From Bacteroidales bacterium (GTDB lineage Bacteria; Bacteroidota; Bacteroidia; Bacteroidales; F082), in assembly GCA_024400395.1 (NCBI GenBank), contig JAKSMW010000005.1, positions 18,776 through 82,775 of the forward strand: a stretch of DNA of 64,000 nucleotides, in the 5' to 3' direction. Position numbers and translations under genes: made by a program. Under the pieces are notes generated by a model. It did no database searches. It saw only the letters and a program-made list of their open reading frames with translations, and was not told the DNA's origin. Below, in pieces: positions 1 through 64,000 of this stretch. The stretch's first letter is position 1. The number at the start of each line of letters is the position of its first letter.

Positions 1-1347
1 ATAAAGCCGGTGAGCCTCGACGACGCTCTCCTGACGATTATGGTGCCATCCGACTTTTTCTATGAATACCTGGAGACTCATTTTATCAAGGTGTTGAAAA
101 CCGCCATTCGTAAGGTTTTGGGTCCGGAAGGACGCCTCGAGTACAATATCATGATGGACAACGACGCAAATAAACCCGTCGTAGTCCGCCAGCCGTCAGT
201 TGACCGCACCAACACGAAAAATCCTCCGAAGCCTATTCAAATCGATTTCGACAGCAGCGAACAGACGATTCACAATCCGTTTGTGTTCCCTGGCATCAAA
301 AAAATCAATATTGAGTCGAATCTGAATGAAAACTATTCTTTTGACAATTTTGTCGTGGGTGAATGCAACCGTGTGGCGCACGAGGCGGGTCTGTCGGTGG
401 CGAAGAATCCCGGAAAGACATCTTTCAACCCGATGTTCATTTTCAGCCCTACCGGAATGGGGAAGACGCACATCGCACAGGCAATCGGACTCGAGACCAA
501 AAAATATCATCCTGAACTTACCGTTCTGTATGTCAATGCGGAACAGTTCATCATGCAGTTCCTGTCATCGTGCCGCAACAACAACTCGAAGAGCAACACG
601 CGCAACGATTTCGTGCATTTCTATCAGATGATAGACGTGCTAATCGTTGACGACATACAATTTATGGCGGGAAAAAACGCAACGCAAGACGCTTTCTTCC
701 ATATTTTCAATCATTTGCAGCAGACCGGCAAGCAGTTGATTTTCACTTGTGACAAGCCGCCGGCGGAGCTGAAGGACATGGAACAACGTCTGATTTCCCG
801 TTTCAAATGGGGGCTTTCCGCCGAAATGTCAATGCCGGATGTCGATGTGCGTTGTAACATTCTGAAACGTAAGGCTTTCACAGAAGGTGTCGAGCTTTCT
901 GACGAAGTCGTCACTTATATTGCCGAACATATCAAGACAAATGTCCGCGAGATGGAGGGCTTCCTTATCTCGCTTGTGGCGCAGTCTTCTCTGAACAGGA
1001 AGGCGATAACTGTCAGTTTGGCAAAGCAGATGGTCGAGCGTTTTGTCAACAATTCAAATCATGAGGTCACGATAAACTATATTATTAATGTAGTCTGTGA
1101 CGAGATGGGGACATCGCAGGCCGATTTCTTCACTGCCTCGCGGAAACGCAGCGTGGTACAGGCACGTCAGCTGTCGATGTATATGTCGAAAAAATATACA
1201 AAGTCACCTCTTATTGTAATTGGCGAGCAGTGCGGAGGCAAAGATCACGCAACTGTGATTCATGCACTGAAGACCGTCGCCAATCTGTTGGAAACAGACA
1301 GACAGTTCAAGGCGATGGCAGACAAAATTGAAAAAAGTCTTCAATAA
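1..1347 (+). CDS. dnaA: Chromosomal replication initiator DnaA (5' end missing)
   Basis: DnaA binds DnaA boxes at oriC and opens the duplex to start replication. The frame is open from base 1 (IKPVSLDD...), so the GTG at base 10 is an internal Val codon; the true start, about 30 codons in relatives, lies upstream of the window. Visible are the end of domain I, a variable linker, the AAA+ domain with Walker A (GMGKTH, visible codon ~155) and Walker B (VLIVDDIQF, ~215), a sensor-1/arginine stretch, and the C-terminal DNA-binding domain with the signature GGKDHATVIHA (~415), a mild variant of GGRDHTTV. No DnaA-box cluster was seen in the following 1 kb, so the origin is not obviously here. Identification is certain. 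Confidence 0.97.
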   Translation: MKPVSLDDALLTIMVPSDFFYEYLETHFIKVLKTAIRKVLGPEGRLEYNIMMDNDANKPVVVRQPSVDRTNTKNPPKPIQIDFDSSEQTIHNPFVFPGIKKINIESNLNENYSFDNFVVGECNRVAHEAGLSVAKNPGKTSFNPMFIFSPTGMGKTHIAQAIGLETKKYHPELTVLYVNAEQFIMQFLSSCRNNNSKSNTRNDFVHFYQMIDVLIVDDIQFMAGKNATQDAFFHIFNHLQQTGKQLIFTCDKPPAELKDMEQRLISRFKWGLSAEMSMPDVDVRCNILKRKAFTEGVELSDEVVTYIAEHIKTNVREMEGFLISLVAQSSLNRKAITVSLAKQMVERFVNNSNHEVTINYIINVVCDEMGTSQADFFTASRKRSVVQARQLSMYMSKKYTKSPLIVIGEQCGGKDHATVIHALKTVANLLETDRQFKAMADKIEKSLQ

Positions 1348-1353
1348 AATATT

Positions 1354-2091
1354 ATGAATCAACAGTTTGGCAAGCTATATCTCATTCCTGCCTTGCTTGG
1401 CGCGACAAACGCTGAGCAGGTGATTCCTGCCGGAACTCTGGAAATTGTGAGGACTTTGAGGTTCTTCGTCGTGGAGAATATCCGCACGGCTCGCAGGATG
1501 TTGAGCAAGATGCAGATGCCTTGCCCGATTGATGAATTGCAGTTTGTGGAACTTGACAAACATAATCCGGATAATTTGGATTTGATGACTTACCTTGGGC
1601 CTGCGCTTGAAGGCAACGACATCGGCGTGATGTCGGAGGCCGGAACACCGTGCGTGGCCGACCCGGGTGCGTTGGTCGTGGAACTCGCACATCAGGCTGG
1701 GATGCAGGTCATACCGCTCACCGGACCTAACGCTATGATTCTCGCACTGATGGCTTCTGGCTTCAATGGACAGTCGTTCGCATTCCACGGCTATCTCCCG
1801 ATAAAAAATCCTGAACGCATCCAGAAAATCAAGGCGTTGGAACGCCAGTCAATGGCAAACGACGAGACGGAACTGTTCATCGAAACACCGTTCCGCAACA
1901 ACGCCATGATAGAGGAATTGGTGAAAAACTGTCATCCCAACACTATGCTTTGTGTGGCCTGCGACATCACGATGCCGGATGAAAAAATTGTTAGCAAATC
2001 TATATCAGATTGGAAATCAATAAAATATGACTGGAACAAAAAACCGGCTGTGTTTTTAATTTATAGTAACAAATTCAGAAAAAAATATTAA
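1354..2091 (+). CDS. rsmI: Tetrapyrrole-methylase-fold SAM methyltransferase, RsmI family
   Basis: Likely 2'-O-methylates C1402 of 16S rRNA, as RsmI does. The 245-aa protein has the family signature SEAGTPCVADPG (residues ~94-105), which forms the SAM pocket, and LTGPNAMILALMASGF shortly after. It is shorter than proteobacterial RsmI (about 280 aa) and lacks its C-terminal extension, as is usual in Bacteroidota. It starts 6 nt after the dnaA stop and is followed 2 nt later by a small TerB-like gene, so the three probably form one transcript. The family is secure; the exact rRNA target is inferred. Confidence 0.85.
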   Translation: MNQQFGKLYLIPALLGATNAEQVIPAGTLEIVRTLRFFVVENIRTARRMLSKMQMPCPIDELQFVELDKHNPDNLDLMTYLGPALEGNDIGVMSEAGTPCVADPGALVVELAHQAGMQVIPLTGPNAMILALMASGFNGQSFAFHGYLPIKNPERIQKIKALERQSMANDETELFIETPFRNNAMIEELVKNCHPNTMLCVACDITMPDEKIVSKSISDWKSIKYDWNKKPAVFLIYSNKFRKKY

Positions 2092-2093
2092 TC

Positions 2094-2414
2094 ATGAGGA
2101 ACTTGACAAAAGAAGAATTCAGAACTTATTGCTTGCTTTATGCGGCAGATGCAGATTTCAACATCACGAAACAGGAAATAATCGCCATCGGCGCGAAGAT
2201 TGCACCGGAGGATTTCATCCGCGTTTACAATTGGTTTGAGGCCGACAATGACATGGATCGCATTGAGACGATTCAGTCGAACAAGATGCAGTACATAAAT
2301 AATGACGATGAAAAAAATGCTCTTCTCAATGAATTGAAAGAGGTGTTTTTCGCTGACGGCGTGTTTGATTCAGTTGAAAGGAGTGTTTTCCTTATGTTGA
2401 AGAAACTTCTGTAA
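2094..2414 (+). CDS. Small all-helical TerB-like protein, function unknown
   Basis: A 106-aa protein with two acidic helix-turn segments, YAADADFNITKQEI near residue 17 and FFADGVFDSVERSVF near residue 83. Their spacing and pattern resemble TerB/DUF533-type domains (paired ADGxxxxxE motifs). There is no signal peptide or membrane segment, so it should be cytoplasmic. It is the last gene of the dnaA-rsmI group and is followed by a strong terminator. TerB-like domains are linked to metal or membrane stress, but nothing here assigns a role. The similarity was judged by eye. Confidence 0.6.
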   Translation: MRNLTKEEFRTYCLLYAADADFNITKQEIIAIGAKIAPEDFIRVYNWFEADNDMDRIETIQSNKMQYINNDDEKNALLNELKEVFFADGVFDSVERSVFLMLKKLL

Positions 2415-2436
2415 TCGTTTTAAGGTATTGAAACAC

Positions 2437-2466
2437 AAAAAGACTTCCAAAATGGAAGTCTTTTTT
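2437..2466. terminator. Rho-independent terminator, bidirectional
   Basis: Perfect 12-bp stem AAAAAGACTTCC / GGAAGTCTTTTT with a 5-nt loop and T runs on both strands. It closes the dnaA group and could also stop the convergent transporter transcript. Confidence 0.9.
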
Positions 2467-2506
2467 ATTAGTATTGAAAGTCAAAAATTATCGTCGCTTC
2501 GCGCTC

Positions 2507-2536
2507 TTTTAACTTTCAACTTTCAACTTTTAACTA
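2507..2536 (-). repeat. A-rich heptad repeat touching a stop codon
   Basis: On the minus (sense) strand this reads as 7-bp units of the TTGAAAG/TTAAAAG type. The first unit includes the TAG stop (2534-2536) of the transporter gene. The same family recurs at many sites in the window, always sense-oriented to the upstream gene. Confidence 0.7.
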
Positions 2537-4234
2537 TTTAGTCACTCTCTCGAGCCATTTCACCATGCAGAACATGACCGTCATTGAGATGAGGCAGATG
2601 GCGAGGAACACTCCCCAGCAGTTCCATATCGGCCATGCGTTGTACATGATAGGTCCGAGGAAGATGAAGAGGTTGCCTATGGCTGTTGCGCCGAGCCACA
2701 GACCTTGGCACAATCCAACCATGTGACGCGGGGCCACTTTCGAGACGAATGAAAGTCCGAGAGGCGAGATGAACAACTCGGCCACGGTGAGGAAGAAGTA
2801 AGTCACGATGAGAACCCACGGTCCTGATTTCGCAAGTCCGGCCTCTGCCATCTGGGCGGCGTCCATGGCGCGGAATTCTGTGCCCGAAGGATAGTTGCAG
2901 GAAATTGAAAGCACCATCAGGAAGAGGTAGGCGCAGCCTGCGATACCCATGCCGTATGCAATCTTGCGTGGCGTAGAGACACCTTTGCCTTTTCTTGCCA
3001 AAGCAGCGAAACCGAACATGACCAATGGAGTCAAGATGATGACAAACAACGGGTTAAGAGCCTGCCAAATCTCTGGCGGGAAGAAGTCGGTGATGATGAA
3101 GTCGCGTGAGAAAACCATCAATGACTGGCTGTTCTGGTGGAATGAGAGCCAGAAGAAGATGGCGATGCCGAGAACCGCAAACAAAGCGTAGAGACGCTGT
3201 TTGATTTCCTTGGCCATGGCGAGTTTTTCTTCTTCGGTGTAGTCCACAACTTCCGCCTTTTCTTTCTTTGAAGGCTGCGGGAAGATGCTCTTTGTGCAGA
3301 GGAACACCACCAGTGAAATCATCATGGCGATGACCGATGCGATGAATGCGTAATGGATGCCTGTGTTGAACACGTCGATGTACTGTGAGCTGAATGCCAC
3401 GAGGTCGGTAGGTGCTGCGGTGCCCGGAACCAATGAATTGGCCATTGTCTCGGTGAACTTCTGTGTCTGTTCGCCGTTGGCGAGATACTGGTGGCAAAGC
3501 GCCGGCATGTCTGCGTTATATACGAAGTTGTGAACCCTCAGCCACCATGTGCGAAGCATAGGTGCCACGAACGGAGCGATCACGCCGCCGATGTTGATGA
3601 ACACGTAGAAAATCTGGAAACCGCTGTCGCGACGGTCTTTTGCTTCAGCCAACGCCGCAGGGCCTTTCTTCGCGGCATCAGCCTCGAACTTGTCGTAAAG
3701 CTTGCCGACGAGAGCCTGCAGGTTGCCTTTGAACAGACCGTTACCAAACGAGATGCAGAGCAGCGCAACGCATGTGAAGATGAGGATGCCCCACCATGCC
3801 CCACCGTTGTCGAGGATGATGCCGTTGGCGTCTTTGCTGAACAACGGAATGGCGAGAGCCACATAACCTACCGCCATGGTAATCAAACCCCATTGGATGG
3901 TTTTCGGATAGTTCTGGGTGCGGTCGGCGATGATACCGCCAACCAAACTCAACACGTAAATTCCGAAGTAGAACACGGAATAAATCATACTCGCGGTCTT
4001 GTCTTCCAAGCCGAATTTTGAAACCAAGAACAACAGAAGGATTGCGTTCATGATGTAATAGCCGAAACGCTCGCCCATGTTGCTCAATGCAGCCGCTATC
4101 AATCCCTTCGGGTGATATTTCTTCGCCTGACGAAGATAATAAATCAGGAACGGGACGACAACGATGAGAATGCCAATCAGAATCACCAAGGTGCGGTTGG
4201 TATTCCACAAGTTTAAAATAGATAATGACGTCAT
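2534..4234 (-). CDS. POT-family proton-coupled oligopeptide transporter
   Basis: Inner-membrane major-facilitator protein that probably imports di- and tripeptides with protons. The 566-aa sequence has the usual multi-helix hydrophobic pattern and the POT helix-1 signature SNMGERFGYY (near residue 50). In the canonical E1xxE2R motif the first Glu is replaced here by Asn (NMGER); the second Glu and Arg, needed for proton coupling, are kept. A longer hydrophilic loop after helix 6 and an extracytoplasmic insertion near residues 215-290 are seen. It stands alone, convergent with the dnaA group. Substrate range cannot be read from sequence. Confidence 0.88.
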   Translation of the reverse strand: MTSLSILNLWNTNRTLVILIGILIVVVPFLIYYLRQAKKYHPKGLIAAALSNMGERFGYYIMNAILLLFLVSKFGLEDKTASMIYSVFYFGIYVLSLVGGIIADRTQNYPKTIQWGLITMAVGYVALAIPLFSKDANGIILDNGGAWWGILIFTCVALLCISFGNGLFKGNLQALVGKLYDKFEADAAKKGPAALAEAKDRRDSGFQIFYVFINIGGVIAPFVAPMLRTWWLRVHNFVYNADMPALCHQYLANGEQTQKFTETMANSLVPGTAAPTDLVAFSSQYIDVFNTGIHYAFIASVIAMMISLVVFLCTKSIFPQPSKKEKAEVVDYTEEEKLAMAKEIKQRLYALFAVLGIAIFFWLSFHQNSQSLMVFSRDFIITDFFPPEIWQALNPLFVIILTPLVMFGFAALARKGKGVSTPRKIAYGMGIAGCAYLFLMVLSISCNYPSGTEFRAMDAAQMAEAGLAKSGPWVLIVTYFFLTVAELFISPLGLSFVSKVAPRHMVGLCQGLWLGATAIGNLFIFLGPIMYNAWPIWNCWGVFLAICLISMTVMFCMVKWLERVTK

Positions 4235-4364
4235 TTGATAAAATTTTTAATTATACATTAATTTTAAAATTAGCCACAAAAATAGTTAATTTTTTGACAA
4301 CTCCAACGAAAAATTGATTTATCGGGCAAATTCTTCATTTTATTTAAAAAAATGATGTTTTCAT

Positions 4365-4394
4365 CTTGATAAAACGGGAAAATTCGTATTTTTG
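4365..4394 (+). promoter_or_regulatory. Promoter of valS
   Basis: A CTTG -33 box (4365-4368), 18-nt spacer and perfect -7 box TATTTTTG (4387-4394), followed 24 nt later by the ATG at 4419. This matches the Bacteroidota promoter and rules out the upstream in-frame TTG as a start. Confidence 0.75.
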
Positions 4395-4418
4395 CAAGTT
4401 TTTGAAAAATATCTAAAA

Positions 4419-7046
4419 ATGGAAATATCAAGCAAATATAGTCCGCAGACTACCGAAGAGAAATGGTACGAGCATTGGATGAACAAGAATTATTTTCATT
4501 CAACTCCCGATGAACGTGAACCTTATACCATCGTGATCCCGCCACCGAATGTGACAGGCGTGCTTCACATGGGCCACATGTTGAACAACACGATACAAGA
4601 TGTACTCATCCGCCGTGCGCGTATGCAGGGCAAGAACGCCTGCTGGGTCCCCGGCACCGACCACGCCTCGATAGCAACGGAAGCCAAGGTGGTCAATAAA
4701 CTGGCACAACAAGGCATCAAGAAAACCGACATCGGTCGCGAGAAATTCCTCGAACACGCATGGGACTGGACCCACGAACACGGCGGCATAATCCTGAAAC
4801 AGCTCCGCAAACTCGGCGCGTCGTGCGACTGGGAACGCACCTCGTTCACGATGGACGAGACACGCAGCAAGAGCGTCATCCATGTTTTCTGCGACCTGTA
4901 TAACAAAGGTCTCATCTACCGCGGCGTCCGCATGGTCAATTGGGACCCGAAGGCACTGACAGCTTTGAGCGACGAAGAAGTCGTCTATAAAGACGAACAC
5001 AGCAAGCTTTTCTACTTGAGATATAAAATCGAAGGCGAAGACGGCTGCGCTATCGTGGCGACAACGCGTCCGGAGACAATCATGGGCGACACTGCCATGT
5101 GCATCAACCCGAACGACCCTAAAAACCAGCATCTTAAAGGTAAGAAAGTCATCGTCCCGTTGGTGAACCGCGTGATTCCGGTCATCGAAGACGAATACGT
5201 TGACATCGAATTCGGCACCGGCTGCCTGAAGGTCACTCCGGCGCACGACGTGAACGACTATATGCTCGGCGAGAAACATAACCTTCAGAGCATCAATATC
5301 TTCAATGATGACGCCACTATCAGCGAGGCTGCCGGAATGTACGTCGGAATGACGCGTGAGGATGTCCGCAAGCAGATTGTCAACGACCTCGCGGAAGCAA
5401 ATCTCCTCGAGAAAGTTGAAGACTATAATAATAAGGTGGGATATTCCGAGCGTACTAACGTGCCTATCGAGCCGAAGCTGTCAATGCAGTGGTTTCTCAA
5501 GATGGAGCATCTCGCAAAAATAGCCCTCGAACCTGTCGAGAAAGGCGAGATTCAGTTCTATCCTGCGAAATACGTGAACCTTTACCGCCACTGGCTCGAA
5601 AACATCAAGGACTGGTGTATCAGCCGCCAGCTCTGGTGGGGACATCAAATCCCGGCTTATTATCTGCCTGAAGGTGGCTACGTTGTCGCCGAAACCGCTG
5701 AAGAAGCACTTCGCCTCGCAAAAGAAAAGACCGGAAACAATAACTTGACACTCAATGATTTGCGTCAGGACAGCGACTGTTTGGACACATGGTTCAGCTC
5801 ATGGCTTTGGCCGATGTCGCTCTTTGACGGCGTTATCGACCCTGAAAATCCTGAATTTAAATATTATTATTCGACAAACGACCTCATCACGGCTCCCGAC
5901 ATCATCTTCTTCTGGGTCGCCAGAATGATTATGGCAGGCGAGGAATATACCGGAAAAGTGCCGTTCCGTAACGTGTATTTCACTGGTATTGTGAGAGATA
6001 AGCTCGGACGTAAGATGTCAAAGTCGCTCGGCAACTCGCCCGACCCGATTGAACTCATCGAGACTTTCGGTGCCGACGGCGTGCGCATGGGAATGCTTCT
6101 CACAGCTCCGGCCGGCAACGACATCCCGTTCGACACAGCCTTGTGCGAGCAGGGACGTAACTTCTGCAACAAGATTTGGAATGCACTCCGCCTCGTCAAA
6201 GGTTGGAGTGTCGATGAAAACGCAGCACAGCCGGAGACCGCGAAGATGGCGGTGAAATGGTTCGACGCCCGTTTCAACCAGGTGCTTGCGGAGATGAACG
6301 ACAACTTCGACAAATACCGTCTCTCCGATGCTTTGATGGGAATTTATAAACTCACTTGGGACGACTTCTGCTCATGGTATCTTGAGATGGTGAAAGCCCC
6401 GATGGGTCAGGCTGTTGACGGCGTAACGTACAGAGCCACAGTGACTTTCTTCGAGAACCTCATGAAAATGTTGCATCCGTTCATGCCGTTCATCACCGAG
6501 GAGATTTATCATTTCCTTGATGAGAGAAAAGAAGGCGACGACATCATCATCGCACAGCAGCCGAAACAGAAAGATGTTGACGGTCAGACTCTTGCGCAGT
6601 TTGAAATCACGATGGATGTCATCAACAACATCCGCAAGATTCGCGCGGAGAAGAACATCCCATTCAAGGAAGCCATTGACCTCGTCGTCGTTGACAACGG
6701 CAATGTCTGCAAGGATTTCGACTGCATCATTGAGAAGCTAACTAATGTGAAATCAATATCTTACGTTGCTGAAAAGCCGCAAGACGCATTCGGATTCCTC
6801 GTCCGTTCGATGGAATATTTCATTCCGGTGACGGATTCCGTTGATGCCGAAGCCGAACTTAAGAAACTCGAAGAAGAATTGAAATACACTCAAGGTTTCT
6901 TGAAGTCGGTTGAAGGAAAGCTCTCGAATGAGAAGTTCGTGAACGGCGCACCGGCGGCTGTCGTCGAGAAGGAACGCAAGAAAAAAGCCGATGCTGAAGC
7001 CAAGATTGCGGTCATCGAGCAGCAGATGGCGGCGTTGAGGAAATAA
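4419..7046 (+). CDS. valS: Valine--tRNA ligase
   Basis: Charges tRNA-Val and edits mischarged Thr. Class I signature HMGH (in [13 protein letters not shown], residue ~50) and KMSKS ([10 protein letters not shown], ~532) are both intact. The editing domain lies between them, and the C-terminal ~70 residues form the Lys/Glu-rich coiled coil typical of ValRS. The start at 4419 is chosen because the promoter -7 box lies just upstream and the product (875 aa) begins like relatives ([17 protein letters not shown]). Monocistronic, with its own terminator. Confidence 0.97.
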
Positions 7047-7066
7047 GGAAATCTGTCAAAAGAAAG

Positions 7067-7114
7067 TGGGCTGAATTTTTTAATTCATTGAATTTAAAAG
7101 TTCAGCCCATTTTT
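7067..7114. terminator. Terminator after valS
   Basis: Stem TGGGCTGAA (7067-7075) / TTCAGCCCA (7101-7109) followed by a T run. The A/T-rich loop of 25 nt can itself pair further. Confidence 0.8.
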
Positions 7115-7142
7115 AATTAACACGTGATTTTATATATGATTT

Positions 7143-7257
7143 CAGCCAAATAGAGAAGTAAAATCCAGCCAAATGAAGAAGCAAAACCCAGCCAAATGAA
7201 GAAGCAAAACCCAGCCAAATGAGGAAGTAAAATTCAGCCAAATGAAGAAGTAGAAAA
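7143..7257 (+). repeat. 23-bp tandem repeat, five copies
   Basis: Five head-to-tail units starting at 7143, 7166, 7189, 7212 and 7235, consensus CAGCCAAATGAAGAAG followed by yAAAAyC. The period is exactly 23 bp, with only point differences. The array ends about 10 bp before the -33 box of the next gene. There are no spacers, so it is not a CRISPR array. Confidence 0.9.
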
Positions 7258-7265
7258 AATATTTA

Positions 7266-7295
7266 TTTGAGTTTCAAATATTTGTATTATTTTTG
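7266..7295 (+). promoter_or_regulatory. Promoter of the AAA ATPase gene
   Basis: TTTG (7266-7269), 18-nt spacer, TATTTTTG (7288-7295). The ATG at 7321 lies 25 nt downstream. The tandem repeat sits immediately upstream, where a regulator could bind. Confidence 0.75.
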
Positions 7296-7320
7296 CAGTC
7301 TGAAAAAAATTCTTAAAAAT

Positions 7321-8601
7321 ATGAGCAATTTTAACTACAAAAAAAGGATAGCTGACGACCTTCTTGACTTGCAGTTGGAGAGTGCTGGCGCGGTGCTTGT
7401 TGAGGGGCCGAAATGGTGCGGAAAGACGACGACGGCAGAGCAGAAGGCTGGGAGTGTGCTGTATTTGGACGATCCAGAGAACATCGAACAAAACCTAATG
7501 CTTGCCGAGACACGCCCGAAAGCCATCTTGGAAGGTAAGACGCCAAGGCTGATTGACGAATGGGAACTTGCACCAAAGCTTTGGGACACGGCACGTTTTG
7601 AGGTTGACCATCGGCACGAGATGGGACAATTCATATTTACTGGAAGTGCAGTGCCAGCTGACATTAAAAAAATCATCCACACAGGGACCGGACGTTTTTC
7701 GTGGCTTCTGATGCGTCCCATGAGCCTTTGGGAATCGGAGGAGTCAACGGGAGAAGTCAGTTTGAGGTTGCTGTTTGAAGGCAACACCGACATCTTCGGC
7801 CAAAATGACAGGAAATTGGAAGACATCGCCTATCTCATCTGCCGCGGCGGATGGCCAGGCTCCATAAACCTGAAACAAACGCCGTCGCTGACCATTGCGA
7901 CAAATTATTTTGAAGCCGTTGTGAGAAGGGATATTTCGCGAGTTGACGGCGTGTCGCGCGATGAGCAACGTGTACGTCGGCTGATGCGGTCATACGCGAG
8001 AAACCAAGGCTCGCAGGCTCCGTTCAACACCATTGCCGACGATATTTCGACTAATGAAATCGAACCGCTCTCATCTGCATCGGTGGCTGACTACGTCGAG
8101 GCGCTGAAAAAAATATTCGTGATAGAGGATATGAAGGCATGGAACCCCAACCTGCGTTCAAGGACAGCCATCCGGTCGAGCGACACTCGCTATTTCGTTG
8201 ACCCATCTATCGCTGCCGCTGCTCTCGAACTCGGTCCGGACAACTTAATGAATGACTTGAAAACAATGGGGCTTCTCTTTGAGACGATGGCGGTGCGCGA
8301 CCTTCGTGTCTATGCCGATGCTTTGTCGGGCAATGTCTATCATTACAGAGATAAAAACAACCTCGAGTGCGATGCTGTCGTTAGTCTTCGCGGTGGCCGC
8401 TACGCATTGATAGAGATAAAGTTAGGTGGAGAAAGACTGATTGAAGAAGGTGTGAAAACATTAAAACAACTTGAAAGCAAAATCGACACTGATAAAATGA
8501 ACAAACCATCATTCCTCATGGTTTTGACCGCCACCGGACAGTACGCTTTTCGTCGTCCCGATGGCGTGTTTGTCGTCCCGATTGGCTGCTTGAAAGATTG
8601 A
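7321..8601 (+). CDS. AAA_14 / DUF4143 ATPase with PD-(D/E)XK-like C-terminus
   Basis: A 426-aa protein of a family abundant in gut Bacteroidales and in archaea; its cellular role is not established. The N-terminal P-loop domain has Walker A GPKWCGKTT (residues ~29-37) and Walker B LIDEW (~77). A DUF4143-type winged-helix/nuclease region follows, with ECDAVV (~349) and IEIKLG (~364), which fit the D...ExK core of PD-(D/E)XK nucleases. The start at 7321 is used because the promoter -7 box lies inside the longer frame. The gene has its own promoter and a repeat array upstream, and converges with the LUD gene with 5 bp between them. It looks like an accessory gene inserted between housekeeping genes. 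Confidence 0.85.
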   Translation: MSNFNYKKRIADDLLDLQLESAGAVLVEGPKWCGKTTTAEQKAGSVLYLDDPENIEQNLMLAETRPKAILEGKTPRLIDEWELAPKLWDTARFEVDHRHEMGQFIFTGSAVPADIKKIIHTGTGRFSWLLMRPMSLWESEESTGEVSLRLLFEGNTDIFGQNDRKLEDIAYLICRGGWPGSINLKQTPSLTIATNYFEAVVRRDISRVDGVSRDEQRVRRLMRSYARNQGSQAPFNTIADDISTNEIEPLSSASVADYVEALKKIFVIEDMKAWNPNLRSRTAIRSSDTRYFVDPSIAAAALELGPDNLMNDLKTMGLLFETMAVRDLRVYADALSGNVYHYRDKNNLECDAVVSLRGGRYALIEIKLGGERLIEEGVKTLKQLESKIDTDKMNKPSFLMVLTATGQYAFRRPDGVFVVPIGCLKD

Positions 8602-8606
8602 CTTTA

Positions 8607-9290
8607 TCAAATTATTTCGTTGTCAACGAAAAACAACGCAATCTGCCTGATGCCTTGCGCGCCGATAACTAATTGATTGTCAAATTCAATGCTTCTGCTT
8701 GGCCCGTTGATGAACACTGTTTCCGCAGGCATGTCGTCCTGATATTTCCCTTTCAAATAATTGATGGCATCTTTCATCCCGTCAACGAGCTGGTTTGGTT
8801 TTGCGAAGACCAAGAGCGTGTCGGCTTTCGAAAATGCATTCTTTGAGCCGGCGCACCTGTCGCTTATTACGATGCTTCCAGTCTGCGCCACAAGGCATTC
8901 GCAGTCGGTTATGCAAGTCACTTTTTTGCATTCCGTTGAAAAGTCATCGCACAACTCAATTCCGGCTTCGTTTGCCTCAAGAAAAGCCTTTATGTCAGGA
9001 CTTGTGCAGAATAACGGATTCCATTGATTTTCAGTGATATATTGTTTGAGAGCACCAATGAAATTCCTGTCATTTTCAAAATACATGAAAATTCCGTCGT
9101 TGTTTTTGAACCTCTCGATGAAAGTGAACTCGCTTCCGTCTTCTTCTGTAAAAGGTTTCCACGTGTCATTCTGGAGGTTGACATCGGAGAAGATGTTCTC
9201 GTCTTTTGAGATGACAGCGTTGCGCACTTTTGCGAGAATCTGCTCTTTGTTGGTGCGTTCATTCAGGCCAGAAAACGAGAACTTCTTCAT
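8607..9290 (-). CDS. LUD-domain (LutC/YkgG-like) protein
   Basis: A 227-aa protein with the LUD (DUF162) features: CLVAQTGSIVI around residue 133 and a C-terminal INGPSRSIEF...VIGAQGIRQIALFFVD block. LutC is part of the lactate oxidation complex LutABC, but no lutA or lutB is present here. In Bacteroidales a lone LUD gene often follows ftsH, as it does here (2-nt gap), so the role may differ from lactate use. It is the third gene of the rsfS-ftsH transcript. Confidence 0.8.
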   Translation of the reverse strand: MKKFSFSGLNERTNKEQILAKVRNAVISKDENIFSDVNLQNDTWKPFTEEDGSEFTFIERFKNNDGIFMYFENDRNFIGALKQYITENQWNPLFCTSPDIKAFLEANEAGIELCDDFSTECKKVTCITDCECLVAQTGSIVISDRCAGSKNAFSKADTLLVFAKPNQLVDGMKDAINYLKGKYQDDMPAETVFINGPSRSIEFDNQLVIGAQGIRQIALFFVDNEII

Positions 9291-9292
9291 AA

Positions 9293-11281
9293 TTAAGCTA
9301 TTGATGTGTTATCCGATTCTTCAACTTTTATTCCTGATTCATCTTTTTTGTCATATGATTTGGAGAAATCTCTTTCTTCCGGTGTCCAAGGCCTCTTCCC
9401 GAAAATTGTCTCAAGGTCATCGGCGAAGATTACCTCCCTGTCGATGAGTTTTTCGGCGAGTTGCGTGAGGCCGGTTTTATGCTCGTTGAGGATGCGTATC
9501 GCCTCCTGATATGCGCTTTCGATGAGTTTGCTCACTTCCTGATCGATGATTTCGGCGGTCTTTTCGCTGAAAGGCTTTGTGAAGGCGTAGTCGCTCTGAC
9601 CTGTTGAGTCGTAATAACTTACGTTGCCGATTTTCTCGTTGAGGCCGTAATATGTCACCATTGCGAAGGCTTGTTTCGACACTTTTTCGAGGTCGTTCAA
9701 CGCGCCTGTGGATATATGTCCGAAGATGATTTGTTCTGCGGCGCGTCCGCCGAGGGTGGCGATCATCTCGTGATACATCTGTTCTTTTGTGGTGATTTGT
9801 CTTTCGTCAGGGAGATACCATGCCGCGCCTAAGGCTTTGCCTCTTGGCACTATGGTGACTTTCACGAGCGGGTGCGCGAACTCAAGCATCCAGCTTGTCG
9901 TGGCGTGGCCGGCTTCGTGGAAGGCGATGACTTTCTTTTCCGAAGAAGTGATGACTTTGTTTTTCTTCTCGAGTCCGCCGACGATACGGTCGATGGCGTC
10001 GAGGAAGTCTTGTTTCTCAATGTTTTCCTTATCGTGACGTGCGGCGATGAGTGCCGCTTCGTTGCACACGTTGGCGATGTCGGCGCCGGAGAATCCAGGT
10101 GTCTGTTTCGCCAGGAACTCTTTGTCAACGTCATCGGCGAGTTTCAGTCCGCGCATGTGGACTTCAAAGATCTCTCTTCTTCCGTTGAGGTCGGGGAGTT
10201 CGACGTATATCTGGCGGTCGAAGCGTCCGGCGCGCATCAAGGCCTTGTCGAGGATGTCGGCGCGGTTTGTGGCGGCGAGCACTATGACGCCGGAGTTGGT
10301 GCCGAAGCCGTCCATCTCGGTAAGCAGCTGGTTAAGGGTGCTTTCGCGCTCGTCGTTGCCTCCGTTCATCGGGTTCTTGCCGCGGGCGCGTCCGATGGCG
10401 TCGATTTCGTCTATGAATATAATACAAGGTGATTTTTCTTTCGCCTGTTTGAAAAGGTCGCGTACTCTCGAAGCACCCACGCCCACGAACATCTCCACGA
10501 AGTCGGAGCCTGAGATGCTGAAGAACGGAACACCCGCCTCGCCCGCCACCGACTTGGCTAACAACGTCTTACCTGTTCCGGGAGGGCCGACGAGAAGCAC
10601 GCCTTTAGGAATCTTTCCGCCGAGGCGCGTGTAACGTTTCGGGTTCTTAAGGAAATCCACAATCTCCATGACCTCCTCCTTCGCCTCTTCAAGTCCGGCG
10701 ACGTCTTTGAAGGTCGTCTTCTGGTCTTTCTCCTGGTCGTACAGCTTCGCCTTCGACTGCCCGATGCTGAAAATCTGACCGCCACCGGCTCCGCCGTTCA
10801 TCCTGCGCATGATGAAAATCCAGAATAACAGTATGATTACCAATGGCAAAACCCATGAAAGCACCTCGGCACCCCAGTTGTGCCTTTCAATTGGAATGAT
10901 TTCGACAGGGTCGCTCAGACCTTCCTGAGCCTCGTCAACCTTCTGATACAGACGGTCTTCCGAAACTTTCATGGTGTAATTCGGTGTCTCCCCGAAGTTC
11001 GACCTCCTCTCGTCAGGGAAGTGTTTCTTCAAACCTTGCTCGTTGAGATAAATCTCCGCAACGCTTTTGTTCACCAACTCGATTTTTTCGACATCCTGGT
11101 CACGAAGCAACGTCATCAGCTCCGTCATTGTCAGCTCTTTTGCAGGATTTACCCCTTTGAAAAAGAGCGAACCGAGGAAAAACGCAATGAGTATGATGTA
11201 AATCCAATAGAATCCTATCTTCTTTTTCGGCTGCTTGTTGCCGCCGCCCATATTCTGGAAATTGTTGTTGTTCTCTTCCAT
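9293..11281 (-). CDS. ftsH: ATP-dependent zinc metalloprotease FtsH
   Basis: Membrane-anchored AAA+ protease that degrades misfolded membrane proteins and some regulators. Two transmembrane segments (~20-40 and ~135-155) flank an extracytoplasmic domain. Walker A GPPGTGKT (~230), Walker B FIDEID, the second region of homology, and the zinc motif HEAGH (~455) are all intact. The ATG at 11281 (MEENNNNFQN) is chosen: the 17-codon upstream extension overlaps the end of rsfS and is Arg/Lys-rich, unlike any FtsH N-terminus. 662 aa, with an acidic C-terminal tail. Confidence 0.96.
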   Translation of the reverse strand: MEENNNNFQNMGGGNKQPKKKIGFYWIYIILIAFFLGSLFFKGVNPAKELTMTELMTLLRDQDVEKIELVNKSVAEIYLNEQGLKKHFPDERRSNFGETPNYTMKVSEDRLYQKVDEAQEGLSDPVEIIPIERHNWGAEVLSWVLPLVIILLFWIFIMRRMNGGAGGGQIFSIGQSKAKLYDQEKDQKTTFKDVAGLEEAKEEVMEIVDFLKNPKRYTRLGGKIPKGVLLVGPPGTGKTLLAKSVAGEAGVPFFSISGSDFVEMFVGVGASRVRDLFKQAKEKSPCIIFIDEIDAIGRARGKNPMNGGNDERESTLNQLLTEMDGFGTNSGVIVLAATNRADILDKALMRAGRFDRQIYVELPDLNGRREIFEVHMRGLKLADDVDKEFLAKQTPGFSGADIANVCNEAALIAARHDKENIEKQDFLDAIDRIVGGLEKKNKVITSSEKKVIAFHEAGHATTSWMLEFAHPLVKVTIVPRGKALGAAWYLPDERQITTKEQMYHEMIATLGGRAAEQIIFGHISTGALNDLEKVSKQAFAMVTYYGLNEKIGNVSYYDSTGQSDYAFTKPFSEKTAEIIDQEVSKLIESAYQEAIRILNEHKTGLTQLAEKLIDREVIFADDLETIFGKRPWTPEERDFSKSYDKKDESGIKVEESDNTSIA

Positions 11282-11295
11282 TAAAACACTCTTAA

Positions 11296-11667
11296 CTAAT
11301 CTTCGTAAACTTTCTTTTCTGCATCTGCCCACAACTCTTCGAGCCGGTAGAAACTGCGTTTCGGCTCAAGGAAAACGTGAACCACCACGTCAATATAGTC
11401 CAGCAAAATCCATTCCGAATTTTCAAAACCTTCTTCGTGATATGTGTGAACGCGCAATGTGTTGCGGACATTGTCAATGATTTTCTCGGCGATTGCGTTG
11501 ACTTGTGTTTTAGACTGCGCATGGCAGATTACAAAATAATCAGTCACCGCCGTATGTATCTCTCTCATATCCAATGTGGTGACTTCTTTTGCCTTGCTCT
11601 CAAGCATCGTTTCCACGACGGTCGAAAGCACTTCTTCCGTATTGTCTGTTTCGTGTCTTACTCTCAT
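11296..11667 (-). CDS. rsfS: Ribosome silencing factor RsfS
   Basis: Binds uL14 on the 50S subunit and blocks subunit joining under nutrient limitation. The 123-aa protein has the compact Oligomerization/RsfS fold: the EVTTLDMREI strand, TDYFVICHAQSKTQVNAIA, and the SEWILLDYIDVVVHVF block with conserved Trp and Asp residues. The ATG at 11667 is preferred to an in-frame TTG at 11679, which is only 11 nt from the -7 box. It heads the rsfS-ftsH-LUD operon. Confidence 0.93.
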   Translation of the reverse strand: MRVRHETDNTEEVLSTVVETMLESKAKEVTTLDMREIHTAVTDYFVICHAQSKTQVNAIAEKIIDNVRNTLRVHTYHEEGFENSEWILLDYIDVVVHVFLEPKRSFYRLEELWADAEKKVYED

Positions 11668-11689
11668 TTTTGCTATCAAAAAATTTTTT

Positions 11690-11748
11690 GCAAAGATACT
11701 TAATATTTTTATTTTTCAGAATTATAAAAGAAAAAAATACTACTTTTG
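11690..11748. promoter_or_regulatory. Divergent promoters of rsfS and birA
   Basis: Minus-strand -7 box TATCTTTGC (11690-11698) drives rsfS; plus-strand -7 box TACTTTTG (11741-11748) drives birA. The two face away from each other across about 40 bp of A/T-rich DNA. Confidence 0.75.
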
Positions 11749-11820
11749 TTTTCTCGTTTGAAATTATTTTTATTTGGAAGAAATTCAAGGGCTATGGGAG
11801 AAAATTTTGGTTTGGAGAAC

Positions 11821-12606
11821 ATGAAAATTTTTCATTTTGAAGAAGTCTCTTCTACGAATACGATTTTGCGTGACATGATGGCGGATGGATGTGACGTTGC
11901 CGGTACTGTCGTCGTCGCCGGTCATCAGACAGCGGGGAAGGGGATGGGCGAGAACCGCTGGGAAAGCGAACCGAATAAAAATCTGCTTTTCAGCATCGCA
12001 TTGAATGTCAGCTTTTTAAAGGCCGAAGAACAATTCAAAATCTCGCAAGCCGTCGCCGTCGCCATCCTCAACGCCATCTCCCCAAAACTCCTAACCTCCT
12101 CAAACTCCTCAAATTCCTCAAATCCCTCAATCTCCTCAAACTCCTCAAACCCTTCGATAAAGTGGCCAAATGACGTTTACGTCGGCTCAAAGAAACTTGC
12201 CGGAATGTTGATTCAAAACACCATTTCGGGAATGATGATGCAAACATCAATTATTGGTATCGGATTGAATGTCAATCAATTGAAGTTCGGCGGGAATATA
12301 CCGAATCCCGTTTCTTTGAAGATGCTGACCGGAAACGATTTTGACTTGGAATCGCTTCTTGATGAATTGATTGTCAACATAAATGATGCCGTTGAAGATC
12401 TTCGGACCGAACAGGGTAAGGAAAGAATCGACGTTGCTTACAGGAAACGTCTTTTCCGCCGCGGCGAGTGGGCTGAATATGAACATGAAGGAGAAATTAA
12501 ATCTATGATTATCAACGGATATGACAAATACGGCCGTCTTTGCCTTTCCGACAAAAACGGCCATGAAGTCGTCTGTGATATTAAAGAAATCAGGTTTATA
12601 TTGTAG
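11821..12606 (+). CDS. birA: Biotin--[acetyl-CoA-carboxylase] ligase with a repeat-encoded insertion
   Basis: Attaches biotin to the biotin carboxyl carrier protein. Catalytic features: STNTILRDM, GHQTAGKGMGENRW (variant of GRGRxGR-W), IKWPNDVYVGSKKLAGML, and GIGLNVNQ. There is no N-terminal HTH, so it is the enzyme-only class. Between ISPKL and IKWPNDV about 20 extra residues of the form SSN/SSNP/SI are inserted, encoded by six 9-bp tandem units; relatives have a short turn here. The ATG at 11821 is favoured over 11794 by its upstream GGAG and by homologue length; it gives 261 aa. The 3' end overlaps the convergent gene by 11 bp. Confidence 0.9.
   Translation: MKIFHFEEVSSTNTILRDMMADGCDVAGTVVVAGHQTAGKGMGENRWESEPNKNLLFSIALNVSFLKAEEQFKISQAVAVAILNAISPKLLTSSNSSNSSNPSISSNSSNPSIKWPNDVYVGSKKLAGMLIQNTISGMMMQTSIIGIGLNVNQLKFGGNIPNPVSLKMLTGNDFDLESLLDELIVNINDAVEDLRTEQGKERIDVAYRKRLFRRGEWAEYEHEGEIKSMIINGYDKYGRLCLSDKNGHEVVCDIKEIRFIL
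12096..12149 (+). repeat. 9-bp tandem repeat inside birA
   Basis: Six units of CTCCTCAAA (variants TTCCTCAAA, TCCCTCAAT), all in frame, each coding Ser-Ser-Asn or a near variant. The composition is unlike the rest of the gene, and length change by slippage would preserve the frame. Confidence 0.85.
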
Positions 12607-12985
12607 CCGCTTTCTCGGCCATCATGTTCACGAGATTCTGCAAGGGGCGTTTCGCCATCATCGACATGAGTGCGTTGAGCTGGGCGTCAATCTCGAACAT
12701 CACGCGGCATTTGTCGCCCGTTGACGCGATGTGAATCGAGAAGACGAATGGAAACGGGACTTTCCCGACAGGAACAAGTTGCACCAAACTGTATGGAACT
12801 CTTTGACTTACGCTTAAAGTGATGCTTCCCATCCCTTGGACGGTGAACGCCAAAGTGTCGGCGTCGGCTTTCACGTTCAAAGCCTGTTCAGGCAGCATCG
12901 CCGGAATGTTTCTCATGTCACTCGCAAGGGCGTACATCTCCTTCTCGCTCTTGCTTGTGTCAATATATTCTGATTTAAATAACAT
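12596..12985 (-). CDS. SRPBCC-like small protein, function unknown
   Basis: A 129-aa cytoplasmic protein with the alternating strand pattern and long C-terminal helix of the START/SRPBCC (polyketide-cyclase-like) fold: FKSEYIDTSKSEKEMY at the N-terminus, FVFSIHIASTGDKCRVMFEIDAQLN, then a final amphipathic helix. It follows pyrE on the same strand across a heptad repeat, and its last codons overlap the 3' end of birA. No ligand or enzymatic residues can be named. Confidence 0.6.
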   Translation of the reverse strand: MLFKSEYIDTSKSEKEMYALASDMRNIPAMLPEQALNVKADADTLAFTVQGMGSITLSVSQRVPYSLVQLVPVGKVPFPFVFSIHIASTGDKCRVMFEIDAQLNALMSMMAKRPLQNLVNMMAEKAATI

Positions 12986-12994
12986 CCTTATTCC

Positions 12995-13031
12995 TTTTAA
13001 CTTTCAACTTTTAACTTTCAACTTTCAACTA
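12995..13031 (-). repeat. A-rich heptad repeat between pyrE and the SRPBCC gene
   Basis: Five 7-bp units (sense strand GTTGAAA / GTTAAAA) begin within the TAG stop of pyrE and run to about 10 nt before the next start. The gap consists of little else. Confidence 0.75.
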
Positions 13032-13679
13032 ACTCTGGTGTGCGTCTGACCATGCCTGCGGGCTTTGTCTCCATCCCATGAGCGATTGAATCTGGTCGTC
13101 GGAGACGTAGTTCTCTTCGACGGCTTTCTTTATCAACGCCTCGTAGTTGCTGATGGTCACGAGTTCGCAGCTGGCGTTTTTGAATGCCTCGGCCGCGGCG
13201 TTGAGCTGGTATGTGAAAATCGCCATCATGCCTTTGACGTTTGCGCCTTTCTCGCGGAGCGCCTCGACTGCGGCGAGACTCGACTTGCCTGTCGATACGA
13301 GGTCTTCGATGACAACCACCGAAGAGCCTTGCGGCACGATGCCTTCAACCTGGTTGTTGAGACCGTGTGACTTCGCCTCAGAACGCACGTAGCAGAACGG
13401 GAGTCCGAGGTCCTGTGCGACCAATGCGCCTTGCGGGATGCCACCCGTGGCGACACCGGCGATGATGTCAGGTTTGCCGTATTTCTCAAGGCATTTCTTG
13501 ACAAAAGCCTCACGGATGAACGTCCTGATTTGCGGATACGAAAGAGTAATGCGGTTGTCGCAATATATCGGAGATTTTAATCCACTCGCCCATGTAAAAG
13601 GATTTGCAGGATTCAATTTTATTGCTTTAATTTGCAGCAAAAAATTTGCTAATGCTAATGCGGTCTCTTGATCGTTCAT
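13029..13679 (-). CDS. pyrE: Orotate phosphoribosyltransferase
   Basis: Transfers phosphoribose from PRPP to orotate, giving OMP in pyrimidine synthesis. The 216-aa protein has the PRPP-binding loop VVVIEDLVSTGKSS (residues ~115-128), the N-terminal FTWASGLKSPIYCDNR substrate segment, and the KSHG motif of the flexible loop. The first gene of a two-gene unit with the SRPBCC gene; divergent from the Nudix gene. Confidence 0.96.
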   Translation of the reverse strand: MNDQETALALANFLLQIKAIKLNPANPFTWASGLKSPIYCDNRITLSYPQIRTFIREAFVKKCLEKYGKPDIIAGVATGGIPQGALVAQDLGLPFCYVRSEAKSHGLNNQVEGIVPQGSSVVVIEDLVSTGKSSLAAVEALREKGANVKGMMAIFTYQLNAAAEAFKNASCELVTISNYEALIKKAVEENYVSDDQIQSLMGWRQSPQAWSDAHQS

Positions 13680-13707
13680 GATACGTTAAAATATTTAAAA
13701 ATCGAGT

Positions 13708-13716
13708 GCAAATGTA
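13708..13716 (-). promoter_or_regulatory. Probable -7 box of pyrE
   Basis: TACATTTGC on the minus strand, about 30 nt upstream of the pyrE ATG. It overlaps the start codon of the divergent Nudix gene, so the two genes share very little regulatory DNA. Confidence 0.55.
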
Positions 13717-14335
13717 CAGACTTTTTTGTAATGACAGAGTATTAATCTCAAAAAATTTTTCTGTTGAAACCTTTGAATGCAAAGATGAAAACGTAAATTC
13801 TCCGTTAGACGTTGATAATGTTATCGTTAAAATAAAACAATGGCTTGATGATTCCGCTGCTGTCACCCTTGACTTGGGTGATCTGGACGGTGATGCCGTC
13901 GCTTTGGCGATAAAGTCGGTTTTCAGGCAGGCACCTGCTGCTGGCGGCGTTGTTATGATTGACAATCAGTTCGTTGCGATAGAAAGAAATGGCATTCCTG
14001 ACCTTCCGAAAGGACATATCGAAGAAGGTGAGACACCTGAAGTCGCTGCGCTGCGCGAGGTCGAGGAGGAGACAGGAATCACTGATTTGAAGATAACAGG
14101 AAAGCTCCCGGTCACCTGGCATTGCTACCTCCTGAACGGAAACTGGACGATAAAAAAGACTTCGTGGTTTCTGATGAAGACCGCTTCCGGAATGAAAAAC
14201 GTCCCGCAGACCGAGGAAAGCATCTCGAAAGTTTACCTTATTAATATATACGGTGATGAATTTGACGACTTCTTGAAGAAAACGTTTGCGTCGCTTCGCC
14301 CCGTTGCAGAGTTCCTAAAGTTTATAAAGTTATAA
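13712..14335 (+). CDS. Nudix hydrolase
   Basis: Hydrolyses a nucleoside diphosphate linked to another group; the substrate is not readable from sequence. The Nudix box is complete: GHIEEGETPEVAALREVEEETGI contains G-x5-E-x7-REUxEExGU (residues ~102-124). An N-terminal ~75-residue extension precedes the catalytic domain, as in the Bacteroidales proteins next to pyrE. The ATG at 13712 is used; a GTG two codons upstream is also open. The last five residues (KFIKL) are encoded by the heptad repeat that follows, so the repeat appears to have reset the stop codon. Confidence 0.85.
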   Translation: MYRLFCNDRVLISKNFSVETFECKDENVNSPLDVDNVIVKIKQWLDDSAAVTLDLGDLDGDAVALAIKSVFRQAPAAGGVVMIDNQFVAIERNGIPDLPKGHIEEGETPEVAALREVEEETGITDLKITGKLPVTWHCYLLNGNWTIKKTSWFLMKTASGMKNVPQTEESISKVYLINIYGDEFDDFLKKTFASLRPVAEFLKFIKL

Positions 14336-14450
14336 AGTTTGTAAAGTAGAAAGTGGCTGGCGCACGAGGGTTTTTCTTCCTCATGCGCCAGGTACTTTAT
14401 AAACTTTCAAACTTTACAAACTTTAAGAACTTTTTTACTATCTTTGCAGC
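14316..14450. repeat. Long palindromic repeat element with promoter
   Basis: Left arm of AAAGTTT/ATAAAGT units (14316-14353), core stem CTGGCGCACGAGG (14357-14369) / CCTCATGCGCCAG (14379-14391), then a right arm of the inverse units (14394-14432). The arms are near-perfect inverted repeats, so the whole can fold as one long hairpin and probably ends Nudix transcription. The right end runs into the coaD -7 box. Related copies lie at 25629, 27903, 29612 and 60583. Confidence 0.8.
14439..14446 (+). promoter_or_regulatory. -7 box of coaD
   Basis: TATCTTTG within ACTTTTTTACTATCTTTGC, 30 nt before the coaD ATG. The same 18-nt or longer context occurs upstream of the AAA gene at 28065. Confidence 0.7.
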
Positions 14451-14475
14451 CTGAAATTTCAAACATAAAATAGTG

Positions 14476-14937
14476 ATGAAAACTGCCATCTTCGCCGGCT
14501 CATTCGACCCGATAACACGCGGACATGAGAACATCGTGCTCAAGGCACTCCCGCTTTTCGATGAGATAATCATCGCCATCGGTGTCAATAGCAACAAGAA
14601 ATATGAGTTTGCACTTGACGACAGAATACGCTGGATAAAAAATACTTTTAATGCTTTCGATAAAGTTAAAGTCATTAACTACGAAGGACTTACCGTTGAT
14701 TTTTGCAAAAAGATGAACGCCCGTTACATAATACGCGGCATCCGCAACACCAACGACTTCGACTATGAGAACCTCATCGCCGAGACCAACAAACAGATCG
14801 CGCCCGAGATTGAGACAGTGTTCTTCGTGCCTGACCTGAACATGCGCTGCATCTCGTCAACACTCGTGCGCGACATCATGAAAAACGGCGGCGACGTGTC
14901 GATGTTCGTGCCGGAGAAATCAGGTTTTTATGATTAG
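14476..14937 (+). CDS. coaD: Phosphopantetheine adenylyltransferase
   Basis: Converts 4'-phosphopantetheine and ATP to dephospho-CoA. The 153-aa protein has the nucleotidyltransferase motif GSFDPITRGHENI (residues ~7-19) and the ISSTLVRD motif near residue 128, plus RGIRNTNDFDYE, the substrate loop. The ATG at 14476 is chosen over a GTG one codon before. Followed after 9 nt by a secreted thioredoxin-fold gene. Confidence 0.96.
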   Translation: MKTAIFAGSFDPITRGHENIVLKALPLFDEIIIAIGVNSNKKYEFALDDRIRWIKNTFNAFDKVKVINYEGLTVDFCKKMNARYIIRGIRNTNDFDYENLIAETNKQIAPEIETVFFVPDLNMRCISSTLVRDIMKNGGDVSMFVPEKSGFYD

Positions 14938-14946
14938 AGATTGGAG

Positions 14947-16323
14947 ATGAGAGATAAGAGAATCGTTTTCGCTTTGCTGCTTCTTCTGCCGCTTCTGTCG
15001 CCTTCGCAGAACCTGAAGATCGTGGGTAAGACCAACAAACCCAATGCGTTGGTGCGCCTCCTGACGTACAACGAATTATTCACAAACGAGCAGACAACCA
15101 TCGGAGAGACTTATTCCGACTTCAGCGGCAGCTTCTCTTTCAACACTGTCATCCAACACGATACGCCGGCGCAGATAGCCGTTGACCTCGACCGCGTTGA
15201 CCTCGTGCTGAAGCCGGGCGGCTTCTACGACATAAATGTTTCCATCCCCGCGAAAAATGCAGACCTCTCGTTCTTCGAGCAGGAGCCTCCGTCGCTGACG
15301 ATAAATTCGGCGAGAGACAACGACATGAGCCGTCAGCTCATCGCGTCGGAAGCCATCGTCAATGACTTCGTTTATGAATATGCCGATCAGGTTTTTCGTG
15401 CCAAAAAGTCATATCTCATAGACACGCTCGCACACCAGATCAGCAGGGCGACGGGCGACAAGAAAAACGATTTCGTGGATGATTACGTGCGCTATAAATT
15501 AGCTGCGCTGAAGATGGTGGCATCATCGGGTAATACAACCAAGATTATAACTGAATATTTTGACAATCAACCTGTTCTGTATCTGCAAAGTTCTTACGTT
15601 GACCTGTTCAATGAGATTTTTGACGGCTATTTCGACTCGCGCAGCTTCAGTCGTCACGGGCTTGTTGACGCCTTGTATTCAGGCTACGACGGCTTCTGGA
15701 ATTACATCAGAAAAGATGACTTTTTGTCACGTAATCCGCAACTCGCGGAACTAATAGTCCTGAAATATCTGAATCAACTTTATTACGGAAATCCCGAACT
15801 GAAATGGCTCGCCTTCGACTTCATCAACAGAATGAAAAACGTGTCGGAATACCCGCAGAACAGAGTGGCCGCATCCAGCATGATGACACGTATCAGAAGA
15901 CTTTCGTACGACACCGACGCACCTGATTTTTCGTTGATAGACAAAAACGGCGACACCGTCAGCCTTTCTGACTATCACGACGGCATGGTTCTCCTGCAAT
16001 TTGTTGACAGGGTCTCCGACATGACCGACTATGAGTTTTCAAAACTGAATGAGTTGCAAAAACAATGGAACGACACTATCGCCGTCGTCACAATCGCCAC
16101 AAGAGAATCGTTCAATGATTTTATTGAACTCTTTGAAAATCAAAAATATAACTGGCAACTTCTGAATCTCGGCGATGACATCCTGCTGCTTGAGAAATAT
16201 AATATCAGGACTTGTCCCGATTATATTATTCTGAAGTCGAGAGGACGAATCGGCATGGCTCCGGCCGCCGCTCCCGGACGTTATCTCGACTACCATGTCA
16301 GAAGAATTTACGGTTACAAGTAA
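14947..16323 (+). CDS. Exported thioredoxin-fold protein lacking CxxC
   Basis: A 458-aa protein with an N-terminal signal peptide (hydrophobic run of Leu before SPSQ), a middle mostly helical region, and a C-terminal TlpA/AhpC-like domain (from about residue 325: APDFSLIDKNGDTVSLSDYHDGMVLLQFVD). In TlpA-type proteins a CxxC follows the VLLxF strand; here the segment reads DRVSDMTDYE and has no cysteines, so disulfide exchange by that motif is not possible. A single CP (TCPDY) late in the domain marks the cis-Pro position. The overall shape resembles Bacteroidales TlpA-like lipoproteins, although there is no clear lipobox. Probable periplasmic binding or structural role. Confidence 0.7.
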   Translation: MRDKRIVFALLLLLPLLSPSQNLKIVGKTNKPNALVRLLTYNELFTNEQTTIGETYSDFSGSFSFNTVIQHDTPAQIAVDLDRVDLVLKPGGFYDINVSIPAKNADLSFFEQEPPSLTINSARDNDMSRQLIASEAIVNDFVYEYADQVFRAKKSYLIDTLAHQISRATGDKKNDFVDDYVRYKLAALKMVASSGNTTKIITEYFDNQPVLYLQSSYVDLFNEIFDGYFDSRSFSRHGLVDALYSGYDGFWNYIRKDDFLSRNPQLAELIVLKYLNQLYYGNPELKWLAFDFINRMKNVSEYPQNRVAASSMMTRIRRLSYDTDAPDFSLIDKNGDTVSLSDYHDGMVLLQFVDRVSDMTDYEFSKLNELQKQWNDTIAVVTIATRESFNDFIELFENQKYNWQLLNLGDDILLLEKYNIRTCPDYIILKSRGRIGMAPAAAPGRYLDYHVRRIYGYK

Positions 16324-16360
16324 ATTTCACATTTTTACATAATAATAAAAAAAAATTAAT

Positions 16361-16368
16361 TATTTTTG
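16361..16368 (+). promoter_or_regulatory. -7 box of secA
   Basis: TATTTTTG within a poly-A/T stretch, about 58 nt before the secA ATG. The -33 box is poorly defined. Confidence 0.6.
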
Positions 16369-16426
16369 CGCAACTTTTGTGGAACGAAAGTTGTAAAATA
16401 ACATCGTAAAAAAATATAGACGAAAT

Positions 16427-19717
<3,291 letters not shown>

Positions 19718-19762
19718 CATAACACATTTATTAATTATTCCGGGAAATTAAAGTCATAAAGT

Positions 19763-22018
19763 ATGAAAGACATGAGAAAATTGAAAATTGCGATGGCGTT
19801 GCTGTTCGGTGTCATGCTGTTCCAAGACGCAAGTGCCCAAGCCATTTATGAAGTCGCCAGGAAACCGGGCGACACTGCCGTGCATCGTCCGAAGATAGGG
19901 GTGGTGATGAGCGGCGGCGGCGCAAAGGGCTTCGCGCACATCAGGGCGTTGAAAGCCATCGAAGAAGCCGGCATCCCGATCGACTACATCGCCGGAACCA
20001 GCATGGGTTCCATCATCGGCGGACTTTACGCCGTAGGCTATGACCCGGACATGATGGAGGAGCTTACGACACATCAGGACTGGGGCTTGATTATCATGGA
20101 CAAGGTGCCGCGCAAGTACATGTCGCTCGACCACCGTCTGAACAAACGGAACTATTTACTCGAATTTCCGGTCAGCGACGGCAAGATCCGTATCAAGAAC
20201 TCATTCGTTGACGGTGTCTATGTCAATATGTTGCTAACTCGACTGACGCTTCCAGCCTACGAGCAGCGTGACTTCAACAAGCTGTCGGTGCCGTTCTTCT
20301 GTGTGGCTACAGATATGACGACAGCCGACCCCGTCATCTGGGAGCAAGGCTCAATAGCACGAGCGATACGTTCAAGCATGTCAATACCGTTCCTTTTCGC
20401 TCCCGTGGAATACGGCGACCGACTGCTGTGCGACGGCGGCCTGCTTAACAACTTCCCGGTCAGGCTGATGCGCGAGAAAGGCGCCGACATCGTCATCGGC
20501 ATTGACCTTGAAATGGATTATATAGAAAAGGAGAAACTCGACAACTCACTCAAAATCCTTGAACGTCTCATCGCTGTCGTGTCACAACATGAAAGCAACA
20601 AGGCACGTGAAGAATGTGATATCCTCATCAGACCCGACATCGGCAACGCCAATATGTTGTCGTTCAACGATTTCAGCCCTATCTTGAAATGCGGCGAAGA
20701 GGCCGGCAAAGCTCATGAGATGGAACTCAAGGCGTTGGCCGACTCGCTTCAGAAGATAGAACCGTTCGAAATCAACCGTCCTCATGTGCAGCCTTTGGAT
20801 TCAATTCAAATCGTGGAAGTTGAAGTGGATGGCGTGGGTTCTAATGACATACAAAGCATAAAATCGTATTTCTTGGAAGAAGGTCTGCCGCGAGTCTTCG
20901 CCATCGATGAGATTGAGGAGATCATAGTGAAGAACTATTCCACGGGATTCTATTCTGACATGTGGTATGAAATCAAGAAGTCAAATATCGGCAATATTCT
21001 TGTGCTGCATTGCAAATCAAGCAGTTATCAGACATTCGGCTCTACGGCTCACTACGACAACAATTACAGGATGCAGGTGCTTATCAATTATACCATGATG
21101 CATGTTTCAGACAGATACAAGAGAAGGGTGTTCAGCGTCGATGCGTGTGTCGCCGATTATCCATATCTCAGAGTCAATTACACCAAGCATGTGAACAACA
21201 AGTTCCGTATCGGAGCCAACGCTTCAACGATGCTTCTCAAACTCAGCATGAACACATCGCATAAGTCACTCTATGCTTTGTACGGAATCCAGGAAAACAA
21301 ATTCAATCTCTACATGCAGTATGTGCCGAATCTGCATCAGCAGTTGAGTGCGGGATTTACGGGAAGCTATTCGCAAATCAAGGACAAAATGTACACCATG
21401 TATGAGATCAAGAGTCCTTACAGGTTTTATCCTAACGTCTTTTTCCGTTATTTCTACAATAATGAAGATGACGCTGACTTCACGAGAGATGGTTGGAATG
21501 TCGATTTCATAGCCAAATGTATTCTCTACGATAATAGCACGGAATATTATCCTTCCCCTGAACAGTATTTCACTTTGAAATTAGATGTCAACAGGGCATT
21601 CCCTATCGGGAAAAATCATTCTATAAGAGTCGGCGCTGTAGGCACGATGCCGCTGGTAAGAGAATTTCTGCCTGACTATTTCCAGATTTTCTGCGGCGGT
21701 CAGTCAAGGATGAGATATATGGACAACATCATCCCGATTTCAGGTGTGCCGTTTGCTTCCAAACTTGGTGACTTCATCGCTTTCATGAAAACGTCGTGGT
21801 ACTGGAACTTCTGGAAAGGCTTATATACAACTGTCAGCTGCGACTTCGGATATGCCTCATATTTCTGGGAGGATTGGTTTAACTCATCGAACTTCGGTCT
21901 CGGCACCGGCTTGACGGTCGGGTACAAGACACCTATCGGACCTGTTGAATTAGGCGTGTCAAAAGGGTCGATGTTTGACAAGGCTGTCATGTATGTAAAT
22001 ATTGGATTCTGGTTCTAA
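19763..22018 (+). CDS. Patatin-like phospholipase fused to a surface-antigen beta-barrel (type Vd-like), copy 1
   Basis: 751 aa. A signal peptide (ending ...ASAQA) is followed by a patatin domain with the oxyanion GGGAKG (~50), nucleophile GTSMGS (~79) and DGG catalytic Asp (~225). A POTRA-like segment follows (about 345-415: VEVDGVGSNDIQSIKSYF), then a C-terminal Tyr/Phe-rich region ending in Phe, with the alternating pattern of an Omp85/surface-antigen barrel. This is the layout of PlpD/FplA-type Vd autotransporters, lipases displayed on or released from the outer membrane. Followed 12 nt later by a paralogue. Activity is inferred from intact catalytic residues. Confidence 0.88.
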   Translation: MKDMRKLKIAMALLFGVMLFQDASAQAIYEVARKPGDTAVHRPKIGVVMSGGGAKGFAHIRALKAIEEAGIPIDYIAGTSMGSIIGGLYAVGYDPDMMEELTTHQDWGLIIMDKVPRKYMSLDHRLNKRNYLLEFPVSDGKIRIKNSFVDGVYVNMLLTRLTLPAYEQRDFNKLSVPFFCVATDMTTADPVIWEQGSIARAIRSSMSIPFLFAPVEYGDRLLCDGGLLNNFPVRLMREKGADIVIGIDLEMDYIEKEKLDNSLKILERLIAVVSQHESNKAREECDILIRPDIGNANMLSFNDFSPILKCGEEAGKAHEMELKALADSLQKIEPFEINRPHVQPLDSIQIVEVEVDGVGSNDIQSIKSYFLEEGLPRVFAIDEIEEIIVKNYSTGFYSDMWYEIKKSNIGNILVLHCKSSSYQTFGSTAHYDNNYRMQVLINYTMMHVSDRYKRRVFSVDACVADYPYLRVNYTKHVNNKFRIGANASTMLLKLSMNTSHKSLYALYGIQENKFNLYMQYVPNLHQQLSAGFTGSYSQIKDKMYTMYEIKSPYRFYPNVFFRYFYNNEDDADFTRDGWNVDFIAKCILYDNSTEYYPSPEQYFTLKLDVNRAFPIGKNHSIRVGAVGTMPLVREFLPDYFQIFCGGQSRMRYMDNIIPISGVPFASKLGDFIAFMKTSWYWNFWKGLYTTVSCDFGYASYFWEDWFNSSNFGLGTGLTVGYKTPIGPVELGVSKGSMFDKAVMYVNIGFWF

Positions 22019-22030
22019 AAAATATTTTAT

Positions 22031-24256
22031 ATGAGAAACTGTATTAATTTAATAAGGTGTGTCGCAGTTCTGGCTGTGATTGGAATGTTTTCCATGAATG
22101 TCAAGGCGCAGGGCACAAACAACGATTCAATCCGTCGTCCGCGTGTCGGTGTCGTGTTATGCGGCGGCGGCGCAAAAGGCTTCGCGCATATCGGGATATT
22201 GAGAAAGATAGAAGAAGCCGGCATCCCGATTGACTATATCAGCGGCACGAGTATCGGCTCCATTATCGGAGGCCTCTACGCCGCCGGATATGACCCTGAC
22301 ATGATGGAGAAGTTAGTCAGGGAACAGGATTGGAACACAATAATCTATGACAGGATTCCTGACCGTATCAAACCTATTGAAAAGAAAATGGAGAACACAA
22401 AGTACATCGTCACCCTGCCGATAAAAAAAGGCAAGGTCAAGATGGGTGAGTCGCTCGTCGATGGCGTCTATGTGAACAATCTTCTCAGCCGTCTCATGCT
22501 TCCCGCCAAGGGAATCGATGACTTCACCAAGCTGTCGGTGCCGTTCTACTGCATGGGAACGGATATCGAAAAGGCCTGCGAATACGAGATGGACAGCGGC
22601 TGCCTCTCACGCTCCATCAGGGCGAGCATGGCAATCCCGTTCTTCTTCACTCCTGTCAGATACGACGGACGCCTGCTCATCGACGGCGGAATGATCAACA
22701 ACTTCCCTGTGAGAAACATGGAGGAAAAAGACGTTGACATCATCATCGGCATCGACCTCGAAGACTACAATATCGCAGCGGATGACATCGATAACTCGTT
22801 GAGCCTCCTGACAAATGTGATGAATCTGTCGTCACTCGAACAGACCGAATACGGCAGAAAACACTGCGATATATATATCCGCCCGAATCTTCACGGACGT
22901 AATATGATGTCGTTCAACGACTTCGACTCAATCCTTTACTATGGAGAACAGGCAGCCGAAGACATGTTCCCGAAACTGAAACGTCTCGGCGACTCAATCC
23001 ACGCGATCTCTGACTTTGAAGTCGTCAGGCCACATGCGCAGCCTATAGACAGCCTGTATGTCGTTGATGTCAGATTTAATGGTTTGAGAGACAATAACGA
23101 CCCATACGTCAAGAGGGAGTTCAGCAAGACGTTCCCGCGGATGTTCAGCGTGGACGAGATAGAGGAGACAATCCTGCGTCTCAAGGCATCGGGGTTCTAT
23201 TCCGACTTGTGGTACGAAGTGAATGATGCGCCGGGCGGCGGCGTGCTGCTGACATTGCATTGCAAGGAAGTCAACAACCAGTCGTTCTCGTTCGATATCC
23301 ATTACGACAACAACTATGGCATCGGTGCACTCGTGAATTACACCTTGACGAGCAAAGGCAACAAATTCAAACGCGGCGCCTTGAGCGTTGACCTGAACGT
23401 GGCCGAATGCCCGTATCTGCGCGTCAGAGTCAACAAACGCGATGGAAAGATCTTCCGGTATGGCACCGAACTCTTCGGAGGCTATTATCAAATTGACCAG
23501 TATAACGATGGCAAAATTAATCACACATACAGCGTCCAAAACGACAGGATGGAGCTGTTCGGCCAGCTGACACATTCTTATTTCAGTTCATTGAAACTTG
23601 GTGTTGCAGGAGAGTTTTTCCATGTGAACGACCTTGTCGGTAACATGGGCCTTTCCAAGAATTATGAATTCTATGGCTATCTTTACGCAAACTATTACCT
23701 TAATACTGAAGATATTACGACATTTGCAAAAAGAGGCTGGAAGATAAATGCCACCATGAAGTGCATTTTCTATGATGGCGTGTTCAGCAATTCTTCGTCA
23801 AAACCCGCATGGTCATTCCAGGCTGACGCCATGAAGACATCGCCGGTGGCTGAAAAGCACTCCATCAAGTTCGGTGGCTCTGTCAACGCAAGACTTGGAA
23901 CCACAGAACTCCCAATCCCGTATAAATATTTTATCGGCGGCCAGTCGAAAATGAAATATGCGGATAATATAATGGCATTCGACGGCATGGATTTCATCGA
24001 AAAGGTGGTTGACTTCGCTTCGTTCGCGAGAGTCGCATGGCAGTGGAACATATACAAGCAGTTCTATACGATTGTAAGCACTAACTTCGGCCACATGAAC
24101 AGCGATTTCAGGCAGTGGTTCAAGAAAGACAGCTTCGTGATGGGCGCAGGCTTGACATTGGGCATTAACACTTTCGCCGGACCTGTCGAAGTCAGCCTCA
24201 TGACATCCAACATCAATGAATTTGTCGGATTCATCAATGTCGGCTATTGGTTTTGA
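22031..24256 (+). CDS. Patatin-like phospholipase with beta-barrel (type Vd-like), copy 2
   Basis: 741 aa, paralogue of the preceding gene along its full length. Signal peptide to ...NVKAQG; GGGAKG (~43), GTSIGS (~72) and DGG (~218) are intact; the POTRA-like region includes VRFNGLRDNNDPYVKREF; the barrel ends in FINVGYWF. Identity is clearly highest in the catalytic domain and lower in the barrel. The tight spacing indicates co-transcription with copy 1. Retention of both active sites argues against decay of either copy. Confidence 0.88.
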   Translation: MRNCINLIRCVAVLAVIGMFSMNVKAQGTNNDSIRRPRVGVVLCGGGAKGFAHIGILRKIEEAGIPIDYISGTSIGSIIGGLYAAGYDPDMMEKLVREQDWNTIIYDRIPDRIKPIEKKMENTKYIVTLPIKKGKVKMGESLVDGVYVNNLLSRLMLPAKGIDDFTKLSVPFYCMGTDIEKACEYEMDSGCLSRSIRASMAIPFFFTPVRYDGRLLIDGGMINNFPVRNMEEKDVDIIIGIDLEDYNIAADDIDNSLSLLTNVMNLSSLEQTEYGRKHCDIYIRPNLHGRNMMSFNDFDSILYYGEQAAEDMFPKLKRLGDSIHAISDFEVVRPHAQPIDSLYVVDVRFNGLRDNNDPYVKREFSKTFPRMFSVDEIEETILRLKASGFYSDLWYEVNDAPGGGVLLTLHCKEVNNQSFSFDIHYDNNYGIGALVNYTLTSKGNKFKRGALSVDLNVAECPYLRVRVNKRDGKIFRYGTELFGGYYQIDQYNDGKINHTYSVQNDRMELFGQLTHSYFSSLKLGVAGEFFHVNDLVGNMGLSKNYEFYGYLYANYYLNTEDITTFAKRGWKINATMKCIFYDGVFSNSSSKPAWSFQADAMKTSPVAEKHSIKFGGSVNARLGTTELPIPYKYFIGGQSKMKYADNIMAFDGMDFIEKVVDFASFARVAWQWNIYKQFYTIVSTNFGHMNSDFRQWFKKDSFVMGAGLTLGINTFAGPVEVSLMTSNINEFVGFINVGYWF

Positions 24257-24325
24257 GAGTTGGAAAACTTAAAAGTTTATAAAGTTGAAAGTTAAATAGT
24301 TGAAAGTTAAATAGTTGAAAGTTTG
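24257..24325 (+). repeat. A-rich heptad/15-bp repeat upstream of pyrH
   Basis: Starts right after the patatin stop. Contains two and a partial third tandem copy of AGTTGAAAGTTAAAT (24283, 24298, 24313), sense-oriented, ending 6 nt before the pyrH ATG. No other promoter-like or coding signal fits the gap. Confidence 0.8.
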
Positions 24326-24330
24326 AATAT

Positions 24331-25038
24331 ATGAAATACAAAAGAGTGTTATTGAAACTCAGTGGGGAGTCACTGATGGGAGAACAGCAGTACGGCATTG
24401 ACCCGAAGCGGCTTGATGACTATACTGATGAGATTGCGGCGTCTGTGAGAGCTGGCGCACAGATTGCTGTCGTCATCGGAGGCGGCAACATCTTCCGCGG
24501 CTTGCAGGGTGCGGCCAAGGGCATCGACAGGGTGTATGGCGACAACATGGGTATGCTCGCGACGGTCATCAACAGCATCTCGTTGCAGTCGTCACTCCGC
24601 TCAAAAGGCATCAAGACGGTGCTTCTTTCAGGCATCGGAATCGACAAGATCGCCGAACTGATGAGCGGTCCGAAAGCAATCGAGTATCTTGAACAAGGTT
24701 ACGTGGTGCTTATCGGCGGCGGCACCGGAAACCCGTACTTCACCACCGACACCGGCTCCGCATTGAGAGCCATCGAGATAAAAGCCGACATCATCCTCAA
24801 AGGAACACGCGTTGACGGCATTTACACCGCCGACCCAGAGAAAGACCCGACAGCAACAAAGTTCGAAACTATAACATACACAGAGGCTTACGAGAGAAAC
24901 CTCAAGGTCATGGACCTTACCGCATTCACCATGTGCAAGGAAAACAACATGCCGATGCTCGTGTTTGACATGAACACCAAAGGCAACCTCACAAAAGTCC
25001 TTGAAGGAGAAAATATCGGAACTCTCGTGACAAATTAA
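24331..25038 (+). CDS. pyrH: UMP kinase
   Basis: Phosphorylates UMP to UDP; amino-acid-kinase family, hexameric and GTP/UTP-regulated. The 235-aa protein has LKLSGESLMG (residues 8-17), VIGGGNIFRG, GTGNPYFTTDTGSALRA and the VDGIYTADPEKDP motif near residue 165. Followed 29 nt later by frr, the standard order. Confidence 0.97.
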   Translation: MKYKRVLLKLSGESLMGEQQYGIDPKRLDDYTDEIAASVRAGAQIAVVIGGGNIFRGLQGAAKGIDRVYGDNMGMLATVINSISLQSSLRSKGIKTVLLSGIGIDKIAELMSGPKAIEYLEQGYVVLIGGGTGNPYFTTDTGSALRAIEIKADIILKGTRVDGIYTADPEKDPTATKFETITYTEAYERNLKVMDLTAFTMCKENNMPMLVFDMNTKGNLTKVLEGENIGTLVTN

Positions 25039-25067
25039 GAAGTTAAAATATTGAAAATTAAATTACT

Positions 25068-25631
25068 ATGACAGAAGAATCACAATTTATCTTGGACGAG
25101 GCAGGTGAGACAATGGAAAGCACCATAAAACACCTTGAATCGGAATTTCAAAAAATCAGAGCGGGGAAGGCAAGCCCGATGATGCTTCAGGGCGTGAAAG
25201 TGGAATGCTACGGCGTGCTTATGCCAATCGAGCAGATCGCCAATATCGGCACACCCGACCCGCGCCAGATTATCGTCATGCCTTTCGACAAAAGCTCAAT
25301 CAGCGCAATCGACAAGGCGATTCAGGCGGCAAACCTCGGATTCAACCCGAAAAACGAAGGCGAGTTCCTGAGGATACTCGTCCCGCCGTTGACAGAGGAA
25401 CGCCGTAAGGATCTGGCGAAACGCGCCAAGACAGCCGCCGAAGAAGCCAAAGTCGGCATCAGAAACATCCGCCGTAACGCCAACGACGACGCTAAGAAAC
25501 TTGAAAAAGAAGGCGTCTCCGAAGACGAAGTGAAACAGCTTCAGGAAGAGATCCAGAAACTCACCGACAAGTTCACAAAGAAAGTCGATGACCTTTATGA
25601 ACTGAAACAGAAGGATATCCTCACTGTTTAG
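25068..25631 (+). CDS. frr: Ribosome recycling factor
   Basis: Splits the post-termination ribosome with EF-G. 187 aa, with the domain I helices (HLESEFQKIRAGKASP; LTEERRKDLAKRAKTAAEEAKVGIRNIRR) and domain II hinge. Last gene of the pyrH-frr unit; its stop codon is immediately followed by the repeat element at 25629. Confidence 0.97.
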   Translation: MTEESQFILDEAGETMESTIKHLESEFQKIRAGKASPMMLQGVKVECYGVLMPIEQIANIGTPDPRQIIVMPFDKSSISAIDKAIQAANLGFNPKNEGEFLRILVPPLTEERRKDLAKRAKTAAEEAKVGIRNIRRNANDDAKKLEKEGVSEDEVKQLQEEIQKLTDKFTKKVDDLYELKQKDILTV

Positions 25632-25817
25632 TTGAAAAGTTTGTAAAGTTGAAGGATGCTGGCGCACGAGGAAACAAATCCCTCGTGCGCCAGCTGCTTG
25701 TTTGCGCCTTGCAGCCACTTACAGTCTTTCGTGCTGCCCGCAGGGCAGTACCTCAATAACCGGGTACGCGGCACGCGTGCCCGGCAAGCATGTCACGCAC
25801 GCCCGTCATGGTACCCG
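25629..25817. repeat. Heptad repeat plus GC-rich palindrome cluster (cassette A)
   Basis: AAAGTT-type units begin in the frr stop codon. A perfect 14-bp stem GCTGGCGCACGAGG / CCTCGTGCGCCAGC (25658-25694) follows, then the palindrome CTGCCC-GCA-GGGCAG (25734-25748), AGTACCTCAATAACCGGGTAC, and several GGCACGYGTGCC / GGTACCCGG palindromes. Parts recur in the same order at 60583-60785. The first stem probably terminates pyrH-frr. Confidence 0.75.
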
Positions 25818-25870
25818 GCACGTGTGCAAAAAAATGAAAAAAAAAGTGTCCATCGTATCGAAAAAAGTTG

Positions 25871-26170
25871 TACTTTTGCCGCCAATATGAAAAATGTGCA
25901 ATCACAACATGGTAAACAACGCGTAAGTCCGTCATTCTTGACGGATGGCGTTTTTAGTTTTACCCCCCCCGTTGTGTAAGTTGCTACAAATCAATAACAT
26001 ACGATTTATTCAAAAACTCCGCCGCTGACCGCAAGTCAGGGGCGTTCGAGGTTTTCAGGGGATTTTTTTTCAAGACATTAATGACATTAATCGACTTTAA
26101 CGACTTTAAAAAACTTTACCAAAAATAAATAACAATCAAATTAACAACTTTAATTAAATCAAATCAAAAA
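25871..26170 (+). ncRNA. Promoter and structured leader of cassette A
   Basis: -7 box TACTTTTG (25871-25878). Then hairpin TCCGTCA-TTCT-TGACGGA (25928-25945), a C-tract (25963-25970), a conserved hairpin GCCGCTGACCGCAAGTCAG plus GGGC (26021-26043; one G-G mismatch), and GACATTAATGACATTAATCGAC (26075-26096), ending in an A-rich stretch before the small ORF. These elements are collinear with the leader at 60838. An unconserved 30-codon ORF (ATG 25887) is also open. No known riboswitch class was recognised by eye. Confidence 0.55.
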
Positions 26171-26317
26171 ATGAAGGAAAAAACCAACAGGAAGCGGGGC
26201 TACGAAGCCCCGAGGATTGAAGCCACGTGCTTCGCGACAGAGAACGGCTACGCCGCAAGCGCGGCGTCGACGTCAAAAGCAACAGTAAACCTCAACGTAA
26301 ACGCAGGCTCACTCTAA
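26171..26317 (+). CDS. 48-aa conserved small peptide, cassette A
   Basis: A small ORF not explained by any larger gene. Its core GYEAPRIEATCFATENGYAA is nearly the same in the 47-aa ORF at 61115; both start with Lys/Arg-rich MKxxxNRK and end in a hydrophobic or small-residue tail (NVNAGSL). Bacteroidales genomes contain many unannotated small ORFs of the form Y-x-A/S-P-x-x-E near surface lipoproteins, and this looks like one of them. There is no signal peptide. The YEAPR codons also form a GGGGCT-ACGA-AGCCCC hairpin, so the region may act as RNA as well. It lies 37 nt before the lipoprotein start and is probably co-transcribed. Function unknown. Confidence 0.7.
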   Translation: MKEKTNRKRGYEAPRIEATCFATENGYAASAASTSKATVNLNVNAGSL

Positions 26318-26354
26318 AAAATTAATCATTTAAAAAAATTAACAAAATTCAATC

Positions 26355-27803
26355 ATGAAAAAAGTATCATTATTGATTGCAGCATTCGCACTGGTGCTTG
26401 GATTTTCACAGTGCAGGAAGCCGAACTTGCCGGCATTGAACGGCGAGACACAGCATGTGGTGCTCAACGCATCATGGGACAACGGCGGCTCGAAGATCGA
26501 GCAGAACGGATCACTTTTAAAGTGGACAGAAGGTGACAAACTCACAGTGAGCGGTGGCGCGACAGGTACTCTGTCATGCACAGATGCTGCCAACGGCACC
26601 TTTGAAGGGGAAATCACTAAAGGTTCCGGAGAAGACATCACTTTCACATTCCAAAGTGAGGACTACAAAGAAAACTTCAAGGAACAGACAGGTGCTTTGG
26701 CCGACGCCGTGTCGCTCAAGTCAGCCGAGTTGGACTACAAGGCTGACGGGAATTACGGGACGGTGTCAATGGGAATGCCTCACGCCGTTCTGAAGCTTGA
26801 CCTGAGCCACTTCGCGTCTCCATCCAAAGCAGATGTGACCGTGAACATCAGTGTAAAGGCTGAAGCTGAAAGCAAGGAGGAAGATGTCATTGCATCTGTG
26901 AAATGTGCATCAGACAAATTGGGCGAAGTGTACGTGGCCGTTCCCGCAAACGGAAGCGCGGCGACTTACACATTCAGCGGCAGCGGCAAGACTGTCGAAA
27001 TGTCATGGCCGGCACTTTATGGCAGCACATTCTTCACTGCGGGCGGCAACGGCGGAGCTGCGGTGATCAAGCCGACACCGAAGTTCACCGTCGCCGACGG
27101 CAAAACGGTGGAGTTCTCGCCAGGCAACCTGTACTGGGACGGCACGGAAAGCAAGTTCAGGTTCGAGGCGAACCAGTGGGACACAAAGCCCGCTTACAGT
27201 GAAACAGAAGATGGATTTGGTACCTGGAACTCAATCCACGTGAGCCATTTCTTCTGGAGCAATACCACAGACTGGCAGGAACCAGGCATGGAGCCGTACG
27301 CAGAGGATTATTCATATAGTACGCAGGAAACGAATGACGTGTTCTTCACGGAGGCCCCTGGCTTCCAGGTGGAAGGCGAGGATGCCGGCGCATGGCGCAC
27401 ACTCAGCAGAGCCGAGTGGAACTACCTTTTGGGCTTTGACCCTGAGCAATGGGGACAGACTGACGATTACGGCAGGCCAGGCGCCAAGGCCAAGAGCGCG
27501 TGGAAGGATCTTGGCGGCGGTGTAAGCGGCTTTGTCATCCTTCCTGACGACGCGGACGCCTCGGTGATGGAAAGCATAACGGAGACGTCACACCTCGCCA
27601 CCCACGGCGCTGTCTTCCTCCCTGCCGCAGGCGACCGCTACTATGGGGGCGTGGAAAATGTCGGCTCGAAATGCAAATACTATTCGAGTACTCCCAACGA
27701 GGACGAAGCGGACCACGCGTACTACATGAGCTTCTCTTCGGACTTTGTGTACTCGAGCTACGACTATCGGAGCACCGGCTACGCCGTTCGCCTCGTGCGT
27801 TAG
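26355..27803 (+). CDS. Surface lipoprotein: fimbrillin-like N-terminus, FISUMP/C-type-lectin-like C-terminus
   Basis: 482 aa with a lipoprotein signal and lipobox ending FSQ-Cys20. Residues ~30-165 (LNASWDNGGSKIEQNG, LKWTEGDKLTV, GTLSCTDAANGTFEG, DYKADGNYGTVSM) resemble the first domain of Mfa/FimA-type fimbrillin-like proteins. The C-terminal ~235 residues (from VEFSPGNLYWDG; WRTLSRAEWNYLL; VFLPAAGDRYYG; YYSSTPN; GYAVRLVR) have the FISUMP / formylglycine-enzyme-like fold used for ligand binding. The N-terminal part is highly similar to the gene at 61322; the C-terminal part is not. The C-terminal tail matches the form of proteins diversified by retroelements. Outer-membrane surface display is inferred. 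A terminator follows. Confidence 0.8.
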   Translation: MKKVSLLIAAFALVLGFSQCRKPNLPALNGETQHVVLNASWDNGGSKIEQNGSLLKWTEGDKLTVSGGATGTLSCTDAANGTFEGEITKGSGEDITFTFQSEDYKENFKEQTGALADAVSLKSAELDYKADGNYGTVSMGMPHAVLKLDLSHFASPSKADVTVNISVKAEAESKEEDVIASVKCASDKLGEVYVAVPANGSAATYTFSGSGKTVEMSWPALYGSTFFTAGGNGGAAVIKPTPKFTVADGKTVEFSPGNLYWDGTESKFRFEANQWDTKPAYSETEDGFGTWNSIHVSHFFWSNTTDWQEPGMEPYAEDYSYSTQETNDVFFTEAPGFQVEGEDAGAWRTLSRAEWNYLLGFDPEQWGQTDDYGRPGAKAKSAWKDLGGGVSGFVILPDDADASVMESITETSHLATHGAVFLPAAGDRYYGGVENVGSKCKYYSSTPNEDEADHAYYMSFSSDFVYSSYDYRSTGYAVRLVR

Positions 27804-27868
27804 TCGCCCGTTTGCAGAACCTTACCCTTCACGCGCCGCAGAGAGACGATGCAATAACTCAAAGTCAA

Positions 27869-27904
27869 GGTCTCACTTCGTTTTCGGGGTGAGGCCTTTT
27901 TTTA
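27869..27904 (+). terminator. Terminator of cassette A
   Basis: Stem GGTCTCACTTCG / CGGGGTGAGGCC (G-T wobbles allowed) with a TTTT loop, followed by seven or more T. Confidence 0.85.
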
Positions 27905-28045
27905 GTTAAGAGAGTAGAGAGTAGAGTTAAGAGAGGCTGGCGCGTGCCCGGCATCTACCCCGCAGATCAAAAAAACTCCACTCTCAACACTTTATAAACT
28001 TTCAAACTTTATGAACTTTACAAACTTTTTTACTATCTTTGCAGC
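27903..28045. repeat. Heptad repeat element with embedded promoter
   Basis: AGTTAAG/AGAGTAG 7-bp units (27904-27935), the core GGCTGGCGCGTGCCCGG, then inverse AAACTTTC/AACTTTA units (27990-28030), running into ACTATCTTTGCAGCCT with -7 box TATCTTTG (28034-28041). The right half is almost identical to 14395-14452 upstream of coaD. Confidence 0.75.
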
Positions 28046-28064
28046 CTAAAAAAATAATACCGTT

Positions 28065-29615
28065 ATGAAGTACCCCATCGGAACCCAGACGTTCAGCACC
28101 ATCATCGAAGAAGGCATGGTTTATGTCGATAAGACAGACCTCGTCTATCAACTTGCGCAGAAGCGCATCTGTTTTTTCTGCCGTCCCCGCAGATTCGGAA
28201 AATCGCTGTTAATATCAACATTGGAAAGCTATTTCAAAGGCGAGAAGGAACTGTTCAAAGGCCTGAAAATAGAGGAACTGGAAAAGGAATGGAAACAATA
28301 TCCGGTGTTCAGGATAGACTTCTCACAAGGCGGTTACGAGGTCGAAGACAATCTCAGAAAAGAACTCGATAAATATCTGACGCAGTGGGAACGCCGGCTT
28401 GGAATACAGAAGCAGATAGACAAATTGGGGTCGAGATTCTCCGACATCATTGCGGAAGCGCACCGTCAGACGGGCATGAAAGTCGCTGTCCTCATCGACG
28501 AATACGACAAGCCGTTGCTCGATGTGCTTATGGAGCCGATGGAAGCGGAGAACCGTGCCGTGCTGAAAGAGTTCTACGGCACTTTCAAATCAGCCGACGA
28601 GCATCTGCGTTTCGTGCTTCTGACGGGCGTCACCAAATTCTCGCAGGTGAGCGTTTTCAGCGGCTTCAACCAGCCGGAGGACATCAGCATGAAGAGCGAG
28701 TTCGACGCGCTTTGCGGCATCACGAAAGACGAACTCGTCAGTTATTTCGACAAGGAGATAGAAGCGATGGCCGAGAAAAGGAAGTGCCCGAAGGAGGAGA
28801 TGTACATCCGCCTCAAGAAACAATACGACGGCTACCATTTCTCCGAATGGATGACAGACATCTTCAACCCATTCAGCGTACTCAATGCGTTGAACGACAG
28901 GAAGTTGGATGACTATTGGTTTGTGTCGGGCACACCCACTTACCTCATGCGGCTGCTCGACCGCGGGAAGACCAACATGCAGGAGATAGTGGGCAGGCAA
29001 TATGAGAAAAACTATTTCATGGACTACAAGGCCGACACCGAAGACCCTTTGGCGATGATATACCAGAGCGGCTATCTCACGATAAAAGGCTATGATGAAA
29101 CGAGGGGTCAATACAAACTCGACTTCCCGAACGACGAGGTTAAGAACGGTTTCGTCACGCTTCTCGCGAACAACTACTGCGGTCGCAGGAATGACCCGAA
29201 AAATCTCGTCCTCGACATCAACGACATGCTCAGGCAATGCCGCCTCGACGACATGCGCGACGCACTTTCCGGTTTCTTCGCCTCAATTCCGTACAACGCA
29301 TACTATCAGGAACGCGCTTGGAGCTACGAGAGCCATTATCACTACACATTCTATCTGATATTCAGGCTGCTGTCGTGTTACACTACTTTTACAGAGAAAG
29401 AAAATTCCCGCGGAAGAGCCGACATGATTGTCGAAACCACCGACTACGTTTACATCTTCGAGTTCAAGCTTGACGGCACCGCCGCCGAAGCCCTCAAACA
29501 AATCGAAGACAAAGGCTACGCCGAGCCTTACGCCGCGGATTCGAGAAAATTGTTTAAGTTTGGAGTGGCGTTCTCGAGCGAGAAAAAGAATATCGTTGAG
29601 TGGGAGGTGGTTTAA
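28065..29615 (+). CDS. AAA-ATPase-like / PD-(D/E)XK (DUF1703-type) protein
   Basis: 516 aa, member of a large Bacteroidales family with an AAA-ATPase-like domain and a C-terminal nuclease-like domain. The N-terminus begins with the family hallmark YPIGTQTFSTIIEEGMVYVDKT; a P-loop variant RPRRFGKSLL (~40-49) and Walker B VLIDEYDKP (~143) follow. The C-terminus has GRADMIVETTDYVYIFEFKLDG (split by eye into D...ExK; ~450-471), the PD-(D/E)XK core. The biological role is unknown; proposals range from selfish element to defence. It sits alone between two repeat elements and uses a promoter carried by the repeat. Unrelated in sequence to the ATPase at 7321 but similar in plan. Confidence 0.88.
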   Translation: MKYPIGTQTFSTIIEEGMVYVDKTDLVYQLAQKRICFFCRPRRFGKSLLISTLESYFKGEKELFKGLKIEELEKEWKQYPVFRIDFSQGGYEVEDNLRKELDKYLTQWERRLGIQKQIDKLGSRFSDIIAEAHRQTGMKVAVLIDEYDKPLLDVLMEPMEAENRAVLKEFYGTFKSADEHLRFVLLTGVTKFSQVSVFSGFNQPEDISMKSEFDALCGITKDELVSYFDKEIEAMAEKRKCPKEEMYIRLKKQYDGYHFSEWMTDIFNPFSVLNALNDRKLDDYWFVSGTPTYLMRLLDRGKTNMQEIVGRQYEKNYFMDYKADTEDPLAMIYQSGYLTIKGYDETRGQYKLDFPNDEVKNGFVTLLANNYCGRRNDPKNLVLDINDMLRQCRLDDMRDALSGFFASIPYNAYYQERAWSYESHYHYTFYLIFRLLSCYTTFTEKENSRGRADMIVETTDYVYIFEFKLDGTAAEALKQIEDKGYAEPYAADSRKLFKFGVAFSSEKKNIVEWEVV

Positions 29616-29755
29616 GTTTTTAGTTTTTAGTTTTGAGAGTGGAGTAGAGACGGTGCCGGCCATGCAATTCGTTAGATTTGTGTAATTCGTGGTGAAAGTT
29701 CATAAAGTAGAAAGTAGCTGGCGCACAACATGATGCGTCAGCCACTCTTGATTTT
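29612..29755. repeat. Heptad repeats and CTGGCGCA hairpin
   Basis: AGTTTTT-type units directly after the AAA gene stop, then GAGAGTGGAGTAGAGA, A-rich units, and the hairpin GCTGGCGCA (29717-29725) / TGCGTCAGC (29734-29742). Lies in the convergent gap with ddl and may terminate both genes. Confidence 0.7.
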
Positions 29756-29771
29756 CATTCCTTTCTTTTTT

Positions 29772-30743
29772 CTAAAAAATATTCTCTAACGCCATTCCGA
29801 AGAGCTTGTCCAAAGAGATGCCCATGAATGCCGCCTGCTTCGGCATGATGGAAGCCTCCGACATGCCTGGGACGATGTTCACCTCGATGAAAGTCAGCTG
29901 TTTCGGCGTGAGGATGTAGTCGAAACGTGCGAACCCCTTGCATTCGAACTTGTCGTAGAGCATGGCAGATGTGGCTTTCACCTCGATCTCGCTTATCTCG
30001 TCGAGGTCGGCGGGGGTTATTTCGTCCGACTTGCCGTCGGTGTATTTCGCCTCGTAGTCGAAGAACTCGTTTTTGCTCACCACCTCGGTGATCGGGAACA
30101 CCATCATCTTGCCTTTCACCGACATCACCGTGCAAGCCAGCTCGCGGCCGTTGACGAATTTCTCGCACATGAGCTGGTCGCCGGCTGAAAACGCCTTCTC
30201 AACGGCGACATCAAATTCCTTCTCGTTGTGGACCTTGGTCACGCCGACAGACGAGCCGTTGCGCGTCGGCTTGATGAACAACGGCAACCCCAACGCCTTG
30301 ATGATTTTCGCCTTGTCGTAGTTTTCACCTCTGTTGATAACTATTGAAGGCGCCACGTTGGCACCCGCAGCCGCCGCGATCGTCTTGCAGAATTCCTTGT
30401 GGAATGTCAACGCCGATGTCGTGAAATTCGATGAAGTATATGGCAGACCGAGCATTTCAAAGTAACCGAGAAGCTGCCCGTCTTCGCCAGGCAACCCGTG
30501 GATGGCGTTGAAGATGCCGTCGAAAGTGATCTTCCTTCCACCCAAAGTGATTGAGAAATCGTTCTTGTCAACAATGGTATGAGTGCCGTCTTCTGCAAGA
30601 TGATACCAGCTATCTTTTTGAAACACAATGATATAAGATTCGTATTCTTCAGGATTCAAATGCTGTTTCACGACCTTCGCACTCTTGACGGAAATCTCGT
30701 ATTCCCCCGAATATCCGCCGCAAACAATAGCTATTTTTTTCAT
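29772..30743 (-). CDS. ddl: D-alanine--D-alanine ligase
   Basis: Joins two D-Ala for peptidoglycan synthesis. The 323-aa ATP-grasp protein shows GGYSGEYEISVKSA at the N-terminus, HGLPGEDGQLLGYFEMLGLPYTSS, PTRNGSSVGVTKV and the C-terminal metal-binding EVNIVPGMSEAS. The N-terminal loop GGYSGEYEIS is the Bacteroidota form of GGxSxEhxIS. Divergent from the PASTA gene, as in related genomes. Confidence 0.96.
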   Translation of the reverse strand: MKKIAIVCGGYSGEYEISVKSAKVVKQHLNPEEYESYIIVFQKDSWYHLAEDGTHTIVDKNDFSITLGGRKITFDGIFNAIHGLPGEDGQLLGYFEMLGLPYTSSNFTTSALTFHKEFCKTIAAAAGANVAPSIVINRGENYDKAKIIKALGLPLFIKPTRNGSSVGVTKVHNEKEFDVAVEKAFSAGDQLMCEKFVNGRELACTVMSVKGKMMVFPITEVVSKNEFFDYEAKYTDGKSDEITPADLDEISEIEVKATSAMLYDKFECKGFARFDYILTPKQLTFIEVNIVPGMSEASIMPKQAAFMGISLDKLFGMALENIF

Positions 30744-30776
30744 TTCAAAATAAACTTTAAATTCAAATTATTTGAT

Positions 30777-30798
30777 TATCTTTGTGGCTTCAAAAATA
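30777..30798. promoter_or_regulatory. Divergent -7 boxes of PASTA gene and ddl
   Basis: Plus strand TATCTTTG (30777-30784) for the PASTA gene; minus strand TATTTTTG (30791-30798) for ddl. The boxes are only 6 bp apart, so the two promoters overlap and may compete. Confidence 0.7.
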
Positions 30799-30838
30799 CG
30801 AAAAACAGCGTTATCAAAGAGTAAAAAAATAAAAAATA

Positions 30839-31855
30839 ATGAAGGCACCGCTTTTTTTGAAAGACAAATGGCTTTATATCAGTCTTGGTATTATTATATT
30901 ATTGATAATCATTGGCTTTGAAATTGTTTTCCATTCGCTTGACAGCTTTACACGGCATGGAGAGGAGATGGATGTGCCAGATTTGACCGGCATGAATTAC
31001 GAAAAGGTACAGACTGAATATTCCGACATTTTCCATTTCCAACTTGTTGACAGTGTTTATGTTAAGGATTTTCCGGAAGGCGCCGTATATCAGCAGAATC
31101 CGAAACCGGGTTCAAAGGTGAAAAAAGGACGTAACATGTACATCATCATGACTTCTGTCGCGCCTGAAGTCGTGAGAATACCGAATCTGCGTAATCTCTC
31201 GCTCCGTCAGGCGATGGTTTCACTTAATTCCGTCGGCCTGAAAGTCGAGAAACTTGTGTTTGTCGATTATTTCGCGCGTAACGCCGTTGTCGAGCAATTT
31301 GTTGCTGATACTGTCGCCGAACCGAATACCGAATTGGTGAAAGGAACAGGAGTGACACTTCATGTCGGGCTTGGAACCGGCGACAAGACCACACATCTTC
31401 CTGATATTGTCGGCGTTGCACAGAACGTGGCTAAAGACAGAATCAACAATGCATCGCTGAATCTCGGCACAGAGATTTTCGTTGACAATGACGAACCTGA
31501 AAACATGATAGTCTGTAAGATGGAACCGGAGTTTGACCCGAACACGATGGTGGAATTGGGATCCGAAGTCAATGTATGGTATAAGTCGGTGAAAACCTTT
31601 GATTTGAAATGGTATAAACTTGAAAAACATAGACGTGACTCCATCGTCGAAAGACTCAGAGTCAGAAAAACCGACCCGGAGAAAATAAAATATGTGTTGG
31701 ACAGCTTCAATTACATACTATCTCACCGCAGTTTTTCGTTTGACCCTGAACAACGTGCCAAAGACAAAGAGATGATGTTTGAGCAGGTTGATGATTCAGA
31801 TGATTTGTATTTTAATGATAATGAGGAAGATAACAATTATTTTTATGATGAGTAA
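30839..31855 (+). CDS. Membrane-anchored PASTA-domain protein
   Basis: 338 aa: short cytoplasmic N-terminus, one transmembrane helix (~11-31), then three PASTA repeats in the periplasm (about 45-106, 112-180 and 188-252; each starts with a VPDLTGM, IPNLRNL or LPDIVGV element). The tail is charged and very acidic. PASTA domains bind peptidoglycan fragments or beta-lactams; here no kinase or penicillin-binding domain is attached. Its conserved location beside ddl supports a cell-wall role. The last 8 nt overlap the next gene. Confidence 0.88.
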   Translation: MKAPLFLKDKWLYISLGIIILLIIIGFEIVFHSLDSFTRHGEEMDVPDLTGMNYEKVQTEYSDIFHFQLVDSVYVKDFPEGAVYQQNPKPGSKVKKGRNMYIIMTSVAPEVVRIPNLRNLSLRQAMVSLNSVGLKVEKLVFVDYFARNAVVEQFVADTVAEPNTELVKGTGVTLHVGLGTGDKTTHLPDIVGVAQNVAKDRINNASLNLGTEIFVDNDEPENMIVCKMEPEFDPNTMVELGSEVNVWYKSVKTFDLKWYKLEKHRRDSIVERLRVRKTDPEKIKYVLDSFNYILSHRSFSFDPEQRAKDKEMMFEQVDDSDDLYFNDNEEDNNYFYDE

Positions 31856-33761
31856 AAAACTTTTTATATTGACGGCCTTGGTGTCTTTTGTGTTGACAGG
31901 CCGTTCTCAGGAATATCTGACAGTTTTCGGCAATGAGCCGGAATCGAAATATTGGCAGAACAGAATCGTGAGTAACGACAACGTGGCGACGCTTCCGTTT
32001 TTCGATGATTTCACTGAAACGGGGAATTATCCTTCGGAGATGAGATGGCAGAGCCCGTGTGTCTTCACCAATTCGGGTTTCCCGTTCAAGCCGGTGAATT
32101 ACCGTGCGGCGACACTCGACCTCGTTGATGACGCTGGAGCTATTTACACAAACGGCAGCAGCAATCCGTTCATCGCCGACTCGCTGATGTCGGTGGCAAT
32201 CAGACTCGATAACATTGACGGTCAGGCTCTTACACCCGCCGACTCGGTTTATTTGAGCTTCTATTATCAGGCCGGAGGCTACGGCAACGCCCCCGATGAA
32301 AACGACTCCCTCGTGCTTTGCCTCGGTTACGGCTATGAAGAATATGACACCATCGATGACGTCATTTACGTTTATGAAAAAACCGTTTGGAAACATGTCT
32401 GGAGCATCGCTGGCGAAGCGTTCGACAGCACTTTCAAAAAAGTGATGATACCCGTCAAGGATTCTTGCTATTTCACCGACAGATTTTATGTTTTGTTCTA
32501 CAATTACGGCACCCTGCCCGCTGTCATGTATCCTAACGACAGAAGTAACATGGACATCTGGAACATCGATTTCGTTTATCTCAATGCCGGAAGGTCGGTG
32601 CTGAAAGAAGATTCTTATCCGAAAGTAAGTCTCACCGGTCTCGAACCGAAATTCCTAAAACGTTACAGCTCAATGCCTTATTCACATTATAATGAGACAA
32701 GTCCGGATGTGACGATGAACTATCTGTACAACATGAGCGTTTCAAATTTGGACTCGATTTCGCATGAAGTCCATTATTATTGCACGGTTGAAGACAGGAA
32801 CATCGGCAATATTTACACCGTAAATGACACGAATTTAATTTCTCAAAAGTATTCATATTTCGGATTTGAAGATTTCAATGTCAGGATGAAAGGTTTCAGA
32901 TTCCCTGATAATCAACAATATGACTCGGCGACATTCGTGATTCGTCAATATGTTGAAGTCGTTGACCAATATGGTGATGTCGTCGCCGGTGACTCAATCG
33001 TGAGCCGACAGGGATTTTATAATTTTTATGCATACGACGACGGCACGCCGGAATGCGGCTACGGACTTTCCCCTGACGACACCTACTTTGCGACGCAGTT
33101 CAACGTGGCATCACCAGAAAAACTTTACGGAGTCCAGATTCTTTTCAATAGGATTTTCACAACAAATCCAACTGCACCAAGTTACAGGTTCTTCGACGTA
33201 TATGTCTGGGGAAATAATGACGGAAAACCTGGTGAGGTGATTTACAAGCTTGAAAATCAACTTATTGAATGGACAGATGATTTGTACGGTTTTACATATT
33301 ACAAGTTTGAAAAACCTGTGCAGGTGAGCGGAACCTTCTATGTCGGAATCAGACAGCAGGAAAAAGTCTCGATAAACATCGGTTTCGATACTTCACGCGA
33401 CAACAAAAAATATAATTTTTACAAGACTGACGCAGATTGGAAGAACAGCTCTCTTTCAGGTTCCTTGATGATCAGGCCGATGGCTGGCAAGGAATATTTC
33501 ATTGGAATTGAAGAGAATCAAAGTGTTACGGAAGAATTGATTCTTTATCCGAATCCTGTACGTGATGTCATCCACCTTGACGGAATGGACGCCGATGAGT
33601 GTGCGGAACTTGACGTTTTCGATGTGACAGGCAGGAAAATAAAGACTGTTTCTTTTAGCAATGAATTGAATGTCAGTGATTTGACCAACGGAATGTATAT
33701 GATTCGCATCGTTAAGGAAGACGGTTCTGTCTTGACTTCAAGATTTGTTGTTTCCAAATAA
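31848..33761 (+). CDS. Secreted protein with T9SS type A sorting domain
   Basis: 637 aa. Signal peptide MSKKLFILTALVSFVLTGRSQ, a long beta-rich region without recognised catalytic motifs, and a C-terminal T9SS domain (~562-637: LILYPNPVRDVIHL; LDVFDVTGRKI; NGMYMIRIVKEDG). The sorting domain directs export by the Por machinery and attachment to the surface. Start at 31848 (or 31845) rather than the longer frame, because the longer frame lies wholly inside the PASTA gene. It overlaps that gene by 8 nt and precedes rluD by 6 nt, so it is translated from the same mRNA. Confidence 0.82.
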   Translation: MSKKLFILTALVSFVLTGRSQEYLTVFGNEPESKYWQNRIVSNDNVATLPFFDDFTETGNYPSEMRWQSPCVFTNSGFPFKPVNYRAATLDLVDDAGAIYTNGSSNPFIADSLMSVAIRLDNIDGQALTPADSVYLSFYYQAGGYGNAPDENDSLVLCLGYGYEEYDTIDDVIYVYEKTVWKHVWSIAGEAFDSTFKKVMIPVKDSCYFTDRFYVLFYNYGTLPAVMYPNDRSNMDIWNIDFVYLNAGRSVLKEDSYPKVSLTGLEPKFLKRYSSMPYSHYNETSPDVTMNYLYNMSVSNLDSISHEVHYYCTVEDRNIGNIYTVNDTNLISQKYSYFGFEDFNVRMKGFRFPDNQQYDSATFVIRQYVEVVDQYGDVVAGDSIVSRQGFYNFYAYDDGTPECGYGLSPDDTYFATQFNVASPEKLYGVQILFNRIFTTNPTAPSYRFFDVYVWGNNDGKPGEVIYKLENQLIEWTDDLYGFTYYKFEKPVQVSGTFYVGIRQQEKVSINIGFDTSRDNKKYNFYKTDADWKNSSLSGSLMIRPMAGKEYFIGIEENQSVTEELILYPNPVRDVIHLDGMDADECAELDVFDVTGRKIKTVSFSNELNVSDLTNGMYMIRIVKEDGSVLTSRFVVSK

Positions 33762-33767
33762 GTTGAT

Positions 33768-34811
33768 ATGTCAGAGGATTTTATCGGAGTAATCGGCGAT
33801 AACAGCGAGGAGAACACGGAACTTTTCGAGCATTTCAGAATCGTTGCTGACAAAGGCCAGGCTTTGGTCCGGGTTGACAAGTTTTTACAGAACAGGCTCG
33901 AGAATGTCTCGCGTAATCGTGTTCAGAATGCGGCGAAAGCCGGGAGCATCTTGGTCAACGACAAGCCGGTGAAGTCGAATTACCGTGTGAAGCCGTTCGA
34001 CGTGGTGACTGTCGTGCTCGCATATCCGCCGCGTGAAGTGGTGATAAATCCGGAGAACATCCCGCTTGATGTCGTCTATGAAGACGATGACGTTATCGTT
34101 GTGAACAAGCAGGCGGGCTTGGTGGTTCATCCCGGTCACGGCAATTTCGACGGCACGTTGCTCAACGCGCTGGCGTATCATTTCAAGGAGAACGGCTCAA
34201 AAGTCGAGAACGGCTTCGGCTATCTCGTGCATCGTATCGACAAAGATACGACCGGCTTGATGATCGTGGCGAAGAACGAGACGGCTCAGACGGTGTTGGC
34301 GGCTCAGTTTTTCGAGCACTCGATAACACGCCGTTATCAAGCTTTGGTGTGGGGCGATTTCGCTGATGATGAAGGAGTTGTGGAAGGAAATATCGGACGC
34401 TCGATGAAAGACAGAATTGCGATGACGGTTTATCCCGACGGCTCGCAGGGCAAGACAGCGGTGACACATTACAAAGTAGTAGAGCGTTTCAACTACGTCA
34501 CGCTCGTCGAATGTCGGCTTGAGACTGGACGCACCCATCAGATCAGGGTTCACATGCAATATGTCGGACATCCGCTTTTCAACGACGGACTTTATGGCGG
34601 AAACACAATACTGAAAGGGACTACATTCTCGAAGTACCGTCAGTTCATCGACAACTGCTTTGAGGATATTCCACGACATTGCCTGCACGCAAAAGTGCTC
34701 GGATTCGTGCATCCCTCAACTGGAAAAGAACTTTGTTTCGACTCGGAATTGCCAAAAGACATGACATCAGTCTTGCAACGTTGGCGTAATTATATTAGTG
34801 CAAACAAATAA
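33768..34811 (+). CDS. rluD: Ribosomal large-subunit pseudouridine synthase, RluA/RluD family
   Basis: Makes pseudouridines in 23S rRNA (helix 69 if a true RluD). The 347-aa protein has an S4 RNA-binding domain (~34-90) and the catalytic motif HRIDKDTTGLM (~152-162) containing the essential Asp, then GRTHQIRVHMQYVGHPLFND. Third gene of the PASTA-T9SS-rluD unit. The family is certain; the exact uridine target is inferred. Confidence 0.92.
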   Translation: MSEDFIGVIGDNSEENTELFEHFRIVADKGQALVRVDKFLQNRLENVSRNRVQNAAKAGSILVNDKPVKSNYRVKPFDVVTVVLAYPPREVVINPENIPLDVVYEDDDVIVVNKQAGLVVHPGHGNFDGTLLNALAYHFKENGSKVENGFGYLVHRIDKDTTGLMIVAKNETAQTVLAAQFFEHSITRRYQALVWGDFADDEGVVEGNIGRSMKDRIAMTVYPDGSQGKTAVTHYKVVERFNYVTLVECRLETGRTHQIRVHMQYVGHPLFNDGLYGGNTILKGTTFSKYRQFIDNCFEDIPRHCLHAKVLGFVHPSTGKELCFDSELPKDMTSVLQRWRNYISANK

Positions 34812-34853
34812 TAACAACCATAATCGCATAGCGGTTACATATCAATAACGAAT

Positions 34854-35819
34854 ATGATAATAATAACAGGAGCAGCAGGTTTCATCGCGAGCGTCGTCGC
34901 AGGATGTCTTAACGAAAAGGGTAGGACAGACCTCGTTCTCGTCGATGATTTTTCGAAAAAACAGAAGGAAAACAATTATAAAAACAAGGCTTATAAGTCG
35001 CTCGTTGACCGTTCGGTTTTTCACGAATGGTTGAAGGAGAACCATTCCGACGTGGATTTCATCGTTCACCTTGGTGCAAGGACGGACACCACGGAGTTCG
35101 ACTGGAATGTCTTTGTAAATCTTAACGTTGATTACACGGAACGTCTGTGGGCGATGTGCGCCGAATATCAGATTCCGATCGTATATGCTTCATCTGCCGC
35201 CACTTACGGTGCCGGTGAACTCGGTTACGTTGACAGCCACGAGGTGGTTGCGAATCTTAAACCGCTTAATCCTTACGGGCGTTCAAAGAATGAGATTGAC
35301 AAGTGGATTCTCGCTCAGGAGAAATGCCCGCCGTTCTGGGCGGGTCTGAAGTTTTTCAACGTTTACGGGCCTAATGAATATCACAAAGGGAGGATGGCGT
35401 CTGTGATCTTGCATTCTTTCCATCAGATTCAGGAATGCGGCGAAGTCAGTCTCTTCCGTTCTCATCGTCCTGATTACGTTGACGGTCAGCAGCTTAGGGA
35501 TTTTATCTATGTGAAAGACATAGCTTCGGTGATTTTGTTTTTGATAGAGAAACGTCCTGCGAGCGGGCTGTACAACCTCGGAACCGGCATGGCGCGTTCA
35601 TTTTACGACCTCGCCGCAAACACTTTCAAGGCGATGGGTCTTGAACCGAACATAAAATTCATTGACATGCCTTTGGATATTCGTGACAAATATCAGTATT
35701 TCACCGAGGCGAAGATGGACAAGCTCCGTGCGGCCGGTTACGATAAACCGTTCACCTCGCTTGAAGACGGCGTCTTCGATTATGTTAAGAATTATTTGGT
35801 TCCGAACAGGAATTTCTAA
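34854..35819 (+). CDS. hldD: ADP-L-glycero-D-manno-heptose-6-epimerase
   Basis: Extended SDR enzyme that makes the heptose for the LPS core. 321 aa; NAD(P)-binding motif TGAAGFIAS (residues 4-12, last Gly replaced by Ala), SSAATYG and YGRSK catalytic Tyr/Lys (~140), FNVYGPNEYHKGRMASV, and RDFIYVKDIA. The FNVYGPNEYHKGRMAS segment is characteristic of HldD and separates it from other epimerases. It begins 42 nt after rluD; a terminator follows. Confidence 0.92.
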   Translation: MIIITGAAGFIASVVAGCLNEKGRTDLVLVDDFSKKQKENNYKNKAYKSLVDRSVFHEWLKENHSDVDFIVHLGARTDTTEFDWNVFVNLNVDYTERLWAMCAEYQIPIVYASSAATYGAGELGYVDSHEVVANLKPLNPYGRSKNEIDKWILAQEKCPPFWAGLKFFNVYGPNEYHKGRMASVILHSFHQIQECGEVSLFRSHRPDYVDGQQLRDFIYVKDIASVILFLIEKRPASGLYNLGTGMARSFYDLAANTFKAMGLEPNIKFIDMPLDIRDKYQYFTEAKMDKLRAAGYDKPFTSLEDGVFDYVKNYLVPNRNF

Positions 35820-35844
35820 GATAAACCGTTTTCTTTGTAAAGCA

Positions 35845-35882
35845 AATGACAGGAAATCAACGGGTTCCTGTCATTCGTTTTT
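35845..35882. terminator. Terminator after hldD
   Basis: Stem AATGACAGGAA (35845-35855) / TTCCTGTCATT (35865-35875), followed by CGTTTTTAT. Lies between convergent hldD and merR. Confidence 0.85.
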
Positions 35883-35905
35883 ATGTGTTCAGATGTCTCG
35901 GTGGA

Positions 35906-36256
35906 TTACTTTGACGGAACTGACTTCTGTTTTGCGGCGAGTTTGCTGTCGAGGTCGGTAAGGAAGTCCTTGGCGTGTGTCAAAGTCCTGAGCATCATGG
36001 CGTTCTCTTCAAGTTTGTCGAATTTCGTCTTCATGGCGTCTTTCGCGCCTTGGAGTGTGTAGCCTTTGACTTTTACAAGTTGATATATCACTTGCAGATA
36101 GCGTATGTCGCGTTCGGTGTAGAGCCTGTTGCCGGAGTTGCCTTTGCGCGGGCGCAGGACATCGAACTCGCTTTCCCAGAAACGTATTGTCGAGGCGTTG
36201 AGGTCGAACATTTTCGCGACCTCGCTGATTTTATAATATAATTTTTTTGTCTCCAT
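35906..36256 (-). CDS. MerR-family transcriptional regulator
   Basis: 116 aa: winged HTH at residues ~6-75 (YYKISEVAKMFDLNASTIRFWESEFDVLRP, NRLYTERDIRYLQVIYQLV) and a short helical tail for dimerisation. No effector domain or metal-binding cysteines, so the signal is unknown. It follows the M23 peptidase with a 2-nt gap, a pairing conserved in Bacteroidales. Confidence 0.92.
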   Translation of the reverse strand: METKKLYYKISEVAKMFDLNASTIRFWESEFDVLRPRKGNSGNRLYTERDIRYLQVIYQLVKVKGYTLQGAKDAMKTKFDKLEENAMMLRTLTHAKDFLTDLDSKLAAKQKSVPSK

Positions 36257-36258
36257 GA

Positions 36259-37230
36259 TTAATCCATTGTTTGTGAAGGCAGTTCCGACAATTCGAGAAT
36301 CTTGTCATATTCTTGAGGTGTCAAGTCGTTGAAAAAGAAGTTGATGGGGTTTACGACTTTCCCGTTTTTAATGACTTCGTAATGAAGATGTGGTGAAGTT
36401 GATTTCCCGCTGTTGCCGACGCGGGCGATTTCCTCGCCTCTCTTCACGTTTTGCCCTGTCTTTACAAGCGACTTGCTGATGTGTGCGTAACGTGTCTTAT
36501 AACCGTAGCCGTGGTCGATGATGATGAAATTGCCATATCCGCTCTTGGCTTTTTCGACTTGAACGACTTTGCCGTCGCCGGGGCAATAAATGGGTGTCCC
36601 GATAGTCGCGCTGAAGTCGATGCCGCTGTGGAATTTTTGAACCTTGTAAAATGGGTCGGTTCTGTATCCGAAATATGAAGAGATTCGGGCAACATCGACA
36701 TTTTTCAGAGGCATGATGGCCGGAATGCAACCGAGCATCTCTTTTTTGTTGCTCGCCATCTTGTAAACCTCGTCAAATGATTTTGACTGCACATACAATT
36801 GACTTTCAAGAATATCGATTTTTTGTGCGATATTTGAAACCATCTCGGAATTTTCATAGCCGTTGAGTACTTCGTATCGGTTCACGCCGCCGTAACCGGC
36901 TTTTCTCACGGATGAAGGAATGGGCTCGGCCTCGAAAATGATACGGTAAATGTTGTCGTCGCGGTCCTGCATCTCGTCCATCAACGCATCGATGTTATCA
37001 ATTTTGTCGCTCATAATCTCATATTGGAGCTTCAAAAACTCGATTTCACGCGCCTGAATACGCTCTTTTGGAGACCCTGCGAACTTCGTCACCAAGTAAT
37101 ATATGCCGCTGCCAAACAGTCCTGCCGTGATGATGAATACGAAAAATCTTGCGAAACGTTGCTTCCAAGATATTTTATATTCCTCAAAATCAAGGGTTTG
37201 ACTGTTAAATATGAATTTCTTTTTTGCCAT
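36259..37230 (-). CDS. M23-family (LytM) peptidoglycan endopeptidase, membrane-anchored
   Basis: 323 aa: cytoplasmic N-terminus, one transmembrane helix (~25-45), a helical coiled-coil stretch (~60-105), and a C-terminal LytM domain (~190-290). Zinc ligands are present: HSGIDFSA (HxxxD) and SPHLHYEV (HxH); the GNSGKSTSPHLHYEV signature is complete. It probably cleaves peptide cross-links during growth. The ATG at 37230 (MAKKKFIFN) matches relatives better than 37236. Divergent from alaS. Confidence 0.92.
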   Translation of the reverse strand: MAKKKFIFNSQTLDFEEYKISWKQRFARFFVFIITAGLFGSGIYYLVTKFAGSPKERIQAREIEFLKLQYEIMSDKIDNIDALMDEMQDRDDNIYRIIFEAEPIPSSVRKAGYGGVNRYEVLNGYENSEMVSNIAQKIDILESQLYVQSKSFDEVYKMASNKKEMLGCIPAIMPLKNVDVARISSYFGYRTDPFYKVQKFHSGIDFSATIGTPIYCPGDGKVVQVEKAKSGYGNFIIIDHGYGYKTRYAHISKSLVKTGQNVKRGEEIARVGNSGKSTSPHLHYEVIKNGKVVNPINFFFNDLTPQEYDKILELSELPSQTMD

Positions 37231-37279
37231 AATCATTCCATTAGAATAGGAAAACGAATTAATTATTTTTTTAGTGCGG

Positions 37280-37306
37280 CAAAAATAATATTTTTTGGTA
37301 AATTTG
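37280..37306. promoter_or_regulatory. Divergent -7 boxes of the M23 gene and alaS
   Basis: Minus strand TATTTTTG (37280-37287) upstream of the M23 gene; plus strand TAAATTTG (37299-37306), 36 nt before the alaS ATG. Confidence 0.65.
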
Positions 37307-37342
37307 CATAATTTTTTTAAATAAAATTAATAAGACATAAAA

Positions 37343-39961
37343 ATGAAAGCAAACGAAATCCGTAAGAGTTTTCTGGATTTCTTCCAGTCAAAACAGCACC
37401 TCGTTGTGCCATCGGCTCCCATAGTGGTGAAAAACGACCCGACTTTGATGTTTACAAATGCGGGCATGAACCAGTTTAAAGATGTTTTTTTGGGAAATAA
37501 CCCCCGCAAGGCGCCGCGTGTGACCGACATTCAGAAATGCCTCCGTGTTTCAGGCAAACACAATGACCTCGAAGAAGTCGGACGCGACACTTATCATCAT
37601 ACAATGTTTGAGATGATGGGTAACTGGTCTTTCGGCGATTATTTCAAAGAAGAGGCGATAGCCTGGGGCTGGGAATTTCTTACTGAAGTGATGAAGATTG
37701 ACAAGGACAAACTGTACGTGACAGTCTTCGGCGGCGATGAAAAAGACGGAATGGCTCCTGATAATGAAGCATATAACTTCTGGCTGAAACATGTCGATGA
37801 ATCGAGGATCATCTTTGGAAACAAGAAAGATAATTTCTGGGAGATGGGTGAGACAGGACCGTGCGGCCCGTGTTCCGAGATTCACATCGACATCCGCGAC
37901 GAGGAAGCCCGCAAGAAAATCAACGGCCGTGACCTCGTGAACAAAGACGACCCTGAAGTGATTGAGATTTGGAATCTCGTTTTCATGCAATATAACCGCC
38001 TCGCCAATGGTTCTCTCGTGAATCTTCCGGCTTGCCATGTCGATACCGGAATGGGCTTCGAACGGCTCGTCCGCGTCATGCAGGGCAAGAAATCAAATTA
38101 CGACACCGATGTCTTCACGCCTATTATTAATGAGATCTCGAGACTTTCCGGCGTTGAATACGGGAAAGAAGAGAAATGCGACATCGCGATGCGCGTCATC
38201 GCCGACCATCTTCGCGCCGTCAGCTTTGCGATCACCGACGGACAGCTGCCTTCAAACAACGGCGCCGGATATGTGATCCGCAGAATCTTGCGCCGTGCGG
38301 TTCGCTACGGATATACTTTCTTGAAGTTCAACGAGCCTTTCGTATATAATCTGTTGCCTGTCCTCATCGTTGAGATGGGTGAACAATATACCGAACTCAA
38401 AGCCCAGCAGACCCTCGTCTCAAAAGTGATTTACGAGGAAGAGGCGTCGTTCCTTCGTACTTTGTCATCCGGAATCAAACGTTTTGAGAATTATGTCGAG
38501 CAAAACAAGGATTCAAAGGTCATCGACGGCGCATTTACTTTTGAACTGTTTGACACATTCGGATTCCCTGTCGATTTGACAAATCTCATGGCAGAGGAAA
38601 AAGGTCTTGAAGTCGATATGGAAGGTTTCAACAAGCATCTCGCCGAACAGAAAAACCGTTCTCGCAAGGCAGCCGAAAAGATGTCGGGCGACTGGGTCGA
38701 GCTTATTCACGAAGATAAAGCGACATGTTTTGTCGGTTACAACGAACTCGAATGCGAATCAAAGATTTTGAAATTCAGGGAAGTCGTCGCCAAAGGCAAG
38801 AAACATTTCGAGATCGTTCTCGACAAGACACCGTTCTATGCCGAGATGGGCGGTCAGGTCGGCGATAAAGGTGTGCTTGTATCTGAAAATGAAACGATTA
38901 ACGTCATCAACACTGTCAAGGAAAATGATTTGAGCATTCATATCACTGATGTCCTGCCGCAAGAGCCTGAATCCGTTTTCACAGCGAAAGTTGATGTTGA
39001 AAGACGATTGAAAATAGAATCCAACCATACGGCGACTCACCTTATGCACGCTGCGTTGCGTCAGGTTCTCGGAACACATGTCGAACAGAAAGGCTCGTTG
39101 GTTGACGACGAACGTCTCCGCTTCGACTTCAGTCACTTTGCGAAGATGAGCGACGAGGAAATCCGCAAGGTCGAAACGATTGTGAATCAGAAGATTAGGG
39201 AAGACCTTCAGAACGAAACTGCTGTTGACATCCCGATTGACGAGGCTCGTAAGATGGGTGCTATGGCGTTGTTCGGCGAGAAATACGGCGACAAGGTCCG
39301 TGTCGTGACATTCGGTTCCGATTACTCATGCGAGCTCTGCGGCGGCACACATATCGCATCGACAGGACGTATCGGCGCATTTAAGATCCTGAGTGAAAGC
39401 GCAATAGCAGCCGGCGTGCGTCGTATCGAGGCGATAACAGGCGCAGCTGTAATCGATTATCTTGACAATCAGATTGATACGTTGAACAAGATTAAAGTCA
39501 TGGTGAAATCTTCAGCTGATGTCGTGAAAGCTGTTGAGACATTGACAATTCAAAATGCGATGTTGCAGAAGAAGATTGAGGCGATGATGATGGCGCAAGC
39601 CGTGTCGGACGCAAAGAATGTTTACGGTAATGCAACGGAATGGGAGGGTCATAAGTTTGTGTTCGCAAGACTGAATGTCGATATGAACCAGATGAGAAAC
39701 GTCGCGATGGCGTTGAAAGATGTTGATTCTGAAGTCGTTGCTGTGATGGGCGGTGTCTTTGAAGAGAAACCGACGTTGTGTGTTATGCTTCCGCAGAGTC
39801 TCGTTGACGAAAAGAAGATAGATGCCGGTGCGATAATCCGTTCGGCTGCAAAAGAGATTCAAGGTGGCGGCGGCGGACAGAAGACGTTGGCGACGGCGGG
39901 TGGAAGGAACGCTGCCGGCATCGACAAGGCGATGGAAATACTAAAGGAAACGTTTAAGTAG
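37343..39961 (+). CDS. alaS: Alanine--tRNA ligase
   Basis: Charges tRNA-Ala and edits Ser/Gly. 872 aa with the class II core (NEIRKSFLDFFQSKQHLVVPSAPIV split by the motif; GNWSFGDYFK, MGFERL), the editing domain with zinc residues HTATHLMH and CELCGGTH, and the C-terminal oligomerisation domain ending GGGGGQKTLATAGG. Full length, no anomalies. Confidence 0.98.
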   Translation: MKANEIRKSFLDFFQSKQHLVVPSAPIVVKNDPTLMFTNAGMNQFKDVFLGNNPRKAPRVTDIQKCLRVSGKHNDLEEVGRDTYHHTMFEMMGNWSFGDYFKEEAIAWGWEFLTEVMKIDKDKLYVTVFGGDEKDGMAPDNEAYNFWLKHVDESRIIFGNKKDNFWEMGETGPCGPCSEIHIDIRDEEARKKINGRDLVNKDDPEVIEIWNLVFMQYNRLANGSLVNLPACHVDTGMGFERLVRVMQGKKSNYDTDVFTPIINEISRLSGVEYGKEEKCDIAMRVIADHLRAVSFAITDGQLPSNNGAGYVIRRILRRAVRYGYTFLKFNEPFVYNLLPVLIVEMGEQYTELKAQQTLVSKVIYEEEASFLRTLSSGIKRFENYVEQNKDSKVIDGAFTFELFDTFGFPVDLTNLMAEEKGLEVDMEGFNKHLAEQKNRSRKAAEKMSGDWVELIHEDKATCFVGYNELECESKILKFREVVAKGKKHFEIVLDKTPFYAEMGGQVGDKGVLVSENETINVINTVKENDLSIHITDVLPQEPESVFTAKVDVERRLKIESNHTATHLMHAALRQVLGTHVEQKGSLVDDERLRFDFSHFAKMSDEEIRKVETIVNQKIREDLQNETAVDIPIDEARKMGAMALFGEKYGDKVRVVTFGSDYSCELCGGTHIASTGRIGAFKILSESAIAAGVRRIEAITGAAVIDYLDNQIDTLNKIKVMVKSSADVVKAVETLTIQNAMLQKKIEAMMMAQAVSDAKNVYGNATEWEGHKFVFARLNVDMNQMRNVAMALKDVDSEVVAVMGGVFEEKPTLCVMLPQSLVDEKKIDAGAIIRSAAKEIQGGGGGQKTLATAGGRNAAGIDKAMEILKETFK

Positions 39962-39979
39962 AGCGTTTTTATTAATACG

Positions 39980-40014
39980 AAGACAGCTTCTGCTAAATCG
40001 GCGGAAGCTGTCTT
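39980..40014. terminator. Terminator between alaS and rdgB
   Basis: Stem AAGACAGCTTC (39980-39990) / GAAGCTGTCTT (40004-40014); T-rich on the alaS side. Both convergent genes may use it. Confidence 0.8.
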
Positions 40015-40018
40015 TCTG

Positions 40019-40591
40019 TTATTTCTCAAGAAATTCCACTAATTTTGCGGTTGCTCTGCCCCGGTGCGAGATTTGGTTTTTGGTTTCCATCTCCATCTCG
40101 GCGAATGACTCGTCAAAACCGTCAGGCTGGAAAATCGGGTCGTAGCCGAAGCCGCCTTCACCGTGTTCTTCGGTGAGAATTTTTCCGTTCACGATGCCCT
40201 CGAAGAAATGCTGTTCACCGTTGAGGTTCAGTGCGATGACGGTTCTGAAACGTGCTTTTCTGTTTTCAACGCCTTTCATCGCTTCAAGCAGTTTCACTAC
40301 ATTGTCGTGATATGAGCAGCCTTCGCCGGCGTAGCGTGCGGAATAAACTCCTGGCGCACCGCCCAACGCTTCCACTTCAAGCCCGGTGTCATCGGCGAAG
40401 CAGTCGAGATGGAAATTGTCCGTCACGAAATCGGCTTTTATCTTGGCGTTTCCTTGTAGGTTGTCGGCGTCCTCCACGATGTCTTCATGGCAACCGATGT
40501 CGCGAAGCCCGACGACTTCAAAGTTTTTCAGGATGTTTCTTATTTCTTCAAGCTTGTGAAGATTGTGAGTAGCAAATACTAATTTTTTCAT
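40019..40591 (-). CDS. rdgB: Non-canonical purine NTP pyrophosphatase (RdgB/HAM1)
   Basis: Hydrolyses ITP, dITP and XTP, keeping deaminated purines out of nucleic acids. 190 aa with the family motif [11 protein letters not shown] (residues 5-15), [30 protein letters not shown] and SHRGRA. Located 10 nt after ung on the same strand: two genome-sanitising enzymes in one unit. Confidence 0.96.
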
Positions 40592-40601
40592 TTTATTATA
40601 A

Positions 40602-41285
40602 TTAAATTGAAGCCCAATTGACGGGCTGAATACCGTTATTGATAAGATATTGATTTGTCTGTGAGAAATGATGGCATCCGAAGAAACCTCTGCTCGCGGA
40701 GAGTGGGGAAGGATGTACTGTTTTCAAAACCAAATGTTTGCTGTGGTCGATGAGGCTTTCTTTTGCGATTGCGTAGTTGCCCCAAAGGATGAAAACCAAG
40801 TGTTCTTTTTTTGTGGAGAGTGCGCATATTGCTGCATCGGTGAATTGCTGCCAGCCGATTCTCGTATGTGATGCCGCCATGTTTGCCCTGACGGTAAGCG
40901 ATGCGTTCAGAAGTAGGACACCTTCTTTGGCCCAGTTTTCAAGATTGCCTTTTCTCGGTATCGCCATCCCGATGTCGTTGTTCAGTTCCTTGAAGATGTT
41001 CTGGAGGCTCGGTGGCGGCTGAATCCCGTCGGGGACGGAGAATGCGAGGCCGTGAGCCTGACCTACGTTATGGTAGGGATCTTGTCCCAATATAACAACT
41101 TTTACCTTGTCGAATGGCGTAAGATTAAACGCATTGAAAATGAGACTTGACGGAGGATATACAATAAATTTCTTTTTTTCCTCAATCAGAAATGCCTTGA
41201 TATTCGCAAAATATGGCGACTCAAACTCCGTTTTAAGTGCTTGATACCAACCTTCTTCAATGTCTGGTTTTCTTACAGTTACCAT
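40602..41285 (-). CDS. ung: Uracil-DNA glycosylase, family 1
   Basis: Removes uracil from DNA as the first step of base excision repair. 227 aa with the water-activating motif [18 protein letters not shown] (residues ~65-82), the [10 protein letters not shown] uracil-recognition segment (Asn), and [11 protein letters not shown] (the DNA-intercalation loop). Promoter -7 box at 41312. Confidence 0.97.
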
Positions 41286-41311
41286 CTTTAAAAATTTTGA
41301 AAATAATTGTA

Positions 41312-41319
41312 CAAAATTA
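41312..41319 (-). promoter_or_regulatory. -7 box of ung-rdgB
   Basis: TAATTTTG on the minus strand, 26 nt upstream of the ung ATG. Confidence 0.6.
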
Positions 41320-41373
41320 GAAAAAAAATCGTTTCTTTGTAGGTCAAAATTTTAAAAGAAAATTATTGAAAAT

Positions 41374-41499
41374 ATGAAGAAAATAGCTTTAATGTTGGCT
41401 CTCGTTTTTGAATTGGGAATAGTTTTCACATCGTGCAAGTCGTCGGCTTGCCCTGCGTATGGTGAATACAAGCAATATAAAAGGGAAAGAGCTTATTAG
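41374..41499 (+). CDS. 41-aa small lipoprotein (CPAY type)
   Basis: A short ORF: MKKIALMLALVFELGIVFTS then Cys21, i.e. a lipoprotein signal with lipobox FTSC, and a mature part of 21 residues (CKSSACPAYGEYKQYKRERAY) made mostly of charged and Tyr residues. Small lipoproteins with a CPAY motif soon after the lipid-anchored Cys are common in Bacteroidales; their function is unknown. Followed at once by a strong terminator, which supports its being transcribed on its own. Confidence 0.65.
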   Translation: MKKIALMLALVFELGIVFTSCKSSACPAYGEYKQYKRERAY

Positions 41500-41515
41500 T
41501 CCTGGAGAGGATAAT

Positions 41516-41547
41516 AAAAAAGGAGTTCCGATTGGAACTCCTTTTTT
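41516..41547. terminator. Bidirectional terminator
   Basis: Perfect 14-bp stem AAAAAAGGAGTTCC / GGAACTCCTTTTTT with a GATT loop. Ends the small lipoprotein gene and, on the other strand, the large T9SS gene. Confidence 0.92.
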
Positions 41548-41564
41548 GTATTGTTGATTATCGG

Positions 41565-44531
41565 TTAGAGAACCATAATCTTTGATGTGCAAGTTTTGTT
41601 GCCGGCCTGGACGCGGAGGATGTACGAACCGCTTGTGAGGTCGTTAGTGCTGAATGACACTGTGTTCTGACCCTGTCCGAATGTGCCGATGACGTTGCTC
41701 ATGACCATACGGCCTGAGAGGTCATAGACCTGATAGCTGACTGTCGTTGTCTCTGAAAGTTCGATGTCGATGTTGGCTGTTCCTCTGACCGGGTTAGGAT
41801 AGACGTTCATCTGGAGAGCGTTTTCAGCTTCGATCTCATTTTCTTCAATGCCGAGGTCTGTTGTCTTGTAGTCGCTGCATTTGACGATACCGTTGCCGTA
41901 TGTTGCGGCGTAGATGACACCGTGGTTTGTAACGCCTTTGAAGTTTTCGTAAAGAGGCTTGTTGATATCGCCGTTGTCGAAGCCGATGAGAACAGAAATG
42001 TCATCGTGGTTGCTGACTGTGGCTTGTTGCCTGAGTTCTGTCACAGGAACATTTACGGAGCCTTCTGCTGTCCAGTCGCCGCCGTTTCTCTTTGAGTAGA
42101 TGCCGTATTCTGTGCCGACGAAGATGTCACCCTTGGTGCTTTCGATGAGGCATGAATAGACAGGAGCTTTTGGAAGGCTGCCCTGGATTGAAGTGAAGCT
42201 GTCGCCATTGTTCGTCGAAAGGTAAACGTAGTCGTTGTTGCCGTAGTTTCCTAAAGAAACGAGGACTTTGTTGTCAACGATGCTGATAGCTGTGACAGCG
42301 CGGTTTTTGAATGTTGTTGTGTCAAGGACTTCAAAGTTGACGATACATGCTGTTGAATCAACGTCTGCAAGTTCTGCGGTAACTGCCATAGAAAGGTTGC
42401 TTACTCTGTAAAGTTTGCCTTCTGCTGTTCCGACGATTGTCATGTCACCGTCGCTGCTGATTGCAACTGCTGTCGGGATGCCTTCAATCTTGCCGATTCT
42501 CCACCATCTTGACATTTCGTTAAAATAGTGTGAATTTCTTGTCATGTAAATGCTGCCTTCGACACCGCAGACCATTGTTGCGGAGATGAGATCCTGGATG
42601 CCCCAGATTGTATCACCAGCTGCGACGTCTTGCTCAAGTACGTAGTCGAAAGGATATTTTGAAAGGTTGCTGAATACATCAACGATTTCACCTTTTTCAT
42701 GTGCTTCCGGTGCTGCATAATAGGTAGTTCTTAATGAATAGATGTCCTGGTAGTTCTCAAACATTGCGAACGGTGTTCTGAATGCGTTTGCGTTTGTGAT
42801 GACATTACTGAATGTGCTGTCTGCATTGTAGAAGTTTTCAATGTCATAGTCGCGGCCTGATGTCTCTGACCTGTAAAGAGGTGTTGTCATTGAACCTGTT
42901 GCGGAAACGAAGATGATATCCGGGTTGAATGTTGAGATTTCAGCATGACCGCCGGCGTATGATGTACTGAAAACGCCGTATCCGTCCACGACCGCTGCGT
43001 TTGAATTCGGGTCGCAGTTAGGGAATATTGCTCTGCCTGTTTCAACGTTGTTGATGTTTTCGTCACCCTGGATGAGGATTGTGCCGTGGTCAAGGCTGCC
43101 GCCGAGAACTCTGTTGTCATCTCCACCAATGCCGACGCCGAACATGCGGGCGACTGATGTGTGGACGGCTTCATCCTGTGGGTTTTCTCTGATGAAGTAA
43201 CGGTTGCATCCTGTGAATGTGAATGTGTTTTCTGAAAAGATACCTTTGAAAACGCCGCCTTCTGTTCCGACAAAGAAGACATTCGCATTGTCAGGATTGA
43301 AAAGGAAATTCTGGATACCCATATGGACATAGAATGGAATTGATGACAATTCATTGCCCGCTACGGAAATGGAGATTGGTCTGTAAACGCCTGTGTTTGT
43401 GGCGTCTTCAAGTGTCCATACTGCTGTCGAACCGCCTAAAAGGAGTTTCCTTGGGTTGTTCGGGAACACCTCAATGGCGTTGTCAACATAGCCGTTTGAA
43501 CCGAAGATGTCATATATGCCTGTCGTGGCAAGTGCAGTCTGCCAGTTGTTACCACCGTCCTTTGAATAGAAAATGTCACCGGTGGCGTATGATATGACGT
43601 TGTTACTGTTGCTCCTATTGATGTATGCTGCATAGAGATACTCCGGATCTGACTGTGATACGGCGACAATCTTTATTCCTTCTTGGGTCGGAAGCTGACC
43701 TGCTGCTGTGAGTGATGTGACATTGAGATCGCCTCCTTCGTTGGCTGTGATGAGAAGGACGTCTTCGCTGACGACAGCGAGAATGTATTTTGAGTTCGCT
43801 CTGACCGCTGATGCCTGACCTTCGACAACTAATGACCAGGTGTCACCCATGTCTGATGATTTGTAAAGACCACCGTCTGTCGCGGCCAAAATGATATTTC
43901 CGTTCATCACCGCCATCTCGTTCACGAAACCCCAGCCGTTTGTGGCGGTAGGATTGGTGCCGGAAAGAAGAGTGATTGAACCGTCCTTGGCGATTCTGTA
44001 AATACCTTTGCCGATGAAACCGGTTTCATAGCCAATATGGCTGAGTCCGTTGACCATGTATTGTGAACGGCCGTCGCCTGTTCCGACAAACGTGATGCCG
44101 TCAACCTGAATCATGCAGCTGATCATTGTGTTGAGGTCGTATGCCTGTCTCATTGTGATGCCGCCATTGACTGACTCGAAAATGTGTCCGCCCATTGTCC
44201 CGATGAGGAGCTTGTTGTTGGTTGGGTCATTCTGGTCATAAATCATGGCTCTTGTGAGCGCACCGTAATTGTCTGGTCCCATGACTTTCCATTCACCAGT
44301 GCCTTTTTTTGATGTTTGAGCCGCTTTTTGAGCCTTCAGCATCAATGCTGGGTCAATTAAGCCTGTCTCTTGGTTGGCGCGAATGCTCTTCATGTATGAA
44401 GAAACAGTGGCCTTTGTGTTAGTCCTGGGAACGTATTTTCCCTGGTTTTCAGCAGCGTTGGAAACCAAACCTGCCTGTGCTAACATCATGGTTATCAAAA
44501 CCATACTTAACGGTAAAAATCTTTTTTTCAT
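41565..44531 (-). CDS. Large secreted beta-propeller protein with T9SS type A sorting domain
   Basis: 988 aa. Signal peptide (MKKRFLPLSMVLITMMLAQAG), then sortilin/BNR-like repeats with Asp-box-type elements (GGLYKSSDMGDTWSLV, IFYSKDGGNNWQTAL, VYLSTNNGDSFTSI, GIYSKRNGGDW) forming one or more beta-propellers, and a C-terminal T9SS domain (~910-988: MNVYPNPVRGTANI; YQVYDLSGRMVM; SGSYILRVQAGNK). No glycosidase catalytic residues could be placed, so a binding or adhesion role on the cell surface is more likely than sialidase activity. Monocistronic with a textbook promoter. Confidence 0.85.
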   Translation of the reverse strand: MKKRFLPLSMVLITMMLAQAGLVSNAAENQGKYVPRTNTKATVSSYMKSIRANQETGLIDPALMLKAQKAAQTSKKGTGEWKVMGPDNYGALTRAMIYDQNDPTNNKLLIGTMGGHIFESVNGGITMRQAYDLNTMISCMIQVDGITFVGTGDGRSQYMVNGLSHIGYETGFIGKGIYRIAKDGSITLLSGTNPTATNGWGFVNEMAVMNGNIILAATDGGLYKSSDMGDTWSLVVEGQASAVRANSKYILAVVSEDVLLITANEGGDLNVTSLTAAGQLPTQEGIKIVAVSQSDPEYLYAAYINRSNSNNVISYATGDIFYSKDGGNNWQTALATTGIYDIFGSNGYVDNAIEVFPNNPRKLLLGGSTAVWTLEDATNTGVYRPISISVAGNELSSIPFYVHMGIQNFLFNPDNANVFFVGTEGGVFKGIFSENTFTFTGCNRYFIRENPQDEAVHTSVARMFGVGIGGDDNRVLGGSLDHGTILIQGDENINNVETGRAIFPNCDPNSNAAVVDGYGVFSTSYAGGHAEISTFNPDIIFVSATGSMTTPLYRSETSGRDYDIENFYNADSTFSNVITNANAFRTPFAMFENYQDIYSLRTTYYAAPEAHEKGEIVDVFSNLSKYPFDYVLEQDVAAGDTIWGIQDLISATMVCGVEGSIYMTRNSHYFNEMSRWWRIGKIEGIPTAVAISSDGDMTIVGTAEGKLYRVSNLSMAVTAELADVDSTACIVNFEVLDTTTFKNRAVTAISIVDNKVLVSLGNYGNNDYVYLSTNNGDSFTSIQGSLPKAPVYSCLIESTKGDIFVGTEYGIYSKRNGGDWTAEGSVNVPVTELRQQATVSNHDDISVLIGFDNGDINKPLYENFKGVTNHGVIYAATYGNGIVKCSDYKTTDLGIEENEIEAENALQMNVYPNPVRGTANIDIELSETTTVSYQVYDLSGRMVMSNVIGTFGQGQNTVSFSTNDLTSGSYILRVQAGNKTCTSKIMVL

Positions 44532-44583
44532 ATCACGTAATTTAAAAATTTATTACAAAACCATTATTTGATATTTTAGGGTT

Positions 44584-44614
44584 CAAAAATACAACATTTT
44601 TTGCATTCCACAAA
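44584..44614 (-). promoter_or_regulatory. Promoter of the T9SS propeller gene
   Basis: Minus strand: TTTG (44611-44614), 19-nt spacer, TATTTTTG (44584-44591). Perfect match to the Bacteroidota consensus, 52 nt upstream of the ATG. Confidence 0.8.
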
Positions 44615-44662
44615 TAAAATTTTCAAAATAATTAAAAATTTTACCAAAACCCTAAAAAAATC

Positions 44663-45421
44663 CTAAAATCTCATCAGAGCATCTTCCGGCAACCAGCCGA
44701 CACTGCCGTCAGCCATCCTGATTTTGCTCCAATTGTCTTCTGTCTCTTTTATCTCAACCTTTGAACCTTCGTGCAAGACAAAAAGGTCAACGCCCGATGA
44801 AGACGGCGAACTTTTCACAGTAATGGTCGGTTTCATGATGATGGCTTCGTTGTTGCTCTTCATGTAATTGCTTTTTTGCGCTGCAAATGAAACACTTAAA
44901 ACAAAAAACAGCAATGTTAAAACACCGATGAAGAACATGCTTTTCTTCAAACCTCTTGTGCGTGCCGTGAAGTAGAGAAAGACTGCAATAAGCAAAACCG
45001 CAAAAATGATAATCGAGAAAACCGCCCATCCGTCGGCAGTGAATATGTTGCCGATACTGCGGCGCCATTTTGTCATAAAAAAGACTGGCAATGGCTCTAT
45101 CTTGTCGGAAATCAATGAGTTGGCTATGGCAAGGTTGTTCCTGACATCCTCATTGTTCGGGTCAAGTTTCAAGGCTCGTTCGTAATAATATATCGACATC
45201 GGGACGTTTCGCATTTTAAAATGTGCGTTGCCCATGTTATATAATATAGGTGTCGATACATAACCTTCTCCTATTATCTTGTTGTAAACGATCAACGCCG
45301 AGTCATATTGACTGTTGTTGTAATATGCGTTTGCCCTGGCAAAGGCGTCTTCCTGCAACTTCTGCGCATTCAGACCCGTCACTGCCAACATTATCGCCAA
45401 AATCAAAAAAAACTTCTTCAT
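44663..45421 (-). CDS. batE: BatE: TPR and SH3-domain membrane protein
   Basis: 252 aa: signal peptide, TPR repeats in the periplasm (AYYNNSQYDSALIVYNKII, YNMGNAHFKMRNVPMSIYYYERALKLDPN), two transmembrane helices (~135-155, ~165-185), and a C-terminal bacterial SH3 domain (IMKPTITVKSSPS...GWLPEDAL). Last gene of the Bat operon, which in Bacteroides fragilis aids aerotolerance. Complete and typical in length. Confidence 0.88.
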   Translation of the reverse strand: MKKFFLILAIMLAVTGLNAQKLQEDAFARANAYYNNSQYDSALIVYNKIIGEGYVSTPILYNMGNAHFKMRNVPMSIYYYERALKLDPNNEDVRNNLAIANSLISDKIEPLPVFFMTKWRRSIGNIFTADGWAVFSIIIFAVLLIAVFLYFTARTRGLKKSMFFIGVLTLLFFVLSVSFAAQKSNYMKSNNEAIIMKPTITVKSSPSSSGVDLFVLHEGSKVEIKETEDNWSKIRMADGSVGWLPEDALMRF

Positions 45422-45426
45422 GTCTG

Positions 45427-45466
45427 CTTTTTTAACTTTTAACTTTTAACTTTCAACTTTTTACTT
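45427..45466 (-). repeat. A-rich heptad repeat between batD and batE
   Basis: Sense-strand AGTTAAA/AGTTGAA units fill the whole gap from the batD stop codon (45461-45463) to 6 nt before the batE start. Confidence 0.75.
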
Positions 45467-47302
45467 TAATACTCTTTCAGCCTTTGAAATGACCTCGACT
45501 CCTTTTTGATAGAGGTCGTCCATTTTCTTGCCTGGGTCGCCCGGCGCAAATCTGGCAAATTCACAACTGTTTAATAATTCAATAAACTGATTTACAATGT
45601 CTTCTGGTGCTTTCTTGCTGAACATCATCTCTTTTACGGTGTCCATCGAAAGCTGTGAGCGCGCAATGTTGAGCTTGTCGGAAATATAACCCCACAACGC
45701 CTGCGCGAACTCCTCATAGAAATGATTCTGGTCGTTGACTTTGAAGTAGTTGTAAGCTCTCTGGAGACGTTTCTTCGCAGTCTTCGTGGCCTTTTTGTTC
45801 CTGATCAAAACCTCGTTCTTGTTGAATTTGTTGATCTTGCTGTACATTATCAATGACACGGCAAACAAAACGACAAGCAACCCCATGATGATGTAATACA
45901 GAGGCGTCGTGAACAATGTTCCGGATAGTTTTTTGAGTTTGGCCTCTGTCATGATGTGCCTGATGTCGCTTCCGACAATCTTGATGGCTTCCTGCCCGCC
46001 GGCATAAATCACTCCGCTGCTGCCTTCGTTCTCACTTCTGGCAATGTTGAGGCCGTATTCGTCAGATTGTAGCGTGACATATCTGTCCTTCTGCGGGTCG
46101 AAATATGTGAAATTGACCTGTTCGAGTTTGAAATGTCCCGAAACTCTTGGAATTACGACATATTCGGCCTTCTTCGTGCCGCTGATTCCGAATGAGTTGT
46201 TCTTTGTCGATGTGGTGATTTTGGGGTCATAGACTTCAAAGTCAGGCGGGAAAACCGGTCTCGGCATGTCGAGAAGCTCGATGTTGCCCTTGCCGGAAAT
46301 GGTGTAAGTCAGGGTGAAGGCGTCGTTCGACTGCATCTCGGTCTTGTCGATTGATGACGTGAACGTGAACTGTCCGACGGCTCCCTTGAATGACTCTGGC
46401 TTGTCGGCTGCTGGTGCCGGTTTCACCTCTATTGTGATCGGCTGTGACTTGATTTCCTTTTTGACATTGGTGTAGTTGCTTCCCATCACATCGCCGAAGA
46501 AATCCTCAAACGGGTCGTTAGTGCGTTGGCGGCTTCTTTGGTTTCTTATTTGCGCTATGCAGCTGATATCCAACGGGTCAATTGTCAATGTGCCGGTCTT
46601 CTGCGGTATGAGCACGACCTCCTGAACGGTGGCGACAGCATATTGCTTGCCGTTTTTCACTATCGAAGACTGCTGCAAGGTGCCGTTGTTGTCGGTGATG
46701 TCTTTTGTCCAAAATCCCGAATACGACGGGGCTTTGGATATGGAAAGTTGTGAAATGGCGATGTTGTAGAATATCTTGTATGTCAACACGATTTGCTCTC
46801 CAATGTATGCGCTTCTCTTGTTCGGAATCGCTTCAAGGAACACTTCACTTGTGTTTGATGATGCCGATGTGTTTCTGTCATGGCCGCTTGATGAAGAACC
46901 GGAATATCCGCTGTTGCCGCTGTCTGCGACGACGGTGATTTCAGTGGTGGTGCTTTTCACCTTCTTTCTGTTGACAGTGATGGTCGCGGCCGGAATAGTG
47001 AACGTTCCCTGCTTTATGGCGCGGAGATAGAACGAATATGTCGTCTTGTTCGATTTCGTAACCGAGCCGTTTATAATCTGAACACTGGAACTCGATGATG
47101 AAAACGGACCGCCCACAATCTCGAAATTGTTGAAGTTCGGCGCCTCGAAGTTGCTGCCGTTGCCGTCAAGCTCATACGAGACGTTGAACTGCTCCCCGAC
47201 CATCACCTGATGTTTGCAGATGACGTTGAACTCGACATTGTCCTGGGCATAAACCGCGATGTTTAATAAAATTGCGATAATCGCTGTTAAAACTTTTCTC
47301 AT
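45461..47302 (-). CDS. batD: BatD oxygen-tolerance protein
   Basis: 613 aa: signal peptide, several Ig-like beta domains (VEFNVICKHQVMVGEQFNVSYEL; FLEAIPNKRSAYIGEQIVLTYKI; FTSSIDKTEMQSNDAFTLTYTISG), a Ser-rich linker near residue 140, one transmembrane helix (~475-497), and a cytoplasmic helical tail. The ATG at 47302 (MRKVLTAIIAILL) starts a proper signal peptide. A longer frame begins MKVKKLKVKSLESKVKRE, but those residues are translated heptad repeat and should not be annotated. Confidence 0.9.
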   Translation of the reverse strand: MRKVLTAIIAILLNIAVYAQDNVEFNVICKHQVMVGEQFNVSYELDGNGSNFEAPNFNNFEIVGGPFSSSSSSVQIINGSVTKSNKTTYSFYLRAIKQGTFTIPAATITVNRKKVKSTTTEITVVADSGNSGYSGSSSSGHDRNTSASSNTSEVFLEAIPNKRSAYIGEQIVLTYKIFYNIAISQLSISKAPSYSGFWTKDITDNNGTLQQSSIVKNGKQYAVATVQEVVLIPQKTGTLTIDPLDISCIAQIRNQRSRQRTNDPFEDFFGDVMGSNYTNVKKEIKSQPITIEVKPAPAADKPESFKGAVGQFTFTSSIDKTEMQSNDAFTLTYTISGKGNIELLDMPRPVFPPDFEVYDPKITTSTKNNSFGISGTKKAEYVVIPRVSGHFKLEQVNFTYFDPQKDRYVTLQSDEYGLNIARSENEGSSGVIYAGGQEAIKIVGSDIRHIMTEAKLKKLSGTLFTTPLYYIIMGLLVVLFAVSLIMYSKINKFNKNEVLIRNKKATKTAKKRLQRAYNYFKVNDQNHFYEEFAQALWGYISDKLNIARSQLSMDTVKEMMFSKKAPEDIVNQFIELLNSCEFARFAPGDPGKKMDDLYQKGVEVISKAERVLK

Positions 47303-47321
47303 TTCTCTCTTGACTTTACTC

Positions 47322-47365
47322 TCTAAACTTTTAACTTTCAACTTTTTAACTTTCAACTAAAACTA
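47322..47365 (-). repeat. A-rich heptad repeat between batC and batD
   Basis: Sense-strand GTTGAAA/GTTAAAA units from the batC TAG stop (47363-47365) toward batD, followed by a decayed stretch (TTTAGAGAGTAAAG). Confidence 0.75.
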
Positions 47366-48109
47366 CCAGTCCTTCTGAATCTTGCGCCTCTGCATCTTGG
47401 CGGCCTTGGCTTCGTTCATCTTGTCCATGGTGTTCTTCTCCTGCTCCTGCAAAGCCTGAAGCATCCTCTCGGCATCTTCTTTAGACATCTGCTGCTCCTG
47501 CTGTTGCTGCTGATTTTGTTGTTGTTCCTGCTCTTGTTCGTCTTGCTCCTGATTTTGCTGCTGTTGCTGCTGATCCTGATTCTGGTCTTGCTGTTGCTGG
47601 TCCTTATTTTGGTTCTGTTTGTCCTGATCTTTATTCTGATCTTGATTTTGCTGCTGTTGCTGTTGTTGCTGCTGTTGCCTTATCATTTTCTTTCGTGCGT
47701 ATTCAAGGTTGTAACGTGCGTCTTCATCCTGCGGATTCAACTTGATACATTTCTTGAATGCGTTGAAAGCCTCCTCGTATTTCTGCTGCTCCATCATGGT
47801 GTTGCCGAGGTTGTAATAGGCATCGGCCTCCATCTGCGGAGTGACGTTCCTGTCGGCGACGCTCGAGAAACTGCTTGCTGCTTCTTCGAAGTTCTTCTGC
47901 TGATAATATGCGTCTCCGAGATTGAACTGCGCCTTGTCGTTGTACTTTGTGTCGAGCGATTTCTTGTAAAAATCAGCCGCCACGTTGAAGTTGCCTTTCT
48001 TGAAATTGCTGTTCCCGTTGCGGATGAGACTCTCCTTGCTCTGTGCATTGGCGGTCATCGCAATGGTTGCTAAAAGCAAAAATATTCCTGTTTTACTTAA
48101 TGTTTTCAT
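47363..48109 (-). CDS. batC: BatC: TPR protein with Gln-rich region
   Basis: 248 aa: signal peptide (MKTLSKTGIFLLLATIAMTANAQ cut at AQS), three to four TPR repeats (residues ~28-135: NFKKGNFNVAADFYKKSL, YNLGNTMMEQQKYEEAFNAF), and a long Q/N/D/E-rich low-complexity stretch (~140-205) before a charged helix. The Gln tract is normal for the family but long here. ATG at 48109 overlaps the last 17 nt of batB, indicating translational coupling. Confidence 0.88.
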   Translation of the reverse strand: MKTLSKTGIFLLLATIAMTANAQSKESLIRNGNSNFKKGNFNVAADFYKKSLDTKYNDKAQFNLGDAYYQQKNFEEAASSFSSVADRNVTPQMEADAYYNLGNTMMEQQKYEEAFNAFKKCIKLNPQDEDARYNLEYARKKMIRQQQQQQQQQQNQDQNKDQDKQNQNKDQQQQDQNQDQQQQQQNQEQDEQEQEQQQNQQQQQEQQMSKEDAERMLQALQEQEKNTMDKMNEAKAAKMQRRKIQKDW

Positions 48110-49157
48110 CTTTCGGTTCAAAGAATTTGAATTTGGATTCCCAGCCTTTCTTACCTGAAGAAAGCAGTATCTCAATGATTAACAAAAATATGGCGGCTCC
48201 GACAAACCATTGGAACTGGTCTTCATAATCGGTGAACACCATCGACTCGAACTCGTTTTTTTCGGCTTTGTTGATGTCATCGTATATCTTGTCGAGGCCG
48301 ACGTTTGAATTGCTGGCACGCACATAAATGCCGTCGCCGATCTGCGCGATCTGACGAAGCATGTTGTCGTCAAGTTTGGTGATTACGATGTTTCCTTCCT
48401 TGTCCTTCTTGTATCCGGTTTTCTTCCCGTACTGGTTGTAGAGTGGGATAGGAGTGCCTTCGTCAAGCCCCATTCCTATCGTGTAAATCTTGATGCCGAG
48501 TTTCGTGGCTTCCTGCGCCGCCTTGACAGCATCGCCGTTCTCGTGGTCTTCGCCATCTGAAATGATGATGATAGCCTTGCTGTTCTCACTCTCGCCGAAC
48601 GATTTCACTGCCAACTCGATGGCCCTGCCGATTTCAGTGCCCTGCGTCGGAATCAGGTCGGTGTCAACGGTCGAGAGGAACATCTTCGCCGCCGAATAGT
48701 CTGTAGTGATTGGAAGTTGCACGTATGCGTTTCCAGCGAAAACTATGATGCCGATTCTGTCGCCGCCGAGTTTTGAAATGAGCTTGTTGATCGACTGTTT
48801 CGCGCGTGCGAGTCGGTTCGGCTCGATGTCTTCGGCATGCATCGAGTTTGAAATGTCAACGCAAAGAAACATGTCGATGCCCTCTCTCTTCGCCTTCTCC
48901 ATCTTCGACCCTGATTGCAGGTTCGCCGCACCTAATATTAATAAGGTGATGATGAGCGTGAAAATGACGAACTTCGTGTTGGCTCTCGCAACCGAGAAAT
49001 TCGGAATCAGATAGCCCCTGAGTTTTATGCTCGCGAAACGCTTGAACTGTTTCTTGTTCCAAAAACGAATCAGAATATAAACCGCGACAAGTACCGGGAT
49101 GATTAACAGCCAGTACAGATATTGCGGGTTTTCAAATCTTAAAATATTGGGTTCCAT
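48093..49157 (-). CDS. batB: BatB: membrane-anchored von Willebrand A protein
   Basis: 354 aa with two N-terminal transmembrane helices, a periplasmic/cytoplasmic-facing VWA domain with an intact MIDAS (DISNSMHAEDIE; DxSxS; ~100), ISDGEDHENGD, and a final transmembrane helix (~318-338). Paralogue of batA next to it. Probably forms a complex with BatA and the MoxR ATPase. Confidence 0.92.
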   Translation of the reverse strand: MEPNILRFENPQYLYWLLIIPVLVAVYILIRFWNKKQFKRFASIKLRGYLIPNFSVARANTKFVIFTLIITLLILGAANLQSGSKMEKAKREGIDMFLCVDISNSMHAEDIEPNRLARAKQSINKLISKLGGDRIGIIVFAGNAYVQLPITTDYSAAKMFLSTVDTDLIPTQGTEIGRAIELAVKSFGESENSKAIIIISDGEDHENGDAVKAAQEATKLGIKIYTIGMGLDEGTPIPLYNQYGKKTGYKKDKEGNIVITKLDDNMLRQIAQIGDGIYVRASNSNVGLDKIYDDINKAEKNEFESMVFTDYEDQFQWFVGAAIFLLIIEILLSSGKKGWESKFKFFEPKDENIK

Positions 49158-49166
49158 GATGTTATC

Positions 49167-50165
49167 TTAATCCGTTAATGTTTTTAATAATGTGTGACGA
49201 AGCACAAAATCTAACAAAAGTAAAGCCAAGGCCCACAAGACGAACGGGAGGAACTCTTCGTGAACACGTTTGAATTCGTTCACTTCGATCTTTGAGCGTT
49301 CCAGCTTGTCGATTTCCTCGTAAATCTGTTCGAGTTTCTCGTTCGATGTCGCCCTGAAATACTTTCCGCCCGTCATATCGGCGATTTGCTGGAGCAACGG
49401 CTCGTTGATATTGACTTCAAGTTGTTGATATTGAATGCCTCCGAAAGGTGTCTGCACCGGATATGGTGCAGTGCCTCTCGTTCCGACGCCGATGGTATAG
49501 ACTCTTATCCCGAAGAGTTTCGCCATCTCCGCCGCCGTCGAAGGGTCAACGGAGCCGGCGTTGTTGTCGCCGTCGGTGAGCAAAATCACCACCTTTGAGA
49601 TTGCCTCGCTGTCTTTGAGTCGGCTCACCGACGATGCGAGTCCGTCGCCTATGGCGGTCCCGTCTTCAAGCATGCCGCATTTCATGTCTTTCAACATGTT
49701 CAAGACCATGCCGTGGTCTGTCGTCAACGGCACTTGCGTAAATGTCTCGCTCGCGAAGACCACAAGCCCAATCCTGTCTTCAGGACGGCCTTTGATGAAC
49801 TCCGCACCGACCGACTTGGCGGCTTCCAAACGGTCCGGCTTCAAATCCTGCGCCAACATACTGCTCGAAATGTCCATCGTCATCACGATGTCGATGCCCT
49901 CGACGTTGACGGTCTGGTTCGTGGAACTGCTCTGCGGACGCGCCATCGCAATGAAAAGCAATGCCATCGCTCCAAGCTCAAGCACAAACAAAAGATGACG
50001 CACGTATGAACGCCAACTTTTCGGCAACTTGGCAAAGAAACTCGTGTCGGTGAATCTCAAGTATGCCGACTGCTTCCTGCCTCTGAAAATATACCATACT
50101 ATCAGCAACGGAATGATAATCAATCCATAAAGAAAATATGGCGATGCAAATTCAAAGGAACTCAT
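49167..50165 (-). CDS. batA: BatA: membrane-anchored von Willebrand A protein
   Basis: 332 aa: N-terminal helices (~8-28, ~55-75), VWA domain with intact MIDAS (MDISSSMLAQDLKPDRL; ~98), LTDGDNNAGS and the GVGTRGTAPYPV strand, then a C-terminal transmembrane helix. Start codon overlaps the upstream gene by 4 nt. Confidence 0.93.
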   Translation of the reverse strand: MSSFEFASPYFLYGLIIIPLLIVWYIFRGRKQSAYLRFTDTSFFAKLPKSWRSYVRHLLFVLELGAMALLFIAMARPQSSSTNQTVNVEGIDIVMTMDISSSMLAQDLKPDRLEAAKSVGAEFIKGRPEDRIGLVVFASETFTQVPLTTDHGMVLNMLKDMKCGMLEDGTAIGDGLASSVSRLKDSEAISKVVILLTDGDNNAGSVDPSTAAEMAKLFGIRVYTIGVGTRGTAPYPVQTPFGGIQYQQLEVNINEPLLQQIADMTGGKYFRATSNEKLEQIYEEIDKLERSKIEVNEFKRVHEEFLPFVLWALALLLLDFVLRHTLLKTLTD

Positions 50166-51193
50166 TTCGCTTCCTCCGTTTTTTCTTGTTTGTTTAACTC
50201 GGTTTTATCGTTTTTCTTCCTCGTTTTTTCTTCCTCCGCCTTGCGTTTTTCTTCTTCCTGGAAGAAAACAAATGTCTCCTCGACAAATTCGTTCACGTCT
50301 TTGAAAGACTGTTCGTTCTGTGCCTCCGTCGGGTTCGCTTTCGCGAATTTCACCAAGTCGGCGGTGATGAGAGTGTCGCAGAATTTCTCAAATGCTCTCC
50401 CGTCAAATTTGGTTGCCTTGACGGAACTGATGATTTCGTCGGAAGTCATCTCTACTGCGTCGATTCCGAATTGGCCTTCGAGATACTCACGTGCGATGCC
50501 GGTGATATTTGTGTAATATTCCTTGGTGTTCGCGGTTTTCCACGCCTCCGCCGTCCTGACTTCAGCAAGTCGTTCTCTCGCGGTGACAATCGCTGGAATC
50601 GTCGGCTTGGGCTTCTCGGCCTTGACAACGATTTTGTTTTTCTTGTTTTTAAAATGACGACAAATCAAAAACACTATTCCGGCAATCACGATGGCTATCA
50701 CAGCCCAGGGCAAAATCTCTTTCGCAGTGATGCCTTGCTTTATGATGCCTTTGATGGGACGGAAAGCCTGTGTCGTGTCAACGGCTACGGTGTTCACGAA
50801 AAGCTCAATCTCATCAGTGTAAAGCGTGTGACGGATGCTGTCTTTGATGCTTTCCGCAAACGTGATGCCGATTTCGGGGACGTAAACGTAACCGGTGTCA
50901 AACGACGTCAATGTCAGATGTTGCGTCATCAGAACATCACTATTATTAATAGGTGTAGTCTCGACCTCGCCGGCGTTTATGACCTCAATCGATTTGCTTA
51001 ATGTGTCGCCGTACTGCTTCCATTCGACGTAATAGTCTTTTGGAATTGTCAACGATAACTGATAATCAAAGGGCTGTCCGATTACAATGCTGTCAACGTT
51101 GGCAACGCCTTTGATGTTGATCTGTTGTGCGAAACTGCTGAAGCCTGCTGCCAACAGTGCAAAAAACAACGTTATGAAAATTGTTTTCCTCAT
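50162..51193 (-). CDS. Bat-operon membrane protein, DUF4381-like
   Basis: 343 aa: signal peptide, a beta-rich extracytoplasmic domain (VDSIVIGQPFDYQLSLTIP), one transmembrane helix (~165-187), and a cytoplasmic helical domain with a Lys/Glu-rich tail (EEEKRKAEEEKTRKKNDK). It holds the constant position between DUF58 and batA in Bacteroidales and overlaps both neighbours by 4 nt. Its layout (Ig-like domain, TM, helical tail) parallels BatD, so it may be a second scaffold of the same complex. Confidence 0.78.
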   Translation of the reverse strand: MRKTIFITLFFALLAAGFSSFAQQINIKGVANVDSIVIGQPFDYQLSLTIPKDYYVEWKQYGDTLSKSIEVINAGEVETTPINNSDVLMTQHLTLTSFDTGYVYVPEIGITFAESIKDSIRHTLYTDEIELFVNTVAVDTTQAFRPIKGIIKQGITAKEILPWAVIAIVIAGIVFLICRHFKNKKNKIVVKAEKPKPTIPAIVTARERLAEVRTAEAWKTANTKEYYTNITGIAREYLEGQFGIDAVEMTSDEIISSVKATKFDGRAFEKFCDTLITADLVKFAKANPTEAQNEQSFKDVNEFVEETFVFFQEEEKRKAEEEKTRKKNDKTELNKQEKTEEAK

Positions 51194-52068
51194 TTTCTTG
51201 ATTCTCTCCTCTTAAAAAGTCGCATCAACGGCTTGACGTAGTCTTCATCTGTGTAAATCAATGTGTTGTCGATGCCGTTGTTGGCGAAAGTGTGGTTCAG
51301 CATCGTCGTTTCGTGCTGGACGTATTTCTGGTATGCTATATTCCATGCGTTCGTTGATGTGTCAACCCATCTTTCTTCTCCGGTCTCGCTGTCGCGGAAC
51401 TTCACGAGTCCCATCTTCGGAATGATAAGCTCACGTTTGTCAGTGATTCTCAACGAGATGAGGTCGTGCTTCCTTGCGGCGATTCTCAATTCCTGCTCAA
51501 AAGACTTGCTTGTCACGAAGTCGGAGATGAGAAATGCCGTGGTGCGTTTCTTGATTGCGCTTGTCAGGAATTTCAGTCCTTCTCCGATGTCGGTGCGTCT
51601 GTGCTGCGGCTTGAAAGTCACTATTTCGCTGATGATTCGGAGAATGTGGCTTGTGCCTTTTTTCGGTGGGATGAATTTCTCGATTTGGTCGCTGAAGAAG
51701 ATGACTCCGACCTTGTCGTTGTTCTGAATGGCCGAAAATGCCAGGACCGCGGCGATCTCGGCTGTGATGTCGCGCTTGGTGGCGTCAACAGAACCGAAGT
51801 CGTTGGAGCCGGAAACGTCAATGAGCAACATCACCGTCATCTCACGCTCTTCCTCGAAAATCTTCACGAAAGGCCGGTGGAAACGCGCCGTGACGTTCCA
51901 GTCGATGTTGCGGATGTCGTCACCGTATTGATATTCACGCACTTCGCTGAAAGTCATGCCACGCCCCTTGAACGCACTGTGGTACTGCCCCGAAAAAATA
52001 TGGTTGCTCAACCCGCGCGTCTTTATCTCAATCTTCCTGACCTTCTTGAATAAATCAGTCGTCTCCAT
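51190..52068 (-). CDS. DUF58 (VWA-like) protein
   Basis: 292 aa cytoplasmic protein of the MoxR-DUF58 pair. Signature segments: YHSAFKGRGMTFSEVREYQYGDDIRNIDWNVTAR (seen across residues ~28-62), LLIDVSGSND (VWA-like; ~82), and GVIFFSDQIEKFIPP. It acts with MoxR as a presumed chaperone/assembly system for metal or protein cofactors; the client is not known. Confidence 0.9.
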   Translation of the reverse strand: METTDLFKKVRKIEIKTRGLSNHIFSGQYHSAFKGRGMTFSEVREYQYGDDIRNIDWNVTARFHRPFVKIFEEEREMTVMLLIDVSGSNDFGSVDATKRDITAEIAAVLAFSAIQNNDKVGVIFFSDQIEKFIPPKKGTSHILRIISEIVTFKPQHRRTDIGEGLKFLTSAIKKRTTAFLISDFVTSKSFEQELRIAARKHDLISLRITDKRELIIPKMGLVKFRDSETGEERWVDTSTNAWNIAYQKYVQHETTMLNHTFANNGIDNTLIYTDEDYVKPLMRLFKRRESRK

Positions 52069-52072
52069 TTGA

Positions 52073-52112
52073 CTTTATAACTTCAAACTTTAAAACTTTA
52101 TAAATTTTATAA
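52073..52112 (-). repeat. A-rich repeat between moxR and DUF58 gene
   Basis: Sense strand reads ATAAAATTTATAAAGTTTTAAAGTTTGAAGTTATAAAG in 7-8-bp AAAGTTT steps (positions given, broken by substitutions). Fills the gap between the two genes. Confidence 0.6.
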
Positions 52113-52118
52113 CTCAGA

Positions 52119-53111
52119 TTATGGCACCTCAACGATGTTCAGAATCTCGTTGATGATTTCCTCCGTGGTGATGTTCTCCGCCTCGGCTTCGTATGTCAGT
52201 CCGATGCGGTGACGCAAAACGTCAGGAGCAACGGCGCGGACATCTTCCGGGATGACGTAGCCGCGACGCTTGATGAACGCGTATGCCTTTGACGCCAACG
52301 CCAAGTTGATTGATGCACGCGGTGAGCCACCGTAACTGATCATGCCAGCGAACTTGTTGAGTTTGAAATCGTTAGGATAACGTGAGGCGAACACGATGTC
52401 GGTGATGTAATTCTCAATCTTCTCGTCAAGATAAACCTCGCGGCAGACTTTCCTTGCGTTAAGTATCTCTTTCGTCGAAGTCACTTTCCTCACTTCAGGA
52501 TACTCCTTATTAATATTCTGTCTTAAAATGATTTTTTCCTCGTCTTTCCTTGGATAGTCAATGACGACTTTCAGCATGAAACGGTCAACCTGCGCTTCCG
52601 GAAGCGGATACGTCCCTTCCTGCTCAATCGGGTTCTGGGTCGCCATGACCAAAAACGGATCCGGCAAGGCGAAAGTGCTCTCCCCGATTGTGACCTGATG
52701 CTCCTGCATCGCTTCGAGCAACGCACTCTGTACTTTCGCCGGTGAACGGTTTATTTCGTCCGCCAGCACGAAATTGGCGAAAACAGGACCTCTCCTCGTG
52801 ATGAATTCTTCGTTCTTCTGACTGTATATCATTGTTCCGATGAGGTCGGCCGGCAGAAGGTCAGGTGTGAACTGGATTCGGCTGAAATCTGCGTCAACAA
52901 TGCTTGCAAGCGTCTTGATGGCTAATGTCTTCGCCAACCCCGGAACACCTTCCAACAAGATGTGACCATTTGATAATAAACCAATTAGCAAGCGCTCCGT
53001 CATCTGCTTCTGACCGATGATGACCTTGCTCATTTCCATGTTTATCAAGTCAATGAATTGACTCTCCCTCTGAATTTTTTCGTTTAATTCGCGAATATCT
53101 GTCTCAATCAT
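52119..53111 (-). CDS. MoxR-family AAA+ ATPase
   Basis: 330 aa: Walker A EGVPGLAKT (~53-61), Walker B FVLADEINRSPAK (~113), ATQNPIEQEGTYPLPEAQVDRF sensor-1/arginine region, and a C-terminal lid. MoxR ATPases act with VWA proteins; here it heads the moxR-DUF58-bat operon of eight genes transcribed without terminators. Promoter at 53154. Confidence 0.94.
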   Translation of the reverse strand: MIETDIRELNEKIQRESQFIDLINMEMSKVIIGQKQMTERLLIGLLSNGHILLEGVPGLAKTLAIKTLASIVDADFSRIQFTPDLLPADLIGTMIYSQKNEEFITRRGPVFANFVLADEINRSPAKVQSALLEAMQEHQVTIGESTFALPDPFLVMATQNPIEQEGTYPLPEAQVDRFMLKVVIDYPRKDEEKIILRQNINKEYPEVRKVTSTKEILNARKVCREVYLDEKIENYITDIVFASRYPNDFKLNKFAGMISYGGSPRASINLALASKAYAFIKRRGYVIPEDVRAVAPDVLRHRIGLTYEAEAENITTEEIINEILNIVEVP

Positions 53112-53153
53112 TTTAGTGATTTTTTTAAACTTTCCTATATTAACAACAAAGTT

Positions 53154-53185
53154 GCAAAAATATTGTAAAAAATCGAATGTTCAAA
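53154..53185 (-). promoter_or_regulatory. Promoter of the moxR-bat operon
   Basis: Minus strand: TTTG (53182-53185), 19-nt spacer, TATTTTTGC (53154-53162). A perfect consensus match; the ATG is 43 nt downstream. Confidence 0.85.
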
Positions 53186-53221
53186 CAAAAAAATGGGATT
53201 TGAAAATAAATTCAAATCCCA
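53186..53221 (-). terminator. Terminator of the ECF sigma gene
   Basis: Minus strand stem TGGGATTTGAA / TTCAAATCCCA (53194-53204, 53211-53221) then a run of seven T. It directly abuts the moxR -33 box, separating the two same-strand genes. Confidence 0.85.
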
Positions 53222-53248
53222 AAACCAAGCAGCTGCCTTCAGAGGTTT

Positions 53249-53755
53249 TTACGCCCCAAATTCTTTCATATTCTCCATGAGTTTTTTCCTTGAATAAAAA
53301 ATTCTGCTTTTCACTGTTCCAATCGTAAGATTCAGAGCATCAGCGATTTCCTTGTATTTGAAGCCGTCGTTGTACATGTCAAACGGCTTCCTGAAATCAG
53401 CGTCAAGACTGTTGATGCCATTCTCAAGTTCCTTGGCGTTTAGCATCGATTCGGGGTCGGTGTCGCTGTTCGAATTGCTGATATTCAAATAGTAAAGGTC
53501 GTCGGTCTGGTCGATGATGGTGTTTTCTTTTTTTATCCTGCGGTAATTGTTGATGAAAATGTTCTTCATGATGGTGTAAAGCCACGCCTTGAAGTTATTT
53601 TGATTTACGAATTTTTCACGGTGAATCAAAGCCTTCAGGAACGTCTCCTGCGTGAGGTCTTTCGCGTCATCAAGGTTGCCTGTGAGCTGGCGGGCGTAGC
53701 CTTCGAGAAATTTCTGCTGCCCGACTAAATTGGTGCTGAATTCTAATGCTGTCAT
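53249..53755 (-). CDS. ECF-type RNA polymerase sigma factor
   Basis: 168 aa: region 2 (GQQKFLEGYARQLTGNLDDAKDLTQETFLKAL; FKAWLYTIMKNIFINNYRR) binds core polymerase and the -10-like element; region 4 (YKEIADALNLTIGTVKSRIFYSRKKL) binds the upstream element. A 29-codon longer frame exists, but it contains the promoter -7 box TAGTTTTGC, so the ATG at 53755 is the start. No anti-sigma gene is adjacent, unlike the FecR-paired ECFs of this phylum, so the signal is unknown. Confidence 0.92.
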   Translation of the reverse strand: MTALEFSTNLVGQQKFLEGYARQLTGNLDDAKDLTQETFLKALIHREKFVNQNNFKAWLYTIMKNIFINNYRRIKKENTIIDQTDDLYYLNISNSNSDTDPESMLNAKELENGINSLDADFRKPFDMYNDGFKYKEIADALNLTIGTVKSRIFYSRKKLMENMKEFGA

Positions 53756-53798
53756 GTTGTTTTTTATTAAAAGTTGATTGTTGTTTGTTTTTACGAAT

Positions 53799-53807
53799 GC
53801 AAAACTA
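53799..53807 (-). promoter_or_regulatory. -7 box of the ECF sigma gene
   Basis: TAGTTTTGC on the minus strand, 43 nt upstream of the ATG at 53755; a TTGAC-like -33 element lies about 18 nt before it. It fixes the start codon choice. Confidence 0.7.
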
Positions 53808-53918
53808 TCGAAGTGGTCATTTTTGTCAAGAAAATTTTTCATTTTTTACAATAGATAATTTTAAATCATTGAAATTTAAATATTTGTGAAATGAAAAATT
53901 TTTGCTTTATTTTTGAAA

Positions 53919-53994
53919 GTAAACGGATTAAAAAATAAAGTAAACGGTATTAAAAAATAAGATAACGGTAAAATATTTAAGATAACGGTTTGGC
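53919..53994. repeat. About 21-bp direct repeats between ECF sigma and kdsC
   Basis: Three units and a partial fourth beginning at 53919, 53940, 53961 and 53981. Each starts GTAAACGG or GATAACGG and continues into an A-rich tract (TTAAAAAATAA). The ~21-bp spacing is two helical turns, suiting a regulator that binds one face. The gap 53756-54085 holds no gene; it contains this array, the ECF promoter and a weak TATTTTCG box for kdsC. Confidence 0.75.
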
Positions 53995-54085
53995 TAAAAA
54001 GGTGGTTGAAATTAAATTTGACACAAAATTAAACTGTTTGAGGATTTTTTCGTATTTTCGTCAATTAAAAATCTAATGAAATAAA

Positions 54086-54610
54086 ATGAGAAATTATAAG
54101 GAACTTTTGAAGAATGTGACAACCTTTATCTTTGATTATGATGGGGTTATGACACAAGGTGACGTTTTGGTGCTCCCCGATGGTGAGGCTTTGCGAATGA
54201 CAAATGTGAAAGACGGATTCGCACTTCAGCTTGCGGTGAGGATGGGATATAACGTCGCCGTTATCTCCGGCGGTTACGCCAAGTCAATGGAACAACGTAT
54301 GAAAGCCCTCGGTGTCAAAGACGTTTTTCTTCATATCCCAAACAAAATCATTAAGTTGGATGAATATATGAAAGAACGTGGATTGACAAAGGAAGAGATT
54401 GTTTACATGGGCGACGACATTCCAGATTACCCTGTGATGCAGAAAGTCGGCGTGCCGGTGTGCCCCGCCGATGCTGCCGAGGAAATCAAGCAGATCAGCG
54501 TTTATGTCAGTCACCAAAACGGAGGAAAAGGTGCTGTCCGCGACATCATTGAACAAGTCATGAAAGCTCAGGACAAATGGATGAAAGATTTCGAAATACA
54601 TATCTGGTAG
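54086..54610 (+). CDS. kdsC: KdsC-type HAD phosphatase (KDO 8-phosphate phosphatase)
   Basis: Removes phosphate from KDO-8-P on the way to LPS inner core. 174 aa, cap-less HAD: motif I FDYDGVMTQG (~16), motif II VISGG, motif III/IV with Lys and MGDDIPDYPVM (~111). It leads a run with lipid and envelope genes (ubiA, maf, surE, lpxB), with gaps of 4 nt or less. The assignment over other small HADs rests on length, the tetramer-type GDD..D motif and context. Confidence 0.85.
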   Translation: MRNYKELLKNVTTFIFDYDGVMTQGDVLVLPDGEALRMTNVKDGFALQLAVRMGYNVAVISGGYAKSMEQRMKALGVKDVFLHIPNKIIKLDEYMKERGLTKEEIVYMGDDIPDYPVMQKVGVPVCPADAAEEIKQISVYVSHQNGGKGAVRDIIEQVMKAQDKWMKDFEIHIW

Positions 54611-54613
54611 ATT

Positions 54614-55555
54614 ATGAAGAAGATAGGTTCTTTTTTTAAGTTGGTTCGTTGGCCGAATTTGCTTGTTACGGCTCTGATGATGTGCCTTGTGTTTCATTGC
54701 ATTATGATGATGCAAAGCACGGTTTCATTCACCTTGTTGGTCATCTCAATGGTTTTTATCGTGGCCGGCGGCTATGTGATAAACGACATTTTCGACATGG
54801 AAACCGATGCCATCAACAAACCGAAAAAACTGATTGTCGGGAAAGTGTTCTCTGAAAAACAATGCGGAGTTTTCTATTGGACGTTGACAATCATCGGATT
54901 ATGCTGCGGATTGGCATCGACAATCATGGCTCTCGGTCCGAAATTCTATATGATTTTTGCCTGTCTGCTGTTATTGACAGGTATTTTGTATTCATACTCG
55001 AAAACATATAAGAAAAAACTTCTGATTGGAAATGTAATTGTTTCATTATCAGTGGCTTTTGCGGTTTTTCTGCCATGGCTCTTTGTGATGCTGTATATGT
55101 CTGCAAACCCACTTTTGCTTAGGGCGAATGAAGATCTGATGACGACATCACTTCGTATTGTGTTGTTTTACAGCGCATTCGCTTTCCTGACGACATTGAT
55201 TCGCGAAATTGTAAAAGATATGGAGGATGTTGATGGCGACGGCAGGACTCATTGTCGCACGATTCCAGTGGTCTTGGGATTAAAGAAAACATCAATTATA
55301 GTTATAGTTCTTCTGCTTTTGATGTCCGGGACTATATTCAGCTTTGAGAATTTTTTTGAAAATATTAGTGATATTAGGACTCCGATAATTTTGATTGAAG
55401 TAATGAAATATATGTTCATTGGTTACATGACGGCATTTATGACAACAGTGATGCAAAAACCCGCTAAACCTGAAAAGACATATCATATTGTTTCTATTTT
55501 ATTGAAAATCACTATGTTAATTGGAGTATTGACAATGATTTTTATTAATCTTTAA
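54614..55555 (+). CDS. UbiA-family prenyltransferase
   Basis: 313-aa inner-membrane enzyme with about eight to nine transmembrane helices. The two Asp-rich magnesium/diphosphate motifs are present: NDIFDMETDAINKP (~57-70) and REIVKDMEDVDGD (~195-207). In Bacteroidota this clade is annotated as geranylgeranylglycerol-phosphate geranylgeranyltransferase-like; the acceptor cannot be decided from sequence, and quinone synthesis remains possible. Co-transcribed with kdsC and maf. Confidence 0.82.
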   Translation: MKKIGSFFKLVRWPNLLVTALMMCLVFHCIMMMQSTVSFTLLVISMVFIVAGGYVINDIFDMETDAINKPKKLIVGKVFSEKQCGVFYWTLTIIGLCCGLASTIMALGPKFYMIFACLLLLTGILYSYSKTYKKKLLIGNVIVSLSVAFAVFLPWLFVMLYMSANPLLLRANEDLMTTSLRIVLFYSAFAFLTTLIREIVKDMEDVDGDGRTHCRTIPVVLGLKKTSIIVIVLLLLMSGTIFSFENFFENISDIRTPIILIEVMKYMFIGYMTAFMTTVMQKPAKPEKTYHIVSILLKITMLIGVLTMIFINL

Positions 55556-55556
55556 A

Positions 55557-56147
55557 ATGAATCAAATGTTGGATAACTTAAAGAAATATAATATCGTACT
55601 CGCTTCAAAATCTCCGCGTCGGCAGGAACTTTTGAAAGGGATAGGAATCGAATTTTCAATTTTGACAAAAGACGTTGACGAAAATTATCCGTCAAGATTG
55701 CCGTTGGCTGATATCGCTCCGTTCTTGAGTTTGAAAAAGGCGAAAGCGTTTGAAGACCAAGAACTTCCTGAAAATTTCATGGTGATTACAGCCGACACCG
55801 TCGTGATTGCGGAAAACGAAATTTTAGGGAAACCGAAGGACAGGGAAGACGCATTCAGGATGTTGAAACTGCTGTCTGGAAAGACGCATCGGGTCGTGAC
55901 AGGCGTGACAGTCCACACAAAAGAAACATCAAAAACATTTTCGGTGACTTCAAAGGTAACATTTGATGAGCTTGAAAATCAAGAGATTGAATATTATATT
56001 GACAATTATAAACCTTACGACAAGGCGGGTGCTTACGGCGTTCAGGAATGGATAGGCTATATCGGAGTCTGCGGGGTCGAAGGCTCGTATTTTAATGTGA
56101 TGGGACTTCCGACGCATAAATTATATAAGGTGCTGAAAAATTTTTGA
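55557..56147 (+). CDS. maf: Maf-family nucleoside triphosphate pyrophosphatase
   Basis: Hydrolyses dTTP/UTP or modified pyrimidine nucleotides. 196 aa with the signature LASKSPRRQELLKGIGIEF (residues ~14-32), the ITADTVV catalytic Asp, GKPKDREDAF, and DKAGAYGVQEWIGYI. Starts right after ubiA and ends 2 nt before surE. Confidence 0.94.
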   Translation: MNQMLDNLKKYNIVLASKSPRRQELLKGIGIEFSILTKDVDENYPSRLPLADIAPFLSLKKAKAFEDQELPENFMVITADTVVIAENEILGKPKDREDAFRMLKLLSGKTHRVVTGVTVHTKETSKTFSVTSKVTFDELENQEIEYYIDNYKPYDKAGAYGVQEWIGYIGVCGVEGSYFNVMGLPTHKLYKVLKNF

Positions 56148-56149
56148 AG

Positions 56150-56917
56150 ATGAAAAATAAACCGAGAATATTAATCGCGAATGACGATGGTTTTCAGGCC
56201 AAGGGTTTGAAAAAACTGACGGGTCTGATGCGCCAGATAGGTGAGGTCATGGTTGTTTCTACGGAACAACCGATGTCGGCGAAGTCGCATTCCATGACGA
56301 TTCGCGAACCATTGAGAGTCAATCTGTTAGAAAGAGACACAGATTATGTGAAATATGTCTGTAATGGTAGTCCGGTTGACTGCGTAAAGATTGGTTATCA
56401 ATATTTTATGAAAGAAAAACCCGACATCGTAGTCTCAGGGATTAATCACGGCTCAAATGCTTCGACTAATGTTGTCTATTCGGGTACGATGGCGGCTGTC
56501 ATAGAGGCTTGCATGGACGGCATTCCTGCTGTCGGTTTCAGTCTTGACTGCTACGACCCCGATGCCTGTTTCGACCATCTCGACAATTATATTATCGGTT
56601 TTACAAAAAAAGTCCTTGATGAAGGTCTGCCGGATGGCGTATGTCTGAATGTCAATTTCCCTGCATTTTCTGAAGAAGGCATTAAAGGAATAAAAACATG
56701 TCGGCAGGCGAAGGCGCGCTGGTCGGAGAAATATGAACGCCGTGTTGACCCTTTCGGCCGCGACTATTTCTGGCTTACCGGCGAGTTCATCGAACAGGAT
56801 TCTGAAGAAAATACGGATGTTAAGGCATTGAACAACAACTATGTTTCAGTTGTTCCGATCCAGTACGATTGGACAGCATATAATGTTCTCGACAAATTTA
56901 AAACGTGGGAGATATGA
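56150..56917 (+). CDS. surE: 5'/3'-nucleotidase SurE
   Basis: Stationary-phase survival nucleotidase. 255 aa: metal motif ILIANDDGF (residues ~6-14; AND-DG), QPMSAKSHSMTI, CNGSPVDCV, and VVSGINHGSNASTNVVYSGTM. The ATG at 56150 is chosen; an in-frame TTG at 56144 overlaps the maf stop. Its stop overlaps the lpxB start in ATGA. Confidence 0.95.
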   Translation: MKNKPRILIANDDGFQAKGLKKLTGLMRQIGEVMVVSTEQPMSAKSHSMTIREPLRVNLLERDTDYVKYVCNGSPVDCVKIGYQYFMKEKPDIVVSGINHGSNASTNVVYSGTMAAVIEACMDGIPAVGFSLDCYDPDACFDHLDNYIIGFTKKVLDEGLPDGVCLNVNFPAFSEEGIKGIKTCRQAKARWSEKYERRVDPFGRDYFWLTGEFIEQDSEENTDVKALNNNYVSVVPIQYDWTAYNVLDKFKTWEI

Positions 56918-58032
56918 AGTACTATATAATTGCAGGCGAAGCTTCCGGAGATTTGCATGGGTCAAATCTTGTGGCATCTATCAGGAAAAAAGACCCGGAT
57001 GCGAAAATTCGTGCGTGGGGCGGTGAGAAAATGCGGAAAAATGGAGCAAACGTGGTGAAAAATTATCATGATTTGGCGTTCATGGGCTTCGCGGAAGTGT
57101 TAATGAATCTTAACACTATCTTAAAAAATTTTAACATTTGCAAGAAAGATATCAAGCAGTTTGCACCGGATGCAATCGTTCTTATCGATTACCCGGGTTT
57201 TAATCTGAAAATTGCGAAATGGGCGCATAAAAAAGGATACAAGGTGTTTTATTACATTTCACCTCAGGTTTGGGCATGGAAACGCCGCCGTGTATATAAA
57301 ATAAGGAGAGTGGTTGACAAGATGCTTTGCATCCTTCCTTTTGAAAAGAAATTCTACGATGGATATAATGTTGATTGCCAGTATGTTGGACATCCTCTGC
57401 TTGATGAGATTTCAAAAATCACCCTTGTTGACAAAGATAAATTCTTCAAGTCAAACCGCCTGAATCCAAAAAAGGAGGTTATAGCGTTGCTTCCAGGAAG
57501 CCGCAAACAAGAGATTGGCAGAATGCTTGAAGTAATGCTGAAAGTTGTCAAACAATATCCTGATTATCAATTTGTTGTCGGTTGTGCCCCGTCGATTCCT
57601 GTGAATTATTACAAGAAAATCATCGGCGACAAGGCAAATGTGCGTTTAGTGGTAAACAGAACGTACCAGTTGCTGCAGTTGTCAAGTGCCGCACTTGTTA
57701 CTTCCGGCACTGCTACATTAGAAACCGCACTTCTTGACGTGCCGGAAGTGGTTTGCTACAAAGCAAATAGAATTTCGTATATGATTGCCAAGCATTTGGC
57801 AAAAGTTAAATTCATCTGTTTGGTGAATCTGATTATGGACAGATTGGTTGTCAAAGAGTTAATTCAAGATGACCTTACTCCTGAAAACATCAAGGAAGAA
57901 CTGGACAGCTTGCTTAAGAATCATAAACGCCAGCGTAAACTGCTTGAAGATTATGAGGAACTGAAGGTTGTTCTTGGCAATGCCGGTGCTTCAGACAAGG
58001 CCGCTGAAATAATCATTTCAAGTGTAAAATAA
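56914..58032 (+). CDS. lpxB: Lipid-A-disaccharide synthase
   Basis: GT19 enzyme joining lipid X and UDP-diacylglucosamine to form the lipid A disaccharide. 372 aa; AGEASGDLHGSNL (~6-18), FMGFAEVL, DYPGFNLKIAKWAHKKG, YYISPQVWAWKRRRV, YVGHPLLDE and LLPGSRKQEI are all intact. ATG at 56914 shares 4 nt with the surE stop, so translation is coupled. A strong terminator follows. Confidence 0.96.
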   Translation: MKYYIIAGEASGDLHGSNLVASIRKKDPDAKIRAWGGEKMRKNGANVVKNYHDLAFMGFAEVLMNLNTILKNFNICKKDIKQFAPDAIVLIDYPGFNLKIAKWAHKKGYKVFYYISPQVWAWKRRRVYKIRRVVDKMLCILPFEKKFYDGYNVDCQYVGHPLLDEISKITLVDKDKFFKSNRLNPKKEVIALLPGSRKQEIGRMLEVMLKVVKQYPDYQFVVGCAPSIPVNYYKKIIGDKANVRLVVNRTYQLLQLSSAALVTSGTATLETALLDVPEVVCYKANRISYMIAKHLAKVKFICLVNLIMDRLVVKELIQDDLTPENIKEELDSLLKNHKRQRKLLEDYEELKVVLGNAGASDKAAEIIISSVK

Positions 58033-58060
58033 ATTTACAAATTTGTAAATAAATTTTAAC

Positions 58061-58099
58061 AATCGGGCGTTTTCAAGTCAACGAAAACGCCCGATTTTT
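58061..58099. terminator. Terminator after lpxB
   Basis: Perfect 14-bp stem AATCGGGCGTTTTC (58061-58074) / GAAAACGCCCGATT (58083-58096) with an 8-nt loop and T tail. Confidence 0.92.
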
Positions 58100-58176
58100 C
58101 TTTGAAAATCAACAAAATAAATGTTTTTTGTATTGAAATTATTCGTAACTTGCACGCCGGTTTCTGACATGCAAAT

Positions 58177-60297
58177 ATGTTTAATTGGTTTAAATATCCG
58201 TTCATCAGGTTGCTGATACCTTTCGCATCCGGCATTTGGCTCGCATACAATTTCAAGCCGCAAAATGCTGATGCCTCGGCACAGCTTTGCGTGTCTGCTT
58301 CTTCGCTGCTGTTGGTGTCATTGATAATTGTCTCAAATTATGTCAAAAAATACAGTTTGCGGTGGCTGTTCGGATTGCTTCTTAACATACTCCTTATATT
58401 AATAGGTGTGTTTGTGGTTCATATTCGTGATGATGACTTGGATGAAAAGCACATCTCCAATTGTGAATTGAATGATGTAACATGTTATGTCGCAAGAGTT
58501 TGTGATTGTCCGGCTGTCAGGGAGAAATCAGTTAAAGTTATTTTGGAGCTGAAAGGAATTAAACGTTCTGACGAGGCAGTAGAAGAAGTTTCTGGGAAAG
58601 TCATGACGTATTTTGAAATAACATGTCGTGCGGAGGCTTTAAAATACGGTGATGTTATAGTTTTTTTCGATCCTCCTGACTTTGTTGAGCCGCCGAAAAA
58701 TCCTGAACAATTTGACTACAAGACTTATCTTTCGCGGAAAGGTGTGTCGCATCAGTTGTATGTCAAAGATGACCGATGGAGTAAATTGACTGTAAATCAG
58801 ACAAATCCGATTTATAGATTCTCGTATTCACTTCGCGATTTGCTGCTTTCAATCATGCGTGATCTGGGAATTGAAGGAGACGAATATGCTGTAGCGGCTG
58901 CAATTCTGATTGGTTTTGACGACACATTGCCTGAAGAACTCCGGCAGAGTTACGTGGCGGCTGGCTCAATGCATATTTTGTGTGTGTCAGGCCTTCATGT
59001 CGGCGTGGTTTTCATGGTTTTTTCATATATGCTTGCGTTTTTTAATAAACGGAGACGTTGGCAGCATTTGGTCAAACAGTCGCTGCTCCTGTTTCTGATT
59101 TGGATATACGCATTGCTGGCAGGGCTTGCTCCGTCAATTCTGCGTGCCACAATAATGCTTTCGTTCGTGATTGTCGGCGACATGCTTGACAGAAAGGGCG
59201 TGTTGCTTAACAGTTTGGCTGCCTCTGCGTTTCTGTTGCTTTGCATAAGGCCGGCAAACCTTTTCGATGTCGGATTCCTGCTTTCATACGCTGCTGTTGT
59301 CGGCATTGTGGTTTTGCAAAAGCCAATTTACAGTGTTTTTTATATCAGATTCAAGCCTTTGGACAAGATTTGGGAAATGACCTCAGTAACATTGGCGGCG
59401 CAGATGGCTACGATGCCGTTTTCGGTTTTCTTCTTCCATCAGTTCCCTGTTTATTTCTGGCTTAGCAACCTTTTCATGACCCCAATTTCAACCATTGTGA
59501 TAATAGGTGGGATGCTGATGCTTGTTTTGAGTCCTATACCTTATATTAATATGGGAATCGCTTTCTGTGTGAAGTGGATGATTTTTTTGATGAATTATGT
59601 CGTAACATCGATTGAGAATCTTCCGATTTCTATTCTTAAGGGTTTGTATGTGAATGATTTGGAATTCGTTTGCCTTATTTTAATTTTGATATTGTTGATG
59701 CAGACTGTGGAATTTAAAGAAAAGAAGATGGTTTTTGCAATTCTGTCTATATCATTGGTGTTCAGTGTCTCGCAACTTTCAAGAGCCGTCGTGCAGCGGA
59801 AACAGCAGTCGTTTACTGTATATTCTTTGTCAAAAGGGACCGCTGTCGATTTCGTTTTTGCTAATCAACATGTTATTTTGTGTGATTCAACAGTTTATAA
59901 TAATCCGGATATTGCAGGTTTTGGCATAGAAAACAATCTGATCAGGCAGGGAGTTTATAAAAATGGCAATAGTTTATTATTGAGCGATACTGATTTTGAT
60001 GATTTTTTCATAAAAAAGCGGGAAAATATGGTGTCATTTGGAGATAAATTAATCGCATTTTCTGGTGAAAAAGCGTATTTTGGCGTAAAATTGGCGTCAA
60101 AACCACATTTTGATTATTTCATCGCTTATGGCAGGGAATTTATTGATGTCAAGAAATTATGTGAATGCTATATGATTGATTTACTGATAATTGATAGTTC
60201 AATTCCTGACTATTTAAGAAAAAAAATGATTGAAAAAGCAGATGAAATAGGGCAGAAGTATTATGACGTTAAAACTTGTGGTGCATATATTTTTTAA
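58177..60297 (+). CDS. comEC: ComEC/Rec2-family DNA uptake channel
   Basis: 706-aa inner-membrane protein. N-terminal helices and a DUF4131-like beta domain (~95-205: ARVCDCPAVREKSVKVILEL; YGDVIVFFDPP) precede the Competence channel domain with MHILCVSGLHVGVVF (~268-282; the hallmark ILxVSGLHV) and about ten helices. The C-terminal ~180 residues are soluble but lack the HxHxDH metal motif of beta-lactamase-like ComEC tails, as in Bacteroidota. The codon composition becomes A/T-rich toward the 3' end. A separate transcript after the lpxB terminator. Confidence 0.92.
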   Translation: MFNWFKYPFIRLLIPFASGIWLAYNFKPQNADASAQLCVSASSLLLVSLIIVSNYVKKYSLRWLFGLLLNILLILIGVFVVHIRDDDLDEKHISNCELNDVTCYVARVCDCPAVREKSVKVILELKGIKRSDEAVEEVSGKVMTYFEITCRAEALKYGDVIVFFDPPDFVEPPKNPEQFDYKTYLSRKGVSHQLYVKDDRWSKLTVNQTNPIYRFSYSLRDLLLSIMRDLGIEGDEYAVAAAILIGFDDTLPEELRQSYVAAGSMHILCVSGLHVGVVFMVFSYMLAFFNKRRRWQHLVKQSLLLFLIWIYALLAGLAPSILRATIMLSFVIVGDMLDRKGVLLNSLAASAFLLLCIRPANLFDVGFLLSYAAVVGIVVLQKPIYSVFYIRFKPLDKIWEMTSVTLAAQMATMPFSVFFFHQFPVYFWLSNLFMTPISTIVIIGGMLMLVLSPIPYINMGIAFCVKWMIFLMNYVVTSIENLPISILKGLYVNDLEFVCLILILILLMQTVEFKEKKMVFAILSISLVFSVSQLSRAVVQRKQQSFTVYSLSKGTAVDFVFANQHVILCDSTVYNNPDIAGFGIENNLIRQGVYKNGNSLLLSDTDFDDFFIKKRENMVSFGDKLIAFSGEKAYFGVKLASKPHFDYFIAYGREFIDVKKLCECYMIDLLIIDSSIPDYLRKKMIEKADEIGQKYYDVKTCGAYIF

Positions 60298-60375
60298 AAA
60301 ATGAATTTGTAAAATGTTGTAAATCAATTTTATAGAAAATATTTTTTAAAAAGTAAAAATTTTTTTCAAAAAAGT

Positions 60376-60407
60376 GTTGCGTGTATTGAAAAACGCTGTA
60401 TCTTTGC
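60376..60407 (+). promoter_or_regulatory. Promoter of tRNA-Asp
   Basis: TTGC (60376-60379), spacer, TATCTTTGC (60399-60407), 46 nt before the tRNA. The arrangement GTGT-ATTGAAAAA-TGTA resembles the cassette B promoter. A small hairpin GTTGAAAT / ATTTCAAC follows at 60411-60435. Confidence 0.65.
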
Positions 60408-60452
60408 ACCGTTGAAATGAACGAAAAATTTCAACTGGTTCTTGAAGATAAT

Positions 60453-60527
60453 GGTGCCGTAGTTCAGTTTGGTTAGAATGCCTGCCTGTCACGCAGGAGG
60501 TCGACGGTTCGAGCCCGTTCGGCACCG
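60453..60527 (+). tRNA. tRNA-Asp (anticodon GTC)
   Basis: 75 nt with a complete cloverleaf: acceptor GGTGCCG / CGGCACC, anticodon stem CCTGC / GCAGG enclosing loop CTGTCAC (anticodon GTC at 60488-60490), T-arm GACGG-TTCGAGC-CCGTT, discriminator G. The 3' CCA is not encoded. Confidence 0.97.
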
Positions 60528-60532
60528 CAAAA

Positions 60533-60566
60533 GAAACTCACTCGAAAGAGTGGGTTTCTTTTTTTT
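60533..60566 (+). terminator. Terminator after tRNA-Asp
   Basis: Stem GAAACTCACTC / GAGTGGGTTTC with GAAA tetraloop and eight T. Confidence 0.93.
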
Positions 60567-60582
60567 ATCAGTGTTGCATTTA

Positions 60583-60785
60583 GTTAGTAAAGTTACAAAG
60601 TTTGTAAAGTTATAAAGTTGAAAGTGGCTGGCGCACAAGAGTTTTCTTCCTTATGCGCCAGCTTTCTGTTTGTGCGCCAGCTGCCCGCAGGGCAGTACCT
60701 TAATAACCGAGTACACGGCACGTGTGCCCGTGCATACACATCACGTGTGCCCTGAGCCGCCCGGCATGATGCCCGTCACGTGTTT
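60583..60785. repeat. Heptad repeat plus GC-rich palindrome cluster (cassette B)
   Basis: AAAGTTA/AAAGTTT units (60583-60625), hairpin GCTGGCGCACAAG (60627-60639) / CTTATGCGCCAGC (60650-60662), a third TGCGCCAGC (60673-60681), palindrome CTGCCC-GCA-GGGCAG (60681-60695), AGTACCTTAATAACCGAGTAC, then GGCACGTGTGCC-type palindromes. Collinear with 25629-25817. With the tRNA just upstream, this could mark an insertion point, but no attachment-site duplication was found. Confidence 0.75.
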
Positions 60786-60837
60786 AGCTGAGTGCAAAAA
60801 AAATCAAAAAAAATGTCCGCGGTATTGAAAAAAGATG

Positions 60838-61114
60838 TAATTCTGCCGCCAATATGAAAAAGGCGCATATACAATATCAAGAATAAGGTTGCTGTTTGCC
60901 GAATTTGGCAAATAGGGATATTGTGATTACCCCCTCCGTTGCCAATTTGCTGTAAATCAACAATTCATCATTTACTTAAAAATTCTGCCGCTGACCGCAA
61001 GTCAGGGGCTTTCGGCGTTTCCGATGGTTTCAGAGTTTCAAGGAATTGCTTTCCGGGACATTAATGACATTAATCGACACTAACGACATTAAATAATTTC
61101 AAAAAATTAAAAAA
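60838..61114 (+). ncRNA. Promoter and structured leader of cassette B
   Basis: -7 box TAATTCTG (60838-60845; one mismatch from TAnnTTTG). Then hairpin TTTGCC-GAATTT-GGCAAA (60895-60912), C-tract (60930-60934), the conserved hairpin GCCGCTGACCGCAAGTCAG plus GGGC (60987-61009), and GACATTAATGACATTAATCGAC (61057-61078). The order and the spacing from the -7 box match cassette A. The first hairpin differs completely in sequence from cassette A but sits at the same place. A 10-codon ORF follows the -7 box. Confidence 0.55.
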
Positions 61115-61258
61115 ATGAAGAAAGAAATCAACAGAAAGGCGGGCTACGAAGCCCCAAGAATCGAAGCGACAAGCTTCATGACAGAACAAGGCTACGCCGC
61201 GAGCGCACCGCAACCGGTAAAAAGTTTCACCATCGGCGTGGGCAGCGGCTTGCTCTAA
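61115..61258 (+). CDS. 47-aa conserved small peptide, cassette B
   Basis: Paralogue of the 48-aa ORF at 26171. MKKEINRK start, shared core GYEAPRIEATSFMTEQGYAA then SA, and a divergent hydrophobic tail (FTIGVGSGLL). Nucleotide changes between the two copies are largely compatible with a conserved protein sequence in the core (AGG/AGA, GCC/GCG-type differences). No signal peptide or known domain. Located 63 nt before the lipoprotein gene; probably co-transcribed. Confidence 0.7.
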   Translation: MKKEINRKAGYEAPRIEATSFMTEQGYAASAPQPVKSFTIGVGSGLL

Positions 61259-61321
61259 AAACTTGAAAATGCGTGATGAATCTTTGAATTATTAAATCTT
61301 TGAATAATTAAATTAACTAAA

Positions 61322-63259
61322 ATGAAAAAAGTATCATTATTATTGGCGGCGTTCGCATTGGTGATGGGACTGTCACAGTGCAAGAAGCCTAACCTGCCGG
61401 TGCTGAACGCCGGCGAAACACAGCATGTGGTGCTCAACGCATCGTGGGACAACGGCGGCTCGAAAATCGACCAGGACGGGACAAAATTCAAGTGGACCGA
61501 AGGTGACAAACTCTATGTCAATAAAGGCAATGAGTCAATCGGTACATTGAAATGCACAGATGTTGCCAACGGCACCTTTGAAGGTTACATCATAGAAACT
61601 ACAGGGAAAATTAAATTCACGTTCAAGGGCGCAAACTATAAAGATGACTTCATGGGTCAGACAGGCTTCCTGAATGATGCGGTGTACCTTGAATCTGGAG
61701 AATTAGATTACAAGGCTGATGGAAATTACGGGACGGTTTCAATGAGAATGCCTCACGCGGTACTTCTGCTCGACTTGAGCGCACTCGGCACGCCAGCAGG
61801 TACTCCAGTTACTATCAAGGTGGTTGGCGGTGATCCAGTCGCAAGCGTTAAAAATGTGAAGAACGATGAAGCTTCAAAAGCATTGTATGTGGCTGTACCT
61901 GCCTCTCCTGCAGGTAAGCAGTATGAATTTGTGAGCATCATTGGTACAGCCCGTTGCGATGACGTATGGGCACTCAAGGACAACACATTTTACACACTTA
62001 AAAACGGAGAAGGCGCGGCGATAGTGATTACGCCGGCGTGCGAGTTCGTTGACCTCGGTCTGCCATCTGGAACCCTCTGGGCTGACAGAAACGTCGGAGC
62101 TGAGAGTGAGACCGACTTCGGATACTATTTAGCGTGGGGTGAAAAATTTGTTCATTATACATCAGCCAACCCAGCAACAGGCGCCTTTATATGGAAAACC
62201 GGTTTTGAGAACGGATACTGTAAATCGACCTATTCCATGTGGGATAACTCTACATCAAAATATACAAAATATAACGCAACTGATGGTCTCACACAGCTAC
62301 AGAAAGAGGATGATATCTGCTGCGAACTGTACGGGAACTCCTGTTCGGTTCCCTCTCTGCAACAGTGCCAAGAACTTGTAAATTATTGTACCAAGACAAG
62401 GACTGGTAATGGTTATGAATTTACAGGGACTAATGGTAACAAGATATTTATTCCTGTAAATGGAGCAATTCAGACAGTAACTTTATATAATTACGACAAT
62501 TTTGGAGGCTACTATTGGACGAAGGATCTTAAAACTACCGGTGATGGATATTCTTTCCATTACGGTGGACAGTATGATTTTTATTACAGTGAATACGAGC
62601 GCAGTTACGGGTTTGGCATACGCGCGGTGAAGCGAGGCCCCGTCCTGATGTCGTGGGTTGACCTTGGTCTGGAATCAGGTACACTGTGGAGCGAAACGAA
62701 CCTGAATGCATCATCGGCTACCGAATATGGTTTATATTATCAGTTCGGCTCTACTACGGGTCATGACAACAGCGAGGCTGCATCATATTCTACCTGGTCG
62801 ACGGCTCCGTTCAATGGCGGAAGCTCCACCTTTGATGCAACTTCTTGGAATGCGCATAAAGCCTCTGCCATTGACTCGGACGGTAACTTGAAACAGGAGT
62901 ACGATGCCGCATACCAGCAGACCTATGGCTTGGCCAGAACACCTACGCAAGCTCAGATAGAAGAGCTCTGTGCGCTCGAGAACGAATGGACCAACAATTA
63001 CAATAGCACCGGTGTCCATGGCCGGATTTTCCACGGCAACAATGGCGAAACCCTATTCATTCCTGCCGCTGGATGCTACTATGACGGTAACGCAAATTAT
63101 GTCGGCCAAAATGGAGTGCTTGTCTGGAGTCGCACCGTGAACGGAGATGAGAATGCCCGTTATATGTATTCTTGGGACACTGCTGCGGGTTCTGGTTTAG
63201 ACGCTAAGCCGAGATACTATTCCTATCCTATCCGTCCAGTTAAGGCATCAGGAGAGTAA
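61322..63259 (+). CDS. Surface lipoprotein: fimbrillin-like N-terminus and two FISUMP-like modules
   Basis: 645 aa; lipobox ending LSQ-Cys20. Residues 1-165 are closely similar to the protein at 26355 (SLLLAAFALVMGLSQC, QHVVLNASWDNGGSKI, WTEGDKL, ELDYKADGNYGTVSM). After that come two FISUMP-like repeats, each opening with VDLGL(P/E)SGTLW: ~240-438 (FVDLGLPSGTLWADRNVGA...YGFGIRAVK) and ~443-640 (WVDLGLESGTLWSETNLNA...YSYPIRPVK). These modules are common on Bacteroidales surface proteins and likely bind ligands; no catalytic residues were recognised. Last gene of cassette B, before a terminator. Confidence 0.8.
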   Translation: MKKVSLLLAAFALVMGLSQCKKPNLPVLNAGETQHVVLNASWDNGGSKIDQDGTKFKWTEGDKLYVNKGNESIGTLKCTDVANGTFEGYIIETTGKIKFTFKGANYKDDFMGQTGFLNDAVYLESGELDYKADGNYGTVSMRMPHAVLLLDLSALGTPAGTPVTIKVVGGDPVASVKNVKNDEASKALYVAVPASPAGKQYEFVSIIGTARCDDVWALKDNTFYTLKNGEGAAIVITPACEFVDLGLPSGTLWADRNVGAESETDFGYYLAWGEKFVHYTSANPATGAFIWKTGFENGYCKSTYSMWDNSTSKYTKYNATDGLTQLQKEDDICCELYGNSCSVPSLQQCQELVNYCTKTRTGNGYEFTGTNGNKIFIPVNGAIQTVTLYNYDNFGGYYWTKDLKTTGDGYSFHYGGQYDFYYSEYERSYGFGIRAVKRGPVLMSWVDLGLESGTLWSETNLNASSATEYGLYYQFGSTTGHDNSEAASYSTWSTAPFNGGSSTFDATSWNAHKASAIDSDGNLKQEYDAAYQQTYGLARTPTQAQIEELCALENEWTNNYNSTGVHGRIFHGNNGETLFIPAAGCYYDGNANYVGQNGVLVWSRTVNGDENARYMYSWDTAAGSGLDAKPRYYSYPIRPVKASGE

Positions 63260-63369
63260 AACTGAATAATGTCGAAAATGAAAACGATTATTTTTGTCCG
63301 CTAAACATAAAGAGTTTGTTTGAACCAGTTGTTGTTCAATAAGTTCAAACAAGATTGCGGTCTCTAAGC

Positions 63370-63407
63370 CCTCACGCATACACACTTGTGCGTGAGGACT
63401 GTTTTTT
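63370..63407 (+). terminator. Terminator of cassette B
   Basis: Stem CCTCACGCA (63370-63378) / TGCGTGAGG (63389-63397), then ACTGTTTTTTG. The 110 bp between the lipoprotein stop and this hairpin show no gene. Confidence 0.82.
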
Positions 63408-63441
63408 GTTTTCGGCGCATCCGGCGGGCTTCACAATAGGA

Positions 63442-63906
63442 GTCAGCCTTTTTTATTCTTCTGGACTTGCATATACAAGCATAAACTTCTACGCGAGCAA
63501 CGAAGTCTTAACGGACAACAATGTCTGTATATAACCGTGTAGTCATGACGTAGATGGTCAGGCTTCGCAAATGGGCTGGAAGAAAGGCATGAGAGTTGGG
63601 ATGACTGCACATCCCGAATACGACCAATTCTTTAGACGTGCGTTCTCATCCTTGAAGAACAAGCTAAAGAATCACAAAGAGCTTTAGGAAGAGCGGGAGA
63701 AAAAGCTGATCGATGTTTTTTAAGGCATGAAGCATCCGGCATACAGGATGTGCGAAACGCTGAGGTTCATCATCGCCTTTACGTTTGCCGTATTGCGCCA
63801 GCTTACCCCTCGCAAGATTACTTCCCAGCAGAGACTTGTTCCGTTTCGGCTGACAGGGACAAATTTACAAACTTATATCGGACGTGATGCAATACCGGGA
63901 AAATAA
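63442..63906 (+). pseudogene. Possible decayed coding frame, unidentified
   Basis: One reading frame stays coding-like for about 155 codons, interrupted by stops at 63532, 63685 and 63721 before the last at 63904. It includes MGWKKGMRVGMTAHPEYDQF followed by a Lys-rich helix (63571-63684) and MKHPAYRMCETLRFIIAFTF with a basic tail. No family was recognised; a remnant of a mobile-element gene is one reading, chance is another. The rest of 63408-64000 has no other ORF or RNA gene; the end is A/T-rich with a duplicated AATTGGCGT. Confidence 0.3.
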
Positions 63907-64000
63907 ACGCCATGATTTTTGTTTATTACACCAAAAAAATGAGAATTGGCGTGGAATTGGCGTAATTTTCGTTTTAAAAAAGTGCGGGAAAGCGCAAAAA

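Follow-up and report, generated by a model that had tools for sequence, protein, structure and literature searches.

What kind of genetic unit sets an inverted repeat, a promoter, a leader, a small open reading frame (ORF) and a lipoprotein gene in the same order at two places in one stretch of DNA? The stretch (the window in what follows) comprises 64,000 nt from a gut Bacteroidales bacterium of the family F082 (GCA_024400395.1, JAKSMW010000005.1, positions 18,776-82,775 of the forward strand), and we searched for further copies in the genome to which it belongs (2.12 Mb, 83% complete). A first-pass annotation of the window had proposed a mobile or duplicated unit that displays variable modules behind a constant anchor. 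On the strength of the sequence comparisons below, we think it rather probable that the cassette belongs to a family of dispersed operons for surface lipoproteins, in which anchors carry tips that would be rewritten by a diversity-generating retroelement (DGR) and reassorted by recombination.

The cassette and its copies

All five parts could be located in both window copies, in the order that the annotation had given (Table 1). With 972 bases of copy 1 as the query, copy 2 aligns at 68% identity over query positions 105-972 (E = 1e-100). The lipoproteins do share their N-terminus, as had been claimed (61% identity over query positions 1-244), and have unlike C-termini. Their lipoprotein signal, MKKVSLLIAAFALVLGFSQC, was read from the sequence by eye, and the promoter element of copy 1 is presumably a -7 box of the Bacteroidota type.

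Table 1. Positions of the cassette features in the window
Feature	Position	Strand	Remarks
Inverted repeat, copy 1	25658..25694	.	Intergenic; 14-nt arms, 100% match
-7 box TACTTTTG, copy 1	25871..25878	+	Read from the sequence and the alignment of copies
Leader, copy 1	~25888..26170	+	Predicted 5' stem-loop ~25895-25988; fold z -2.2
Leader hairpin GCCGCTGACCGCAAGTCAGGGGC, copy 1	26021..26043	+	In 11 of 12 copies with small changes
Small ORF, copy 1	26171..26317	+	48 aa; core GYEAPRIEA..F.TE.GYAAS; variable tail ending GSL
Lipoprotein, copy 1	26355..27803	+	482 aa; N-domain akin to fimbrillin-like sets (profile); Lcl_C-like C-terminus, below cut-off
Putative DGR variable repeat, copy 1	27630..27800	+	Lipoprotein 3' end; from the codon pattern
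AAA-ATPase_like/PDDEXK_9 gene	28065..29615	+	Directly 3' of copy 1; recurrent neighbour, unit membership not implied
Inverted repeat, copy 2	60627..60662	.	Intergenic, upstream; further arm to 60681
-7-like box TAATTCTG, copy 2	60838..60845	+	Read from the sequence and the alignment of copies
Leader, copy 2	~60853..61114	+	Hairpin at 60987-61009
Small ORF, copy 2	61115..61258	+	47 aa; member of the 12-copy set
Lipoprotein, copy 2	61322..63259	+	645 aa; C-terminus without codon signature

A copy count, which the annotation had proposed, gave 12 small ORFs in the genome, those of the window included, and so scattered a set rules out a single recent local duplication. A lipoprotein start follows directly in all 12. 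Searching with the lipoprotein N-terminus gave 18 matches in the same genome, two of them only 19-21 aa long and situated at contig ends. In three copies (C4, C23 and C60) the lipoprotein frame is interrupted, so that some copies may be decaying.

Beyond this genome, we drew on a survey of 99 genomes of the genus, two surveys of 393 genomes each and one of 60 genomes. A second genome of the genus, G467, has 16 small-ORF matches, diverged small ORFs are present in 30 of the 99 genus genomes, and the core can be recognised in seven further families of the order (in a sample of 393 genomes). A protein with a lipobox lies within 400 nt 3' of the small ORF at 26 of 28 genus loci (an unfiltered count), compared with 28 of 184 background genes. 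The annotation had also raised the possibility that related lipoproteins elsewhere lack the small ORF, and this is largely what we see: when the best match to the window N-terminus was taken from each genus genome (29 loci, from the sample of 60 genomes), only one had a small ORF of the cassette family upstream, and 28 had none. The association thus runs one way, that is, the small ORF predicts the lipoprotein and not the reverse. At 21 of these 29 loci, a loose pattern picked out a different small protein upstream, one whose tail carries PLGSG.

Mobility is weakly supported, one copy being syntenic in two species. If the cassette were a MITE- or transposon-like element that is bounded by the palindromes and enters intergenic regions, one would understand why its copies lie between unrelated genes, often with an AAA-ATPase-like gene on the 3' side, and why parts of the palindromic region recur in the genome, for example upstream of AAA-ATPase-like genes. 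We nevertheless regard such an element as quite improbable. The palindromic stretches are found in places that lack the cassette, too, and are therefore not specific to it, and the syntenic copy keeps the same three upstream neighbours in both species (186/190, 155/168 and 264/269 identical residues, 92-98%), as expected of vertical inheritance.

The small ORF and the leader

The small ORF is 42-49 aa long, has a lipoprotein start within about 100 nt downstream and matches no Pfam or NCBIfam family above the cut-off. For the analysis of gaps and tails we kept 51 loci from genomes other than G467 and 14 from G467, each with a small ORF of 30-75 aa and a downstream ORF; two duplicates, and loci that lacked the downstream ORF, were set aside. 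Because its amino acids are conserved, its position is tight and no signal peptide is visible, our guess, a tentative one, is that translation of the small ORF yields a product that would act in the cytoplasm, on how the lipoprotein is expressed or handled early on. It is also possible, if somewhat doubtful, that the small ORF serves as a leader peptide or translational coupler only, with a product that has no function after translation. Its fixed position close upstream of the lipoprotein (median gap to the downstream ORF 32 nt, range -26 to 332, at 59 loci), its variable tail and the related lipoproteins that do without it would all agree with a coupler. On the other hand, the amino-acid core is kept despite synonymous change (pN/pS 0.28) and persists in the other families of the order, and a tryptophan stands within the last five residues in 36 of 51 relatives.

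In the leader we see a covarying hairpin of 8 bp across 12 distinct alignment rows. One leader alignment was made without C35, whose leader is identical to that of C45a. With Rfam 15, the sole match in the window at the gathering score was a tRNA, with none for the leader, and relaxed thresholds added only matches below gathering. A covariance model of the type-B leader recovered the five loci it was built from, two of them on the reverse strand as well, and weak matches in L073 (E = 0.066) and L102 (E = 0.41); it gave no match in the window. An upstream ORF at the leader start was considered and rejected: it is open in several copies, but C45b, C23, C6 and C17 have stop or start changes that break it. 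We found no paper on the small ORF or the leader in a literature search that left most of the subscription journals and bioRxiv, and supplements entirely, outside its scope.

Variation at the lipoprotein C-termini

In window copy 1 and several of its paralogues, the last 55 or so codons vary at positions 1 and 2, while the third base is kept. Between C45a and C28, for example, the differences at codon positions 1/2/3 number 19/21/8 in the last 60 codons and 4/2/1 in the preceding 110; between C9 and C4_2 they number 18/13/2, against 30/34/36 upstream. Fisher tests on codon position gave uncorrected p values of 4e-4 to 0.036 for eight pairs, which were picked from 36 as the within-group pairs. 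The bias is absent between groups (C45a-C9, 28/20/27) and for C2b (C45a-C2b, 22/20/34), and by eye we did not see the signature in window copy 2, C15a, C15b, C16, C17, C60a, C60b, C32a or C32b.

The variable codons fall at columns that encode asparagine in the DGR templates of relatives. All 19 of these columns vary, compared with 19 of 41 other columns in group 2 (p = 1.7e-5) and 18 of 44 in group 1 (p = 2.9e-6). The genome has a reverse transcriptase (RT), a fragment cut by a contig end, whose closest relative (in G450, 87%) is also a fragment. Complete DGRs are present in other genomes of the genus. Of seven loci whose RT is related to the fragment, six have TR/VR pairs that differ by 11-29 A and 0-2 non-A mismatches, in a C-terminal domain of the kind seen in the cassette lipoproteins. 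Among the alignable targets, the lipoproteins C60c and C37 have an N-terminus of a different type and the start of C2b is not lipoprotein-like, so DGR targeting can be separated from the cassette. We treated the RT on contig C4 as a separate system, since it adjoins a tail-fibre-like ORF. G467 was rejected as a second DGR example, having neither a match to the fragment nor the codon signature; in all six of its within-genome pairs that pass a 40% filter, position 3 is the most variable.

The copies, as their alignments have it, are mosaics of each other, with stretches of 100% identity that end in abrupt divergence. C45a and C35 are identical in the leader and 65% identical in the small-ORF tail, whereas C45a and C56 are 73% identical in the leader and 100% identical both in the tail and in the following 150 nt, where the lipoprotein starts. 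Leaders, anchors and tips would be reassorted as copies recombine, apparently with a breakpoint within the small-ORF core or close to it.

Could these be ordinary paralogous lipoproteins, shaped by duplication and gene conversion, with codon variation due to diversifying selection or paralogue exchange and no DGR active here? The blocks of identity with their sharp ends would fit, as would contigs that end inside several copies (C35 and C28 among them), the three interrupted frames and the variation of G467 without an RT match. Moreover, we were not able to find a template in the assembly, which is 83% complete, with a single inferred 72-nt query for group 2: it returned only variable repeats and short matches, the best being a variable repeat at 88%. 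An adenine-tolerant scan near the two RT contigs also gave no template. Still, we consider this explanation unlikely. Within groups, bases 1 and 2 change in adjacent codons and the third is kept, whereas ordinary exchange would bring third-position differences, such as the upstream regions show, and the variable columns coincide with the template asparagines.

The C-terminal variation in several copies thus looks to us like DGR hypermutation together with recombination between copies. A DGR RT, acting in trans, would have rewritten adenine-derived positions in several dispersed targets. Given these marks of targeted mutation at the lipoprotein tips, it is probable that the binding surfaces displayed by the unit change. 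The idea of variable modules behind a constant anchor therefore holds insofar as many copies share promoter, leader, small ORF and anchor before variable C-termini; what the annotation missed is the cause of the variation.

Related systems and domains

Gut Bacteroidales diversify their surface adhesins. A conserved leader RNA and a small protein in front of many dispersed, hypermutated copies of such genes would give a concrete handle on how their expression is organised and adhesin display controlled, and the cassette may lead to a family of small proteins and to structured leader RNAs absent from the libraries we searched. As a possibility that falls short of probable, the leader RNA and the cytoplasmic peptide of about 50 residues may form an undescribed expression module that occurs in several Bacteroidales families and controls or assists modular surface lipoproteins; here it would be attached to DGR-hypermutated adhesins whose tips are paired anew with anchors and leaders by recombination in the small-ORF core.

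In Bacteroides, DGRs diversify the tip pilins of type V pili (Macadangdang et al. 2024, as cited in PMC12632263). As far as that account goes, the present case differs in having several dispersed targets, some of them behind a common leader and small ORF, in that no pilus gene cluster was noticed by eye beside the copies read here, and in that no template was found in the present assembly. For the TvpA-type DGR of Treponema denticola, PMC4891356 describes up to seven dispersed genes with variable repeats, many of them lipoproteins, with a domain of the C-type-lectin fold. To that extent the two are alike, with dispersed, remote lipoprotein targets within one genome; phylum and N-terminal domain differ, as do the conserved leader and small ORF and the prominent recombination between copies seen here.

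The lipoprotein itself would consist of a stalk or anchor of fimbrillin-like type and, at its tip, a C-type-lectin-like domain (FISUMP/Lcl_C). A search of the PDB gave no match for the window lipoproteins, and neither of them matches TIGR02145 (FISUMP) or PF13149 (Mfa_like_1). The C-terminal pattern YYWSS ... VRPVR resembles that of FISUMP and Lcl_C (PF07603), lipoprotein 1 scoring 20.1 against Lcl_C, where the cut-off is 34.9, and proteins of this genome gave only Lcl_C or FISUMP matches below the cut-off. The N-domain resembles fimbrillin-like proteins by way of a profile comparison, which connects the family of the window proteins with a set that has two Mfa_like_1 members, one above and one below the cut-off.

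The cassette and its copies in the genome

The first-pass annotation had claimed the same five-part order for both cassette copies, and all parts are indeed present in that order in the window. A DNA search of the own genome (2.12 Mb in 61 contigs, 83% complete) recovered copy 2 at 68% identity, together with many further places. The 48-aa protein has 12 matches in this genome, with frames open in every one, and 18 were found for the lipoprotein N-terminus, of which two are short ends only. Reading the loci, we found that in each of the 12 copies a lipoprotein start lies directly 3' of the small ORF. The lipoprotein frame of C35 runs for about 22 codons to the contig end, those of C60 and C23 are broken by TAA and TGA, respectively, and that of C4 is split into two ORFs. 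Judged by eye, the copies are flanked by differing genes of housekeeping appearance.

A comparison of individual copies shows mosaics. Window copy 1 (C45a) and C35 have leaders that are 100% identical and cores that are 98% identical, with tails at only 65%. Between C45a and C56 the leader is 73% identical, while the tail and the next 150 nt are 100% identical; this identity extends over the lipoprotein's first 750 nt, where it ends sharply. In the pair C45b and C60 the cores are identical, the tails 98% and the leaders and downstream parts 77-78% identical. These alignments would be most simply explained if copies had recombined at a breakpoint lying within or close to the small-ORF core.

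At copy 1, C17, C6, C9, C60 (twice) and C2 (see table) the lipoprotein is followed directly by an AAA-ATPase-like gene, and repeats from the region 5' of the cassette recur upstream of such genes. The inverted repeat preceding copy 2 starts some 100 nt past a tRNA-Asp gene.

Features in the window and at fetched loci (L)
Feature	Location	Basis
AAA-ATPase-like gene	window 28065-29615; also L046, L047, L048, L049, L053, L196	Pfam-tested in window only
tRNA-Asp gene to start of copy 2 inverted repeat	window 60453-60627	
Prophage-like region with RT	L194 (C4) 3287-8505	
One template, two VRs	L243 (same-genus genome G349) 3247-5352 and 10686-12248	
BspA-type LRR	L109, L136	Pfam above cut-off
Mfa_like_1	L132	Pfam above cut-off
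Lcl_C	L155	Pfam above cut-off
Type-B rod-like RNA	upstream of small ORF at L142, L155, L156, L161, L184	strong covariation, four genus genomes

The variable C-terminus of the lipoprotein

We inspected 19 C-termini (18 and C37), of which ten could be aligned: five downstream of the small ORF (C45a, C14, C9, C4, C6), two in genes truncated at contig ends (C28, C2a), two on lipoproteins with another N-terminal type (C60c, C37) and one in a gene whose start is not lipoprotein-like (C2b). Aligned with C28, the window lipoprotein gene is 98-100% identical along some 300 nt; a variable region follows in which adjacent codons are changed at bases 1 and 2 and base 3 is mostly conserved. The differences at codon positions 1/2/3 over the last 60 codons are 19/21/8 for C45a-C28 (near-identical upstream, 4/2/1), 18/13/2 for C9-C4_2, 15/13/7 for C9-C60c and 20/16/7 for C28-C2a, the last three being unbiased upstream (30/34/36, 33/31/46 and 30/25/40). 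Eight pairs, taken from 36 as within-group ones, gave p values of 4e-4 to 0.036, uncorrected. The bias is weaker for C6 (C9-C6, 24/15/14), and it is absent between the two groups of C-terminal repeats (C45a-C9, 28/20/27) or in pairs with C2b (C45a-C2b, 22/20/34). By eye, the signature is absent in the other nine of the 19 C-termini, window copy 2 among them. By contrast, in the relative G467 (16 small-ORF matches) the third position is the most variable in 6/6 within-genome pairs passing a 40% identity filter; this genome has no match to the reverse transcriptase (RT) fragment of contig C5 in the own genome.

We compared the own-genome repeats with the templates of the diversity-generating retroelements (DGRs) at the genus loci described below. 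Where those templates encode Asn, the repeats are variable in 19/19 cases in both groups, against 19/41 (p 1.7e-5) and 18/44 (p 2.9e-6) of the non-Asn columns; in two smaller subsets the counts are 17/19 against 12/44 and 16/20 against 11/42.

A search for RTs in the own genome gave two matches, one on C4 in a prophage-like region and one on C5, a fragment at the contig end. The former adjoins a 1149-aa tail-fibre-like ORF, and the two may form a phage DGR of their own. At E<=0.001 the C5 fragment is matched, in many cases weakly, in 20/99 genus genomes including the own. We fetched seven RT regions (L242-L248). Six of them, from five genomes, hold pairs of template and variable repeats (TR/VR) whose mismatches number 11-29 at A and 0-2 at other bases; L242 (G450) has a fragmentary RT and no such pair. 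The VRs of the genus loci end in a common motif family, VRPV or VRLV, and L247 carries its VR on a lipoprotein-like relative of the window lipoprotein. A search of the own, 83% complete assembly with a 72-nt template inferred from one of the two groups found no template, which leaves the case for counting the window lipoprotein among DGR targets incomplete. Taken together, the codon and Asn-column results and the genus TR/VR pairs give good support to a DGR history of the lipoprotein C-terminus, as distinct from present activity.

A passage in PMC12632263, citing Macadangdang et al. 2024, describes DGRs as prevalent in Bacteroides, where they diversify tip pilins, and PMC4891356 gives up to seven dispersed target genes for T. 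denticola, many of them lipoproteins. The window lipoprotein probably works like known DGR-diversified surface adhesins.

Two further observations concern relatives. At L243 one template matches two VRs, on proteins with Ser/Thr-kinase-like N-termini (by eye). The lipoproteins of L154 (G471) and L157 (G413), from two species, are identical at 107/110 aligned residues upstream and at only 34/63 in the C-terminal part.

The small ORF and its partner lipoproteins

Within the own genome the small-ORF core, GYEAPRIEA..F.TE.GYAAS, is near-invariant (pN/pS = 0.28 across 21 codons) and the tail is variable. In the filtered set, W lies within the last five residues of 36/51 non-G467 relatives and all 14 G467 members end in L. 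Judged by eye, the small ORF appears to lack a signal peptide. Pfam and NCBIfam gave no above-cut-off match for either window small ORF or for any of nine relatives, and the literature searches listed no description of small ORF or leader. These two are the less known part of the cassette, with a putative role only.

A model built on the own genome's 12 copies matches only 3/393 order genomes at E<=0.001, own included. A broader model of 15 rows, partly circular since it includes sequences from G467, G406, G295 and G208, matches 27/393 order genomes at E<=0.05 and 30/99 genus genomes at E<=0.01, own included. In 26/28 genus loci (L137-L164; L137 and L138 come from genomes used in the model) a script found a protein with a lipobox no more than 400 nt downstream of the small ORF. 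At L161 it lies only at +332; L146, outside the 26, has one at +167 in another reading, and L139 has none. All 20 further picked loci (15 of 16 in G467, three in G406, two in G410; L165 repeats L137) have a lipoprotein downstream. The order search (L109-L136) gave 13/28, of which a single one lies in the own genus and the other 12 are spread over seven other families; the rest are seven small ORFs without a lipobox-bearing protein and eight long ORFs, unresolved or unread. For comparison, background genes of at least 200 aa show this lipobox pattern in 28/184 cases, some cassette lipoproteins included.

The proposed link between small ORF and lipoproteins in relatives thus holds when one starts from the small ORF and fails from the other side: among 29 loci whose lipoproteins are relatives of the window's by their N-terminus (best per genome), only L073 has a family small ORF upstream. 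Related lipoproteins often do without leader and small ORF. A PLGSG-tailed small protein is found at 21/29 of these loci (loose pattern). Most related genus lipoproteins (L074-L101) are preceded by this different protein, with a PLGSGLLIL..AGAGYA-like tail, which is sometimes fused to its lipoprotein.

Of 20 downstream lipoproteins scanned against Pfam, four have a domain above cut-off (see table) and 16 have none. The order profile set A7 has one Mfa_like_1 member above cut-off and one below, and in the genus set A6 this family is touched by 1/12 members (E 0.062). Profile comparisons gave 99.8% over 215 columns for A6 and A7, 97.6% over 173 for the window set A5 and A7, and 97.7% over 87 for A5 and A6, with signal peptides included, which raise the scores. 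Sequence searches of the PDB found nothing for the window protein, the A3 set or A6, and A7 gave a single weak match in its first 44 positions. Judged by eye, not by a predictor, the lipoprotein presumably carries a fimbrillin motif.

Leaders of two types

All 12 own-genome copies share a -7 box, assigned to the promoter consensus by eye and not by a predictor. Measured from this box, the leaders are 258-419 nt long, that of C6 being the longest. A hairpin around CTGACCGCAAGTCAG is found in 11/12 (not in C9), and 9-base TTTCAGAGG-type repeats differ in copy number between leaders; at L042 and L047 such repeats stand in tandem, in variable number. The copy 1 leader folds with z -2.2 (equalled by 5/200 shuffles). 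In an alignment of 13 leaders of this type (type A; 11 own, two G467; 12 distinct rows), 91.7% of the cells of an 8-bp hairpin are paired, compared with 27-51% for slid versions. Five pairs are changed on both sides, which 14/500 shuffles equal; none equals the covariation score. The type-A hairpin occurs in 3/15 G467 loci, five of which have less than 130 nt upstream (2/9 among those with the full 450 nt), and in 0/61 other loci; it is thus a marker for just a subset of the small-ORF family. Rfam gave no match for the leaders.

We also folded 12 upstream stretches of 300 nt from relatives (60 shuffles each). Ten have z values of -3.0 to -7.1, with L102, L073, L142, L155 and L184 at -6.1 to -7.1; L146 (0.0) and L153 (0.7) fall outside that range. 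Five related leaders from four genomes form a different type (type B), a 47-pair rod with 91.1% of cells paired (slid versions 41-45%) and 19 pairs changed on both sides, the structure being derived from the very five sequences scored. The window leader differs in type from these. Rfam had no match for the rod at L142, L155 and L156 (3/5 loci). A covariance model of type B recovers the five loci it was built from, the reverse strand at two of these, and L073 and L102 weakly.
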